Assembly: GCA_015501605.1 (NCBI GenBank)
Contig: JADNRZ010000031.1
Coordinates: 124,001-188,000 of the forward strand
DNA from: Panaeolus papilionaceus
Lineage: Eukaryota > Basidiomycota > Agaricomycetes > Agaricales
DNA length: 64,000 bases
Reading direction: 5' to 3'
In this document: positions 1-64,000 of the stretch, one piece after another
Numbering within the stretch: position 1 is the stretch's first letter
Layout of the letters: each line of letters starts with the position of its first letter
Position numbers and translations under genes: made by a program
The notes under the pieces: model-generated
Seen by the model: the letters and a program-made list of their open reading frames with translations, nothing else
Databases searched by the model: none
What the model was told of the DNA's origin: nothing

Positions 1-1686
1 GCCATTTCTCGACCAGAGGCTTAAGGCGACCAAGCGCTTAAGTCCATTTTGGACAAGAGTCAGATGGAGAATCAAGAAACCTTGGACAAGGTAGTCTTGC
101 ATGCGATTCGGAAGTGTAGATGTAAATTGTTTAATTCACGATCTAATAATTAATTGAATGTCCCGGGGTTCCGTTTGACTCGGTCAACAAGTATAAATTG
201 TATTTAATATTTACACATCTTTTTCCTTTGAATTTATGTAACGATTTCAAACTTTTGAGTTTCCTGAGTTTGAGTGCGAACTCAGGTGATGTTTGTCCGT
301 GTTTGGGATATGTCCCCTAACCATCAATTGTCGTATTCTCACTGTTCTCTCATCCACCACCATGATGTTGAGTAGCTCAGCTGCACGACCGCGTCTCCTC
401 ATTCCCTTCCCTTTCTCATATTATTTTTTGTATTCAATTCAATTCTTTTGTTATTAGACAGCACAACTCAGGAGATACCGCGTCGGAGACTCGGAATAGT
501 TGGGGTCATAAGTTGACTCTGGGTCGATCTGTTGTTGGGTCTACTTGTGGTGGTCAGTTGCGAAGCCTCTTATGATTCCTTCTCGATATATATTGGTTTG
601 GGATGATAATTGGCGCATTGTAAGGTTGACTTGGGTTAGGTAGACGGTATTATGTGAGTCATGCACGCTTTTAAACTTTACTTGGTCTCATTCTGATGCA
701 CTCACCAGTTATCCAGTCATAGTGTAATGACCAACATAATAGTATGGTTTATCGCCCATTCTTCTTAAATGCATTTTATTGTTGGGAGAATTATGCGTCG
801 CTGGATCGCTCCTTTTCTCCTGATTTCGTCACGATCGCCCCACTACAACCCTGGCCTTCTTGATACTACTCCATCTTCTTATAGTCGTATGATGTGGAAA
901 ATTGAAGACGTCAGCTCTGCTCAGTCATACCAAGTCCTGGACTTGAATGTCGTCTATGGAGAGAAATGGGCTGGATGTCTAGATCGGTATGTTACCTTGG
1001 GTTGCATTTCTACGTTCATTTCTTCTCATCCTCTATCTGAATTTTAGGTGTTCAACCTCCATGTTCGCCTTCCAAGTCAGTAATTATGCATGAACAGACT
1101 TGGTTCAAGCTTTTAAAGAGAGCTTATCCCGACATTGGAATAAAAAACCGACATAAGGTAGAAAAGGGTTGTGTTGAGGTCTACTTTGTCTTGACTCTAG
1201 TTCCTGACACCAATGTTAATCCAATAGCAACACACTTGTTCCCTTTGTGGGTTAATGACTATGTGTCGCTTTTCATGTCAGTGAAAGCAGCAAGATGTTT
1301 TTTTGCCTTTTGACTTAGAGGCGTAGCATCTTCAGGTTTAGCAGTTGAATCTCAATGATATGTTCAACACCAGTTACCCTTGTCTCAACTTCAAGGCCAT
1401 CTAAACCTTCATCCCATCCCCCTTCTGTACTACCTTCAATGCAGCCACCACAATAACGACAACTGCCTACCTCTAGGCTCTTACCACTCTTATGAATGAT
1501 ACGGTCAGCCTCCGGTCTAAGGCAGTCATAACTGTGACCAAAAACTATGAAACCATGTAGGTATATAATATCTCTTCATCTCTTTAGTCAACTGATGCCT
1601 CATCTAGCATGGTGTGTGACTGGTTTCAACATTTCAATGTTGGGGTCAGAGCACTGCCACGTCACCAAGTCATCAGCAAACCCTGT
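1..1686. other. No supportable gene
   Basis: I see no recognisable gene here. Plus-strand open frames at 769-1047 and 1086-1313 are short and match nothing I know. The first one contains a stretch (around YGEKWAGCLDRY) that looks protein-like, so a decayed exon is possible but not supported. The rest is mixed-composition sequence with no clear repeats. Confidence 0.4.
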
Positions 1687-1724
1687 CAGGGCTACGGAGC
1701 ACTACATAGTGCTCCGTAGCCCTG
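1687..1724. repeat. 38-bp near-perfect palindrome
   Basis: The 18-bp arm CAGGGCTACGGAGCACTA is followed by the two bases CA and then its exact reverse complement. The sequence around it (1725-1850) repeats the words GTAGTGCT, GCTACAGA and TGCTACA several times. This looks like the end of a small foldback or MITE-type repeat. A 38-bp hairpin of this quality is unlikely by chance, but no function can be read from it. Confidence 0.85.
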
Positions 1725-2084
1725 TAGTGCTGTAGCATGGGTACCCCTTTATGTAGCACTCTCCTACATATGCATAGTGCTATGTAGTGCCCCCTTCTCG
1801 CTACAGATTGCTACAGAGTAGTGTAAGGCTGCTACAGACTGCTACACAAGCAGGTCTGGATTGATTAAAATAGCACATAAATTTCAAAATACGACTCAAC
1901 CAATGAAAATTAGATAGAGAAAATATATATATTCGCAAACTATCTAATACATCAACAATACAAATATTAAATAAGTAATCAGAGGATCCACAAAAAAAAC
2001 TTTGCAAATCAAGACTCCGAGAGAAAATCAAGGGTACACCTAGAGGGGTTGCAAGTCAGGTTGATGTGGATACAGATCCAGGTT
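1725..2084. other. AT-rich spacer with GCTACAGA words; no gene
   Basis: This stretch holds short direct repeats related to the palindrome just upstream (TAGTGC, GCTACAGA, GCTACACA) and then AT-rich sequence. The minus-strand open frame at 1801-2031 has no recognisable features and is probably chance. Confidence 0.4.
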
Positions 2085-2220
2085 GGTGTACCAGTGAGCT
2101 TCAAAACAAGCTTAAGAGTGCCCGAAACGGCTGAGAATTGAGCAAGCAAGCATATCTTGCTCATAAGTCATCCATTTTGGATGTTCTTGGGCTCGTTTGG
2201 TGCGGAAAACCCACAGGTGC
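2085..2220. repeat. Diverged copy of the foldback internal unit
   Basis: The order of words here (GTACACCAG, then GCTTCAAAACAAGC, CCCGAAACGG, GAATTGAGCA, then CATTTTGGATG) follows the order seen inside the large foldback element at about 7200-7330 and 7380-7500. It lies about 2 kb outside that element. It looks like an older solo copy of the same roughly 165-bp unit. Confidence 0.55.
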
Positions 2221-2644
2221 AAGGATAGGGTATGCCACAGGTCGAGGTCCAGGTCAGTGATTTCGTTCCAGAGGGTCACCCATGATGTTCCCACTCAGAA
2301 GGAGAAGGCAGAGGAAGAAAGGTAAGTATGGAGAGGGGAGAGGATAGAGGATGAGGACAAGAAATGAAGAGATTCGGATTTACTGTCCAACTGGAATAAA
2401 TAAGGAGAATGAAAAAAACGAGCACAAGGGAACATACCAGACTGCTGAAATGCTGCCAGCTCATCACCCACATGCTATGACAAGTCAATAAGATGCTCTA
2501 ATATTCTAGTAAACCATGTGCATTTGTGGAACTAAAAGAACATAACACTGACCGAATTTTTAGTACTGAGCAATAGCCTGATGTGTGGTTGAAAGTGTTG
2601 AGGAGATGATGGTTGAGAAAGAACTTGTCTGAGTGAGTACTTGT

Positions 2645-3333
2645 CAGTCCCCCCTGAGTACCGTACGGACTCCATACGGACTCCCTAGGGACTCCCTAGG
2701 GACTCTCTGCCAAAAACACAGCATTGTCACCTAACACAACTGTGGACACTCTCAACTGCAACACCAGCATACAAGGACAGTGCAAACAAACAAAAAAACA
2801 AGGCAAAATTACCTTGTATTATGAGAAATTTGTAATATATGTGCTGGAGTCACTTGAGTCCCAAGGGACTCCCTAGGGACTCTCCGCACTCCCTATGGAC
2901 TTTTTACATATATCACCTAAATTTGATGTTTTGATAGGTTTCAGACAAATTCATATATACAGAGTCCCTACAGAGTCCCTACAGACTCTGTGCAGACTCC
3001 CTAGGGACTCCCTGGGACTCCAGCAGTAATACAAGGCGATTATGGGAAATACTGTGAGTACAATTGTCCATATATTGTAATGACTAATTATTATCTACAT
3101 CAGAGTCATCTGCATTTGCATTATCCAATTTGCCTGGAGTCCCTGTGGAGTCCCGATGGAGTCCATCAGAGTCCCTAGGGAGTCCCTACAGAGTCCGTAG
3201 GGACTCCCTAGGGACTCTGCATATGGATTTGTCTGAAACCTATCAAAACATCAAAATTAGGTAATATATGTAAAAAGTCCGTAGGGAGTCCGGAGAGTCC
3301 CTAGGGAGTCCCTATGGTACTCCAGGGGGACTG
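2645..3333. mobile_element. MITE-like element with CCCTAGGG repeats
   Basis: The element starts CAGTCCCCCCTGAGTACC and ends GGTACTCCAGGGGGACTG. These are inverted copies matching at 16 of 18 positions. Inside, an inverted pair at about 2905-2965 and 3219-3280 carries the words TCACCTAA and TTTGATAGGTTTCAGACAAAT. Many copies of the 8-bp palindrome CCCTAGGG sit in GACTCCCTAGGGACTC units. There is no coding capacity. At 689 bp with structured ends it fits a non-autonomous DNA transposon. I found no convincing target-site duplication next to the ends. Confidence 0.75.
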
Positions 3334-4100
3334 AGAAGTTCAGATGAGATGGTCAGTATGATGGTCGTAGTTGAGAAATGGTTCTTGTTTGTTGCAATGC
3401 CTTGGGGTCTGCAGGCGCGTGCCTCATGTGCGGCGATCGACGTTGCATCCTTATCTTATCATTCCATGAGTGTATGCTTTCTGTGTGCATACTCGTAATC
3501 CGGTGCAGAGAATTGGGCAGTCTGCATTCGGGATGCTGTAAATTGGATGACTAGCATGTGTGCCAAGGTTAGCAAGCACAGTATGGTAGGTGATGTTGAG
3601 GAGGAAGAAGTCATGCAAGAGTGGAGACGTTGATGAGCGCGCAATGGTGGGACGAGGAATGGAAACAAAACAAAAACAAAAAGGGATGGTGAATGGAAGT
3701 GTGAGGGTGATGGTGGTGGTGCAAGGTGAGTGAAGTGAAGGAGGTGAGAGAGGTGCGCTCGGTTGCAAGATCGTGGCATCTGGAGAGCTGTGGTCAGTAG
3801 GAGAAGGTTGCTGAGACGATCAAATTGGGTTCAGGTCGGCACCGGTGACGCTGAGGAACGAAGATACGAAGCTTGAAATGACTGAGGACAAAGAAAAGGT
3901 CGACGATGGTGACGCTAGACAACTAGGAACGATACGGACGATGACTGAGAGGAGTACCGACGACGGCGACTGAGTACAAAAGTCAACGATGGTGGCTACG
4001 TAGGATGGCTTGGAGACAAAAAAGGGCGACGAGACTTAATCAGACACGGCTGGCAACACTGGGAGAGTGGGAGAGCACGAACCAGACCGATATAAGGTAA
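3334..4100. repeat. Diverged repeat shared with about 29400-29820; no gene
   Basis: Plus-strand blocks such as GATGGTGGTGGTGCAAGGTG followed by AGTGAAGTGAAG, and later GACTGAGTAC with ATGGTGGCTACGTAGGA, recur in the same order at about 29400-29740 (ATGGTGATGGTGCCAGGTG, GGCTGAGTACG, ATGATGGCTACGTAGGAC). The two overlapping minus-strand open frames at 3451-3779 are low-complexity Ser/Pro/Thr/His reads of this repeat and are not convincing genes. The foldback element begins directly after it. Confidence 0.55.
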
Positions 4101-4394
4101 TTACAATGTAGCGACTTTGTTGGTCCGCGGACTAGCTACAACGTAATGACTGAGTGTGATCCATGGATCGCCATGGATTTCCTACATTTTGGGTAACTAC
4201 ACTAAATAGTTATTTCATTAGATAGAATATAAGTGAATTAATTATTACTAGTAGGTGGGCGGGTTGGGTAGGGTGGATTTCCGAGTGAGCGGCGGGTGAG
4301 CTGGAATGGGTGGATTGGTAGTTTTCCAAGGGAATGGGAGGGGGGTAGCGGGTAGGTTGGGGTGGGTGGGTAGTAGTGGATTGGGGTGGATTGG

Positions 4395-5345
4395 GAGATT
4401 TCCGCGGAAATGGGGGGAGGTTGGGGGGTGGTTTGGGGTGAGTTTATTGTAGTGGATTAGGTTGGAGTGGGCACATTGGGGTGGGTGGGTAGTAGTGGAA
4501 TAGGGTGGATTGGTAGATTTCCGCGGAAATGGGGGGGGGGGGGGGGGTGGTTTGGGGTGAGTTTATTGTAGTGGATTAGGTTGGATTAGATGAATTTACA
4601 AGGGAATGGGCAGGTAGGGATGGGGGGATTTTTATATTTCCGCGGAAATGGTGATCCAAAATTGCCCATTTCCGCGGAAATGGGCAAATTTAGGAATTTT
4701 TCAATGCATGGATTTTTGAATTTCCGCGGAAATGGGTGAATTTGATAAATGGATTTGTTGAATTTCCGCGGAAATGGGCAAATTTAGACATTTTAAATAC
4801 ATGGATTTTTGAATTTCCGCGGAAATGGGGGAATTTAGAGATTTTTAAATGCATGGATTTTTTGAATTTCCGCGGAAATGGGTGAATTTGGACATTTTCA
4901 ATACATGGATTTTGGATTTCCGCGGAAATGGGGAATTTTGAAAATGGTGGATTCTTGAATTTCCGCGGAAACGGGTAAATTTGGAGATTTTCAAATGCAT
5001 GGATTTGTTAATTTCCGCGGAAATGGGTGAATTTAGAGATTTTTAAATACATGGATTTTTGAATTTCCGCGGAAATGGTGATTCAATTTTGTAGATTTCC
5101 GCGGAAATGGGGAATTTGGAAATGGTGGATTCTTGAATTTCCGCGGAAATGGGTGAATTTGGAGATTTTCAAATGAGTGGATTTGTGAATTTCCGCGGAA
5201 ATGGTGGACTTGTTAATTTGTGAGCAAAGGTTCCGCGGTATCGGAAATTCATTCCAATATTGAAATGAGTCAATTGTTGAACTTCCGCGGAAATGGTGGA
5301 TTTTCTGTGGAATTGGGTGGATGCCATTCATAGATTTCCGCAGAA
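4395..5345 (+). repeat. Array of TTCCGCGGAA palindromes, left arm
   Basis: About 15 exact copies of the 12-bp palindrome TTTCCGCGGAAA, one TTCCGCGGAA and two degenerate copies (near 5231 and 5335) are spaced mostly 40-60 bp apart, wider at the outer end. Linkers vary in length and follow loose consensus words such as GGGTGAATTTGGA and CATGGATTTTTGAA. Each site is a perfect dyad with two CpGs. The shape suggests a dense array of binding sites for a dimeric factor, plausibly a transposase or chromatin protein; that role is inferred. Confidence 0.85.
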
Positions 5346-5455
5346 GAGGTGGATATTAACAAACTATAACCCAACAGTGTTGCAAACATTGTCAGCAAAT
5401 AAGCAGAAGTAATTAACTCCTGCAGGTTGGGAAATAAGTTTCCAATTAAATTCTG

Positions 5456-5790
5456 ACCCGGTACCATGTACCCGCAGGTAGTCTTTACAAAATGAATCCA
5501 AAATCATCCAAAACGAGCAACATTTGGCAGAGATACTAATATTTCAAGCATTTTCTGCTTGATTTTACACCGTTTCAGGCGCTCTTGGACCTGTTTTGAA
5601 GTCCGCGGGTACACCAGCTTTCATTCATGACCCGGTACCATGTACCCGCAGGTATTCCGCCTGAAACAAGTCCCAAATCATTCAAAACGGCTGTCATTTA
5701 GCTAAGATATCCATGTTTTGAGGATATTATGCTCAATTCTGCACCGTTTTGGGCGCTCCGGGGCTTGTTTTGAAGCCCGCGGGAACACCA
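5456..5790 (+). repeat. Tandem pair of about 165-180 bp units in the foldback arm
   Basis: The block GACCCGGTACCATGTACCCG occurs at about 5455 and again at about 5631. Each copy is followed by CAGGTA, an AAATCATYCAAAACG segment, a CACCGTTT segment and a TTTTGAAGYCCGCGGG segment ending in ACACCAG. The right arm holds the mirrored pair at about 7204-7538. A diverged third type lies at 2085-2220. Confidence 0.75.
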
Positions 5791-6186
5791 GAATACAACC
5801 GGAAACATATCAGACCATTTACTTCATCCACCCCCAGGTGGAAAAGCAATATTGATTGAGGAAAAGGCAGAAATCATCATACCTGCAGGCAACAAGGTGT
5901 ATTAAAGTATGTTTTCCCGTGGGTAGCCCACATTTCATCAAACAACACCCTATCTAACTCTGGCATAAATTAGATGTAACTCCCTCAGTTCTGCATTATT
6001 TTGAGTGATATTGGGCTTGTTATGAGCGGATTATCTATGGCTACAATATGGTATGTATATTCAGGTGTTTAGAGAATGATAGCAGTTGATCTTTGCGATA
6101 TCTCCTCTTTTACAGGTACCCCTCTCAGCCCTACATCATAGATAAGGATATTTCTGGCAATAGAGAGCATTCAAAATAATGCTGAT

Positions 6187-6808
6187 ATAACAAATTGCTG
6201 TATCTAATTGAGATATGCAAGTATTGTCAACAAAGAAGGCCCTAGTGCACTCACAAGAGCTAATGGTTAGACAACTGGATGACAGAATATAGCGAAACCA
6301 CAGTACATGTGACTCATTTATCAGGTTTATATGGGTGATATATTGGACAATGATACAACAAGAGGGGAGGATGTTCTAGAAGCAACATTTGACAGTAATA
6401 TGATTATATTTGAGACAAGATATGTTCTACATGTTATGATTCTTAGTCTCCATGCAATATTCTCTTTCCCTTTTGTTGTTTTAACAGGTGGAAGAAGAGA
6501 CTTATGCTTCTGTTTCAACTGCATCCTGTCTAACCATTGTCTCACCATTGTCTGGTGGGTGTTTTCTTTGGTACTTTTGTTGAAGAAAGTCTCAAGATAT
6601 CATTAAGAATTGCTTCTGACTCTTGTTTCCTTCTTTCTTGGTCATTAATCCGATGTATCAGTCATATAAGCTACAAAAATGGATGTAATATGGTACATTG
6701 GAACCATATCCTGTAAAATAGTTGTCCAGTCCTTGTCTGTCAGGTGTATTCTGGAACTTTGTTGTGAACGAAACATGTAGAACACAATTCAAGTCTAAAA
6801 TTTAGAAC
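6187..6808. other. Foldback loop, unique sequence
   Basis: The 622-bp loop is the only unpaired part of the element. It has a 91-codon plus-strand frame at 6331-6606 and a 73-codon minus-strand frame at 6327-6548. Neither resembles a transposase or any family I know. The plus-strand frame is rich in hydrophobic residues near its end. I call no gene. Confidence 0.5.
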
Positions 6809-8892
6809 ATCAGCATTATTTGAATGCTCTCTATTGCCAGAAATATCCTTATCTATGATGTAGGGCTGAGAGGGGTACCTGTAAAAGAGGAGATATCGCA
6901 AAGATCAACTGCTATCATTCTCTAAACACCTGAATATACATACCATATTGTAGCCATAGATAATCCGCTCATAACAAGCCCAATATCACTCAAAATAATG
7001 CAGAACTGAGGGAGTTACATCTAATTTATGCCAGAGTTAGATAGGGTGTTGTTTGATGAAATGTGGGCTACCCACGGGAAAACATACTTTAATACACCTT
7101 GTTGCCTGCAGGTATGATGATTTCTGCCTTTTCCTCAATCAATATTGCTTTTCCACCTGGGGGTGGATGAAGTAAATGGTCTGATATGTTTCCGGTTGTA
7201 TTCTGGTGTTCCCGCGGGCTTCAAAACAAGCCCCGGAGCGCCCAAAACGGTGCAGAATTGAGCATAATATCCTCAAAACATGGATATCTTAGCTAAATGA
7301 CAGCCGTTTTGAATGATTTGGGACTTGTTTCAGGCGGAATACCTGCGGGTACATGGTACCGGGTCATGAATGAAAGCTGGTGTACCCGCGGACTTCAAAA
7401 CAGGTCCAAGAGCGCCTGAAACGGTGTAAAATCAAGCAGAAAATGCTTGAAATATTAGTATCTCTGCCAAATGTTGCTCGTTTTGGATGATTTTGGATTC
7501 ATTTTGTAAAGACTACCTGCGGGTACATGGTACCGGGTCAGAATTTAATTGGAAACTTATTTCCCAACCTGCAGGAGTTAATTACTTCTGCTTATTTGCT
7601 GACAATGTTTGCAACACTGTTGGGTTATAGTTTGTTAATATCCACCTCTTCTGCGGAAATCTATGAATGGCATCCACCCAATTCCACAGAAAATCCACCA
7701 TTTCCGCGGAAGTTCAACAATTGACTCATTTCAATATTGGAATGAATTTCCGATACCGCGGAACCTTTGCTCACAAATTAACAAGTCCACCATTTCCGCG
7801 GAAATTCACAAATCCACTCATTTGAAAATCTCCAAATTCACCCATTTCCGCGGAAATTCAAGAATCCACCATTTCCAAATTCCCCATTTCCGCGGAAATC
7901 TACAAAATTGAATCACCATTTCCGCGGAAATTCAAAAATCCATGTATTTAAAAATCTCTAAATTCACCCATTTCCGCGGAAATTAACAAATCCATGCATT
8001 TGAAAATCTCCAAATTTACCCGTTTCCGCGGAAATTCAAGAATCCACCATTTTCAAAATTCCCCATTTCCGCGGAAATCCAAAATCCATGTATTGAAAAT
8101 GTCCAAATTCACCCATTTCCGCGGAAATTCAAAAAATCCATGCATTTAAAAATCTCTAAATTCCCCCATTTCCGCGGAAATTCAAAAATCCATGTATTTA
8201 AAATGTCTAAATTTGCCCATTTCCGCGGAAATTCAACAAATCCATTTATCAAATTCACCCATTTCCGCGGAAATTCAAAAATCCATGCATTGAAAAATTC
8301 CTAAATTTGCCCATTTCCGCGGAAATGGGCAATTTTGGATCACCATTTCCGCGGAAATATAAAAATCCCCCCATCCCTACCTGCCCATTCCCTTGTAAAT
8401 TCATCTAATCCAACCTAATCCACTACAATAAACTCACCCCAAACCACCCCCCCCCCCCCCCCATTTCCGCGGAAATCTACCAATCCACCCTATTCCACTA
8501 CTACCCACCCACCCCAATGTGCCCACTCCAACCTAATCCACTACAATAAACTCACCCCAAACCACCCCCCAACCTCCCCCCATTTCCGCGGAAATCTCCC
8601 AATCCACCCCAATCCACTACTACCCACCCACCCCAACCTACCCGCTACCCCCCTCCCATTCCCTTGGAAAACTACCAATCCACCCATTCCAGCTCACCCG
8701 CCGCTCACTCGGAAATCCACCCTACCCAACCCGCCCACCTACTAGTAATAATTAATTCACTTATATTCTATCTAATGAAATAACTATTTAGTGTAGTTAC
8801 CCAAAATGTAGGAAATCCATGGCGATCCATGGATCACACTCAGTCATTACGTTGTAGCTAGTCCGCGGACCAACAAAGTCGCTACATTGTAA
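6809..8892 (-). repeat. Foldback right arm
   Basis: This is the reverse complement of the left arm, position by position, apart from two homopolymer indels. Paired coordinates add to 12993 outside the G/C run, 12994 inside it, and 12995 next to the loop. The near identity implies very recent formation or continuing gene conversion between arms. Confidence 0.85.
7649..8599 (-). repeat. Array of TTCCGCGGAA palindromes, right arm
   Basis: This is the mirror image of the left-arm array, with the same sites in reverse order. Because each motif is its own reverse complement, the element as a whole carries about 32 identical palindromes that read the same on both strands. Confidence 0.85.
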
Positions 8893-9610
8893 CTTCCCTA
8901 CCTGCCAGACCACGGTTGGTGACGCTGGTAATAAGACGAAACAACAAGAGAACGGAGCTCAGATACGAAATCTGGGGAGCGCAAAGTGAGCCATTTGTAA
9001 ATGTAAGCTAGCGTACATTTAATATGTATACAAGCTACCAAGTGAGCCGACTGCAAATTGAGAAAGAGAGTTGAACTGACACGAAAAGAATGAAAAGCGA
9101 AGAGAAAACGAAAAGAGAACGCGGAAGTTAAGACATGACACAATGAAAAAAAAAAAAAACCATACTGACTCGCACAACCAACGTAGGTTAGTGGTACCTC
9201 AACATGATTTATAATGGACCCTAGCATGGAGAATCCCACAAGACGCGTTGTGAATTGGGTACACCAGTGTTTGCGGACTCCCGTCCTTGTCAATGGAATT
9301 CCCTGGCACGCCCTAAACTTGTGACCATACATACTGCACTCCTCGTCACTTGAGCACAATCCGAAATATGATATATTTTTATTAAACTACGATGATAGGC
9401 GTGAAATTGGAATGTCTATGATCAAATTCTGGAAGACGATGAATATATATGAAATGAACAACCACAATACATGATGCAATAGAAAAGGCTAGAGAGGCAT
9501 TGCGAGTGACACGAGTAAGAAAGCAAGATTGCTGAAGAAAGCACTGGGAGGGTCGAGAGGATGAGAAGCCGCGATGCGAGGAGGGGATTTCGTCAGAGAC
9601 CCCTGTGTAA
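8893..9610. other. No gene seen
   Basis: This is the spacer between the foldback element and GTPase copy 1. The minus-strand open frames at 8898-9359 and 9382-9690 show no domain. The second overlaps the GTPase 3' end out of frame. Confidence 0.4.
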
Positions 9611-10914
9611 TTAGTCCCTAGGCTTAAACCATCTTGCTCCTCGGCGCTTAGCATGGCGCACCAGTCCAGTGAGCTGATACCGAAGAACAAAGAACCGTAC
9701 GGACATGGTGAGTGGAATAATAGATGATGCCAGAAGTGATTTTATAAGGCCGTAACGGGCTTCTTCGTATTCTGGTGGTAGGTATGGGATGCTGAGAAGC
9801 TCTTGTACAAATACTGTCAACAGCTCTTCATTCTCCGTGTAGTTCTTTTCAAGGAGTGCCCCGAGTTCGTCGTTGGTTTGGGCCAGGGGATCGGCAAGTT
9901 CAGACTGGATGTCTTTCTTCCGTTGAAGAAGACCGTCAATGCGCTCATGTAAATCCTGATAGAGGGACGTCATTGCGGTGCGTATATTTGCCCGACTGTC
10001 ATTGTTCCACGGTTCCATATCCAATATTTCCAAAGCAGAGTCCCTGGTGTTGGCAAATCGAGCGATTGTTGCACCCATGTCGCTAAATTCCTAATCAAAA
10101 CGTGCAATTATCATTATCGTGAAAATGCTATAGAATTAAGAATGGAGCTAAATGCCTTGAAAATTTCATCTCTGAGCTGTTCGTAGTTTGACTCGGCACG
10201 TTGGCTCGCAGACTCGGTATGCAGTGTATCCCACCTGGTCGTGACGATAGTGAATGCTGAGCGGCCTTGGGATGGTTGAAGCATTGTCTTTAGTGTATCA
10301 ATTGTTCTGCGCTTGGTACCAGGCATCCGTGGCTGATTGATTGGGGTTATAAAAAGAATTTTATCATATATAGCAGACCCTTTTTTACTGTAAGAATCTC
10401 AGTTCGTGTTCGGTATGTACAGGAGAATGGAGAGCGTGTACCTTTTAATGGCTTCACCACTAATAAACACTCCCAAACTGGAAATCTGGGGGTCGGAAAA
10501 TCCGGGGGTATCAATCACGTAGATCGGTCTGTCTTTTTCTTCATCTTGCAAAAGAACATTAACGACTTTGTATGCGGCGGCCGTTTGCGTGACTCCAGCT
10601 AGCTGGTCTTTTGATATACCCAAGTCCTGAGAATCCCCTGCTAGCGCTTGAATGAACTTCGATGTGCAAGGTACCCGTGTACGTTAAGTACTCATAATGA
10701 TGAGGTACATGTGTATTACCGTACTTACGCAGCTTTTCCCAGCTCCTGTAGGTCCCCATAATCTACCGAAGCCAAACTCTCAAATAGTGGCGCAAGAATA
10801 TCACTCATGAGGGACTCACAGATATATAAATGCATCTCCTGGCAGTTTATCAGTCACAGGTTCGACAGATATGTCACCTATGATCTTTAAACGAGTATAC
10901 TCGTGGATGCTCAT
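9611..10914 (-). pseudogene. P-loop GTPase family, copy 1 (broken between exon-4 and exon-5 parts)
   Basis: Exon 1 is 10820-10914 (starts MSIHEYTRLK, then GDISVEPV) and exon 2 is 10729-10762, a 34-nt exon coding the Walker A loop LWGPTGAGKS. Exon 3 is 10442-10656, with FIQALAGDSQDLGISKDQ and the DTPGF switch motif. The last part runs from 10387 and has RMPGTKRRTI, the TTRWD motif and the C-terminal RGARWFKPRD. Splice phases agree as far as exon 3. The last part then has stops near 10126-10134 and a TAG directly before the EFSDM-like block, and the total length is out of frame. It is probably a recent pseudogene of a nucleotide-binding protein. The sequence gives no partner or pathway. Confidence 0.75.
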
Positions 10915-11830
10915 GATAGTCTTCTGATAAGTGGATGGTAAGTTAGCACCGAAGAATGAAATGATAAGGGAGATGGTTATTGGTGGGAAAGGGTTCTCGT
11001 CTGTGGGATCTCCAGGTGCGTGGCTCATGTGAGCCAATCTGTGGTCGCAATCTTATCTTATCATTCCATGCTATTCATAAATTTGGACTCCTATGCAGAG
11101 TCAGTAGAGCGGCTTTCTGGTTCTACATGGATTACAAAACAGATGACCAGTTTGCGAATAGCTTATTTCAATTCGAAAGATGCGTGGTCCCAGTTCTCAT
11201 ATCGCTATTTATGCATATTACATGGGAGTCATCCTCTTTGACTCGCAACCATAATGAAAGTTCGCTGCAAGTTCCTCTGTCATTGTGCCTGCAAGACTTG
11301 GTGACCTAGTTGAAAGTGAGTTTCTCACTGGCAACATTGTTGTCACCTTGCAAGTCTGCATAAATTGGACGCCCGTATTGGCTGTTGAAATATACAAAAA
11401 GCCGATGGAACATGGAACGTACAGTATAAGGGACACTACCACCTGTTGCGCTCATGCTCACGGATGTAAAGGACTAGCTGCTTGATTACCTGGCCTGTCG
11501 TACCCCCGGTGCTCTGTAAGAACACGCATATGGACGTCCCAAAGTAGTCGGTATACCCAGTAGTAAAATGTTGACATGTGAGGATTGAGATCACCAGTTG
11601 TAGATCGTATGCGCTGCAAGCGAGGCTGGGTCTGACTCAGTGAAGATAACGTCGACGACAAAACGAGATACATGACAGTGCGTAATCACTGTAGAGCTCA
11701 TTAGACAGGGATTATTCTGACCGCTCACTCTCACGTAAATGAAGTTTTATTCATCGCCGGACTCAATACCTATTCTCACAACAACATTATCCTCATCCTC
11801 TCGCTCACAATGCTTCGTAAGTCTCCTCCT
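10915..11830. other. No gene seen; GTPase 5' flank and spacer
   Basis: The first 100 bases resemble the 5' flanks of other GTPase copies (GATGGTTATTGGTGGGAAAGGG; compare about 63455-63490). The rest has only short overlapping open frames on both strands with no features. Confidence 0.35.
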
Positions 11831-11831
11831 G

Positions 11832-11990
11832 TCAGAAAACCCAGGTGTGTTGGTCAAGTAGATCGGCAAGTCTTTTTCTTGCCACTGTAATAAGGCGTTG
11901 TCCAGCTTATAAGCAGATTATTTTTGAGTGAATCCGACCAGTTGGTCCTTAGAGATCACCAAGTCCTGGTCCTGCTGAGCATGAGTGTGC
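11832..11990 (-). pseudogene. GTPase exon-3 relic
   Basis: The minus strand reads DQDLVISKDQLVGFTQK, a stop, then SAYKLDNALLQWQEKDLPIY and TNTPGF. This lines up with family exon 3 (SQDLGISKDQLAGFTQK, then the DTPGF motif) but has an internal TAA, and the switch aspartate is replaced by Asn. No Walker A exon or C-terminal exon is seen around it. It is a dead fragment of an older copy. Confidence 0.7.
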
Positions 11991-12905
11991 CTCAGCCTGG
12001 AGCGCATGCCGCATGGGAGGTGATTGATGTTCACAGCCTGACCACACGAAGACCCGTCATTTTTCGAGATGACACGATACAAGTATGATTAGGTCGCGTC
12101 CAGATCATGTCCTCATCTCAGAACCTGCCTGCCCTTATCGTTTTTTATTTAGCGTAATGTTGCCATGCTATCAAGGTCTTGACAAGGTAGGTATTGAACA
12201 CCTTCCCTGAGACAGGATATGCAGGGCATGGGTGTTTATTCAAGTACAATACTATCGGCAACCATGCTTCGAACGCGGAAATAAATCGAACCTCATCATG
12301 ATGATCTTCGACAAGTGGTTGAATGGGGTTGGGACAGATGCAACAGTGTTTGTCAGTGTTTGACACCAATGTTGAGACAACATGTATCCAGCCCTGCTTA
12401 GTTCAGACCACCATCATTCACAGCCATACAGCGACGAGCGTCGCTCCTCATTTTCCTCCTTCTCATCGCCACATTTGTATTTGAAATGATACCTTGAGGT
12501 GATCTCATGTCTTCTGGACACACAGGAAGCTGAGCGCTTCCACATCAGGCGTGTAGAGGTTCATCAAGGCAGAGCAATTTACGCGACGCGTTAGCATATG
12601 TTCAAGTGAGTGTCTGATTCTGTTCTTTTTTTCTTCTTTTTCGGGCTCTCATCTAATCGCTTTTCAGGTGTAACTATATAGACCATTATAATACTTTGCG
12701 CCTGTTTATTGCTACAGTCGTGATGTCCACCATTAAACACATCATCGACCGCTGCGGTGAGATCAAGGATGACGAAAGGGGGAAAGGAGAAAGAATGATT
12801 GTCTGAAACGTAAGATGGTCAGGAAGTCTCAGAGGGGAGCTGTGAGGAAATTCGAGAACGAGCGCATGTGATGAACCGGCCACGATACAGAAGTTCTACA
12901 AACAG
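11991..12905. other. No gene seen
   Basis: Only short open frames occur here, for example minus 12145-12369, which has a cysteine-rich start but no family I recognise. The last 200 bases resemble the 3' flank of other GTPase copies (GGAAAGGAGAAAGAATG with TGTCTGAAACGTAAGAT; compare about 60721-60765). Confidence 0.35.
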
Positions 12906-14186
12906 TTATACTTTTGGCTTAAACCAGTTGCTTCCACGGCGCTTAGCATTGCGGACCAAGTGAGTGAGTTGATACCGAAGAACGTAGGTCCGCTTGGACA
13001 TGGTGAGTGGAATATATGTTCCTAGTAAGGATTTGAGAAGGTGATAATGGGCGTCTTCAAATCCCGCAACCGGGAAATCGGGGCCGACAAACTCTTCGAC
13101 AAACTTCTTCAACGCTTCTTCGTTCTCTCTGTGGTTCTTGGTGAGGACAGCCCTGAGCTCGAGGTTGGTTTGAGCTTGGGGATGAGCGAGTTCGGAAGCA
13201 ATGATTTCCTTTTGTTGTAGAGCGTTCTCGATACGCTCATGCAAGTCGCTGTAGAGGAATGCCGTGCCTGCGACCGGATTTGAAAAACCATTGTTCATCC
13301 AGGAGCCTGTGTCCAATATTCCGAGCGCAGATTCTCGGGTATTGGTGAAACGAACAGTAGATGCATTCATGTCGCTGAATTCCTTTTCAAAATTTGTCAG
13401 TCGCATGAGGCGGGATAATAAAATGGAGATCCATGCCTTGAAAATGTCGTCTCTGGGCTGTGCATAGTTTGCCTCGGCACGGTGGTACGCATGCTTGGTA
13501 TACAAAGTATTCCACATAGTGGTTATGATAGTGAATGGGAATTTGTGCTTGGACGGCTCGTACGCTGCTGTAAACATTTCGATTGTCCTGCGCTTTGTAC
13601 CAGGCATGCGTGTGTCGGTGATTGGAGTCAGAAACAGTATTATGCGGTAAATGGGTTTCCTAAAACAATATTGGTTTAAAAATGATCCAATGTGTACATA
13701 AGCATATAGAGAAATACTTGGATACCCTTATGCAGGTTAGCCACGGCTCTGAGGACTCTGTTATGAGATATGTTGGGGTCAGAAAATCCCGGGGTGTCAA
13801 CGAGAAAAACTGGATGGTCTTTCCCTTTATCTTGGAACAAAACGTTAACGATCCTATGCGCCGAGACCTTTCGCGTGAATCCGGCTAGCTGGTCCTTTGA
13901 TATACCCAAGTCCTGAGAATCCCCGGCCAGCGCTTGAATAAACTGTCATATATATGTGAGTTATCACTAGCAGTCATTTTACAGTACATATTTCTGTACA
14001 TACACAGCTTTTTCCCGCACCTGTCGGTCCCCATAATCTACCAAGTGGTGAGCTTTAGCCAGTCCAAGTACGTCATCAACCAGAGACCCACTCATATACC
14101 AATACATCCTCTGGAAGTTCCTCTGTCATCGGTTCGACAGATATGTCACCCTTAATCTTAAGGTTGGTGTACTCAGCAGCGTCCAT
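12906..14186 (-). CDS. P-loop GTPase family, copy 2 (nearly intact)
   Basis: Exons: 14092-14186 (MDAAEYTNLKIKGDISVEP), 14004-14037 (Walker A, LWGPTGAGKSC), exon 3 from 13942 (FIQALAGDSQDLGISKDQ, then the switch DTPGF), and 12906-13659. The last exon is one open frame through MPGTKRRTIEM, TTMWNTL, EFSDM, DLHERIENALQQKE and the basic C-terminus RRGSNWFKPKV. If exon 3 ends where the paralogs end it (13743), the total is 361 codons in frame, but that position reads GG instead of a GT donor. So this copy may be mis-spliced. The product should be a cytosolic nucleotide-binding protein of the AIG1/septin-like G-domain type. The guanine-specificity motif NKxD is not evident; TTMWN occupies the equivalent place. 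Confidence 0.75.
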
Positions 14187-17100
14187 GGAGACCTTTGGTG
14201 CGATGGGCGTTAATATGATACTGTGATACGAGACAAAGGGACAGAATGATAGTTGTAAGGGAAAGGAAGTTGTGCTTTGCTGCGATTCATGAGTTAGGAG
14301 ACACGTGGTAATGGTGACTCGACATCTTATCAGACACTGGTATTACATTTCTTATTGAGACGAGCTGTCACCGGTTGACGTGTCACCCACCACGCGGGCG
14401 AAGAGTAATTTTTTGAACGTCATACTGGTGCGAAGTCCATGATAGCGCGCAACTGTCGGGGCAGATGTTCGTCGCACGATGATGCAGAGAGGATCATAGT
14501 GTAGCGATTACACTGTTCCCCTACCCTTCAAACTTATTTACTTTCCTTTGTCATTATCTTCCCCATCGCCAGCTTCGCCACTTATCTCACATTCGTTAAT
14601 CGGACTACCCTAGGATTCCGTAGACTATATACAACCTCGTACATATCGTTATGTACACAACAAGTTCTACTGAAATACGAGAGGTCTAAGCAGTCATCTC
14701 ACGATCTGAACTTACACATCCCTATCCCTTGTGGCATAACCGAGGTCCAAGACTTCGCTTGTGTTACTCATAGGCTCTCGTTGAACCACTTTCTTTTTTC
14801 TCTCTCTTTGTTCTGGACATAATTTTGACATTAAATGGTATTTTAAGGCATGTAAAAACACACCCTTCATGTCAGACAGCACAACTGGATAGGAATTGGG
14901 TTCAAAATACAAGGGCGACCAACGGAAGGTGTCCTTTCATTCCCCAACTGACACTCGACTTTGATTTCTTATATCCAGTGACTCTCCTCCATATACGCTA
15001 TGACTTAAAATGAGCTGGCTATGACGGGATGGCGACTTGCGTGGCGTGTTATAGTATCTTCAAATGAGTGTCTGATTCTACTTTCGTCTGTTGCATTTGC
15101 GTGTCAAGAAAATTGTGAATCAAACCATCTGACGGGAACGACCATGCATGAGTTATGAAGATGGGTGGTATATGCGGGGAAATCGACACTCGAAATCTTA
15201 TCACATACTCATCATGATCGCAGACAACCCACTGTGCAGACGCGCGTGCCCGCTGTCACCCACTGTGCGCTCTGCTTGGTAATAACTTTGTTTCCGACTT
15301 CATTTCGTGGACTTCTGGGCTGCCAGGGACATGGGAGGCGATATGCGGAGTACCCAAGTTCATTGGAGTACTAATTATTCGATAAAGATTTTTGGACGTT
15401 ACATTAGTTCGGAACGCATGATTGTGAACAGTTGTGTTTCGTCAAATGTACTAGTTTGTCTCAAGAATGTTTGTCGGTGTTTGAGTCCAAAGTGAAACTA
15501 AAATGATCCGTCTCAGGCGACTTGACCCCAAACCACCATCATCGACACCACCAGAACTGCTTTCTGAGGCGCTTTTGGTTTGGGAAGTGCGTACGTGTTG
15601 GGGTTGATGAGGGGACTTGGACCTAGGCGACAACGTCGTGACCTAGGAGAAGGTTTGGAGTATGTAGAAGTAAGTGCCAACCTTTGCTCCTGTTCCTTAC
15701 AATGCAGGTACCAATTAATGTTCTTTTGCAGTGTATATAGATAGAGGAATATACCTCCTTTATGCTCAGCGTTTCTTCGTCCTCATTTCTTCGTCATCAT
15801 CGTCGCAATTCTGCACATTCCGTCTTGCCCCTGGGATCATCAAATGGCATCAAGCTCCTGCTCTCGGAATTTCCCTTCTGAAATACGTCCCACAGCGCTA
15901 CAAAAGCGGCCATCCTTAACTGACTGTTCTAAAGCTCGCTTTTGCTTCTGGAGTGCATGAGGGAAGCGTCTGTGCGGCGAATGCTGCGTTAATTTTCTGT
16001 TTTTCTTGTTTGAGGAGCCGGATGCTGTTTATTTTGGTGTCGTACCTGGACATGCACTAGGCACGGCGGGAACTCGTTATCTAAAGCAATATCAAGCACA
16101 ACCAAACGACGGATATGATTTCACCTATCCTTCTGCACGTACATCTCTAACATACCCCCCTATAGATGCCCGAGGTCGCAATACCTTCACTAGAGTCACG
16201 ATCCCTTCGATTTGTTTCATTTATGCGAGCCACTGATGACTTCGCGAAACGCAGACAGTTCACCACCTCTCATTACAACAACACCGGAAATTTCAACCAA
16301 TCACAGTTCCAACACTCACCCCAGAACACCTTGGTTCGTTGCTGAGTGTATCTCACCACACCCATCGCAATCATCACCTCAGGGATGACCAACTGTTATC
16401 CAGTACCGCTTGCACCTAGCTCTGTGGACCGTCGCCTTGACCATTTCTGCGAAAATTACCTGCAAATCCGAATACAGATTGACACGTCATCAAAGTGAAC
16501 CTCCACCACCCACTCATTCACCTTTACCTCTCCTCATGCGACAACAATACTCCTCACTCCCAATTGTAAAGCAGGGCTGACATCCTAAGGTTGTCCTCCA
16601 GGCCTCCCTACCCTTCAGCTATTTTTTATCGCTCAGAAATGGTCGTTGTTGGCGAGAGGTGGTTGGGTTAGTATGCCCTTTGTAGGGTTAGGGTTTGTGT
16701 GTGTGTGTGTGTGGGGGGGGGGGGGGGTCTGAGTGGATGTGACGATAAATGTTAGTGGTTAGGTTGAGACGATGGATGCGATGGTGGTTGATGCGAAATG
16801 AGCAACACGATAGGGGTGAAATGATCACAATCATGGCATTTGCGTCTCGTCAATTCCATTTCGGTCTTTGGCTTCAAATTGCTATTTATCCAACTCATTG
16901 GAGCTGGATTGTGCGTATCTCGCCCCTGAAAACCAACATCTTGAGCTTTTCTTCAGGTCATTCTGGTGACTCAGGAGGACTGAGGTAAGATAGAATTTCG
17001 GATCGCGACTGGTTAAGGGGAGCTGGATGCAGAGCAAACATGATGGGGGTATATCGACTTCAATGACGTGGGTGTTGAAGGTAAGAGGGGCGGGATAATG

Positions 17101-18041
17101 GGTAATGGATGGGTGGTGTTCAGGGTGTGCAACGATGTATGGGTGGAGCATAGGCTGTCGGGGACGTGAACAGCAGTGATGATCATCGATCAGCATTCAT
17201 CGATCATCACTTGACGTCTTTAAGCTGTACATCCCAAATTTTGCTTTACTGGTAACATCGCGACTCTTTCTGTCGCTTTCATTCTCCCATAAATTCTAAA
17301 AACGCGACTACCTGACTGATTCGCCCACTCTCTGCTGGTCACGCACGAATTCTTCCCGTCTTAGGATCCATCATCACATTATGTTGACTCTAGTTCCATC
17401 AACCAACATCGTCCGGCATTGTCTTCGACCTCCCAATGACGACCACTTTTTCAACCCTCATCTTAGATTGAGCAGCTAGTTTGACGTGACATGAAGTTAC
17501 AGTAACCACATCTGCGTTTATTCCAATGTCAGCACACCCCCTGGCGATTTCTCCTGTCGGAGATGACCATGCCTCCACGTTCATGTTCCAATGGAGCGAC
17601 TGCATCCCCTGTGGGTAGTCTTCAACTTTTCAAATATCTAGTACTCGTCCCCAAATTTTTCGTCCGTGTCAGAAATAGTAGGGTCAATGAATCTACTTTG
17701 AAGTTCTATGGAAGGGGTGGGCAAAATATCCGTGACGAACTGTTTTTGCATCACACCGCATAAAAGGGCTCCTGGCATTTACATCTTATGATCTGCTTGG
17801 TGGCCTTCGATGCACTTTCGATATTTACTGTCAGCAAGGAAGCTTTGCAGTTTGCGCTCAGGCTGTTGAAACGCCTCGCCCGGGGCAGCTATGTTTACTA
17901 CTTCCACACCCAGGTGTGGTTCTGCGTGCTCCATGAGTGGTGCGTCACCTGTATTTTGCGCTCTGTTATCAGAATTTATTTGATAAGTACAGGATATGTT
18001 TTCATCGTATGGGCAATATGATACAGGAGACCTACTTATAG
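14187..18041. repeat. Repeat-filled duplicon; no gene
   Basis: The region is a patchwork of sequence shared with about 37.0-40.5 kb. For example, CACCTCTCATTACAACAAC is followed by CCGGAAAT and CACAGTTCCAACACTCA at both 16260 and 38630. TGTTTGTCGGTGTTTGAGT followed by CAAACCACCATCATC recurs at about 15465, 21280, 37600 and 63890. GTPase 5'-flank-like sequence lies near 15130-15200 and 3'-flank-like sequence near 17900-18040. Short open frames such as plus 16006-16236 show no domain. Confidence 0.5.
16691..16727. repeat. (GT)n/(G)n simple repeat
   Basis: A run of alternating GT followed directly by about 15 G. The matching place in the other duplicon copy (about 39055-39066) has only a G run, so the tract length has changed since the duplication. 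Confidence 0.9.
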
Positions 18042-18322
18042 TCACAATGAAGCCTTTAGCTTGAACCATTTACTTCCATGGTGCTTAGCGTTGCGAACCA
18101 ATCGAGTGAGTCGATACTGAAGAACATAGGACCCCACGGACGTGGTGAGTGGGATATATGTTCCCAGTAAGGATTTGAGAAGGTAATAATGGGCGTCATT
18201 AAATCCTGCTGGCGGAAAATATGGGCCATTAACAAACTCTTTGACAAATTTCTTCAAGATTTTTTCATTCTCTCTGTGGTTTTCTTTTTTTTTTGAGAAT
18301 TGCCCTGAGCTCGAGGTTCGCC
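18042..18322 (-). pseudogene. P-loop GTPase family, copy 3 (C-terminal fragment)
   Basis: The minus strand codes for the last part of family exon 5: KKFVKEFVNGPYFPPAGFND, then LLKSLLGTYIPLT, YRLTRLVRNAKHHGSKWFK and a short tail. Homology stops at about 18322, where an A-rich run in the coding sense is joined to the 3'-flank type of sequence (TGCTTCATGAGCGGTGCTTC) normally found downstream of a GTPase copy. It is a truncated remnant, probably left by a deletion or unequal exchange between tandem copies 3 and 4. Confidence 0.75.
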
Positions 18323-18663
18323 CAAGACGGTATGTTCATATTTGCTTCAACTCGTTTTCATCCCACTTCTACGCCCAGTGTTGGTTGTACGTGCTTCATG
18401 AGCGGTGCTTCACCCGTGTTTTCTCTTAATTGTCAGATATTTGACTGCTAAATACAGGATGTATTTTATGTTGTATGTACGGGATGATAGAATCCATATG
18501 ACAGTGTACTTAGACAAGACTGTACGGGGGATGACAGAAGAGAGAAGGGGGAAAGTGTAAACCTCCGAAATGCAAGAACGGAAAGGCTCGGAGGGAACTG
18601 TGACTCGGAGGGGAATGAGTGGCTGTGATGGACCACAACGATACAGAAGACCTACAGACATGA
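18323..18663. repeat. GTPase 3' flank repeat
   Basis: This block (CATGAGCGGTGCTTCACC, then TACAGGATGTATTTTATG, then AGAAGAGAGAAGGGGGAAAG) recurs downstream of copy 7 (about 60490-60860) and downstream of the split copy (about 40190-40560). A partial copy with no gene attached lies at about 33200-33540. It marks the 3' boundary of the duplicated GTPase unit. Confidence 0.65.
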
Positions 18664-19949
18664 TTAAGTGTTTGGCTTGATCCATTTACTTGCACAGCGC
18701 TTAGCATTGCGGACCAATCGAATGAGGTGATACCGAAGAACGAAGATTCGTACGGACGTGGTGAGGGGAACATATCTTCCTGGTAAGGATTTAATGAGAT
18801 GATAATGGGCGTCCTCATACCCAGCAGGAGGAGACCCGCCGGCGAGAAACTCTTTGACAAACTTCTTCAACCTTTCTTCGTTCTCTCTGTGGTTCTTTTT
18901 GAGGATATCCCTGAGCTCGAGGTTGGTTTGAGCTTGGGGATGAAAAAGCTCCGATGTGATGACCTCCTTTTGTTGTAGCGCGCTTTCGATACGCTCATGC
19001 AAGTCGCGGTAGATGAATGCCTCGCCTGCAACCGAATTTTGATACGAGTCGTTCTTCCAAGGTCCTGTATCCAATATTTTGAGGGCGGATTCCCGGGTAT
19101 TGGTGAATCGAACAGTTGTTGCACCCATGTCGCTAAATTCCTAGTCGAAATTTATGAGTCGTTTTTGAGGCGGGATATTAAAATGGAGAGCCATGCTTTG
19201 AAAATGTCATCTCTGATCTGGGCGTAGTGGTCCTCGGCGCGGTGGTGCGCATTCTCCGTACACAAAGTATTCCACATAGTGGTTACGATACTGAGTGCTA
19301 AGCTGTACTTGGATGGTTCGAACGTTGCTGTGAGCATTTCGATTGTCCTGCGCCTTGTACCAGGCATGCGGGTGTCGGTGATTGGAGTCAGAAACAGCAG
19401 TTTTACGTGAGTTGCTTCACTACAACAATATTAGTTCAAAAATAAATCCAATTTGTACAGAAGCATGTCGATAAATACGTGTTTATCTCCCTACGGAGGT
19501 TATACCTGGCCGCGAGGACTCCGAGATGAGATATTTTGGGGTCAGAAAACCCCGGGGTATCTAAGAGGAATATCGGATGATGTTTTCCTCCGTCTTGGAA
19601 AAAAACGTTAACGATTCTGTACGCCGAGGCCGTTTGGGTGAAACCAGCTAGCTGGTCCTTTGATATGCCCAAGTCCTGAGAATCCCCGGCCAGCGCTTGA
19701 ATAAACTGTTGTATACATGTGAGTTACCGGTAGCAGCCATTTTCAAGTACATATTCCTGTACGTACTGAGCTTTTTCCTGCGCCCGTCGGTCCCAATAAT
19801 CTACCGAGTAGTGAGCTTCAATCAGTCCAAGTACGTCATTAACGAGTGACCCACGTATATACAAACGCGCCGGCTGGCAATTTCTGGGTCACAGGTTCGA
19901 CAGAAATGCCACCCGTAATCTTGAGATGGGTGTATTGAGGAGAGTCCAT
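18664..19949 (-). pseudogene. P-loop GTPase family, copy 4 (frameshift and stop)
   Basis: Exon 1 is 19855-19949 (MDSPQYTHLKITGGISVEPV), exon 2 is 19767-19800 (LLGPTGAGKSS) and exon 3 is 19506-19705 (FIQALAGDSQDLGISKDQ to DTPGF). The last exon starts at 19419 (EATHVKLLFLTPITDTRMPG). Splice phases agree for all of these. Near 19140-19180 there is a net +2 change against copy 2 (CCTCAAAAACGACTC for CCTCATGCGACTG), and a TAG stands where copy 7 has CAG. The rest (18664-19128) is open and ends ASKWIKPNT. So only the middle of the last exon is broken and the gene was lost recently. Confidence 0.75.
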
Positions 19950-20163
19950 CAGGATATTTGGTGTGGTGAGCCGTGATATGATGCCGCGAGATGAGACGAC
20001 GGGAGAGACTGGTGGTTGTGAGGGGAAAGAAGTTGTGCTCTGCTGCGATTCACGAGTTAGGAGACGTATGATTCCAATGGCTTATATGCTATAACTCATC
20101 CGACAGAATTAGGGTCCTTAACTCGCATCAGTATCAGAGAATGGAAGCATCGATATCTGCACC

Positions 20164-20400
20164 TCATGCATACATATCATAATCCAATTTAACACCATTT
20201 TTGGTGGTAGTCATGTGAGTGATATCAACTTGGTCAAAATAACTACGGGTTTCGTCGTCATCCATCAATACCAGGTATTGCGCTTTGTCGGCATTTCTCT
20301 CGGTGATACTCATGTTGGAGCCAATGATTTGCAGCCCTGTGTAGTACATGCCCGTTGATGCGTTCTCTACTTCTCCACCGTGGGAACGTCAAGACCAGCC
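20164..20400 (-). other. Conserved small coding-like block upstream of GTPase copy 4
   Basis: The minus strand codes STGMYYTGLQIIGSNMSITE, continuing through QYLVLMDDDET, FDQVDITHMTT and GVKLDYDMYA. A close paralog lies at the same distance upstream of GTPase copy 7 (62285-62590). The changes between the two are mostly amino-acid substitutions plus one in-frame indel, which suggests real coding sequence, perhaps an exon of a neighbouring gene on the same strand. I do not recognise the family. It may also just be part of the duplicated segment. Confidence 0.45.
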
Positions 20401-22251
20401 AAGTTGGCGTAATTTTAGTTTATCATATCCATATCTCCTATCCATCAAGGAGTGGCGAGGCGTGATTGTACAACTCTAAATTTGTTTCGACAGCACCCTG
20501 GATGTCTCTGCACCCCACCATACCAGAAGCGTCCAGTGTATTAGACAGACCTATCAAACCCATCTACAATTCATAGCATAGCCAATTATCTTATCTCCAC
20601 ATTGAGACCGGACCGCGACTGATGCTTTGATACCTCGAGGCGAGTGTGGCGCATCTCTGCGTTGCCTTTTATGGCGAGCAATGCTGCACTGGCCAGTGGC
20701 ACCCACACGACGCGACTGTTGAAGCTCCAAGCCCTTCGAGTCAATGCTTCTGTCTTACTTTGAATACTTACTCTAAGCTGCAATGTATATGTGAGGGGCA
20801 GGAGGAGTTCAAAACAAGTGGCAGTGGTATTCTCGCGGACCTTTCAAAGCGAAATTCCATGTTTAATGTTGTTAGTGGGATTGACACGGAAAGCCGAGAT
20901 GATGGGACAGGCTGGTAGTTATGAGGGGAAGGAAGTTCTGCTCTGTGGCGATGTATGAGTTATGGTGACGGGTGGTATATGTGAGGTAATCGACATTCAA
21001 AATTTTACCACAGACTAATACTAAACATTGTGCAGATGAGCGTACCCACTGTCATCCACCCGCACGCAGGCTGCGTTTTTAAGTCATACCTTCGTTTCTG
21101 ACTTCACCATTTCGCTGCTGTGGGATGCAATATGCGGAGTGCTGAAGTTTATTCATGTACACATTATTCGACGAAAGATTATTTGGATGTTACATGAATT
21201 CGAAATGCATGTTTGTAGACAGTTGTGTTAGTTGTGGTAGAGAAGTTGGCTTGAAGCTGATGATGCGATATCAGGAGGATATTTGTTGGTGTTTGAGTTC
21301 GAATTTGAATCAAGGCCATCGGTCCAACTCGACTGAATCTCAAACCACCATCATCGTGCGTTAATTAAGGGGCTGGAATCTAGGCGATGATGTCATGACT
21401 TTTGAAGAAGGGCGGGTTCCAATTAATGTTCTTTTACAGTACGTAGAGGTAGATGAATATAACTCCTTTATATGCCGCTTTCTTTGACCACTTTTGCTGG
21501 TCATCATCGTCGCAATTCGCAAGACTCCATCCTGCCTCCGGGTTCATCGAATGACACCAACACACTCCTTCTCCTGAAAATTTCCTTCTGAAATATGTAC
21601 ATTCCACATCGCTACAAATGCAGTCATCCTTACCTGACTGTTTTATGCCCCGCTTTTTGCTTCCGGTGTGCATGAGGGACTCGTATATACGGCGAATGCT
21701 GATGGGATGAGGAACGAGAAGGTAAGGTTGATCTAACGGCGATGTCGCTGTGCTGGTACCGAGGGTAAGTGGTACAGGATGGGTAAAGGAGGGGTGGTGT
21801 TGAGGGAAGGCCAGAATGCATGGTGGAGCATAGGCTGTCGGGGATGGGAATGGCGGTGAGCCTCAGCGTTGACAACATAATTACTCGTTACAGTAACACC
21901 GCTCATCTAGCTATCATACTCCCATAATTTCTAAACACGCGACTGTCTGCAGTTCCGTCGCCGTATATGCCGCCTCTAGCTTCATTGCCTCACATTGTCA
22001 GGAATCATCGTTGTACCCCAACTGACAGCCGTTTCTTCAATAATCCACTGGCTACTCCAACCCGACGTGAAGCCATAGCGGCCATAGCTCCTCCACCAGC
22101 GCCAATCCCCACTTTTTTAAATTGAATACCTCGTTCACTTTAGTTTCAATGAAAGCTCCCATCAGTACCCCCGTTCGAGTAGACCGTGTTACCTGCACAT
22201 AGTGTTGACCTGTTCGTGGATCTGAAACTCGTCCTCGCAATTCCCTGTCTA
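20401..22251. other. Repeat patchwork; no gene
   Basis: 20690-20920 matches 37070-37275 (CCAAGYCCTTCGAGTC, then TCAAAGCRAAATTCCATGTTTA). 20920-21010 resembles GTPase 5' flanks. 21270-21360 carries the recurring GATRTTTGTTGGTGTTTGAG block. These are solo pieces of the duplicated GTPase units. No open frame here has recognisable features. Confidence 0.4.
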
Positions 22252-22470
22252 TGGGAGGCCAATCGCAATTTTATTATTGCAGAATCCCGGATCTGTAGAG
22301 ATCAACATACACTCTCACCATTCGAGCCCCGAATGCATTATTCACCCCGAATCTATACAGATTAGAAAATATGTATTTTTTGCCCAATCCCAAATCCATT
22401 CTTACCCCCGAATCCACAAAGCTGGGTTTTAGCAGCCCTCGCGGATTTGTGTTGAACACCCCGCATCTGT
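22252..22470 (+). repeat. CCCCGAATC-repeat block, plus orientation
   Basis: The block begins TATGGGAGGCCAATCGCAAT, continues with TTTATTATTGC and CCCGGATCTGTAGAGA, and then holds several CCCCGAATC or CCCCGCATC words at irregular spacing. The same order is present in reverse complement at about 32750-33035. These are two copies of one repeat in opposite orientation. Confidence 0.7.
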
Positions 22471-23020
22471 CAATGTTCCTGGATCGACGGCATTGTGTCG
22501 ACAGCTCAAACCCTTTATGGCGCAAAAAAGGATTCTTCGGACTTTGAAAGCGGTACCTTAAGGCTCACCGGCAAGCCTGGCATCTCTGATAAATGACAAT
22601 CGCCTCTCGATAAGATAGTAATAGATATTGCTAAGATGTGATTAGACTGTCGTATTGCAATCAGCCTCATAATCAAGTCATGGCTCATATGAACGAATGA
22701 CGAGTGAAGTGATTTCAACTCGTATCACACATGTGTGCTCCTGGCTCCAATAAATATCGTCCCAATGACTCTTCGGAGGGTTAAAATGAGATGGTCAAAA
22801 AGCAAAGCTAGATATATGACACGATAAGAACAGAGTTCCGCTACAAATCATCTATATTTAGCCTATTGTATCTATTCTATTCAATGAGATGAAAAACCAC
22901 ATTTTTCGCGGATGAACTAACAATGCAAGTGGCATGGTTGGGCGCTTGACCTGGTTGGCTGAAGCTTTTTGCCTGTATTCAGTTCCCAGTTATCCACATC
23001 TTATCTAGGTTGCGATTGTG
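22471..23020. other. No gene seen; insertion region of the Copia element
   Basis: This is sequence between the CCCCGAATC repeat and the Copia 5' LTR. No domain or strong repeat is visible. Confidence 0.35.
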
Positions 23021-23025
23021 AAAAG
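23021..23025. repeat. Copia target-site duplication, left (AAAAG)
   Basis: AAAAG directly precedes the 5' LTR and also directly follows the 3' LTR at 28634-28638. Five bases is the usual length for Ty1/Copia integrases. Confidence 0.85.
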
Positions 23026-23365
23026 TGTTAGAATATTTTTCTATCGTCTACTAGTTCCCGAGTCGTCTCTATTCTTGTCTCCTTATTGTTCCTTCTATCT
23101 TTACTTGTAACCAGGAACTTCTTCATACCCACATTATGCATCATCCCTTATACCAAAGTATTGGTATCGTTTCACCTATATTTACCTAACTACTCTACAT
23201 GTATATAAGCAGTCGAGTAGCACCTCAATTCCATAGTGTTTCTCTCTTTTCTTTACCTCTGCTTAAGGACTCAACACTCAGTCCTTTCTTCTTTATCGTT
23301 AACCAAAGTTCCTCTCCACAGTTGCGACTGTTGGAGTTCACTATCGCCTTAGCCTTATTCTTTTA
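23026..23365 (+). repeat. Copia 5' LTR
   Basis: This 340-bp LTR carries a TATA-like TATATAAG at 23202-23209, the likely promoter of the genomic RNA. It differs from the 3' LTR at two positions, where it has T and A and the 3' copy has C and G. The long terminus begins TGTTAGAA. Confidence 0.95.
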
Positions 23366-23381
23366 GGTTATGGGCCCCGAC
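23366..23381 (+). promoter_or_regulatory. Primer-binding site, initiator-Met half-tRNA type
   Basis: GGTTATGGGCCCCGAC directly follows the 5' LTR. It is complementary to the anticodon stem-loop region of initiator Met-tRNA (GGGCCCAUAACC in many eukaryotes), not to the 3' CCA end. Drosophila copia primes in the same way from a cut tRNA fragment. The tRNA of this organism is not in the window, so the match to its own tRNA is inferred. Confidence 0.75.
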
Positions 23382-23427
23382 GTCCGCTCATAGGAACCCC
23401 GTATTGCTGCTCGCACTTTGCTAGTGC

Positions 23428-26400
23428 ATGCCCAAGTACATCAATCGCTTTCAACCACCTTACGCTGTTGCCAGCACAGTACCAACAACAAACACCAGAC
23501 TTACAACTTATAGACATCTTCGACAAATCGGATCAGAGTACTATAACGAAGAAGACTTTTACTATTGGTCATCCGACGAAGGCATCTTTGCTTTCAACCG
23601 TTATCAAATCAACACAGACGAGTGGGAGGAATTTTCGAACGCCTCCACTACTGATCTTCACGGCTGGGAAGCCAAACTCGACTGGGGCACCACCAGGGAC
23701 ACATCTTTACCACCAACACCACCACCGGTTATCAATCCAGAATTAGTTCCCCTACCTGACAGTGACACCGAATCAGATTCATCAGATTCTTCAGCCTCAT
23801 CAAACTCCACCACTGCATCTATCCAAAATTGGTTTGATCTACACTATCGAGGATACGAAACCTGGGAAATGTCTGTCTCCAAGGAATTCGACTCTGTTCC
23901 CCTTCTCAACATCAACGCCACCAACTACTGTGTTTGGCGTGCGCGTGTCGAGAACGCTGCCAAAGCTTGCAAGGGAACTATTTTCCTTACTCGAGAAGGA
24001 AACTTCACCTCATCTGCCACAAATACAACTGTCGATTCCCAGGAGGATCATGATCGCATTTATAATGCCATCACCCAGAAGCTCCCAGACGCTCTCTTTA
24101 CACGCTACAACAGCCTCAATAGTGTGTTCAAACTCCTAACTGCTCTCAAGCAGGACTATGGCACCAGTGTTGCTGCCACTGAAGCCTGGACCGAAGAGAA
24201 ACTATTCTCCCTCAAATGCACTGACGACAAAAAGGTCCGAAGTCACATCAACAAACTTGCCGATCTCAAGAATACTCTTGGCGAAATGGGGATTACTATA
24301 TCCGATCGCTCTTACATAAACGCCATCACCACTTCCATTCCCAAATCATATCAGCCAATCATCACAGCCATGCAGAGCGCTATTGCTGCCACAAACTTGG
24401 CAAATCCAACTGCTACCCCTGTCATTATCACGCCCAACCAAATCATTGCTGCTGTTCTTAATGAGGCTGATTCTCGTACTCTCAGCACAAGTACTCATGC
24501 CTCTGGTTCTTCAGCCAACTCAGCTCAACAGAACAACAACTTTGGTCGTGGCAGAGGCAGGGGGAGGGGACGTGGAAGAGGCTTTCGAGGTCGAGGTCGA
24601 GGAGGTTTTGTGCGCAACAACCAGCAACGAAACGACAACAACAGCTCCTCAAACGATGACAACATCACTTGCTTCAAATGTGGTGGAAAAGGACATCGTT
24701 CTCCAGAATGCCCATCCAAGAAACGCACTTATTCAGCAAACGAGACGTCGACGAAGCAGCCTGACCCAAAAGGCAAGGACAAGGACCCTTCCCAGGGACG
24801 CCCTAACAGTAACAACTCCAAAGGCTCATCTCAGTCCAACTTCGCTCAAGTTGAAGAAGCCTGGTCGGCTACTTCTCTTTATCCTGTCGATTCTCTCATC
24901 CCTTCTTTCTTCCCATCTATTGATGAGGATTATGCCCTCGTTTCCGAGGACATAGGCATTCCTTTTGAATCAAACTCCACGGAATCACGCAAGAAGGCTG
25001 TCATCGATATTTTTGACTCTGGAGCTTCCACACACATGACCCCTCATCTCGATCGACTCTCTAACTTAGAAGAAATCCCTAGGCACCCTATTCGAGCTGC
25101 AAATTCCCAAACATTCAATGCCACAGCAATGGGTACTCTCACCATCGAGCTTCCAGCTGCCAACGGTGGCAAAACCCTTGTTCTCCACCATGTGCTTTAT
25201 GCACCTGCTATGTCTTCCACCCTCATCTCCTTAGGCCGTCTTGACGATGCTGGATGGTTCTGGACTGGTGGAGGAAACAAACTTGTCATTCGAAATGCAG
25301 CTAACGAAGTCATTGCTACTATTCCCAAAACAAACGGCACTTATCGCATTGACCATACTGGATCCGACATCACTTTCTCTGCTTCTGTCAACATTATTTC
25401 TGTCTCTCTCTCTGAGCTCCATCGTCTTCTTGGTCACGTAAACTTCGCCTACATCAAACAGATGATCAAATCGAACTCTCTCAAAGGCTACAAACTCATT
25501 TCCGATCCTAACGACAACACACCAACCTGTATTCCTTGTGCAAAAGGAAAGATGACTCGTGCCATCATTCACAAGGAAAGGATCTCACCTCTGGCAACAA
25601 ATTTTGGCAACCATTTTCACATCGACATCTGGGGACCGGCTTCTACTCAAACCATATCCCACATGCAATATGCCCTCACCATCCTTGACGACGCTACAAG
25701 CTGGCTTGAGATGCCGCTCATGTGCTCCAAGTCTGATGCTTTTGCTACCTTCTCCCATGTCATCACTCGACATGAGACGCAGCACAACATCAACTTCAAG
25801 GTTTTCCAATCGGATCGTGACGGTTCTTTTCTTTCCGACGAGTTCAAGTCTTGGATCTCCAGCAAGGGAGCTATTTTTAAGCTCACCACCCACGACACTC
25901 CACAGCACAATGGCCAAGCTGAACGTGTTCACAGGACTATTCTTAACATGGTCCGTGTCTTTCTCATCGACTCTGGTCTACCCACATGGTTATGGGGAGA
26001 AGCAATGCGCCACGCTGTCCTCATTCATAATCTAACTTACAAGAAGAGGATTGGTAAATCTCCTTATGAGGCACGCAGTGGTCTCATCCCCGACGTCTCT
26101 CGACTTCACCCTTGGGGAGCCCCTGTTGTTTCTCAGGTCACTTCCTCTTCGAAACTCTCTACTCGTGGCGACACTGCTCATTGGGTCGGTTTCGACCCCT
26201 CCTCAAATGGCGACCGCATTTATTGGCCTTCTCAACGCAAAATTACCACCGAGCGCAACTTCGAATTTATCATCCAGTCTCCCATCATTGAAGGGGAGCG
26301 TGTGTATCCAGATGTTCCAGAATTATCTGTTGAACCAAATTTGGATTCGCCACAAACTTCTCCTTCTCAAGATCCTATTGATCTTCCCATCCCAACATCT

Positions 26401-28182
26401 GTTGACAATGACGCTCGACCGGATTCTCCCACTGCTGACGCCGACTCTGAACCTGTCAATCCACTTCTTGCAACCGGCAAACATATCCGCAAACCAACAT
26501 CTCGGTATCCACAATCTTTATACGATGGTTTTGCTTCACTTTTCCCCAACGATCCCTACCTTCCTATCTTTCTTGAAGCCTTCACTTCTGAAGCACTTGC
26601 CCTCGATCCTCGCACTGTCCAAGAGGCTATGAACTCTCCCAACAAAGACAAATGGTTAACTGCCATGAGGGAAGAGATTCTCTGCCTCACATCTCGCAAC
26701 TCTTGGGACTTTGTCGACGCACCCGACAATACCAACATAGTAGGATCAAAGTGGGTCTTTCGCACCAAACGAGATGCTCAAGGGAACGTTACTGGTTACC
26801 ATGCACACCTTGTCGCTCAAGGCTACACCCAGGTTGATGGAGTCGACTACTACTCCGACGACACCTATGCGTCAGTATGCAAACTCCCATCCGCAAGGAT
26901 GATTTTGGCTTACACTGCTGCGAAGAACTGGGAAATAGAATCCATGGATGTCAAATCGGCTTACCTATATGGCAAACTCTCTCCTGACGAAGAAATCTAC
27001 ATGCGACCTCCTCCTCTTTACAATCTCGAAGGATTCAAACCTGGCCAAGTACTCAAACTCAAAGTCTCCATTTATGGACTCAAGCAATCTGGCAAACGCT
27101 GGTACGAGGTACTACGCTCCATTCTCAAGGACTTTCAACTTGAACGCTGCGAACATGACCATGCAGTCTTTGTGCGCCATCATCCTGATGGTGAAACCTC
27201 CATCATCTTTGTCCACGTTGATGACATGTCCCTCATCACCTCCAACTCCAGCAAAATGCGCATTCTTAAACGTCTCATCAAATCCAAGCTTGAAGTCACC
27301 GACATGGGACCTATCTCTTGGTTTCTTGGCATAGAAGTCAAGCGTGATCGCTCTCGTGGCACCATCGCTCTTTCACAATGCGCTTACCTGGAACAAATCA
27401 TCGCTCGTTACGGTTTCGCTGACACCAAGTCTGCCGCTACACCTATGGACCCTAATGTCACCTTATCCAAGGATCAGGGACCCACCGACGCTCAAGGCAT
27501 TGCTGAAATGCGAAACAAGCCCTATGCTGAGGCATTAGGCGCTCTCCAATATGCTTCTGTTGCCACTCGTCCTGACATCACCTTCGCCTGTTCTCAACTT
27601 GCCCAATTCCTCCAGAACCCTGGAATCGCCCACTGGACCGCTCTCAAGCGTGTCTATCAGTATCTCAAGGGCGCTAAGGATCTTTGGCTCATCTTAGGTC
27701 ATCAACATGATGAACCTCTCACTGGTTATTCCGATGCCGATGGTAGTTCCACCGAAGGCCGTCGCCCCATCTCCGGCTATGTCTTCCTCCTTCATGGCGG
27801 CGCCATTTCATGGTCTTCCAAGTGACAACCTCTCATCACTCTTTCCACTACCGAATCCGAATATGTCGCTCTCACTCATGCTGCCAAGGAAGCTGTCTGG
27901 CTTCGTGCTCTTTCGAAAGAACTCTTTGGCTCCGAACCATCTATCCCTATATTTTCCGACAACCAGGGAGCCATCGCACTTGCCAAGGACGATCGCTATC
28001 ATGCTCGCACCAAACATATCGACATTCGCTTCCACTTTATTCGCTATACTATTGAGGAGGGTAAAATTCTTTTGACTTACTGTCCTACTGAAGATATGAC
28101 TGCCGATGTTCTTACCAAGGCCCTTCCTTCCATGAAACATAAACATTTCGCTTCTTCCATGGGTCTTCGTTTGATTGCTTAG
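23428..28182 (+). CDS. Copia gag-pol polyprotein, interrupted by one TGA
   Basis: The frame opens at 23428 and stays open to a TGA at 27823-27825, then continues in the same frame to TAG at 28180-28182. Domains in order: Gag; RGRGRGRG-rich linker and CCHC knuckle CFKCGGKGHRSPEC (about residue 415); aspartic protease IFDSGASTHMTP (about 530). Then come the integrase zinc region (HRLLGHVNF, CIPCAKGK) and its core with HIDIWGP, SDRDGSF and GQAERVHRT; reverse transcriptase with WVFRTKRD, DVKSAYLYG, YGLKQSGKRWY and the catalytic HVDDM; and RNase H with SDADGSSTEGR, STTESEYVAL and DNQGAIALAK. The TGA follows SWSSK, where I recall Arg in related elements, so a CGA-to-TGA change is likely. Otherwise the protein is complete. 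Confidence 0.95.
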
Positions 28183-28284
28183 ATGAATTTTCTATTATCG
28201 CTTATTTTATCTCGTCTCTCGTCTATGCTTTCTTTCTTTATTTTTCTATTTTGCAAACACGTCGTTTACTACACTTCCATGTTT

Positions 28285-28293
28285 GAAGGGGAG
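28285..28293 (+). promoter_or_regulatory. Copia polypurine tract
   Basis: GAAGGGGAG lies directly before the 3' LTR start TGTTAGAA. That is the expected place and composition for plus-strand DNA priming in LTR retrotransposons. Confidence 0.9.
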
Positions 28294-28633
28294 TGTTAGA
28301 ATATTTTTCTATCGTCTACTAGTTCCCGAGTCGTCTCTATTCTTGTCTCCTTATTGTTCCTTCTATCTTTACCTGTAACCGGGAACTTCTTCATACCCAC
28401 ATTATGCATCATCCCTTATACCAAAGTATTGGTATCGTTTCACCTATATTTACCTAACTACTCTACATGTATATAAGCAGTCGAGTAGCACCTCAATTCC
28501 ATAGTGTTTCTCTCTTTTCTTTACCTCTGCTTAAGGACTCAACACTCAGTCCTTTCTTCTTTATCGTTAACCAAAGTTCCTCTCCACAGTTGCGACTGTT
28601 GGAGTTCACTATCGCCTTAGCCTTATTCTTTTA
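28294..28633 (+). repeat. Copia 3' LTR
   Basis: This 340-bp copy of the 5' LTR has two transitions against it. It is followed directly by the target duplication AAAAG at 28634-28638. Confidence 0.95.
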
Positions 28634-28675
28634 AAAAGGGAAGTCAAATATAATCTAATCTTCACTGCCTACGGT

Positions 28676-28790
28676 GTTTGAGAGACGCCAGGTTAACTCG
28701 ACATTTCGCTTCAGCTCCCGAACTTCTTCGGTTCCCCGTCGGCTCCCATGCAACCTCACTTACCTCCCTCTCACGCCCCTATCTGCCATT
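28676..28790 (+). repeat. Inverted repeat partner of 32575-32690
   Basis: GAGAGACGCCAGGTTAACTC, CATTTCGCTTCAGCTCCCG and GTCGGCTCCCATGCAACCTC recur in reverse complement near 32690-32600. The plus strand here and the minus strand there both translate to FERRQVNSTFRFSSRTSSVP. The conserved reading may be a decayed exon or simply repeat similarity. With the CCCCGAATC blocks it forms a second matching segment in the same relative order, so both ends probably belong to one repeat family. Confidence 0.7.
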
Positions 28791-28869
28791 CTCATATCAA
28801 TAAATGTCGCTCCTACCCAACCACGACCCAGACCAGCAGGCAATGTAAGGCTTTTTACGTAGAGAGAAG

Positions 28870-31069
28870 GTGTTTATTCACAATAAGAGTGTATTTTAAG
28901 TCCAAATCTTAAATATTACCTGGTTTACAACGAATACAAGCCTCTTGCCACCCCCGTATCTCATATTTCGCGTTCGTTGTCGTTTGGTACCCGTGCGCAT
29001 TTTCTTCAGCATTTATTTTCGTTATTTTTGTCATCTTCGTCGTCCGTCTTTGTCTCTTTCACCTCACACTCGTTTTCTCGGACTAGGACTACGTGTCTCA
29101 CTTTCACTTCCCTTTCCATCCAACCACCTCATCTCTTTGTCATCCCTTCACCCTCACTCACCTTTCACCCAAATATCCTCACGCACACATCAGCACAAAT
29201 TATAGAAATGCTGGGTGGGAACACTTCATATACTCTGTAAACTGCGTACAATTTTTGCATTATTCTATGCAAAATCAAAATGATGTGAAGGGAATATCCA
29301 AGAAAATGAAAAGAGTGATAAAGCGATGAAATAGAAAGCTGAAGACTTAAAAACACAAGGATAAATAGGCAGACAGGAGGGATACGGGGTTGTTGGTCAA
29401 AGACATCTTGCGCGCTGATGAGCATGCAACGATGGGGCGTCGAATAGAAACCAAACAAGAACAAAAATGGAGGAGCACTGAGGGTGATGGTGATGGTGCC
29501 AGGTGAGTGAAGTGAAGACAAGTGCGCTTGTTTGCAAGATCATGAGGTGGGGCTGAGATACATGTATACGAAGCTGGGAACGACTAGAACTGAGGAAAAC
29601 TGTCGATGACGACGGCGACGCTGGGTGGCTTGCAGTGATACAAACAGAACGTGCAACTGACTGAGATGAACACCAACGCGGCAGCGGCTGAGTACGATAA
29701 CCAACAATGATGGCTACGTAGGACAGCTGGAAGACGACTTATATATACCGATTCCCAAAACTGAACCAGATGCGACTGGCGACGCTGCGACGACTGAGAC
29801 AAGATGGTGTAAAGTTTATATATGTTCTATCACATGAGCTATCTAAAAACAGGAAGGACATTTAAAATGACAACGAATGAATAAAAGAGAGAATGGGATA
29901 TACTATGAAGTGCATAAGATACTGGATTGGGTCTTGGAGCTTTGGAGGATGATCCTGAGGCCATGGCGTGGGCACGTGCATGATGGGTTGGGGAAACTGT
30001 CCGAAAACGCAAAAAAGGAGGTAAGCAGGCGCATGGCTCATCAAGAAGTTACTCATAAAAAAAAATCAAATCGAGGCTGATCAGGCAGCGGCACGTTGAT
30101 GTAAGGAGAAAAGGGGAGAGAAAGGTGGAAAAATGACGAAAACAGGGGGTGCAATCGCTCCAAGGTCAAACAAGGTAGTATGTGTGATAGACGCCCGATC
30201 ACGAATCCCTATTTAAGCGAGACTCGAGTGGCCTTTCTGATAGAGCAGAGCTTTCTCAATAGATCACGAGAGTCGATCAAGATGAACACCGGATAGGCAT
30301 TGTTCTTGAGCACGACTGCCACGGCAAGCAACTTGCAAACCTCATCAGGTGTAGCTGGTAAACTGTCAATACTACCTGAGAGTAGATGGGGTGGGTCCTA
30401 CAAGGGCATATGCAAGGTTATCAGTGATGTGCGCATTACGGTAAGTCTAGATATGAAAATGATATGAATATAATATGATTTGTGATGTGAGGATGAGGAT
30501 AGTGTGACGATGGGTGAGTAAGCGTGAGGTTGCAAGGTCGTGGAGTCTGCAAGTGCTAAGGGAAATGTGGGAAACGAGAGGAAGGGTGGTGCCGAATGCA
30601 CGCGGAACAACGATATACGAACGAAAACGAGACGAAATACGAAATACAAAGACAACGAGAGACGACGGCAAAGAACTGGGGCGAAAAGTGATCTATTCTG
30701 GTGGTGGAAATTAGGTACAGTAAATAAAATACATGAGTTGAAGAAGCGCTACGAAGGTAAACTAAAAAGGAAATACGAATGAAAACAAAAGAAAACGATA
30801 GGATTTAAGAAACTAAGCGCCGAAGCGTTTCATAGAATCAAAAATAGAATGAAAAATAAACTAAATAAACCAAATGAGGGAGGTACCGTGCAGTCGGGGA
30901 ATGTAGGATAAACCGTGCATTGTAAAACTACTGAAAATGCGGAATTGGAGGGATATGGCTTCGGAGCTCATCATCGGTTTTCAGGCCGATATACAAAGGT
31001 TGAAATCGAAGAGATTAACTATAACTTACATTTTACGAGGGTTTTAAAGTACACTTTCGGACTAATTAC
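28870..31069. other. No gene seen; diverged repeat at about 29400-29820
   Basis: Open frames here are low-complexity (Ser/Thr/His/Pro-rich on one strand, Lys/Arg/Glu-rich on the other). 29400-29820 is the diverged partner of about 3600-4060. From 30700 on the sequence is A-rich. Nothing resembles a known gene. Confidence 0.4.
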
Positions 31070-32440
31070 CTACAAAAGCACAATGGGTTTTGATTAAACA
31101 GGCACCAGTATTACAGAGAATATTGATTTAATGGCGCAAATGTTTAATCAATGATTAAATGTTTCCACCATAGCAATCTTCAGCCACTAGGGCAAAAACC
31201 TCAACCATGTTTAAACAGTCAAGGGATTTAATTAAAATTTGTATTTAAACAAGAATGATTAAATACATAGCATTGATGTACTACGGACACTAGCAAAAAT
31301 TTGTTTAAACAGTGACACATGATTAAATATAAAAAGAGGAATGTGTTTAAACAGAGAATGGCATTTAATTCAACAAATGAAAGACCCAATTAATTGGTAT
31401 TAAGCATATGTTGGACATTGGAGGGGAGGATGGAAATGGAAAAGTAGAATAAAACTAATATATGTGGTGAAGCAGGACTGGGTGGCATGGTGGGGTAGAG
31501 TACATGTATTGGAAACTTACCATGAGACTTAAATCAAGTGATCATCTAAGTGCGAGCACATCTCCAATGCTAGCAAGGGAAGAATGAAAGTGTTAGCCTG
31601 AAATTGAGAGGCTGGACAACATAGACTCACCAGAATTATGTGTCAGTGTTGCTCAGAACAATCAGGCTATGCCAATAGCCTGTAGAGCTTACATGTGAGA
31701 ACGGGGAATGTTCACAAGGAGTGACTGGTGATGATGGTAAGGAAAGAAGAGGGAGTGAAGAGTGTTCAGAACAGTGTTCGTCGAGAATCAACCAAGGTCT
31801 AAATCCCACGGACTTTCATGCACGTGACATTGTTGATTGTTTGTTCTTGATTGCATTTTTATGCAGGAACGAGAACAATGAGAAACTTGAAGCAGAGGTG
31901 ATTTGTGAAGTCCCTTTCTTTCCGTTACCATGTCCTCTCCTCTCCATCCAACTGTTGGACAGTCACCTGCCACGAATGTACCCCCTCAGAGATGTATCAC
32001 GCTGGAAGTCAGTTAACTGCTCTCAAGCTCTTGGTAAGTCATTATTCTATTCCTTCTTCTACAAAACATGACACTAACGATATGGACTGTCTCGCAACTA
32101 CCCTATCCAGGTGTGTAAGGATTTTTTGGCCTTCTGTTTAATTATTGGACATGAGTATGTCCTCCATCACCTGTAGGCTGTAGCTTCCAGTCATTCATGT
32201 GCTTTCTTGTAGATTTTCGACTAGTATATCATTTTGATTTTTCTTTGTTTAATTGACTGTAATTTAATTAATTAATTATGAAACAATTTAAATATCACTT
32301 CTGTTTAAACAGATTCTGAATTTTCAGGACAGCTTGAAAGGATTTGCTCATAATTAAGAGGTAATTAATTACCGTTTTGATTAAATCAAAATTCACTGTA
32401 ATACCAGTGCCTGTTTAAGCAAAACCCATCGGGTTGTAGT
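31070..32440. mobile_element. GTTTAAAC-rich DNA element, copy A
   Basis: The ends are inverted repeats of about 60 bp: ATGGGTTTTGATTAAACAGG at the left and ATGGGTTTTGCTTAAACAGG read inwards from the right, both followed by CAC, GTATTACAG and GATTTAAT. TTAC stands next to both ends and may be a 4-bp target duplication. GTTTAAAC palindromes are frequent (for example near 31209, 31300, 31340 and 32305). The middle (31400-32200) is unlike the ends and has no recognisable transposase. At 1.37 kb it looks non-autonomous. Confidence 0.75.
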
Positions 32441-32499
32441 TACCTATTGAGTAAACTTATATTTGATAATATATCTTGGCTTTCTCATTTTTGAAGCAA

Positions 32500-33035
32500 T
32501 CAGCACCTTGTATTAGCTCCATTTACAGCTCCTAAGGTACAAAGAGTCTTTTTCATGAAGGAGTGGGAGGAGAATAGGAGCGTGAGAGGGTAGAGAATGA
32601 GGTTGCATGGGAGCCGACAGGGAACCGAAGAAGTTCGGGAGCTGAAGCGAAATGTCGAGTTAACCTGGCGTCTCTCGAACACCGTAACTGCCGAATAGCC
32701 GCTGTGCCGCACTGTGCCGTTTTCTATCTCCGAATCATGATTTTTTCGACCTGTGTGATGCTTTTTGGGCATAATGTTAGTATTGATTCGGGGAAGTGGT
32801 AGTGGATCCGGGGGAGGCTTAGTAGATTCGGGGTTCAGTGTGCGGATTTGGGATGTAGTGTGTGGATCGGGGGCTAGAAATAGATTTGCTAGTAGACAAA
32901 AAAGCATCGATTTTCCTTCTTGTATGGATTCGGGGTGTATAATACATTCGGTGTTCGAGTATTAAGTGCATACATTTGTCTCTACGGATCCGGGATTTGG
33001 CAATAATAAAATTGCGATTGGCCTCCCATACCCTG
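32500..33035 (-). repeat. Composite repeat, minus orientation, paired with 22252-22470 and 28676-28790
   Basis: Read on the minus strand it begins with TATGGGAGGCCAATCGCAAT and CCCGGATCCGTAGAGA, then holds CCCCGAATC words, and ends with the CGAGAGACGCCAGGTTAACTC block. The same order is found on the plus strand from 22252 to 28790, with the Copia element between the two parts. A complete, uninterrupted version seems to be about 0.55 kb. Confidence 0.65.
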
Positions 33036-34590
33036 TTGCGTAGCAATCTTATGATCTATAATTCGATGTTGAAGTTCCACAGAGGGGGTGGACAAATGCC
33101 CGTAAATTCAGATTCAGGGAAGTGTATGAAAAGGAGAAGAACCAGCCGCGATGAAATGTCAATTATATAAGAGGTCTACGCACATATTTAAGCCTTGGAT
33201 CGAACAGTTTTGCACCGTTCCGCTTAGAGGGCCGTTGTATCTTATGATCTTCTTGGGGTCCTAATTGCATCCTTGGTATTTACCGTCAATCAGGAAGCCT
33301 TAGCGTGTGTGGTCAGGCTGTTGGTTTGTTCGGTTATATGTTCCTTCAACTCGCTTTCGCTCCACTGCCATGAGGTGGAGATAAGAAAAAATATGGAGGA
33401 TAGTGTTCACATTTTACAATAATACAAAGCTATGAAATAGACGAACACGGGGTATAATGAGAAAGAGGATGATGAAGGGAAAACTAGAGAATGTCCGAAA
33501 TGCAAGATTAGAACAGCTCAGGGGGACCGTTAGTGGCGGACATGATGACCTTGCGAAACGTCGACGTTTCGTAAAATCGGAATAAGGAGCAGTCACAGCT
33601 ACGTAACTCAATTTTGTGCGGTACCGTATACGCCCATTTGGAGCGTTCCAGGTTTCTTACGCATCCATCATGGGTTCTACTGCCACTCCACGAGTTCGTC
33701 ATCGACAGGTTGGATAGGCCAAGCGAACCGATGTATCGATGGCTTGAAAATGAACGCGTTTATTGTAATGTGCAGTAATGGCGTGCAATCGATGCTTTCA
33801 AGCAATTCTCCTGCGATTATATATGCAGCCAATAGACAGTCATTTAAATGAGCAGAAATTTAAATGACTAGACAGGTTGTTCATCAATCGCGTTGGCGCC
33901 TATTTCACAGGTATCTTGAAAATGATCCGTTTTGAAGACTTCTTGTGGGTGGAAATATTATGTATAATGTTGTATACCAGCAAGGCTATTCGCACAACAC
34001 GGGAGAAAAATGGGCTGTTGCCCAACCCACAGCGGATCTTCAACTGTCCAGAATTTACTTATAAACTAACGGCAAACACTGCGTAACCCATTGAGTGCTA
34101 TGACAAGTTGCCGTAGAGCATCGGCAGTTGCTAACATTGAATACCAAATCACAGTACACACAAAAAATGTTCGAACATCCTTTGGCAGCGGGGCTAGAAT
34201 ATAACGTAGATAAAAACTTAAAGTCGATGAACGACTTGCGAGAAAACAGTGGACTAAGCTGTAGAGCGAGACATCGCATTGTTTCTATGTAGGAGTACCA
34301 GCACGTGCCGTGTGGCGTTTAAATTCACAACGCAGTCGCGTACTTTCTAAATGGAGTCCGAGTCAGCTCAGATGGTCATTCTGCATGTATTCGTCAGATT
34401 GAATCATACATTGTAACTAACATATATAATTCTGATAATCCTGTGCCCAGAAAAAAATGTATTTGATTTTCCAACCATTCACATAACGGGCAGCAACATA
34501 TACCACTTCTTGGATCACTTGACCTACGAATTTCTATGAAGGAGCAATAAGCCGTATGAAACAGAGAAAAAAACGAACGCTTACCTTAAA
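33036..34590. other. Repeat remnants; no gene
   Basis: 33180-33350 matches 17750-17880 and 40000-40110 (ATCTTATGATCT, TTGGGGTCC, ATTTACCGTCAATCAGGAAGC). 33430-33540 matches the GTPase 3' flank. 33554-33571 is a perfect 18-bp palindrome. Nothing else is recognisable. Confidence 0.4.
33554..33571. repeat. Perfect 18-bp palindrome
   Basis: CGAAACGTCGACGTTTCG is its own reverse complement. It lies where the GTPase 3'-flank similarity stops (about 33540), so it may mark a rearrangement or insertion joint. Confidence 0.85.
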
Positions 34591-35362
34591 TCAAGCAGTA
34601 GACGCGTACAACTTGAATGCACGGACACGGTGAATGTCGGCGTTGAGACTTCCTGTGTTCGGTTGTTGGTCAGCCTTCATGCCGAGCTGGAAGGTGGTGG
34701 AAGTGCTTGTGTGGAGAGTAGTGTCGGTGACCGAAGACCTAATGGAGGACGAGTTGGATTTGACGCCATCAATGTACACGGCGAGAGTGCGCTTGGTAGC
34801 GTCGTAGGTGAACGCAACGTCGATCCAGGAGCCGACAGGGACAGCAGCCGATGTTTCGACGTCGACGAGACCTTGCTCAGGATTGTCACCATCGGTCTGC
34901 ATATTACGACGGAGAGAGCAGCTCAGTTTTCCGTTCGGCTCGGCAAATGTGATGAATTGCCAGTTGCCAGAGGTCCAGTTTGCGAGCAAGGTTTGCCTAG
35001 CGGTGGAAGCCTGGCTGAGGCGCAGGGAGAACGCCAAGGTGAAGCTTTGGTTTTGCACGAACTGCAAGCTGGGAATGTTGATCCACCCCGGAGTGCGAAC
35101 CTTGACGAAGCCCTTGGAATTGGGCTCAAAGTTGGTAGGCCACTGAGTTTCGAAAGCGAGCGCGGTGCCACTGTTCCCAGCTACGATGACTGCTGGACCG
35201 AGGCGGTTGGGGGAGACGTCGTCAAGGGTTCCGTTAAAAGACCAATGTCCCATGAGCGCGGATGTGTTGGGAAGAAGAGAGCATCGGGACAACTTCGAAG
35301 CTGGTGTGTAAGAGTCAGCATCACTAGGCACACTGAGTGATATAAGGCTTACTGGTAGACAT
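34591..35362 (-). CDS. LamG/concanavalin A-like lectin-domain protein
   Basis: Two exons fit well: a short first exon 35353-35362 (ATG TCT ACC A) and a main exon 34591-35300, with a 52-nt GTAAGC...CAG intron between them. The protein begins MSTTSKLSRCSLLPN and is about 239 residues. GHWSFNGTLDDVSPN, FTLAFSLRLSQ, WIDVAFTYDATKRTLAVYIDG and FQLGMKADQQ follow the beta-sandwich pattern of LamG-type (Laminin_G_3) domains, with the domain filling nearly the whole chain. There is no signal peptide or membrane segment, so it is probably cytosolic or released unconventionally. The ligand cannot be told; glycans are typical of the fold. The frame is clean and it is the best candidate for a working resident gene here. 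Confidence 0.88.
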
Positions 35363-37060
35363 ATCTGAAATGTTTCTCGTTGTTGGGGTTAAAGTTGGAG
35401 TCTCTGTCTTGCTTATAAGTCAAAAATGAGGGTGCTCCTGTTTTCAGGGATCAGGGCTCATCGGGCTTAGGAGATCGACATAGTCCATTCCAGGAGCTAC
35501 CACTGCATTAGTACCATACATCCATGTCACCTTCGACTCTCTCATTGGCCGCCCATAATGAACTTGGGTATTTCAAGAAAGCCATTCTATTGGCCGAGGA
35601 TTTCTACATCATGCAGTCTGCCAACTGTTGGTATCCGACAAACTGTGCAGGCATAAGTTTAGCGACTTCATTCATCTGTGCATAGTCCTTTACACATACT
35701 AGCATAGGAGTGGCTTGATCGAAGAAGTCTTGCGGTGAGGGTCCATATGCTTTCCTGTCAGTGTCAAGATTTAAAATTGGCGAGTATTAGTCTCAGCGCG
35801 CATGATGCATCCTCTATTCCCAATAGAGTCAAGATCATTCGCTACAGTACAATACAACCCTGGTGATAAAATAGAACGAAGGTTGGAAACACCTTCTATC
35901 ATGCTCTAAAAGTGTTTCAATTTAGAATTATATTGATGTTGAAATTTACATTTGACCTCAAGCACACAGAATTCGAACGCCTCCGGTGACAGTGATGGAT
36001 GGTATACTTGTGGCATTATGACAAACAGGATATAATATCACCACGAATCGCCCAGCGTCCTATCAGGAAAGCGGCTGACTCATCTTTGGTCACTTTGTCC
36101 TTAGAAGTTGTCTTTCAGCATCTTTGATTTTGGATGATTAGCTTTGGCTGTCCTTGCTTCAGGGACTTTACTTAGATACATACTTTCGAATCATTCATCT
36201 TTGAGAAATGGTCCTTGTCTGACATAGTTGGTCTTCGTCTTTGGATTTCATAGCACTAGAGGTAATATGGATAAATGAATACATATTTATTATATACGGT
36301 ACGGTTTTATCTTAAAAAGCGATCTCGATCTACATACTTATTAACATAGAACAACCAAAATGCATCCAAGCTCTGATGTGATTTACATATGTTCAGCAGG
36401 AATAAAACCCTCGCCGGGCGCACCGACCTGGTCCGATGAGGTGAGCACCTCGGAAGATGGAGTCTAAACGAATGACTTTCATCATCCGTTCATCATTCAC
36501 ATTAATATCAGGAGAACATGGTCAAAGAGGGCAAGCCAAATTCCCCCAACAGAGCAGCGTTGCCGCGTGAGAACATCTAGTATTAAAAGCGAATTCGATT
36601 TACCTTCGCCCTTGACTTTATGTCGAGCGATTTTGAGAACCCGAGAATTGAGAATGAGAGTTATAGAGTGTCAGCGAGACCTTCGAGAATCACCCATGTC
36701 CAAAATCAGTGAGAGAACTTGGTTTATTTTCGAAAGTATCTACATTGTTTGTATTTATTGCTTGTAATTTACATAGTTGGTGTACTCCCCATACCTCGGC
36801 GTGAACTCAACTAGACTTATCAATGCTGTGGGTTGTTGGGTTGAGGTTGGATTATCGAGGATGGCATACCATATCACACATTTGACACAGTGGGATCCCA
36901 TGCATCGTCGGAGACGGACATGTTCACAACTTTCTTGAACTTATATTCATCCCACTTCAGGTAGTCGGAGAAAGTTTGGCAGAGAGTTTGTTTGAGGCTG
37001 TACTATGCAGCGAGGCCACCCAGAAATTGAATCCCATCCCTCAGTGATTAGTGGCTGTGT
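35363..37060. other. No gene seen
   Basis: This is the upstream region of the LamG gene and a spacer. The region up to about 35400 should hold its promoter, but no clear motif stands out. 36820-36930 resembles pieces near 40110-40170 and 60410-60470 (GGATTATCGAGGATGGCATACC and related). Open frames are short and featureless. Confidence 0.35.
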
Positions 37061-40000
37061 GTTCTAGTTGACTGTTGAGGCTCCAAGTCCTTCGAGTCGA
37101 CGCTTTCGTCTTGCTTTCAATACTTCTTCGAAGCTGCGATGCAGATGCGAGCGGCAGAAGAAGTTAACGACAAGTGGCAGTGACATTCCCCCTGACCTTT
37201 CAAAGCAAAATTCCATGTTTATTGTTGTCGGTGCAGTTGATACAGAAACACGAGAGGACGGGATAGACTGGTAGAGGGAGGGAATGGGGGTTTTGCCCTG
37301 TTGCGCTGCATGAGTCAAGGAGACGGGTGGTATGTGTGAGGTAATCGTCACTCGAAATTTATCAGACAGTAATAATAATCGCATACAACTCAAGGTGCAA
37401 ACGAGCGTGGTCTCTGTCACCCACACGCGCACGCCACATTTCTGGGTAATAACATCGTTTCCGATGTCATAGTATCGTCGACTCCTGGGCTGGCATGGGA
37501 AAGTTTCTTCAAGTACAAATTGCTCTACGAACCTTTATTTAGACATTGCATTGTGGTAGAGGCAGTTGGCTTGAAGTTGTTGGTGCGATGTCGGGAGGAT
37601 GTTTGTTGGTGTTTGAGTTCGAAGTTGAATCAAGTCGACTTGATCCCAAACCACCATCATCAACACTCGCAGAACTACTCTCTAACGTGAAGACCAGCAA
37701 CTTGCTCAGCGTAAGTGCGTTGATGAAGGGACTCGAATCCAGGTGACAATTTCATGACTTTTGAAGAAGGCTTGGAGTATGTAGAAGTGAGTGCCTAATT
37801 TCTTTTCGTTCTTTGCAAGCGCGGGCTCTAATTAATGTCCTTTACAGTGTTGTATATAATTAGATGAATATAACTCTTTTAAGTCCCATTTATATTTGTG
37901 CACATTTTCCCGTCATCATTGTCGCAATTCCCAAGACTATATCTTGCTTCCAGGTTCATGGAATGACACCACCACTCTCTCTTTCTGAGAAGTTCCCTTC
38001 TGCAATCCATCCCACAGCGCTACAAATACAGTCATCCGTACCTGACTATTCTGAAGCTCGCCTTTTGCCTCTCGCTTAGGCCTGTATCTGTATGGATTTG
38101 GACGAGAGGATGGGTAATAAGGAGCAATTGACGGAGTGCGTGAGGGACGCACCGGTACGGCGAGTGCTGTGGGGATGGGGAACGGGAAGCTAGGGTGATT
38201 TAAGAATATAAGTGCAAGGTCAAAGCTTGGAAATGAAGAGGAAAGGGTCGTAATTCTAATTCGGAAGAACTCGGCAGGGATGGGGAGGAAGAGTATGCGA
38301 TGTTGGGTTGGTGATTAGGTGAGTACGCACTTATTGATATGTTTTCTTTGTTATTCATATACCCAAACCTTTCGATAGTCGACGTTGATACTTTGTTTCT
38401 GAGCTGGATGACATAGATTTCAGTGCCGTAGGTGGAAACGCACTTTCCACGACGGAAACTGACTATCAAAATCCACGTTGAGTGCAAGATCCCATCTATC
38501 CTTCCGCATGTACCTCTTTAACTAATTCTCCAGTAGATGTCTAAGGTCGCAATAAATTTACTAGAGTCGGGATTCCTTCGACTTGTTCCATTTATGTGAG
38601 CGACTGATGACATGAAACGCAGACAGATCACCACCTCTCATTACAACAACGCCGGAAATCTCAACCACTCACAGTTCCAACACTCATCCCAGAACATCTT
38701 GGTTCGTCACTGAATGTACGACACATCACGATTATCACCTCGTGGATGACCAATTTTCATCCAGCATTTCTCATCTTGCCCTATGATCGTCGCCTTGACC
38801 ATTTTCCGCGAAACTTAGCTGCAATTCCGAAAACACGCCGCCACGTCATGAAGCTGAACCTCCACCATCAACACATTCACTCCTACCTTTCCTCATGCGA
38901 CAACAACAATCCTCACTCCCAACTGTAAAGCAGTGCTAGCATCTCAAGATCGTGGTCCTTGTCCTCCGCCTGCTCAAGGTATTTTTTATCGGTCGGAAAT
39001 GCTCCTCGTTGGTGAGAGGTCGTTGGGATGAGGGCACTTTCTAGGGTTAGGGTTTGTGGGGGGGGGTCTAAATGCACCGTGGATGTGATGATAAACGTTT
39101 GTGGTGAGGTTGAGACGATGGATGCGATGGATGCAATGGTGGTTGATGGGAGGACAATGCGAAACGAGCGACACGATGGGGGTAAAAGATGACATGATAC
39201 ACAATGCTGGTATGCGTGTCGCGTCAATCCCGTTTCTGTCTCCGTGTCTTCAAATCGCTATCCATCCAACTTGTTGGAGATGGATTGCGCGTCGCATAGG
39301 TTGCGTATCTTGCCTCTTTCAACTAATATTTTGAGATCTTCAGGTCGTTCTGGTGACTCTGGGAGGTTAATTTTGGTTGGATTTGGATCGGGTTCGTGAG
39401 TTAAAGGTAGTGTTATGAAGAAGCGGAGCAATGGGGTGTATCGACTTCATTGACGTTGTAGCTGAATGTAAGAGTACGAGATGTGAACACTGATGATGCT
39501 TAGTGCTCATCCATCATATCCTCCCTCTGCTCGTTTCATTTCCACTCTCCCCGTTACCCTACGCCTGCTAATCCCCTTGTCACCCTCTTGTAATCTCTAA
39601 ACACAAGACCGCTCACCCATTTTTTCACTTCCATCCTCGCGTTACCTCGTTTCTACTCCGACATCGTCCGGAATTGTCGTTGATCTCCTATTGACAACCG
39701 TTCCTCCAATGCTCATCTCAGATCCAGTCGCTACTTTGACCTAACGTGAAGCTACAGTAACCGCTTCTGCGTTTATTCCAATACCATCACATACCTGGGT
39801 GATTCATCTCGTCCCAGATGAGCATGCCTCCACGTCCATGTTTCAATGGAGTGTCTGCCTCACCTGTGAACTTTTCAAATATCTGATATCGTCCTCACAA
39901 TTCTCCGCCATGTCAAAAATAGTATGATCAATGAATCTATTTTGAAGTTCTACCGAAGGGGTAGGCAAAATATTCCTGACGAACCGTTTTTGCACGCACC

Positions 40001-40562
40001 ACTTAAAAAGGCTCGTGGCGCTTGCATCTTATGATCTCCTTGGTAGCCATCCCTCCATGAACCATCGTTATATACTGTCAGCCAGAAAGCTTGGTCGTTT
40101 GTGGTTTGTAGCGTCGAGGTTTGATTATCTGGGATACAATACCACACAAAGTAGGGTGATACACGACGACATGCCTCGCCTGAGATGGTTGTGTTTATTT
40201 CTTGCTTCAACTTGCTTTTATCCCACTTCCGCGCTCACGTTGATTACTACATGCTCCATGAGCGATGCCTCACCTGGGTTCTGTGCTTAATTGTCATATT
40301 TGTTCGATAAATACAGGATTTATTTTTTGTTATATCGACCAGACAAGAGAATCCGATTAACAGTGTCATTTGACAATATTATAAATATATGACGCGGACC
40401 AGCACCCGATACTGTAAAACGGGGGATGATGTCAGAAGAGGAAAAGGGGAATGAGTGAATGTCTGAAACCCGAGATTGGGAAGGCTCGGAGGTGAACTGC
40501 ACCTTGGAGGAGAATGAGTAGCTGTGATGGATGGCAACGATACAGAGGACGTACAGGCACAA
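37061..40562. repeat. Segmental duplicon, partner of about 14.9-18.0 kb
   Basis: Block order is shared with the 15-18 kb region: the GTPase 5'-flank-like part (37240-37380), the TGTTTGTTGGTGTTTGAGTTC block (37600), the CACCTCTCATTACAACAAC block (38630), the GATGGATGCGATGG block (39117), and the CATCTTATGATCTCCTTGG block (40025). It leads into a GTPase C-terminal exon, as the other copy does. Divergence is visible, so the duplication is not recent. No independent gene is supported. Confidence 0.55.
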
Positions 40563-41063
40563 TTAAGCCTTTGGCTTAAACCATTTACTTCCACGGCGCT
40601 TAGCATTGCGGACCAATCGAGTGAGTTGATACCGAAGAACATAGGTTCGCATAGACAGGGTGAGGGGAATATATGTTCCCAGTAAGGATGTAAGAAGGCG
40701 ATAATGGGCATCCTCAAATCCTGGCGGTGGAAATCCTGGCATGACAATATCTTCAACAAATGTTTTCAAAATTTCTTCGTTCTCTGCGTGGTGCTTTTCA
40801 AGCAGGGCCCTGAGTTCACTGTTGGTTTGGGTCTCCAGATGGGCCAATTCAGACCGGATGACTTCTTTCTGCTGGAGAGCGCCCTGAATGCGCTCATGCA
40901 AATCCTGGTAGAGTAATGATACTGTAGCACCTACATTTGTGTTACCATCATTGGCCCATGGGCCCATATCCAATATTTTCAAAGCGGACTCCCTGGTGTT
41001 GGCAAATCGTGTGATTGTGGCACCCATATCACTAAATTCCTGTTCAGTACATGTAAGCGTCAC
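40563..41063 (-). pseudogene. Split P-loop GTPase, 3' half (exon-5 part)
   Basis: The minus strand codes EQEFSDMGATITRFANTRES, then DLHERIQGALQQKE, TYVLRYQLTRLVRNAKRRGS and KWFKPKA. Upstream of 41064 the similarity stops at the 8-bp sequence ATCACAAA. The 5' part of the same gene is at 55379-56129, also on the minus strand and also bounded by ATCACAAA. The subtype matches too: ATI.RFANTR and LYQDLHERI group it with copy 1, as do the exons at 55-56 kb. The gene was cut by the Plavaka element. Joining the halves gives 363 codons with no stop. Confidence 0.9.
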
Positions 41064-41071
41064 ATCACAAA
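41064..41071. repeat. Target-site duplication, left copy (ATCACAAA)
   Basis: ATCACAAA here and at 55379-55386 flank the insert 41072-55378. Keeping one copy rejoins the GTPase frame. Confidence 0.8.
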
Positions 41072-42031
41072 ATTGCCCCGATTATTACAAGGACTTGCAC
41101 CGGATACCATTCATCAGAACATCAGGTATCGCGTTATATCAACCTTAGAACTCTGGTATCCCCTTGCCAGTGACCTCCTAGTCGTCCAATCCATTGCAAG
41201 CTGATGCATGACTCTTGGTCATTTATGATGACCTTACGAGTCTTCTTAGTCTATTGTATGTACCTCGCTTGAATTTTACGCTTCATTGTATACCATCCCA
41301 GCTCTGGGGTGCCCTATCTATATTCATAGAATTTCTGCCGAGTATTTACACATTTTATAGTCGCCGTATATTACTTCTTAGATGGTACCGAAAGACTGGG
41401 TTCCTTATGTACTGAAATACATTACTTCTTAGGCCTGACAACGACGTGAGAGCCATCGGTGCTCTGAGCCGAACAGAGGCGCGCGAACAGTTTAAGCACA
41501 GCCACTTTGGCAGACACTTCAGCAGCGTGCTGCCACGTCTCACTCTCTTTCCTTCACCATCACCTTCGCTCTCAGGAAGCAATCGGGCTGCCTCTCACCC
41601 TCATTCGCTCTAAATATCAGTGAAACAACACAAATTGGCTCGCCATAGCTGCGCTTCAGCGAGCAGGCCGTTTGTGAATTCATTGCTTTTAGTTTGAATC
41701 TGTGGCGAGTCTGGCCATCTCTGGTTGTGCCCGGAGGGTACCACATTGCTACGTCGGCCCCATCTTCGACCGCTGTAGCCTACCAGGGGGATGTTCACAT
41801 CAGAAAACCTGTCTATGGGGAGCGTTACAGTCGGTATTTTCTTCATCACCTCACCTCCCCAGTCTGTGAGCTGGGATAGGTTGTGAGCCGTCTGTGAGCG
41901 GCTCACAAGGGGTATTTTATTTTATTTATGTTCCTCCCTTTCTATTTCTATCAGATTCGTATTCCTGTACCCCTCTATTTGCTGAATATAACTCTCGGCA
42001 GTCAACACCAGTCCCTTAGATGGATCAGTAT
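41072..42031. other. Plavaka terminal region; possible decayed small frame
   Basis: Non-coding end of the element. On the minus strand an open segment near 41429-41545 reads ETWQHAAEVSAKVAVLKLFA and ends in VVVRPKK. An adjacent frame reads FLRAKVMVKER, so a small protein with a frameshift may once have been here. The pattern loosely recalls a double-stranded RNA-binding fold, but I would not claim it. GTGAGCC...GGCTCAC near 41883-41906 forms a short hairpin. Confidence 0.3.
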
Positions 42032-45000
42032 CTAATATGGTGCGTAACCTAATTGCCCCTCTACTCCCTCCACATCCCTCTCATCCTCGTTAACTGGTTC
42101 ATCGAAGTCAACTTCCTCATCGGCTTCCTCTTCTGTCTCCTCCCCCTGCTTCTCCCACTCCCCATACCCAAACTCTTCCACTTCGGATTCATCGACCTCA
42201 TCCTCTTCACCTCCCACAACGTTAAGCGCCCGTTCAACTCCTTCAACTATCATTGGCTCGTCGTCACCCCCACTCCATTCGCTGCTTTCTTCTGGTGCGT
42301 GTGCTTGCTGTAAGGACCAGTGAGTGTCGTTAGAGGGACGGTCGGTTAGGAACCGGTCTGTTGCCTGACGTGTGGAATGATGACCAACGCCTCCACCACG
42401 GAAGCGCATCACCATGTCACGGTCGGCGAAGCTACGCAAATATGGAGAGATTAGACCGTAGATTATTTATCAGATTATAATGTAACGCACACATTCACAT
42501 AGAAAAAGTTCCAATCCGCCTGGTCATCTTCAGAGAGTCGCGCAAGTGCACTGGGTCCAAGCAACCCAGACGTATGGCCATGATGAAAGGCGGGAATTAA
42601 ATGTACTGAGCGAATGACATGTGCGGGATCGATGAAACCGAATGGAGGGGATGCAAGTGGGTCATCATCTGTGCCGTCAACAAATCCAATACGAGGGAGC
42701 TTTCGAGCCTTCCATCCAAATCTGTAACCCCTCCCTGGATCCATGCCATACCATCGCACCCAGAGAAAGTTCATCGGCTTTGGTGTTGGCTGTAGGTCCC
42801 TGTGGCTGACAAGAACATGAAATATACCAATGATCTTTGCGTACCAGTAGGGGTGCTCTCCGTCAGGCGACAACATCATGATGTTTGCGTTTGTCCTTGA
42901 ATTGAGTGTGTCCTGCTCTCGGCGCATGTCGTATGTTGTATAATTAACACGAAGGGTCTTGTGCTCAAACATGGTATGGTTTCGAAAGAGAACTTCTGCA
43001 CGATCTGCATCAGAGAATGGGTTGTCGTCGCCATCGTAGCGCTGATTGAGGAGCCTCCCCAAAACATGATCTCGTAGTCGAGGAAGAAAGTCCTAATACA
43101 AAAGTGAATTCAAAATTACACGGAAGCAGGAATATGTCTACCTTGACAGCTGGATCCCCAGCATGCGTGGAGAGGAAACTACTGATTCGAATGGGGTTTC
43201 GAGTCTCATCTGATATCAGATACGGCACAGATGCATTATTCGAACGAACACCTTCGTTCACAATATCCCTTTGAGTGGTTGGTGATAGCCGTTTTTTTTT
43301 GTTGGGCCGTGCCATCTGTATTCCAAGTACTTGTCCACGATTATGCATGACACGCTGGTGTGAGACCTGCTTCGCAATACCGACAGCATAATATTTTTTC
43401 CCCTTGTGAACACGAGGATAAAACTGTTTGCAACGACGGTGCTCCACCTCGCCCTGATGATGTCAGAATGCAAAAATATAACCAGACAGTAAACCACGTA
43501 CAATCTGAGTACTAAACCCATCCGTTGGGCCATATCGTCGGATTGTCTGGGCATAGTCCCCTAATGCATGCAGTTTGTACGTTTCAAGGTTGAATTTGCG
43601 AGATTTGGCATTTGATGTGGTTGTGGTTTGCTTTCCCTTTCGTCGCCGAGCTCGTGCTGCTTCCTCAGACGGAAGATCAACTGTTTCGAAATCTTTACAT
43701 GTCGTACTTTCAAACTCACGGAGGACATTCCCCAAGCGAGTGGTTGAGGCCTCGAGAGCAGCAATGGTAGAGGTAGTGTGAAGGCGAAGTTTGGCAAGCC
43801 CATGCCAGGTTGCAAGTTCGAATAGCAAATTACTGATTGTTTGGTCGTGTGGCTCTCCCAGTAGCCCTTCGAAAACAGGAATTGCACACTGTAGTATCTC
43901 ATTAGCTAAATATAAAGCCATAGAATTAATTTTCACATACCTGAAGTAAGTCTTCAAAGTCTCGGGCAGCTAACTTCTTCATGGCTGATGCATTCGAGCT
44001 AAATCTACGGATGGCTCGTCCGAATGGAGGAACAAGCCTGTATCTATAAAACGAAAGAATTAAGACATGAATTGCAAGAGTTATATATAGAACCTACCGT
44101 GCATTTAATACTTGCAGAGAATCCTTTTCTCCAGCAAATAGTATGCGCATTAAGTGTGTAAATGTCGCCTTCCAAACACCAAGCTCAAATTCATGCAGAA
44201 GATCGACTGCAAACATGGAATAGAAATCAAATCCATGAGGTGAAAGGCGATCTGAGAATGCATTCTAAGACATATTTGTTAGAAATATTCAAGACATTTG
44301 ACTTGAACATACCCTCGTTGCAGTCCATGACTTCTCATCAAGCAAGTCTTTGACAGCAGTTGAAGTGACTGAGTATCCTTTCTCATAGATAAGCCTTCAG
44401 GCTGCCTCAACCTTCCTAATTCGTTGCTGGGTGTCAACCCGTTTTGAAGTTTCTCGGCGTTTCATGTCTCGCTTTTGACCAAGCTTGCTAATCTGTGCCT
44501 TTTCCACTTCGCATCGGGGACAGGGAAGGTTTCCGAGAAATTTGATGCATGTCAACATCACTCTGATTTACTATAAATAAGCCTGTGTACAAAAGTAGCA
44601 ATATGAGTACTTACTTTTCAGGATAATCTGCTGAGTAGGTAAAGAAGTGAGGAAAGACTCTTCGGTATACTCCATCATGAAAAAGAATTTCGATGCCATT
44701 TTCGTAGGCGTCCATAAATTCATCATCAAGAAGGAGACGCCATACTGCTTGAATAAGCCCCCGACGCAAATGTGTCAAGATTTCAGCTGATGGTTTATCA
44801 TCGAAATGTCGCTTATAGGTGTCGTGAATGGTGTCATCAAGCTGTAAAAGATTAATCAATTAGCCTGGCTTTCAACAAACTGTGGAAATGAAAACTAACC
44901 TTTGGTATATATGCCATATGATGAGCTGCAAAAGAGGTAGGCTTTGCTCGGATGTATTTGGACTGATAACCATTATGCAGGTATATTGGCCCGAGCGAGG

Positions 45001-45170
45001 CGTCGCCAAAGCTAGTGAGATGGGTTGCATCGGACCAGAGCATGATGGGCGCTACAACAGCCTCAAGATTATCAAGTTTGGATCGTTGAGAGATGATATC
45101 ATGCTCTCTGATGAGAGCGTCACTGTTGTAAAGTTCTGAATAGATGCGCTCGGGTGGCTGGTTGGGATTG
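42032..45170 (-). pseudogene. Plavaka transposase, 3' part (exons after the insertion)
   Basis: Exons by splice signals and phase: 44900-45170, 44615-44841, 44313-44562, 44098-44264, 43941-44043, 43502-43888, 43142-43453, 42491-43092, 42032-42431. Recognisable blocks are PPERIYSELYNSDA, IMLWSDATHLTSFGDASLGP, SKYIRAKPTSFAAHHMAYIP, LPCPRC, SVTSTAVKDLL, FYSMFAVDLLHEFELGVWKA, HALGDYAQTIRRYGPTDGFS followed by the GEVEHRRCK start of the next exon, and the acidic tail. These match Plavaka (DDE-type) transposases of basidiomycetes. One in-frame TGA (44397-44399) lies in EAA[stop]RLIYEKG, where I recall Arg. With the 5' part the frame is 1243 codons. Activity is doubtful because of the TGA and the insertion. 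Confidence 0.88.
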
Positions 45171-45337
45171 AGAAGATCTGTGCCCGCACAGATCTGTCTT
45201 CTTGGTCACGTGTGCGAGACCACATTCCACGTCCACGTCCTCTCTCTCCTTTCCCTTACTTACTCATTTATTCTACTCTGTAAAACCACGGCGCTCGTCC
45301 TAGCTCGCGTCCGTGGTTCATATTTACCTTTATTCTT
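45171..45337 (+). repeat. Ngaro repeat A1
   Basis: 167 bp, repeated as A2 at 50886-51052. Near its outer end the dyad AGATCTGTGC-CC-GCACAGATCT (45174-45195) lies three bases from the element boundary. This is a likely recombinase-binding site. Confidence 0.93.
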
Positions 45338-45358
45338 ACACATTAGACCTCCTTACCA

Positions 45359-45994
45359 ATGCCTCCCATCCGGAATCACTTTCCACAAGGTGCCATATCC
45401 ACACTCAGGAAAGCGGACCTTGTAACAGCGTGCCGTCTCCTCCACCTAGCCGACGACGGTACCGTTGATGTTCTAAGGCAACGTTTGAAGACTTACGCTA
45501 GACATCACCTTGAACTCCGTAATAACCCAACATACGCTGGCCTCTTCGTCCACATGAGAAATCAACCTCCTCCACAAGACCCTGATGAAGAGGAAGAGAA
45601 TGAAGACGAAGATGAACCAGGACAGGAAGAGGAGCAGCAGAACGATGACGATGACGACGACGACGACGCTCAATACCCCGAGTTTCACGGGATTGCAGAC
45701 CCCCAAAACGTCCCCTCTGACATAGAAGAGGAAGAAGAGGAGGAGGAAACCGACGACGACAACCTTATGGATGTCCAATGGGAGTCAGATTCGTCATCCT
45801 CTGCATCTTCCGTTAACAGCCGTCGCCGCAGAAGCATCTCGCCACGTCGTCTGAAGGATAAGCGTAAGAAATCAAAGAAAGGGAAAAGTAAGCACCATTT
45901 TCTCCTGTTCACTATCACTACCGCCGCCCTTTCCAGAATTTTTGCTCTGTGGCCGCCTAGTCGGATACGTGACATGTCCGTCAATCTGGACTAA
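45359..45994 (+). CDS. SAP-domain acidic protein, first ORF of the Ngaro element
   Basis: 211 codons starting 22 bp after A1. Residues of about 10-50 (GAISTLRKADLVTACRLLHL, then GTVDVLRQRLKTYARHH) fit the SAP helix-extended-helix DNA-binding motif. A long acidic middle follows (EEEENEDEDE, a D8 run, EEEEEEEE), then a Ser-rich stretch and a basic nuclear-localisation-like SRRRRSISPRRLKDKRKKSK. A possible intron (GTAAGC at 45888 to CAG at 45940) would replace the hydrophobic last 35 residues, which look unlike the rest. The role is unknown; DNA or chromatin targeting of the element is a guess. It lies upstream of the tandem array and gag. Confidence 0.65.
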   Translation: MPPIRNHFPQGAISTLRKADLVTACRLLHLADDGTVDVLRQRLKTYARHHLELRNNPTYAGLFVHMRNQPPPQDPDEEEENEDEDEPGQEEEQQNDDDDDDDDAQYPEFHGIADPQNVPSDIEEEEEEEETDDDNLMDVQWESDSSSSASSVNSRRRRSISPRRLKDKRKKSKKGKSKHHFLLFTITTAALSRIFALWPPSRIRDMSVNLD

Positions 45995-46029
45995 GTCACC
46001 CCCCCTTTATTCCGGCCTCAGCGCCTCCT

Positions 46030-46312
46030 ACCTTTGGCTTTAATGCCCCCAGGCGCTAGCGCCCCCTACTCTTTGGCTTTAATGCCCCCAGGCGTAATCG
46101 CCCCCTACTATTTGGCTTTAATGCCCCCAGGCGCTAGCGCCCCCTACTCTTTGGCTTTATGCCCCCAGGCGTAATCGCCCCCTACTATTTTTTGGCCTCA
46201 GTGCCCCCAGGCGTAATCGCCCCCTAAATCTTTGGCTATATTGCCCCCAGGCGTAATCGCCCCCTAAACTCTTTGGCTTAATGCCCCCAGGCGTAATCGC
46301 CCCCTACTTCTT
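46030..46312 (+). repeat. Tandem array, seven units of about 40 bp
   Basis: The units read TTTGGCTTTAATGCCCCC followed by AGGCGTAATCGCCCCCTAC, with variants GCGCTAGCGC and GCGTAATCGC. Each holds a small dyad GGCG-NNAN-CGCC. The array lies between the SAP ORF and gag. It may be a promoter or RNA-structure element, or plain satellite growth. Confidence 0.85.
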
Positions 46313-46515
46313 AACTGCAAAAGCCCCTTACCATTGGCTATATTGCCCCTACACCACCGCGGTGTGTCCTTACCTCGCCTTTCATGGCATATTCATGATT
46401 GCGCAGGGCAAAACCAAACACAATGTCCCATATTCACCCTTCTTGAGTCGGTTCATCTTGAACCCTCATCACAATTTATTATGGGCCTAAAACCACTCGA
46501 CACGTCACACCTTTC

Positions 46516-47616
46516 ATGACATTTACCTCCTACCTGTTACTTATCCTTTTGAATTTCATCCTTCACGGTTTCTTGAATTATCACTTACATCACCGCTACA
46601 TCCTTCCTCTCACAGAACCCAAAGGACGTTACCTCTCGCCATCACCCTCACCAGAACCCCATCACCCCGATATCCCAGGTACCTCCACTTCCCGTTTTGG
46701 TACTCGCGTACCAGGCACCACCCTTGACAGCGCCGCCTACCAAGTTCCCATGAAGGTCCGCAGGATCTTCAAGAACGGGTGGAACGAGCACGTTCCTCTC
46801 ACCGTGCTCACCGACAAATATTGTGCCAAGGAGGCCGAGGATGGCGAGGGCACAACAGAGAGCTTGCTGCGCTTTCAGGACGGTGTCTGGACATCCGTAA
46901 ATAAATCTCTGCCCAACGAGGGAGAAATACAATTATCATTTGATGAATGGTTCCAAGCTTGGAATCGCTTGCTTCAACTCATTAAGCAATATTTTAAGTA
47001 TCCTGAATATCTGATGTGGCATCGTCACTACCTCCGCATTCTCGAAGACGACACTCGCAGTGAAGACTGGGCTCTCTGGAAAGCTTATGACATTACCATT
47101 CGCTGCCGTGCCATCATTGACAAGGAATTTGACCCAAGTAAGATGCAAGAGAAGATCTGGAAACAGCTCTCGCGACGCCAAGATAAACTCCTCATCATGT
47201 CAACTATCAAGTCATCATCTTCAAATCTATCCTCCAACCACAGAAATTCTCGGAGTACTCCCTACACCCGTCACACTGACACCAACGACACATCCGACTC
47301 ACGGAACCAAACCAACCGATTTCGGAACAACCAAAACTCCAAAATTGACCAAGGTTACCGCTGCTTCGTTTGCGGATCCGTCTATCACCCACCAACGAAA
47401 TGCTTCGCCAGATTTCTTTTCAACACGAAAACCCCCGTCTTCCTCTCCAAACCCTCCTCTAGTGGGACCAGGCATGACGCAGATGGCAACATCTACTGTT
47501 ACTCTTGGAATGGACAAGCCCAACGCTGTTCAAACCCTGATACATGCACCAAACGACATGCGTGTACCCTCTGTGGCACTGAAAAGCACAACGCCCAGTG
47601 CTGCCACGCTCTGTAA
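46516..47616 (+). CDS. Ngaro Gag-like protein
   Basis: 366 codons. A hydrophobic start may not be the real N-terminus; MKVRRIFKNGWNEHVPLTVL (from about 46750) looks like the conserved beginning. The middle is helical and charged (FDEWFQAWNRLLQLIKQYFK, EDWALWKAYDITIRCRAIID). The C-terminus has Cys/His clusters: CFVCGSVYHPPTKC, then CYSWNGQAQRCSNPDTC and CTLCGTEKHNAQCC, which suit nucleic-acid binding by a nucleocapsid-like region. The frame ends 50 bp before the RT frame start. In related elements Gag and RT are often read together, so a frameshift may separate them here. Confidence 0.75.
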   Translation: MTFTSYLLLILLNFILHGFLNYHLHHRYILPLTEPKGRYLSPSPSPEPHHPDIPGTSTSRFGTRVPGTTLDSAAYQVPMKVRRIFKNGWNEHVPLTVLTDKYCAKEAEDGEGTTESLLRFQDGVWTSVNKSLPNEGEIQLSFDEWFQAWNRLLQLIKQYFKYPEYLMWHRHYLRILEDDTRSEDWALWKAYDITIRCRAIIDKEFDPSKMQEKIWKQLSRRQDKLLIMSTIKSSSSNLSSNHRNSRSTPYTRHTDTNDTSDSRNQTNRFRNNQNSKIDQGYRCFVCGSVYHPPTKCFARFLFNTKTPVFLSKPSSSGTRHDADGNIYCYSWNGQAQRCSNPDTCTKRHACTLCGTEKHNAQCCHAL

Positions 47617-47666
47617 CCCAGCTTCAAACCTAAATCATCCCTTATTCCCCATCATCACTCCCTTGA

Positions 47667-49271
47667 TTGCTGACGAATGGGAAAAAGCCCTTTTTGACGC
47701 AAATGCCCTTGACGAATTTTCCGATGTTCCACGGTTTTGACATGGGAACCACCTCGGCACTCCCATCTGTATCTTACATTCCACCTAATCATTCCTCTGC
47801 TACATTACACCCTGACACCATAACCCACAGCATTCACCATGAGCTTTCCGAACGGCAGTATACAGGCCCCTTTCACCCCACTCGCCTTGAAGCTCTCATT
47901 GGACCATTCCGCACCTCCCCCTTAGGTCTGGTTCCTAAAACGAATGGCTTAGAATTCCGCTTAATACAGGATTTTTCATACCCACGTAACGATCCTGCCA
48001 TCAATTCTGTCAATAGCTCAATTGACATTGACACCTTCTCATGCAACTGGGGATGCTTTCAGCAGGTCGTTGAGATCATCCTGAATGCCCCCATTGGTAC
48101 CTTAGCAGCGACCCTTGATGTCGATTCCGCATTTCGCAGGTGCCCCATTCACCCATCCCAAATCCGGAATTTCATCGTCAACTGGAACGATCTTTGTTAC
48201 ATTGACCATTGTGCACCCTTTGGTGCCAGCAGTTCTGGTTTCATTTTCGGACACATTGCTGATGCCTTCACCACCATCGCTCGCTCTAAAGGCATTGGAC
48301 CCTCCCTAAACTGGGTCGACGACTTTCTATTCTTCCTTCTTCCCCTCTTAACCGCTCATTTCCCCAATTTCTCCACTTCCTACTCACTCAACGACATCTA
48401 CCAACTTGGAACACAACTCGGCTGGCCATGGAAACTCTCCAAAACCAACCCATTCTCTAACACCTTCAAATATTTAGGCTTCCTCTGGAACATCGCCAAC
48501 AAATCAGTTGAGATACCAGATGAAAAGAAGGAGAAATACCGAGCAAAATTAGCTCTCTGGACACCAAACTCGACATTCACACGTCGCGACGCCGAGAACC
48601 TCCTCGGCACTTTATTACACTGCACCCTCGCAATTCCAGACGGCCGTTCTCGCCTTTCAGCACTCGTACGTTTTGTCACATCTTTCAACGGTACCTCATC
48701 CATCCATATTCGCAAGAAACCCAACTCCACACTCCTTGCTGACATCACATGGTGGTCGTTAACCTTATCGGAACACTTTGCCAGTTCAGTACTTTCCAAA
48801 CCACCACCACAATCGTCTCTCGCCTTCTGGGTTGATGCCTCAACAAGCTGGGGCATTGGCGTCATCTTTGACAACACATGGGATGCATGGAAACTACGAA
48901 ACGGTTGGAATCAAGGTGGGAGGACCATTGGTTGGGCAGAATTCGTTGCAGTGGAACTCGGACTTATTCTTGCCGTTGCACGCGGTCACCATAACACACA
49001 TTTCCTCATTCACTCCGACAACCAAGGTGTCATCCTTGCCTTTCAAAAAGGGCGTTCACGGAGTGCTGAGCAAAACAGTGTTCTCCAGCGGATAAATCAC
49101 ATCCTCACGATGTACTCCATCTGGATCACCTTTGAATATGTCCCGTCGGCCTCCAACTTAGCTGATGCTCCCTCCCGAGGAGAACTTGTCCCTAATCTAC
49201 CTAGATCCTCTTTAAAACTAGATATTCCACCTGACGTTGCCCGATTCATTACTATACCTACATTAGAATAA
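47667..49271 (+). CDS. Ngaro reverse transcriptase/RNase H
   Basis: 534 codons from the first Met. RT motifs: GPFRTSPLGLVPKTNG, FRLIQDFSYPRNDP, ATLDVDSAFRRCPIHP, CAPFGASSSGFIFG and the catalytic NWVDDFLFF. Then a thumb-like region and RNase H with FWVDAST, WAEFVAVELGLILA, HSDNQGVILAFQKG and ASNLADAPSRGE. The conserved lead-in LFDANALDEFSDVP lies in another frame (ending 47740) and HGFDMGTT follows in this frame. So the original frame was probably shifted by one base near 47728, and the RT protein should start upstream. This copy may therefore be defective unless a programmed shift is used. Confidence 0.88.
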   Translation: MLTNGKKPFLTQMPLTNFPMFHGFDMGTTSALPSVSYIPPNHSSATLHPDTITHSIHHELSERQYTGPFHPTRLEALIGPFRTSPLGLVPKTNGLEFRLIQDFSYPRNDPAINSVNSSIDIDTFSCNWGCFQQVVEIILNAPIGTLAATLDVDSAFRRCPIHPSQIRNFIVNWNDLCYIDHCAPFGASSSGFIFGHIADAFTTIARSKGIGPSLNWVDDFLFFLLPLLTAHFPNFSTSYSLNDIYQLGTQLGWPWKLSKTNPFSNTFKYLGFLWNIANKSVEIPDEKKEKYRAKLALWTPNSTFTRRDAENLLGTLLHCTLAIPDGRSRLSALVRFVTSFNGTSSIHIRKKPNSTLLADITWWSLTLSEHFASSVLSKPPPQSSLAFWVDASTSWGIGVIFDNTWDAWKLRNGWNQGGRTIGWAEFVAVELGLILAVARGHHNTHFLIHSDNQGVILAFQKGRSRSAEQNSVLQRINHILTMYSIWITFEYVPSASNLADAPSRGELVPNLPRSSLKLDIPPDVARFITIPTLE

Positions 49272-49550
49272 TTAGTACCTCTCTCACTATACTTCGCGCT
49301 GCTTAATGTCGCCGCTACTCACATCATTCCCCTTTTCCCTTTTTTGGCCACGTATCATCAACCATCACTCATTCCAATTCACATCCTTTTCTTCACCTCC
49401 ACCTTCACTCTCTTCATCTTCCATTACTCATATTACAATTTTTATTCACAACCTCTCAATGCCACCATATCGCTTTCCTCGTTTGAGACCTCACAAAAGA
49501 AAGCACGGTCCCAGTAAGGCACCACAAGTCGACACGTCATCACAAAACCA

Positions 49551-50612
49551 ATGAAGCGATCTCTCTCTAAGTCTCTTACTGTTCCATCCTACTCTCTACC
49601 TGTTTCTGACCAAGATAACATATTACTCGCCCTCAACAAGTGCTACGCTGCATCCACCCTAAACTCCCACTTGAGAACTGTACAACATTACTCCACCTTC
49701 TGCGACGAGCGAGAAATTCCGTTAAAACTGCGCTTCCCCGCCCACGAAGTCATCTTACTAGCATATGCTGCCTCCCACATTGGACGTTTCGCTGGTGGAA
49801 CTGCCAGACACCGCATAAGTGCTCTTAAAACATATCATGACATCCACAATCTCCCATGGAACGGCTCTCCCCACCTCACCAAGGTGCTAAACGGGGTCTC
49901 CTTTCACGCTCCCCCGTCTAGCTCACGACCACCTCGCTCACCAATCTCCACCACCATGCTCAAACACCTCCTTAACAAGCTAAACCTGGACAGCCCGCTA
50001 GACGCATGTGTCGCAGCCTGTGCGTGCACAGCCTTTTGGGGTCAATGTCGCCTCGGAGAATTACTGCCCGCCAGCTCAACTGCATCTATGTCACCAGCAG
50101 TCCCTACTCAAGATCACCTCACACGCTCAGCGTCAAAGCGGGCCAATTCCCACTCATATGAACTACTTCTCCCTTCCACCAAGACAAACCGCCGTGGCCA
50201 AACCATCACAATTCTCAAACAAAACCATGCCACCGACCCACTCTCTCTCCTACAACATCACCTTGCTATCAACAACCCCCCGCGCACATCCAACCTCTTT
50301 AGCTACGCGTCATCATCACACACGAAGCCAATCGCACTCTCGAAAAGAAGATTCCTGGCCAGATGCAACGCCATCTGGTCCCACCTTGGATATCCTCGTA
50401 TTACTGGCCACAGTTTCCGCATTGGCGGAACTTCCAAACTCCTAGCCTCTGGTGTTCCACCAGACGTGGTCAAGACCATGGGGAGATGGTCGTCTGACTC
50501 ATTCCTACGCTACTGGCGACATCTAGACAAGATTGCTCCTGCGCAAACACCCCACTCACGCCGCAAACGGCACAACTCCCTACAACACCTTCATCACGCC
50601 CATCGCTCATAA
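49551..50612 (+). CDS. Ngaro tyrosine recombinase
   Basis: 353 codons. The N-terminal SAM-like core-binding region includes YAASTLNSHLRTVQHYSTFC, and the catalytic domain follows. The catalytic set is visible: Arg in WGQCRLGELLP (about residue 167), His-x-x-Arg in GHSFRIGGTS (about 287), Trp in MGRWSSD and the Tyr nucleophile in FLRYWR (about 321). This is the integrase of DIRS/Ngaro retrotransposons, expected to insert a circular DNA at the A/B joint. The ATG overlaps the TGA of a short upstream frame (49306-49554) as ATGA. Confidence 0.92.
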   Translation: MKRSLSKSLTVPSYSLPVSDQDNILLALNKCYAASTLNSHLRTVQHYSTFCDEREIPLKLRFPAHEVILLAYAASHIGRFAGGTARHRISALKTYHDIHNLPWNGSPHLTKVLNGVSFHAPPSSSRPPRSPISTTMLKHLLNKLNLDSPLDACVAACACTAFWGQCRLGELLPASSTASMSPAVPTQDHLTRSASKRANSHSYELLLPSTKTNRRGQTITILKQNHATDPLSLLQHHLAINNPPRTSNLFSYASSSHTKPIALSKRRFLARCNAIWSHLGYPRITGHSFRIGGTSKLLASGVPPDVVKTMGRWSSDSFLRYWRHLDKIAPAQTPHSRRKRHNSLQHLHHAHRS

Positions 50613-50755
50613 CATACATCTCCTGACCTTCATACTCATATACCACTCTGTTACTCCCCCCTACTCCTATTTATTTTTCACATTAATTACGCGGTCATCG
50701 CCGCCGTTGGGGCGAGCCGTGGCTGTCGACGGCTGGGCGGCCTTCTTCCCGCTGT

Positions 50756-50885
50756 GGGGCGCATCCGTCCACATCCTCGGCTCTCACACTGGGTCGGGAA
50801 ACCGGTTCCACAACCGCTTTCCGCTCCCATTCCCCAACCACTCCTACCTACATACTCCTGGTCTCGCAACGGAAGACGCAAGATG
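50756..50885 (+). repeat. Ngaro repeat B1
   Basis: 130 bp beginning GGGGCGCATCCGTCCACATC and ending CGCAAGATG, identical to B2 (51145-51274) as far as I compared. It joins A2 directly at GATG|AGAAG. Confidence 0.93.
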
Positions 50886-51052
50886 AGAAGATCTGTGCCC
50901 GCACAGATCTGTCTTCTTGGTCACGTGTGCGAGACCACATTCCACGTCCACGTCCTCTCTCTCCTTTCCCTTACTTACTCATTTATTCTACTCTGTAAAA
51001 CCACGGCGCTCGTCCTAGCTCGCGTCCGTGGTTCATATTTACCTTTATTCTT
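50886..51052 (+). repeat. Ngaro repeat A2
   Basis: 167-bp copy of A1. The B1/A2 joint is the internal template for the ends of a circular intermediate. The AGATCTGTGC dyad is repeated at 50889-50910. Confidence 0.93.
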
Positions 51053-51144
51053 TTTGCCCACCCTCCACATTCCCCCTTTTTTCCTTCATGTGTCTTCTTC
51101 TTCCTTGCTGACTATGTGTACGTAGGTAGCGAGAGCCGTCGATG

Positions 51145-51274
51145 GGGGCGCATCCGTCCACATCCTCGGCTCTCACACTGGGTCGGGAAACCGGTTCCAC
51201 AACCGCTTTCCGCTCCCATTCCCCAACCACTCCTACCTACATACTCCTGGTCTCGCAACGGAAGACGCAAGATG
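51145..51274 (+). repeat. Ngaro repeat B2 (3' terminus)
   Basis: 130-bp copy of B1 that ends the element at CGCAAGATG. The next base (51275) is the G that pairs with codon Trp-Thr-Pro of the interrupted transposase on the minus strand. Confidence 0.93.
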
Positions 51275-52341
51275 GGTGTCCAAAACTCCTCGTATGGTGC
51301 AGTGTGAAATTCAGATGATGCGTGCTCTGAGTAGCATGAAGTAATGACCTCAGTAAGGCTACGATGCAGCAACCCTTCTACCTTGTGAACTGGTGCGGTC
51401 TCCTCAGATGATGATTTATAACGAGGGTGTGGGAGATGAATAGAAACAGAAGATTGCTTCCAACCTTCCTTCAATGGCTGCCCTGCAGTGATCGAGATAT
51501 CCAGCTGACGTGCTGACTTTGCGGCATTGAAGTCTCGAAGGTCCTCTTTACGGAAATCCTTGGAACCAATGACATTGTGAGCCAAGACATTCATATCATT
51601 GAGGGATTTACTGTTTCCACTGTTGAAGTACCATGACATTAATAGCTCCTCCGTTTTGGTTGCATAAGGAGACACAGAGAGCTGTTTCTCGATGTCAGCA
51701 GTTGGGTTGGGGAAAGGGCCAGGTGGAGGTGGTGCATTAGGGTCTGAATGAAGCGAGTCCGGTGATGAGAGATCAAAGGCAGGGTTGTCAGATACACGGT
51801 GGATGTTGAAGTCGGCATCAGGGATATAGGAAGGGGTCTTGTCATGGTATACGCGATAGACGCCAAAGCTATTTGTCTCCGTTTGACAGTGCACATCTTG
51901 ATTAGGATTGGGCGCTACTTCTTGTGCAATACCTTCGAGTGTTGGAGGTAGGGGCGGTAATTCATCAGAGTGGGATTCAGGAATAAAGCTATGAGAGGTT
52001 GAAAGACGGAGACGTTGATGCTAATGAAGAAATATATGAATATTGTATTTCAATGACACATAAAAATCATATCATACAGGTGATGAATCCTGTTGACCGA
52101 GCGTAGATTGCGGGCCTGGCCCAGTGGGGTGATCAGAGAAGTGAGAAGGTTGAGGTGGGTTCAAATTTGCCATTGCAGGAGGGGGTTGTAGAGGCTGAGG
52201 TTTTATTTTTCGGCTTGATTTATACTTGTAGCAGTTTCTACGGTGATTTTTGAGTGCACCAAGTGTTGGACAATGTTTTCCACATATGCAGGTATTACTT
52301 TCACTGCCAGATGGCTTGTTACTGGAACCTGCGTCGTCCAT
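51275..52341 (-). pseudogene. Plavaka transposase, 5' part (exons 1-2)
   Basis: Exon 1 (52078-52341) starts MDDAGSSNKPSG and has a zinc-finger-like CICGKHCPTLGALKNHRRNC, typical at the N-terminus of Plavaka transposases. Exon 2 (51275-52020) starts HQRLRLSTSHSFIPES and continues through RVYHDKTPSYIPDADF, LLMSWYFNSGNSKSLNDMN and FHTAPYEEFWTP, where the Ngaro element cuts it in phase 2. The next host codon continues at 45170. Both introns and the joint keep the frame. Confidence 0.88.
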
Positions 52342-52646
52342 TTATGAGTGAAATATAAGAAATGTAAGGGGTGTTATGGTGTCAAACAGTCGTTTTCATC
52401 TGGAAGTGATACATATTTATAGGATTTGTTCGTCACTTGTGGAGTTTAATTTGTTCCTACTCGTTTATCTCTATAGCCGCTCAAAACACGATGCAATTAT
52501 GTTGGACTATGAAGCTACTCAATGTGTTCTATGGTGAACGAGAACAGGAAGCGCTCATGTGACTATGAATTGAGTTTTGAAGACGTGTTCAAGAAGCGGA
52601 GTTTAAATTGCATCTTTCTCCTGAACCATGACCATCTCCTTCGGTC
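52342..52646. promoter_or_regulatory. Divergent intergenic region between transposase and DUF6698-like gene
   Basis: About 300 bp separate the two start codons, which face away from each other. It must hold both promoters if each gene is transcribed from its nearest upstream sequence. No clear TATA box or repeat stands out; CCTACTCGTTTATCTCTATAG is near the centre. Confidence 0.45.
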
Positions 52647-54697
52647 ATGACACGTCCCATTGATTCTACAACCACTACAGGAGCAAAGCAGGCACTCCTT
52701 ATTCAATTACTCGAGGACTCTGGTATTCCTACCAACAAATCCGAGTAAGTATTCATATTATTTCCCTCTAACACCTCACTGAAGGCGGGTTTAATTGGTC
52801 CTAGAGCTCTTGCCAACGAATTAATATGCAAGTTTAAATGGATTGCGAGATCCATTTCAATGTATTTTGATACATCTCGTGTCCTCACTGCATATGAGGA
52901 GCGGGATGAAAAGCCGCAAGTCATGATTAAATCCGCAGAGGTTCACACATACTAACTCAAGATTTTTATACAGTGGAACCGACGCGGAGAAGAAGCAATA
53001 CAACCAATTCATCGCTCTTCATCCCAGTATTCCGGATTTTATCAAGTTTATCGTTGCAGATGAGGATCTCATTGATGATCTAGGAAAAGTGGTAAGTATT
53101 CTTTTTTTTTCCCGCATATATGCACATTTTTTCTCATAGATTGGTTCCACAGATTGATCACCATATCAGCGAGGCAAAGAATAGCGATACCAACACACTG
53201 AGGCACCTCATCACCAAAATTCTACCAGAGAACCCAAACCGAGACGTTATCGACCCCCCGCTTACAGGCAAGAGCAAGAGCGAAAGAGGGTTCAATCATA
53301 AGATGACGGGGGCTCTCCTCTGTCCTCTCTCTCTTCGTGCTGAGTATGATCGGGATCCAGGGTGCGTCACCCTTTAATCTTTTATTTTCTATGATAACTG
53401 ATCTGATTATAGCGATTTCAATGACAAGGTGAACGCTGGCGAAATTACTATCAAACTCGACGACTACCCCTCCGGTTTCTATCCACCTAAGACCCAATAT
53501 GATCACGACTTCATTGAAGAGAAACTTTTCCAGGGATACCCTTTCATTCGTGTACGTTATATCTCTATTTATATTGAAAGCTTCTGATGCGTGTTTTCAG
53601 GCATTGAGAGCTATATTTTCGGGGGAGGAATCAGCGCTTGACGGCAAACGCTCAGCTGCCAAGGCATCACAAGCAGAAATGCATGGCCTTGCTCGTGTTA
53701 CACCTGAAGCGGTCGCATATACGGGGGTTCATGTAAGTTTCTATTGTTCTTTATATCGTCTATTGTCTCTAATCACTTGATAGCTTGTTTTTGCGCTCAC
53801 TGACATCGAGAACTGGGCCGTCGCTCATCATAGCAGCCTCAATTTCGCCAAGTTTCATGCTGACATGGTCCGGATCTTTGCTGATCCAGAGGATGAGTGG
53901 GGTACCGAAACCCTCGATTATCTCACAAGGTAAGCTGCTATACTCTCTTTCTTGTCTCTCTGATGTTAGCATTTCTAGCAAACTCCCCAAGCTCCGAAAA
54001 AAGCAGGCGAAGAGAAAGCGCCCTGTCGATGACGAGGATAGTGATGGTGAAAAGGAGAGTGCTACGACAAGGTCTTTGAAGAATAGGCAGGCTAGAAGGG
54101 CTCAGAGGGCAGCAGCGGTGCGTGTCTGGTCTTTTCATCATAATATCTGTCTAACATGTATTCACCTAGGAACAGGAACGTCAGGACCATCCGGAACGAG
54201 TTGCTGAGCCACACCCACCAGCAGCGCCCGTTGCGCCAGCACCTGCGGCACCCCTACCAGCTCCTCCACGCACTCCATGTCCCAACAATAATGAGGACAA
54301 CGACGAAACACCCCCACACCATCATCAAACCCAGCGCCATGTTGTCCGAAGTCCTTCACGCTCCCCCACACCTGAGTTTGACCAACCCGACCAACCACCA
54401 CCATCTTCGTCCCCTGGTCCCCAGTCCTCTCCTCCACGACCACCGCCTGGACTCATGGGTCCACCGCCACTCCCTCGTTACCCGCACACACTTCGAGAGC
54501 TTACCAACGAGCTCAGGAACTCGCGACCCAGCTTCATGAACCGTAATCGGTCGCCAACTCAGGCCGACTCGTCTCATATTCCATTACCAAATCCATCATC
54601 GCGACGCAGCACTCTGCGAGACCGAACTGGTACCAAGGCAACTGCATCATCAACTAGAACGACTGCAGGAAAGTCTTCAAAGCCTCGTCGGAAGTAG
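52647..54697 (+). CDS. DUF6698-like protein carried by the Plavaka element
   Basis: Exons by eye: 52647-52744, 52805 to about 52940, 52974-53091, 53153-53361, 53413-53551, 53601-53732, 53784-53929, 53979-54117, 54170-54697. The exon 2/3 joint does not phase cleanly, so that boundary is uncertain. The core (FIKFIVADEDLIDDLGKV, GFNHKMTGALLCPLSLRAEY, GYPFIRALRAIFSG, AEMHGLARVTPEAVAYTGVH, LVFALTDIENWAVAHHSS, FADPEDEWGTETLDYLT) resembles the basidiomycete DUF6698 family, whose function is unknown. A basic segment (KLRKKQAKRKRPVD) and a long Pro/Arg/Ser-rich tail follow. It lies within the transposon and diverges from the transposase, so it may act in transposition or its control; that is inferred. 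Confidence 0.75.
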
Positions 54698-55378
54698 GGT
54701 ATGCTTTATATTGTTTCCATCGCTTGTTGATTGTGTCGTATTATTATTACTATTCTTATTATTCTCATTGCTCACTCATTTTGGTCTCGTTGCTATTTGC
54801 TATGTTGTACTTTTTGAACCTCGTTTCCTCACCACTCGCTTAGTCTTGCTCTCGTCTTTGCCTTATCAATGCTCTGGTGCTTCATACACATGTACTGTAG
54901 ATACTACTGATAATTCTACATGATTTTCTTGCTCTATTATGTGTGATGGCGATGTATAAGCGAGCGAAACCATAATTCCTGTCCATACATGAGCTAACAC
55001 AGTAACAAGACTTGACTTTGGGTATATACTCGAAGGAGTATTCTATAGCCATATACGGGACCACATCCATACACAATGGGACCAGACGGGTATGACCTTG
55101 CTAATGCATAGAGTTCTTGTAAACCTTACATAGGACGTGCGATGGGCATGGCAATGCAATTGGACGCAAACCCTGTGTTCCATGGGAACTCGATACAAGG
55201 TGAAATATGACGAAGCCTGACTTCCTCTCATACATTAAGAGGCTTCAATATACCGCTCATGACACATTGTATTTCCTGGTGGAGTATATAATTATAGGTG
55301 AGGTCAGTATATCACTAGGTATAGGACTTATAACGATTCACCTAATTCTTAGATGCAGTATCATGCAGGCAGTGTATT
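54698..55378. other. Plavaka terminal region, no gene
   Basis: This is the 3' flank of the DUF6698-like gene to the right end of the element. No coding sequence is evident. On the minus strand it shows weak similarity to the other end (for example CGTCCAATTGCATTGC against CGTCCAATCCATTGC), but the outermost bases AATACACTGCC and ATTGCCCCG do not match. Confidence 0.5.
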
Positions 55379-56129
55379 ATCACAAATGATGCCACATGCC
55401 TTAAAAACGTCGTCTCTGAGCTGTCCATAGTTGGATTCAGCACGTTGAAGCACATGCTCAGTGTGCAGTTTATCCCACATAGTCGTTACAATAACGAAAG
55501 CTGTGCGGCAACTGGACGGTTGTAGCATTGTTGTTATCAAATCTATGGTTCTGCGCTTGGTACCAGGCATCCGTGTGTCGGTGATTGGGGTCAGGAAGAG
55601 AATTTTGTCATATGATATGTCTCTAGAGGAATCTCAGTTCACAATCTATGAATGGAGACGGTACTGGTATACCTTCCAACGTCCGCACCACTCCCAAGCA
55701 CACCCACACTGGAAATCTTGGGGTCACAAAACCCAGGGGTATCAATCAGGTAGACTGGTCTGTCCCTTTCTTCCTCTTGAAACAGAACATTCACCACCTG
55801 GTACGCGGAGGCCTTTTGCGTGAATCCAGCTAATTGGTCCTTTGATATACCCAAGTCCTGAGAATCCCCTGCTATCGCTTGGATGAACTATCATACGTAT
55901 GCTACTGTTATTGTGATGGCGAAGGATAGACGACTGTACTTACGCCACTTTTCCCAGCGCCTGTAGGTCCCCATAGGCTACCAAGGACGGGGTTTCAGCT
56001 AGTGGCACAGGAACATCATTCACGAGGGACTCACTGATATACCAATGCGTCTTCTGGTAGTTTCTCATTCATAGGTTTGACAGAAATATCACCTATGATC
56101 TTCAAATGGATATATTCGGGGAGGCTCAT
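55379..56129 (-). pseudogene. Split P-loop GTPase, 5' half (exons 1-4)
   Basis: Exons: 56035-56129 (MSLPEYIHLKIIGDISVKPM), 55944-55977 (Walker A, LWGPTGAGKSG), 55673-55887 (FIQAIAGDSQDLGISKDQLA to DTPGF) and exon 4 from 55622 (DISYDKILFLTPITDTRMPG, then VTTMWDKLHTE). Homology ends in ATCACAAA at 55379-55386, the right copy of the target duplication. The rest of the gene is at 40563-41063. Lengths 95+34+215+745 add to 1089, or 363 codons, once the insert is taken out. The gene was probably functional when hit. Confidence 0.9.
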
Positions 56130-57041
56130 GTTGGACCTCTGGTGGGTGCACGGTAATTTGACACAGAAATATACGAATATGGTTGTAGATGAGAGGATTC
56201 TTTTGTGATGCAATGCATGTGGTCTGCACGCGCGTGCTTCGTGCTAGGCGATCGATGTTGTGATCTAAATTTCAATGATAAGATCACATATTATCGATGC
56301 TTCCATTGTCCTACAGCTCACTCCAGCATTTTCGATTCAATTATTTCTGTCTGCATTGTTCTGTATCTGAAGATTTGGTATAATGTTCCCGTCGAGACAG
56401 GTTGCGGGTGTCGAGGGGGTCTCATGAACAATGCAACATTGTCCGGTGTGGGTGCGAATAAGGTCTGTAGTAAGCTTGAGGTGATGGACGCGATGGTGGT
56501 TGATGAGAGAGCGGAAGAGGACGCAAAATAGGCGACATGATGGAGGTGGACAACGATATGATTTTGAAATGATCACAATTCGCACAGGGGAGAGAACCGT
56601 CCTGTCCATCCGTTCTGGATGCTCGTCTCTTTAAATCGCTATCCATTTAGCTTGTTAGAGATGGATTGTGCGTCGCCCCAGGTGTGTATCTCTCCGTCGT
56701 AAAATCATATCTCAATTTATTCTTCATCTCATTCCGTTGGGGATTTAGCATTGGAGATCGCTGGATTTTAGATCGGGATGGTGGATAGCAAAGGCTTGAT
56801 GTTTGGAGCATAGCTCGTTGGGGAGATGAATAGTGGTGAGGCTCGCCGCTCACACATCACATCTCACATTTCCCTTTACCCGTTACATTGCGCCTGCTGG
56901 CATTCCTCCCACCCTCCCGTAGTTGTTAACCTTTGGTCCAACCACAACCACTCCACGTTAACACATTCACCTTGTTCCATGTTCACCCACTGTTTCAAAC
57001 TCAAGCACAAACGGACATGAAACATCTTGAAAGGGTTAGCT
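56130..57041. other. No gene seen; GTPase 5' flank and duplicon piece
   Basis: 56130-56260 is 5' flank of the split GTPase (GGTCTGCACGCGCGTGCTTCGTGCTAGGCGATCGATG resembles 3410-3440 and 11018-11050). 56470-56520 carries the GATGGACGCGATGGTGGTTG block known from 39117 and 16770. Open frames are short. Confidence 0.35.
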
Positions 57042-57240
57042 TCAACCAATTGTGAAATTGGTCTCTTCGCGCTGTCTGACCCCGTCGCTGTATATCGTAT
57101 CCCATATAGTGGTTATAATGGTCATGGAGCTGTATATTTGACAGTAAGGCTGTAGAACATCCTCCCTTGCTTTGATCGTCCTGCGCCTTGACCCAGGTAG
57201 TCTCGTTTCCATAATTGGGGTCAGAAACATATACTGGTCG
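57042..57240 (-). pseudogene. GTPase exon-4 relic, divergent
   Basis: The minus strand reads FLTPIMETRLPGSRRRTIKA, then SMTIITTIWDTIYSDGVRQR and a stop after TNFTIG. This is the family exon-4 segment (TPITDTRMPGTKRRTIEM, TTMWDTLHTE) in clearly diverged form. No Walker A exon or C-terminal exon is seen nearby, so it is an old fragment. Confidence 0.7.
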
Positions 57241-57611
57241 ACAGGACCACAGCTGTGATATGAGAGTATGCATTGGGTATAAGTCGTACGAATACAGCTG
57301 GCGAGAGATGGGAGATGGATGCTGTTCGTCGTGGAGAAAGCTGTGGCTCCGAGTCTAATAGCGACCGCGAACATGTCGGACTCGAGGCGAGATATTTTCT
57401 GCATCTAGTTGCTATCTCATCTCTAAATGACAATTTCATCTGCATCATAATCACAATGGTGAGAGGCCAATGAGCGGGCGAAGTCAGATTCAGGCAAAAG
57501 TACGATGGGGTTTGGTTATAAACAGTTCAACAATGCGAAGAATTTTCTTTTAAACAAAAATTGATTAAACAATTATTTAAATATTAAATGACTATTAGTA
57601 TACGAAACTGG

Positions 57612-58994
57612 CTACCCAATGGTGTTTAAACAAGTCTGTTTAAACAGACAAGATAGCTGACTGAACAGTTAAACATCTAGCCGTTTAAACGGCTAGATCA
57701 ATACAACAATTAAACAATGAATTAATTAATACATTAAACAAACATAGCTAAATGTTTAAAGAAGCGCAAGTGTTTAAATAAAGTACGACAAGACGGAACA
57801 GGAAAAAGATGACGGATGTCAGGTGCACACCGAAGGTTGGGAACAGGGGTGACAGGGAAGTGAGCGACATGGTGGGAAGCAGGGTATCTGTAGCATAATT
57901 GCATTGTCAGCATGTCTTATGAAGTCATGTATGAGGGTACGATACCTTAATTCACCCTCTCGGACATGAGCCTGTGTGATCATGAAGGCAATGTCAGCGC
58001 GACTCGAGTGGGCATTGCAGAGTGTGTCAGAGGGACTTACCACGGGTACAAACTGATGTAAAAGGAGAGTGAAGACGAAAGAGGACGAATCAGGAAGTGG
58101 CCATCTTGTCCTGATGAGCAAGAAGATGGTGGAGGAGAGGAAAAGGTAATGATGAGTGTAAAGTCGAGAATTCGAAACACTCGAAGTATGATTCAATCTC
58201 CGCCAACGACACCACGATCACGAGAATTCTTTGTTTAAGATTTGGTGTTGTTTGCCTGCCCTCTGGACTTGTTCGAAACTCCTGTTCCATTTTCCCTTTC
58301 AATCACCATCTCCTACGCTACCTACCCTTACTCACCTCCTTGAATGGCGCCTTCAACACCCTCAATGTGAGTCGAGCGCTTCTGTTTAAGCTCTCATTAG
58401 TTGCTAACCCTTTCCAGCAACATCCTCACACGCATGTTCCGAATAGCAAGGTATTTATTCACTTACCCGCATCAATGCCCCTGACCTGACCACTGTTGGA
58501 ACAGTTTCTCATGCACCTGCTCATGCATCCCTTTCACATGACTTAGGTATGTCTGGCCCCACTTAGCATCACGGAAATTGACATATATTGACATCTTTGC
58601 AGGTAGGTACCTCCAGCCTTGTGGTATGTTGTCATCCACTACCCATCATCATCCCATGTCTCCCCTCCGCTTGCTCCAACATTACTCCTAGAGATACCTG
58701 TGAGCCTAGTAGTTATTCTTGTTTAAATGATACTCTATTATTGTTCCATTAATCACATTTTGTATTTAATCAACACCTTAGTTAAACAGTCATTTAATCA
58801 TTGTTTAATCAATTCATATAATTGACATTCTTTTTCATTTAAATGGAGTGGTGAGATAAAATAATTGTTTAAAAATCTCTACATGCAATGAGAAGCGCTG
58901 AGCCCCCATATCTGGGCCGTTTAATCAATTTTTGATTAAACGAAATTTCTTTGTATTGTTGAACATTGTTTAAACAAACGCCATCGGGTTGTAG
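57612..58994. mobile_element. GTTTAAAC-rich DNA element, copy B
   Basis: The right end read inwards is CTACAACCCGATGGCGTTTG, which matches the end of copy A (CTACAACCCGATGGGTTTTG). The left end is CTACCCAATGGTGTTTAAAC. Length (1383 bp) agrees with copy A (1371 bp). GTTTAAAC palindromes are dense at both ends. AT-rich TTTAAAC sequence starts a little outside the left end (57550), so that boundary is uncertain. The interior has no recognised coding domain; the ATG at 58344 followed by a GTGAGT is not convincing. Confidence 0.65.
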
Positions 58995-60861
58995 ATTCAG
59001 GCCCGATTGTGCGGAGCAGCGCACAACAACTCCACGCGCTCCGAGAATTGCCCTTTTTGGACCATTTGTCAGCAAGGCGGCTAGTTCGAGCCGACGCCAT
59101 CAGCCCAACCCAACTTATTTTCAAACCACCATCATCGACGTTCGTACTTAGGTTCTTCGTTGTCTCCTCTTCTGTCTAGCAATATTTTCGAAATCCGATA
59201 GTATTTTGACATAAGGGCGCGTCTCCTGGATCATACAACACGATGCTGATGCTGGAGTTGGTGGTAAAGATGTGTTGGGATCAGACTGCAAGGGCTACAA
59301 ATGGGACGTTTTTTTCCATCCATTCTCCGACTGACACTCGTCTATTTTCGGAGGTATAGTGGGCATTACCTTGTGTGCACGGATTCACTGTGGTACATAC
59401 TGAGTGATTGAGGAAGGGACCGTGATTTTTGGGCCGCGTTGGAATATGTGTAAGTGAGTGTCTCTATTTTTTGCATTTGCGGGCTCTAAACCAACGTTCC
59501 TCTACAGTGTAATTACACAGATGAATATCATGCCTTCTGTACAAAAGTTTTTCATCCAGTTTCTCTGGTATTCATCGTCGAAATTTCCGACTCTCAATCT
59601 GACTCTGGATTCATCCCATACGCCACCACCACACTGTTGTCATTACCCGGAATCATCGTCACTCTTGCTCACGCAGAACGCGTACGTCCATCTGAGTGCG
59701 CTAAGGACGTCTTTGGCTACTTGGTTATGCCTATGCTCCGGCCTTACCCACTCGTCTCTCACTCGCGTCGACGCTGGGAGCAGAGTCACGGTAATTTGAG
59801 AATTCTCTGATCTATCACAAGAGACTGATGACTGAATAAAGCGAAGACGATCATTACATCACATTCACAACTGCTGCGGTACAACTGGCTCTTCTGCTAT
59901 GCAACATCATTTCGTTCTCCTCAATTTCATCCACCTGTCATAGTTTCAACAGGGATCTTACATCCACTTATGGTCTGTTCATCCCCATCACAATTACCAC
60001 CACAGCGCTCATCTGACCTGGGAGGTCATCAAGTCGACCGTTTCAATGAAGGTTACATACCTCACCCTCAAGCTCTGAAGCATGTTGACACGTCATCAAC
60101 CTCCGGCTCCGCCTGCGACTTTCACCTCTACCTCACTTCAGGCATCAACGCTAGTCTTTACACCTGGCAGGAAAGTAGTACTGATACCTCAAGATTTTTC
60201 TCCTGGTATTTCCTTTGCTATAGATATTTTTTATCGCTCAGAAACTGTCGTCGGGTCGTTAGCAGATTTTGAGGTTAGGGTTGGTCGGGGGTCTGATGTA
60301 CAACGAGCGCATCGAGGTCGAGCGTGGTGCCGTTTAGCACTTATGGTGAGCTCGAGGATGCATACAAGATGGCATCTTATGATATTCTTGGTGGCCCTCT
60401 ATGCACCCTCGGTATTGGCTATCAGTCTTATTTGGGATGGGATACCCAATCACACAATGATATGCCTCGCCCAAGACGGTATGTTCATATTTTGCTTCAA
60501 CTCGTTTCATCCCACTTCTACGTCCAGGTCTGGTTCTACGTGGCCCACGAGCGGTGCTTCACCCGTCTTTTGCTCTTGATTGTCAGAATTCGTTTGAGAA
60601 ATACAGGATATATTTTTGATTATATGTACAAAATGAGAGAATGCGAATGACAGTCTACTTTGACAAGATTGTATATGTATGCCGCTGGCCAGCACTAGAC
60701 CAGTAAAATGGGGGATGACAGAAGAGAAAAAGAAGAAAAATTGAATGTCTGAAACGTAAGATTAGAAAGGCTTGGCGGGAAACTGTGACACGCAGGAACA
60801 TGAGCGGCTGTGATGAACAGCAACGATACAGGTTACCTACAGGCACGACTAATCCTTCGGA
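58995..60861. other. Duplicon pieces and GTPase 3' flank; no gene
   Basis: 59120-59160 carries CAAACCACCATCATCGACG (compare 15530 and 37650). 60200-60240 has ATTTTTTATCGCTCAGAAA as at 16620. 60470-60860 is the GTPase 3' flank downstream of copy 7. No open frame has domain features. Confidence 0.4.
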
Positions 60862-62138
60862 TTAAACCATTTCCTTCCCAAGCCGCCTAGCATTGCAAAC
60901 CAATCGAGTGAAATGATACCGAAGAACAAAGATTATCGTCGACATGGTACGTGGGATATATGTTCCCAGTAAGGATTTGACGAGATGATAATGGGCCTCC
61001 TCATAACCAGCTGGAGGGGACCCACCGGCGAGAAGCTCTTGGACAAACTTCTCCAATGTTTCTTCGTTCTCTGTGTTGTTCTTGTTGAGGATATCCCTGA
61101 GCTCGACGTCGGTTTGAGCTTGGGGATGAAAAAGCTCGGATGCGATGATTTCCTTTTGTTGGAGAGCGCTCTCAATACGCTCATGCAAGTCGCGGTAGAT
61201 GAATGGCCCGCCCGCGACCGAATTTTGATGCGAGTCGTTCTTCCAGGGTCCTGTGTCCAATATTTCGAGCGCAGATTCTCGGGTATTCGTGAATCGAACA
61301 GTGGTTGCACCCATATCGCTGAAGCTCTGTTCAAAATTTATGAGTCGCATGAGGCGGGATATGCAAATGGAGACCCATGCCTTCCAAATGTCATCTCTGA
61401 GCTGTGCATAGTTTTGCTCGGCGCGGTGGTGCGCATCCTCGGTATGCAAAGTATTCCACATGGTGGTGACGATAGTGAGTGGGAAGCTGTACTTGGATGA
61501 CTCGAACGTTGCTCTGAGCATTTCAATCGTCCTGCGCTTCGTACCGGGCATGCGGGTGTCGGTGATTGGAGTCAGAAACAGCAATTTACTGTGAGTCACT
61601 TCACTAGAACAATTTTAGTTTCAGAAGGAATCCAATGTGTACAGAAGCATGTCGATAAATACTTGTTTATCTCCCTACGGAGCTTATACCCAGCCGTGAG
61701 GACTCCTTGATGAGATATTTTGGGGTCAGAAAACCCTGGGGTGTCAACAAGGAATATTGGATGGTGTTTTCCTCCGTCTTGGAACCAAACGTTAACTATT
61801 TTATATGCTGAGGCCATTAGAGTGAATCCAGCTAGCTGGTCCTTGGATATGCCCAAGTCCTGAGAATCCCCGGCTAGGGCTTGAATAAACTGTCATATTA
61901 TGTGAGTTATCGATAGCGGTCATTTTCAAGTACATACATGTATTGAAGTACGTACACTGCTTTTTCCCACACCTGTCGGTCCCAATAATCTACCAACTGG
62001 TGAGCTTCTGCCAGTCCAAGTACATTATTAACGAGTGACCCACGTATAAACAAACGCGCCCGCTGGCAACTTCTGGGTCACAGGTTCGACAGAAATGTCA
62101 CCTGTAACCTTGAGATGGGTGTATTCAGGAGTGTTCAT
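60862..62138 (-). CDS. P-loop GTPase family, copy 7 (best intact member)
   Basis: Exons 62044-62138, 61956-61989, 61690-61889 and 60862-61603 agree in phase and sum to 1071 nt, a 356-residue protein. It starts MNTPEYTHLKVTGDISVEPV and has Walker A LLGPTGVGKSS in its own 34-nt exon. Then come FIQALAGDSQDLGISKDQLA, a threonine-containing switch region, DTPGFSDP (G3-like), RMPGTKRRTIEM, TTMWNTL in the place of NKxD, EQSFSDMGATTVRFTNTRES and a helical C-terminal part with DLHERIESALQQKE. The end LGKEMV differs from RGSKWFKP in the paralogs because of a late frameshift. AIG1/septin-like GTPase is the best fit. Cellular role unknown. Confidence 0.82.
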
Positions 62139-62284
62139 GATAATATTTGGTGTGGTGAGCGGTGATATGAGACAGAGAGATGAGACAACGGGGCAGACTG
62201 TTGGAGGGGAGGGGAAAGAAGCTGTGCTCTGCGGTTATTCATGAGTTAGGAGAGGGGTGATTCCAATGGCTTTTATGCTTCAAC

Positions 62285-62590
62285 TCATGCGACAGAATTA
62301 GAGTCCTTGGAAACCCGCATCAGTGTCAAGACTTGAAAGCATCTGCACCTCGCTCCATACACATCATAACCAAATTTAACGCCATTTTTGGGGGTAGTCA
62401 TGTGAGTCATATCAACTTGGTCAAAATAATTAAGGGTTTCGTCTTCTATCAATCTCAGGTATTGCGCTTCTTCATTTATCTCGGTGATATTCATGTTGGA
62501 GCCGATGATTTGCAGCCCTGTGCAGTACATGCCCGTTGATGGGCTTTCATGGTCAGAGGTTACAACGACAATCCTCCGAAATCTAAGCAT
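62285..62590 (-). other. Conserved small coding-like block upstream of GTPase copy 7
   Basis: The minus strand codes TGMYCTGLQIIGSNMNITEI, then AQYLRLIEDET, YFDQVDMTHMTT and GVKFGYDVYG. It parallels the block at 20164-20400 upstream of copy 4, and upstream residues (FRRIVVVTSDHESPS) extend it. The pair keeps reading frame with amino-acid replacements, so it was probably coding. The family is not recognised. Confidence 0.45.
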
Positions 62591-64000
62591 TCACCCTTAA
62601 AGAGAACAAGGGCATGAGACAGATGATCTCAGGTATTCAAGTATCTGAATCTATCATAGGTGGCAGCATGAGGGAATGTCACCTAATAGAGGCGACGGGG
62701 TTGTAAATGAGCGGCTCCGAGGGGTGCATCGATCCGTTACTCTTCTGTCAGTGTGAAATGCATGAACACATGGGACCGCGATCTAGGGATACAGAGCTTA
62801 TAAAGACTGCTCGAGTTGGCATACGAAGACATGGAATATTCAATACGACCTCTAGCCATGAATGATTTCTTTAAGTAATATTGTCACTGGTGAGCACACA
62901 TACCTGAAGGTACTGGCAATCAGCAGGAATTATAGTTTTGAATTTATATACCAATTTCCATTACTGTACCCATAATATTATCTTCATGTCACCCATAGTT
63001 TGAATCTTCATCAAAATAGAGCGGCCGTGCAGCGTGCATGACCGTGCAGGGCCATGCGTCAGCCGTGCGCCCACCGCGCGATTGCCGTGAAAAGGACAGG
63101 TCAGCCCAACAACTGTGCATAGAGATAACAACTTGATGTGGGGGTATTTTTGGGTCTCACACTCCTTATCGGTTGACCTAGTGAATTGAATTCAACGCCT
63201 AAATCATGATGTTGAGGGGGATGTCAGCCAATCTCTGAGCATTTCCGAGAAGGCACAAGTGCTCAAGTATCTTACCTGTGCAACCAGCTCCAAAGGGAGA
63301 CTCACATACATAGGAATGCGTGGTTTGGCACCTTCTCGGTTACAGGTTCGACAGAAATCTCGCCAGTAATCATGAAGTGAGTAAAAGTCAGAGCTGTCTA
63401 TGAAGGACTTCTTGTGCCGAGACGAATAATTTTTCTATCAGAAGATAAGAAGACTGTATATGGTAATGATGGTTCCGAGTGAGAAAGGGTCTATTTTTGT
63501 TGCGCTGTCCGTGGACTGAACGCGTGTCGCGCACACAAGGCGGTCCAATTACTGTTTTAATCCATGCTCATATGCGATCTCCTTGTTTTTTTACCATCGT
63601 CAGGATGAAGAAGGCGGTTCGCATTTGGTGTGACAGTTCTCGTTAAGGTTGTGAATCAAACACTGACAGAAACACCTATGCATGAATTATGATGGTTGGC
63701 ATAGGTGAGGTGATCGACGCTCGAAATCCTATCAGGCACCAGGAATAATCGCAGTATTCAGATAAAAATGATTCTACGAACGATTGTGTGGACGTTACAT
63801 TCATTCGAAATGCATGGCTGCAGACAATTGGGGTGGTCGTGCTAGAGCAAGTTGGCCTGAAGTTGTTGATGTGATGTCAGGAGGATGTTTGTTGGTGTTT
63901 TGAGTTCAAAGTTGAATTGTCCAACCTGACTTGATCCCAAACCGCCATCAGCGACACTTGTAGAACTACATTCCAATGTGCTTTTGATCTGTGAAGACCA
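62591..64000. other. Repeat patchwork; no intact gene
   Basis: 63025-63090 is GC-rich with repeated CCGTGC words (GGCCGTGCAGCG, GACCGTGCAGGG, AGCCGTGCGCC). 63640-63740 resembles GTPase 5' flanks at 15130, 20930 and 37300. 63880-63960 is the recurring GATGTTTGTTGGTGTTTT block with CCCAAACCGCCATCA. The orphan exon 1 is listed separately. Confidence 0.45.
63305..63400 (-). pseudogene. GTPase exon-1 relic
   Basis: The minus strand reads FTHFMITGEISVEPVTEKVP and NHAFLC, followed by a GTGAGT donor. This is family exon 1 (YTHLKITGDISVEPVTQKLP) with the start changed: TAG stands where the ATG should be. No Walker A exon follows to the left. The 5'-flank repeat is present to the right. Confidence 0.7.

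What the first reader, a model, noticed from the sequence alone, without database searches (positions are those of the whole stretch)
4101..8892. Giant 4.8-kb near-perfect palindrome (foldback element)
Arms of about 2.09 kb differ, where I compared them, only by two homopolymer indels. A palindrome of this size is normally unstable, so it must be very young, continually corrected, or protected. It is the strongest structural feature of the window and contains no recognised gene.
Basis: partly seen in the sequence, partly recalled or inferred. Interest (0 to 1): 0.75.

Follow-up and report, generated by a model that had tools for sequence, protein, structure and literature searches.

The report
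Giant palindromic KDZ-linked foldback transposon
The 4.8-kb DNA palindrome is a gene-less jumping element of a mushroom genome that appears to be moved by the transposase of larger, related elements, and its two mirror-image halves seem to be kept alike by recombining with each other.

Summary
The palindrome is real. It is one of 23 two-ended copies recognised in the genome of a mushroom, identified here as Panaeolus papilionaceus. The full element is window 4089-8904: two 2.09-kb arms round a 0.62-kb spacer, plus a 12-bp cap at each end that is NOT inverted (GATATAAGGTAA / CTTCCCTACCTG), flanked by a 7-bp target duplication (CCAGACC). Fourteen of 23 copies have exact 7-bp duplications, and uninterrupted (empty) sites exist for several. 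It has no recognisable gene. The same caps, outer ~160-190 bp (82-87% alike) and 7-bp duplication occur on large elements that carry a KDZ (Kyakuja-Dileera-Zisupton) transposase, such as a 34.8-kb element on contig C8. Best reading: a non-autonomous foldback element mobilised in trans by a KDZ transposase. In 19 of 21 copies the two arms differ by 0-6 substitutions, while lineages differ by about 0.5% to over 5%, so arms evolve in concert. The spacer is inverted relative to the caps in 4 of 14 copies, as arm-to-arm recombination would produce. Foldback elements are a known kind; a KDZ-linked one with unlike caps and flipping interior I did not find in print. New variant of a known kind, moderately interesting.

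The parts
4082..4088 (.). Target-site duplication CCAGACC, left copy
4089..4100 (+). G cap GATATAAGGTAA, outermost 12 bp, not part of the palindrome; present at one end of each of the 23 paired copies (first base A instead of G in C25:345494)
4089..4272 (+). Cap plus subterminal stretch shared with the ends of KDZ-carrying elements (82-87% over 158-189 bp)
4101..6186 (+). Left arm of the palindrome
4398..5202 (+). Array of 14 exact ATTTCCGCGGAAAT sites in tandem-repeat units, left arm
6187..6808 (+). Spacer (loop); inverted relative to the caps in 4 of 14 spacer-bearing copies
6809..8892 (-). Right arm of the palindrome
7792..8595 (-). Array of 14 exact ATTTCCGCGGAAAT sites, right arm
8893..8904 (-). 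C cap CTTCCCTACCTG (CAGGTAGGGAAG read inward), not part of the palindrome
8905..8911 (.). Target-site duplication CCAGACC, right copy

Best explanation
A non-autonomous DNA transposon of foldback shape, mobilised in trans by a KDZ-superfamily transposase made by larger relatives with the same ends. Shown: dispersed insertion with a 7-bp target duplication, empty sites, lack of coding capacity, ends shared with KDZ-carrying elements that have the same duplication length, concerted evolution of the two arms, and inversion of the interior relative to the caps. Inferred: the transposase recognises the two unlike caps plus the shared ~160-190 bp and moves the element (cut-and-paste is assumed); the long arms beyond that stretch are passenger DNA that changes length by gain and loss of tandem units and is kept identical by arm-to-arm gene conversion or crossing over; a crossover within the arms flips the spacer.
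For: 23 two-ended copies, each with one G and one C cap, 14 with exact 7-bp duplications; 18 exact 7-mer matches among 31 G and 42 C ends against about 0.26 expected. Empty sites: 113 of 113 bases for L054, 112 of 113 for L043, 98% for L050. C8:613001-647794 has both caps, TCCACAA on both sides, 1062-bp inverted repeats at 97%, and CxC2 and KDZ domains. Second KDZ element split over contigs C35 and C2 with GAGTGTG on both sides. Ten of 13 variant C-cap ends have a KDZ match within 25 kb on the inner side and none on the outer side; 22 foldback copies: 3 and 1. Arms: 0-6 substitutions in 19 of 21 copies; both arms sister in 7 of 19 copies on a tree. Spacer flipped in 4 of 14 copies, breakpoints inside the arms.
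Against: No transposition was observed and no transposase shown to act. The KDZ gene of C8 is interrupted, and C8 also holds retroelements and a weak Harbinger-type match. The interior of the C35/C2 element was not read. Similarity between palindrome and KDZ elements ends after about 190 bp. C27 and C37 pairs of caps round KDZ matches have unmatched flanks. Five of 23 copies have no duplication. The arms of L050 differ by 14-34 substitutions depending on alignment, and those of L044 by different deletions.
Confidence: 0.82

Rival explanations
1. Assembly or library artefact: one arm was duplicated in inverted orientation by the assembler.
For: Three contigs begin or end inside such an element (C2, C32, C42), so the assembler does have trouble there; C50 and C57 carry each other's target duplications, which could be an assembly switch.
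Against: Twenty-three copies at separate sites have both ends, 14 with exact and different 7-bp duplications, and empty sites show the insertion to be real. Arms of the lineages differ from one another while matching within a copy.
Confidence: 0.03
2. A foldback element of another superfamily (Mutator, hAT7 or P/Galileo) whose ends resemble those of KDZ elements by chance or by capture.
For: Most foldback elements are assigned to Mutator (PMC4079207, passages); 7-bp duplications are also made by hAT7 (PMC12730594, passages) and Galileo (PMC4168063, passages).
Against: Caps and about 160-190 bp match KDZ-carrying elements that make the same 7-bp duplication. Other transposase families were, however, not searched for in this genome.
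Confidence: 0.1
3. The arms are alike because each lineage's palindrome was made anew by copying one arm (fold-back synthesis during gap repair or transposition), not because existing arms are corrected.
For: L048 has 154 bp of spacer doubled in inverted orientation, so palindromes can extend inward; arm lengths range from 0.15 to 2.1 kb.
Against: Fresh copying alone would not invert the spacer relative to the caps in 4 of 14 copies, among them L052, whose arms differ by one substitution from unflipped L043. The two processes are not exclusive.
Confidence: 0.3

Closest known systems
Tm1, Mutator/foldback family of root-knot nematodes (PMC3169594, passages seen)
   Same: Long composite inverted repeats with internal tandem repeats; asymmetric 7-bp motifs outside the inverted repeats, usually one kind at each end; coding and non-coding members; one element with the same motif at both ends lacks a target duplication, like the C23 element here.
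   Different: Mutator-type transposase, 9-bp duplication, other sequences; the two repeats of one element are on average 93% identical, against over 99% in most copies here; no spacer flip reported in the passages seen.
KDZ transposons of fungi: Kyakuja of Laccaria (PMC12730594, passages); KDZ1-KDZ3 of Cryptococcus (PMC12810828, passages)
   Same: KDZ transposase domain in the partner elements; Kyakuja makes 7-bp duplications; one end here begins with CA.
   Different: Kyakuja is described with 5'-CA..TG-3' termini and no TIRs; KDZ1 has 241-bp TIRs and 8-bp duplications. Here the outermost 12 bp are unlike and kilobase inverted repeats start behind them. The palindrome itself has no transposase.
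Galileo (P superfamily; PMC4168063, passages) and Tetris (PMC4079207, passages), foldback elements of Drosophila
   Same: Very long inverted repeats that grow by internal tandem repeats; many non-coding copies; 7-bp duplications in Galileo; recombination between copies.
   Different: Galileo belongs to another transposase superfamily, and no transposase was found for Tetris; no asymmetric caps mentioned in the passages seen.

Membership tests
Foldback transposable elements (structural class) | Long, often internally repetitive inverted repeats making up most of the element | tested here: met
   Arms 2 x 2.09 kb of 4.8 kb, tandem units inside
Foldback transposable elements (structural class) | Mobility shown by target duplication and empty sites | tested here: met
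   14 of 23 exact duplications; empty sites
KDZ superfamily (as a non-autonomous relative) | Ends shared with elements coding for a KDZ transposase | tested here: met
   Caps plus 158-189 bp at 82-87%; KDZ and CxC2 in C8; KDZ on C35
KDZ superfamily (as a non-autonomous relative) | Same target-duplication length as the KDZ partner | tested here: met
   7 bp for the palindromes, for C8 (TCCACAA) and for C35/C2 (GAGTGTG)
KDZ superfamily (as a non-autonomous relative) | Moved by a KDZ transposase | not testable with these tools
   Needs a transposition assay
Kyakuja (group within KDZ) | 7-bp target duplication | tested here: met
   definition from PMC12730594, passages
Kyakuja (group within KDZ) | 5'-CA..TG-3' termini and no TIRs | tested here: not met
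   Ends are 5'-GA..TG-3' (5'-CA..TC-3' on the other strand), with inverted repeats behind the caps
Kyakuja (group within KDZ) | Transposase falls in the Kyakuja clade | not tested
   No labelled reference sequences were at hand
Mutator/foldback (Tm1 type) | 9-bp (8-10 bp) target duplication | tested here: not met
   7 bp
Mutator/foldback (Tm1 type) | Mutator-type transposase on elements with the same ends | not tested
   No Mutator family was searched in this genome
P superfamily (Galileo type) | P-type transposase on elements with the same ends | not tested
   No such family was searched in this genome

The most novel reading that the evidence does not exclude
This KDZ transposase needs two different ends: each two-ended copy recognised, and the two coding elements with matching duplications, carries one G cap and one C cap, although everything between them is free to invert. 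The caps would act as a polarity tag outside an invertible palindrome, so arm recombination flips the interior without loss of mobility, while crossovers that give two like caps (the C23 element, without a target duplication) yield immobile elements.
Probability: 0.42. Interest if true: 0.62.

Novelty: new variant of a known kind. Interest (0 to 1): 0.47.

Why it matters
Giant palindromes are usually treated as unstable accidents. Here a natural family offers 23 copies of several lineages, with flip isomers, apparent recombinants and empty sites, in which correction of arms, growth of arms and loss of mobility can be followed. It also indicates that KDZ elements can give rise to non-autonomous foldback derivatives, and it makes a clear prediction about a need for two unlike ends.

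Tried and rejected
Intron-like reading of the caps (CAG|GTAGG resembles a splice donor): dropped by eye because the other end does not finish in AG; not tested with transcripts.

ATTTCCGCGGAAAT as a site required for movement: disfavoured, because it is absent (up to 2 mismatches) from the six loci that cover the C8 element, and the 577-bp copy has only one. It occurs 429 times in the genome against 0 for the reversed control; 380 of these lie in the 21 copies.

C51:27980-40329 as an autonomous candidate: it is a foldback copy with a Ty3-type retroelement inside. C23:2157612-2173321 has a KDZ match inside but two like caps and unmatched flanks. C27 (156694-174488) and C37 (112394-135732) pair a G and a C cap round a KDZ match, but their flanks do not match as 7-mers, so they are not counted as intact.

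A first reading that one arm of L044 carries a converted patch from another lineage (multiple alignment) was withdrawn: pairwise, each L044 arm matches the window's arms without substitution and differs by deletions of repeat units, 178 bp in one arm and 146 and 41 bp in the other. The place of L044 in the tree is probably affected by the same misalignment.

tRNA and Rfam scans of the window gave nothing. Paper searches for foldback or palindromic KDZ elements, for foldback elements in general and for Panaeolus transposable elements showed no description of this; the listings were of open-licence papers only, and I opened four foldback or KDZ papers by passages plus one on Cryptococcus. The 2014 paper that named KDZ and the Zisupton paper are recalled, not seen.

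Rows dropped: one search used 84 KDZ places merged by hand from the 134 matches, and as foldback controls 22 of the 30 exact C-cap hits (left out: C2, C8, C23 twice, C30:16740, C32, C42, C51). One search compares arms of 21 of 23 copies; the C3:653341 copy was added, C51 was not aligned. For L040, L048 and L050 BLAST self-alignment gave 82-86% with many gaps, against 95-100% by MAFFT with few larger gaps. L053 and L055 have arms of only 241 and 151 bp.

Full report
WHAT IS THERE. The palindrome was confirmed. From the outside in, the element is a 7-bp duplication CCAGACC (4082-4088), a 12-bp cap GATATAAGGTAA (4089-4100, 'G cap'), an arm (4101-6186), a spacer (6187-6808), the inverted arm (6809-8892), a different 12-bp cap CTTCCCTACCTG (8893-8904, 'C cap') and the duplication again (8905-8911). 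The arms have no substitution and two single-base length differences. The longest ATG frame inside is 91 aa.

HOST. The genome has 50.85 Mb in 71 contigs. A protein search with a KDZ fragment returned Panaeolus papilionaceus proteins on contigs of 1215768, 199325, 340823 and 2656743 bases, the lengths of C8, C35, C27 and C23. The host is therefore taken to be that mushroom.

A MOBILE FAMILY. The terminal 15-mer occurs 60 times with up to one mismatch, against 3 for the reversed control pattern. Twenty-three copies with both ends were recognised: the window copy, 20 fetched, one on C3, and one on C51 interrupted by a Ty3-type retroelement. The uninterrupted ones are 577 to 4817 bp long. Each has one G cap and one C cap. 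Flanks: 14 of 23 have exact 7-bp duplications; C27:200780 has 6 of 7; C14:382787 has none in register (6 of 7 if shifted by two bases, by eye); C50 and C57 carry each other's duplications; C4, C14:528163, C31, C37:110913 and C38 have none. Joined flanks of 12 copies were searched in the genome (40 of 101 candidates scored). Uninterrupted sites exist for L054 (113 of 113 bases), L043 (112 of 113) and L050 (98%); less complete or more diverged matches across the joint appear for L040, L042, L047 and L053. The L054 and L043 empty sites hold one copy of the 7-mer, which is direct evidence of insertion.

THE PARTNER. KDZ (PF18758) gave 134 matches in this genome and 0 in 14 control genomes. C8:613001-647794 starts with the G cap and ends with the C cap, has TCCACAA on both sides and inverted repeats of 1062 bp at 97%, and holds CxC2 (PF18803) and KDZ pieces. 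Its KDZ gene is split by a 3.66-kb insertion, and a Ty1-type and a Ty3-type retroelement and a sub-threshold Harbinger-type match (PF13359, 21.5 bits against a cut-off of 24.8) also lie in it. A second partner lies on C35: G cap at 10717, KDZ match at 3694, and a protein (P0002) whose KDZ stretch is 93% identical to that of C8 over 128 aa and whose CxC2-containing stretch is 78% over 160 aa. Its C cap is at the very start of contig C2, with the same duplication GAGTGTG, so the element seems to span a gap in the assembly; its interior was not read. Among 13 other ends related to the C cap (1-3 mismatches), 10 have a KDZ match within 25 kb on the inner side (two of them share one KDZ) and none on the outer side; for 22 foldback copies the numbers are 3 and 1. 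The palindrome resembles KDZ-element ends over the outer 158-189 bp at 82-87%, and one further end on C8 (765672), without a KDZ match in 25 kb, over 223 bp at 93%; more distant variant ends match more weakly or not at all. The 14-mer repeat and the spacer are the palindrome family's own, apart from one 86-bp spacer match on C27.

ARMS EVOLVE TOGETHER. Outside the caps, within-copy substitutions number 0-6 in 19 of 21 copies. Examples against the nearest other lineage: L042 0 of 1999 against 27; L045 0 of 1745 against 25-28; L054 1 of 1675 against 9 (its twin L056 apart); L046 6 of 1828 against 17. Pairwise alignment with other gap costs gives the same picture (0 against 25, 0 against 28, 1 against 10, 5 against 17). 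L049 has 3 of 1018 against 11-35 depending on alignment. In a tree of 38 arms (first 950 bases, 19 copies) the two arms of L041, L042, L045, L046, L048, L049 and L051 are each other's closest relatives; the remaining copies are too similar or unresolved. In the window's group (W, L039, L057, L058) there is no substitution within or between copies, and in L043, L047 and L052 copies are as close to each other as their arms are, so these groups do not bear on the question. Against: L050 arms differ by 34 or 14 substitutions with large gaps; L044 arms have no substitution against the window's but carry different deletions; L040 and L048 arms differ by a unit of 110-119 bp. Length changes are thus not always shared.

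THE INTERIOR FLIPS. With the G cap placed left, the spacer has the window's orientation in W, L039, L043, L044, L046, L047, L048 (which also has a 154-bp inverted piece), L057, L058 and C51, and the opposite one in L042, L045, L052 and the C3:653341 copy: 4 of 14. L052 and L043 arms differ by one substitution; at column 25 L052 keeps the cap-linked base, and from column 1985 inward it is inverted, so the breakpoints lie within the arms. In the two partner elements with matching duplications the KDZ gene points toward the C cap (C8) or the G cap (C35). A 15.7-kb stretch on C23 has a C cap at both ends, arms 99% alike over 1.12 kb and unmatched flanks, as a crossover between unlike arms of two copies would give. 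The swapped duplications of C50 and C57 could be exchange between copies or an assembly switch.

MECHANISM. Best reading: a KDZ transposase acts in trans on the caps and the shared terminal stretch; the rest of the arms is tolerated passenger DNA that changes by gain and loss of tandem units and inward extension and is homogenised by arm-to-arm recombination. Shown: insertion, shared ends, concerted arms, flips. Inferred: which enzyme moves it, cut-and-paste, and conversion rather than re-synthesis as the homogenising process.

COMPARISON. Foldback elements are a known kind. Nearest in architecture is Tm1 of root-knot nematodes (PMC3169594, passages): Mutator-type, 9-bp duplication, asymmetric 7-bp motifs outside the inverted repeats, and one element with the same motif at both ends and no duplication. 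Within KDZ, Kyakuja of Laccaria makes 7-bp duplications but is described with CA..TG termini and no TIRs (PMC12730594, passages), so membership in Kyakuja is not claimed. Cryptococcus KDZ1 has 241-bp TIRs and 8-bp duplications (PMC12810828, passages). Searches for foldback or palindromic KDZ elements found none described (open-licence library only).

Noticed in passing
L062:4675-8338 (C8:638675-642338): A second, unrelated foldback element: 1.36-kb arms at 97.5%, 8-bp duplication CAATACTC, inserted in the KDZ gene of the C8 element. A search with one arm gave 55 matches (40 of 212 candidates scored).
   Followed up: partly
window 45169-51274: Split direct repeats: 169 bp at 45169 and 50884 (100%), 130 bp at 50756 and 51145 (100%), round frames one of which has a sub-threshold tyrosine-recombinase match (PF00589, 22.4 bits against 27.1). 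From recall this layout suggests a DIRS/Ngaro-type retroelement.
   Followed up: partly
window 23024-28591: Ty1/copia-type LTR retrotransposon: 1465-aa frame, flanking direct repeats of 300 bp or more at 99%.
   Followed up: partly
window 9600-20000 and 15400-22000 with 37000-40000: Dispersed direct repeats of 60-300 bp at 60-90% identity that look like paralogous gene copies.
   Followed up: no
window 34594-35331 (-): 246-aa frame with a lectin/laminin-G-like domain (PF13385).
   Followed up: no
window 2864-3313: Small inverted repeat (93-bp arms, 95%) with 11-bp tandem units nearby, just upstream of the element.
   Followed up: no
C24:387378, C61:16043, C10:954035, C23:2142824: Sub-threshold TET/JBP matches about 4 kb from KDZ matches; the KDZ of C24 is only 26-28% identical over 144 aa to the group with the caps described here, so this looks like another KDZ group.
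   Followed up: partly
C2 start, C32 start, C42 end: Three contigs end inside an element with these ends, so the family seems to break the assembly.
   Followed up: no
L017 and L018 (C8 inverted repeats): By eye, many differences between the two repeats are C-to-T or G-to-A at CG sites, suggesting methylation-linked decay.
   Followed up: no
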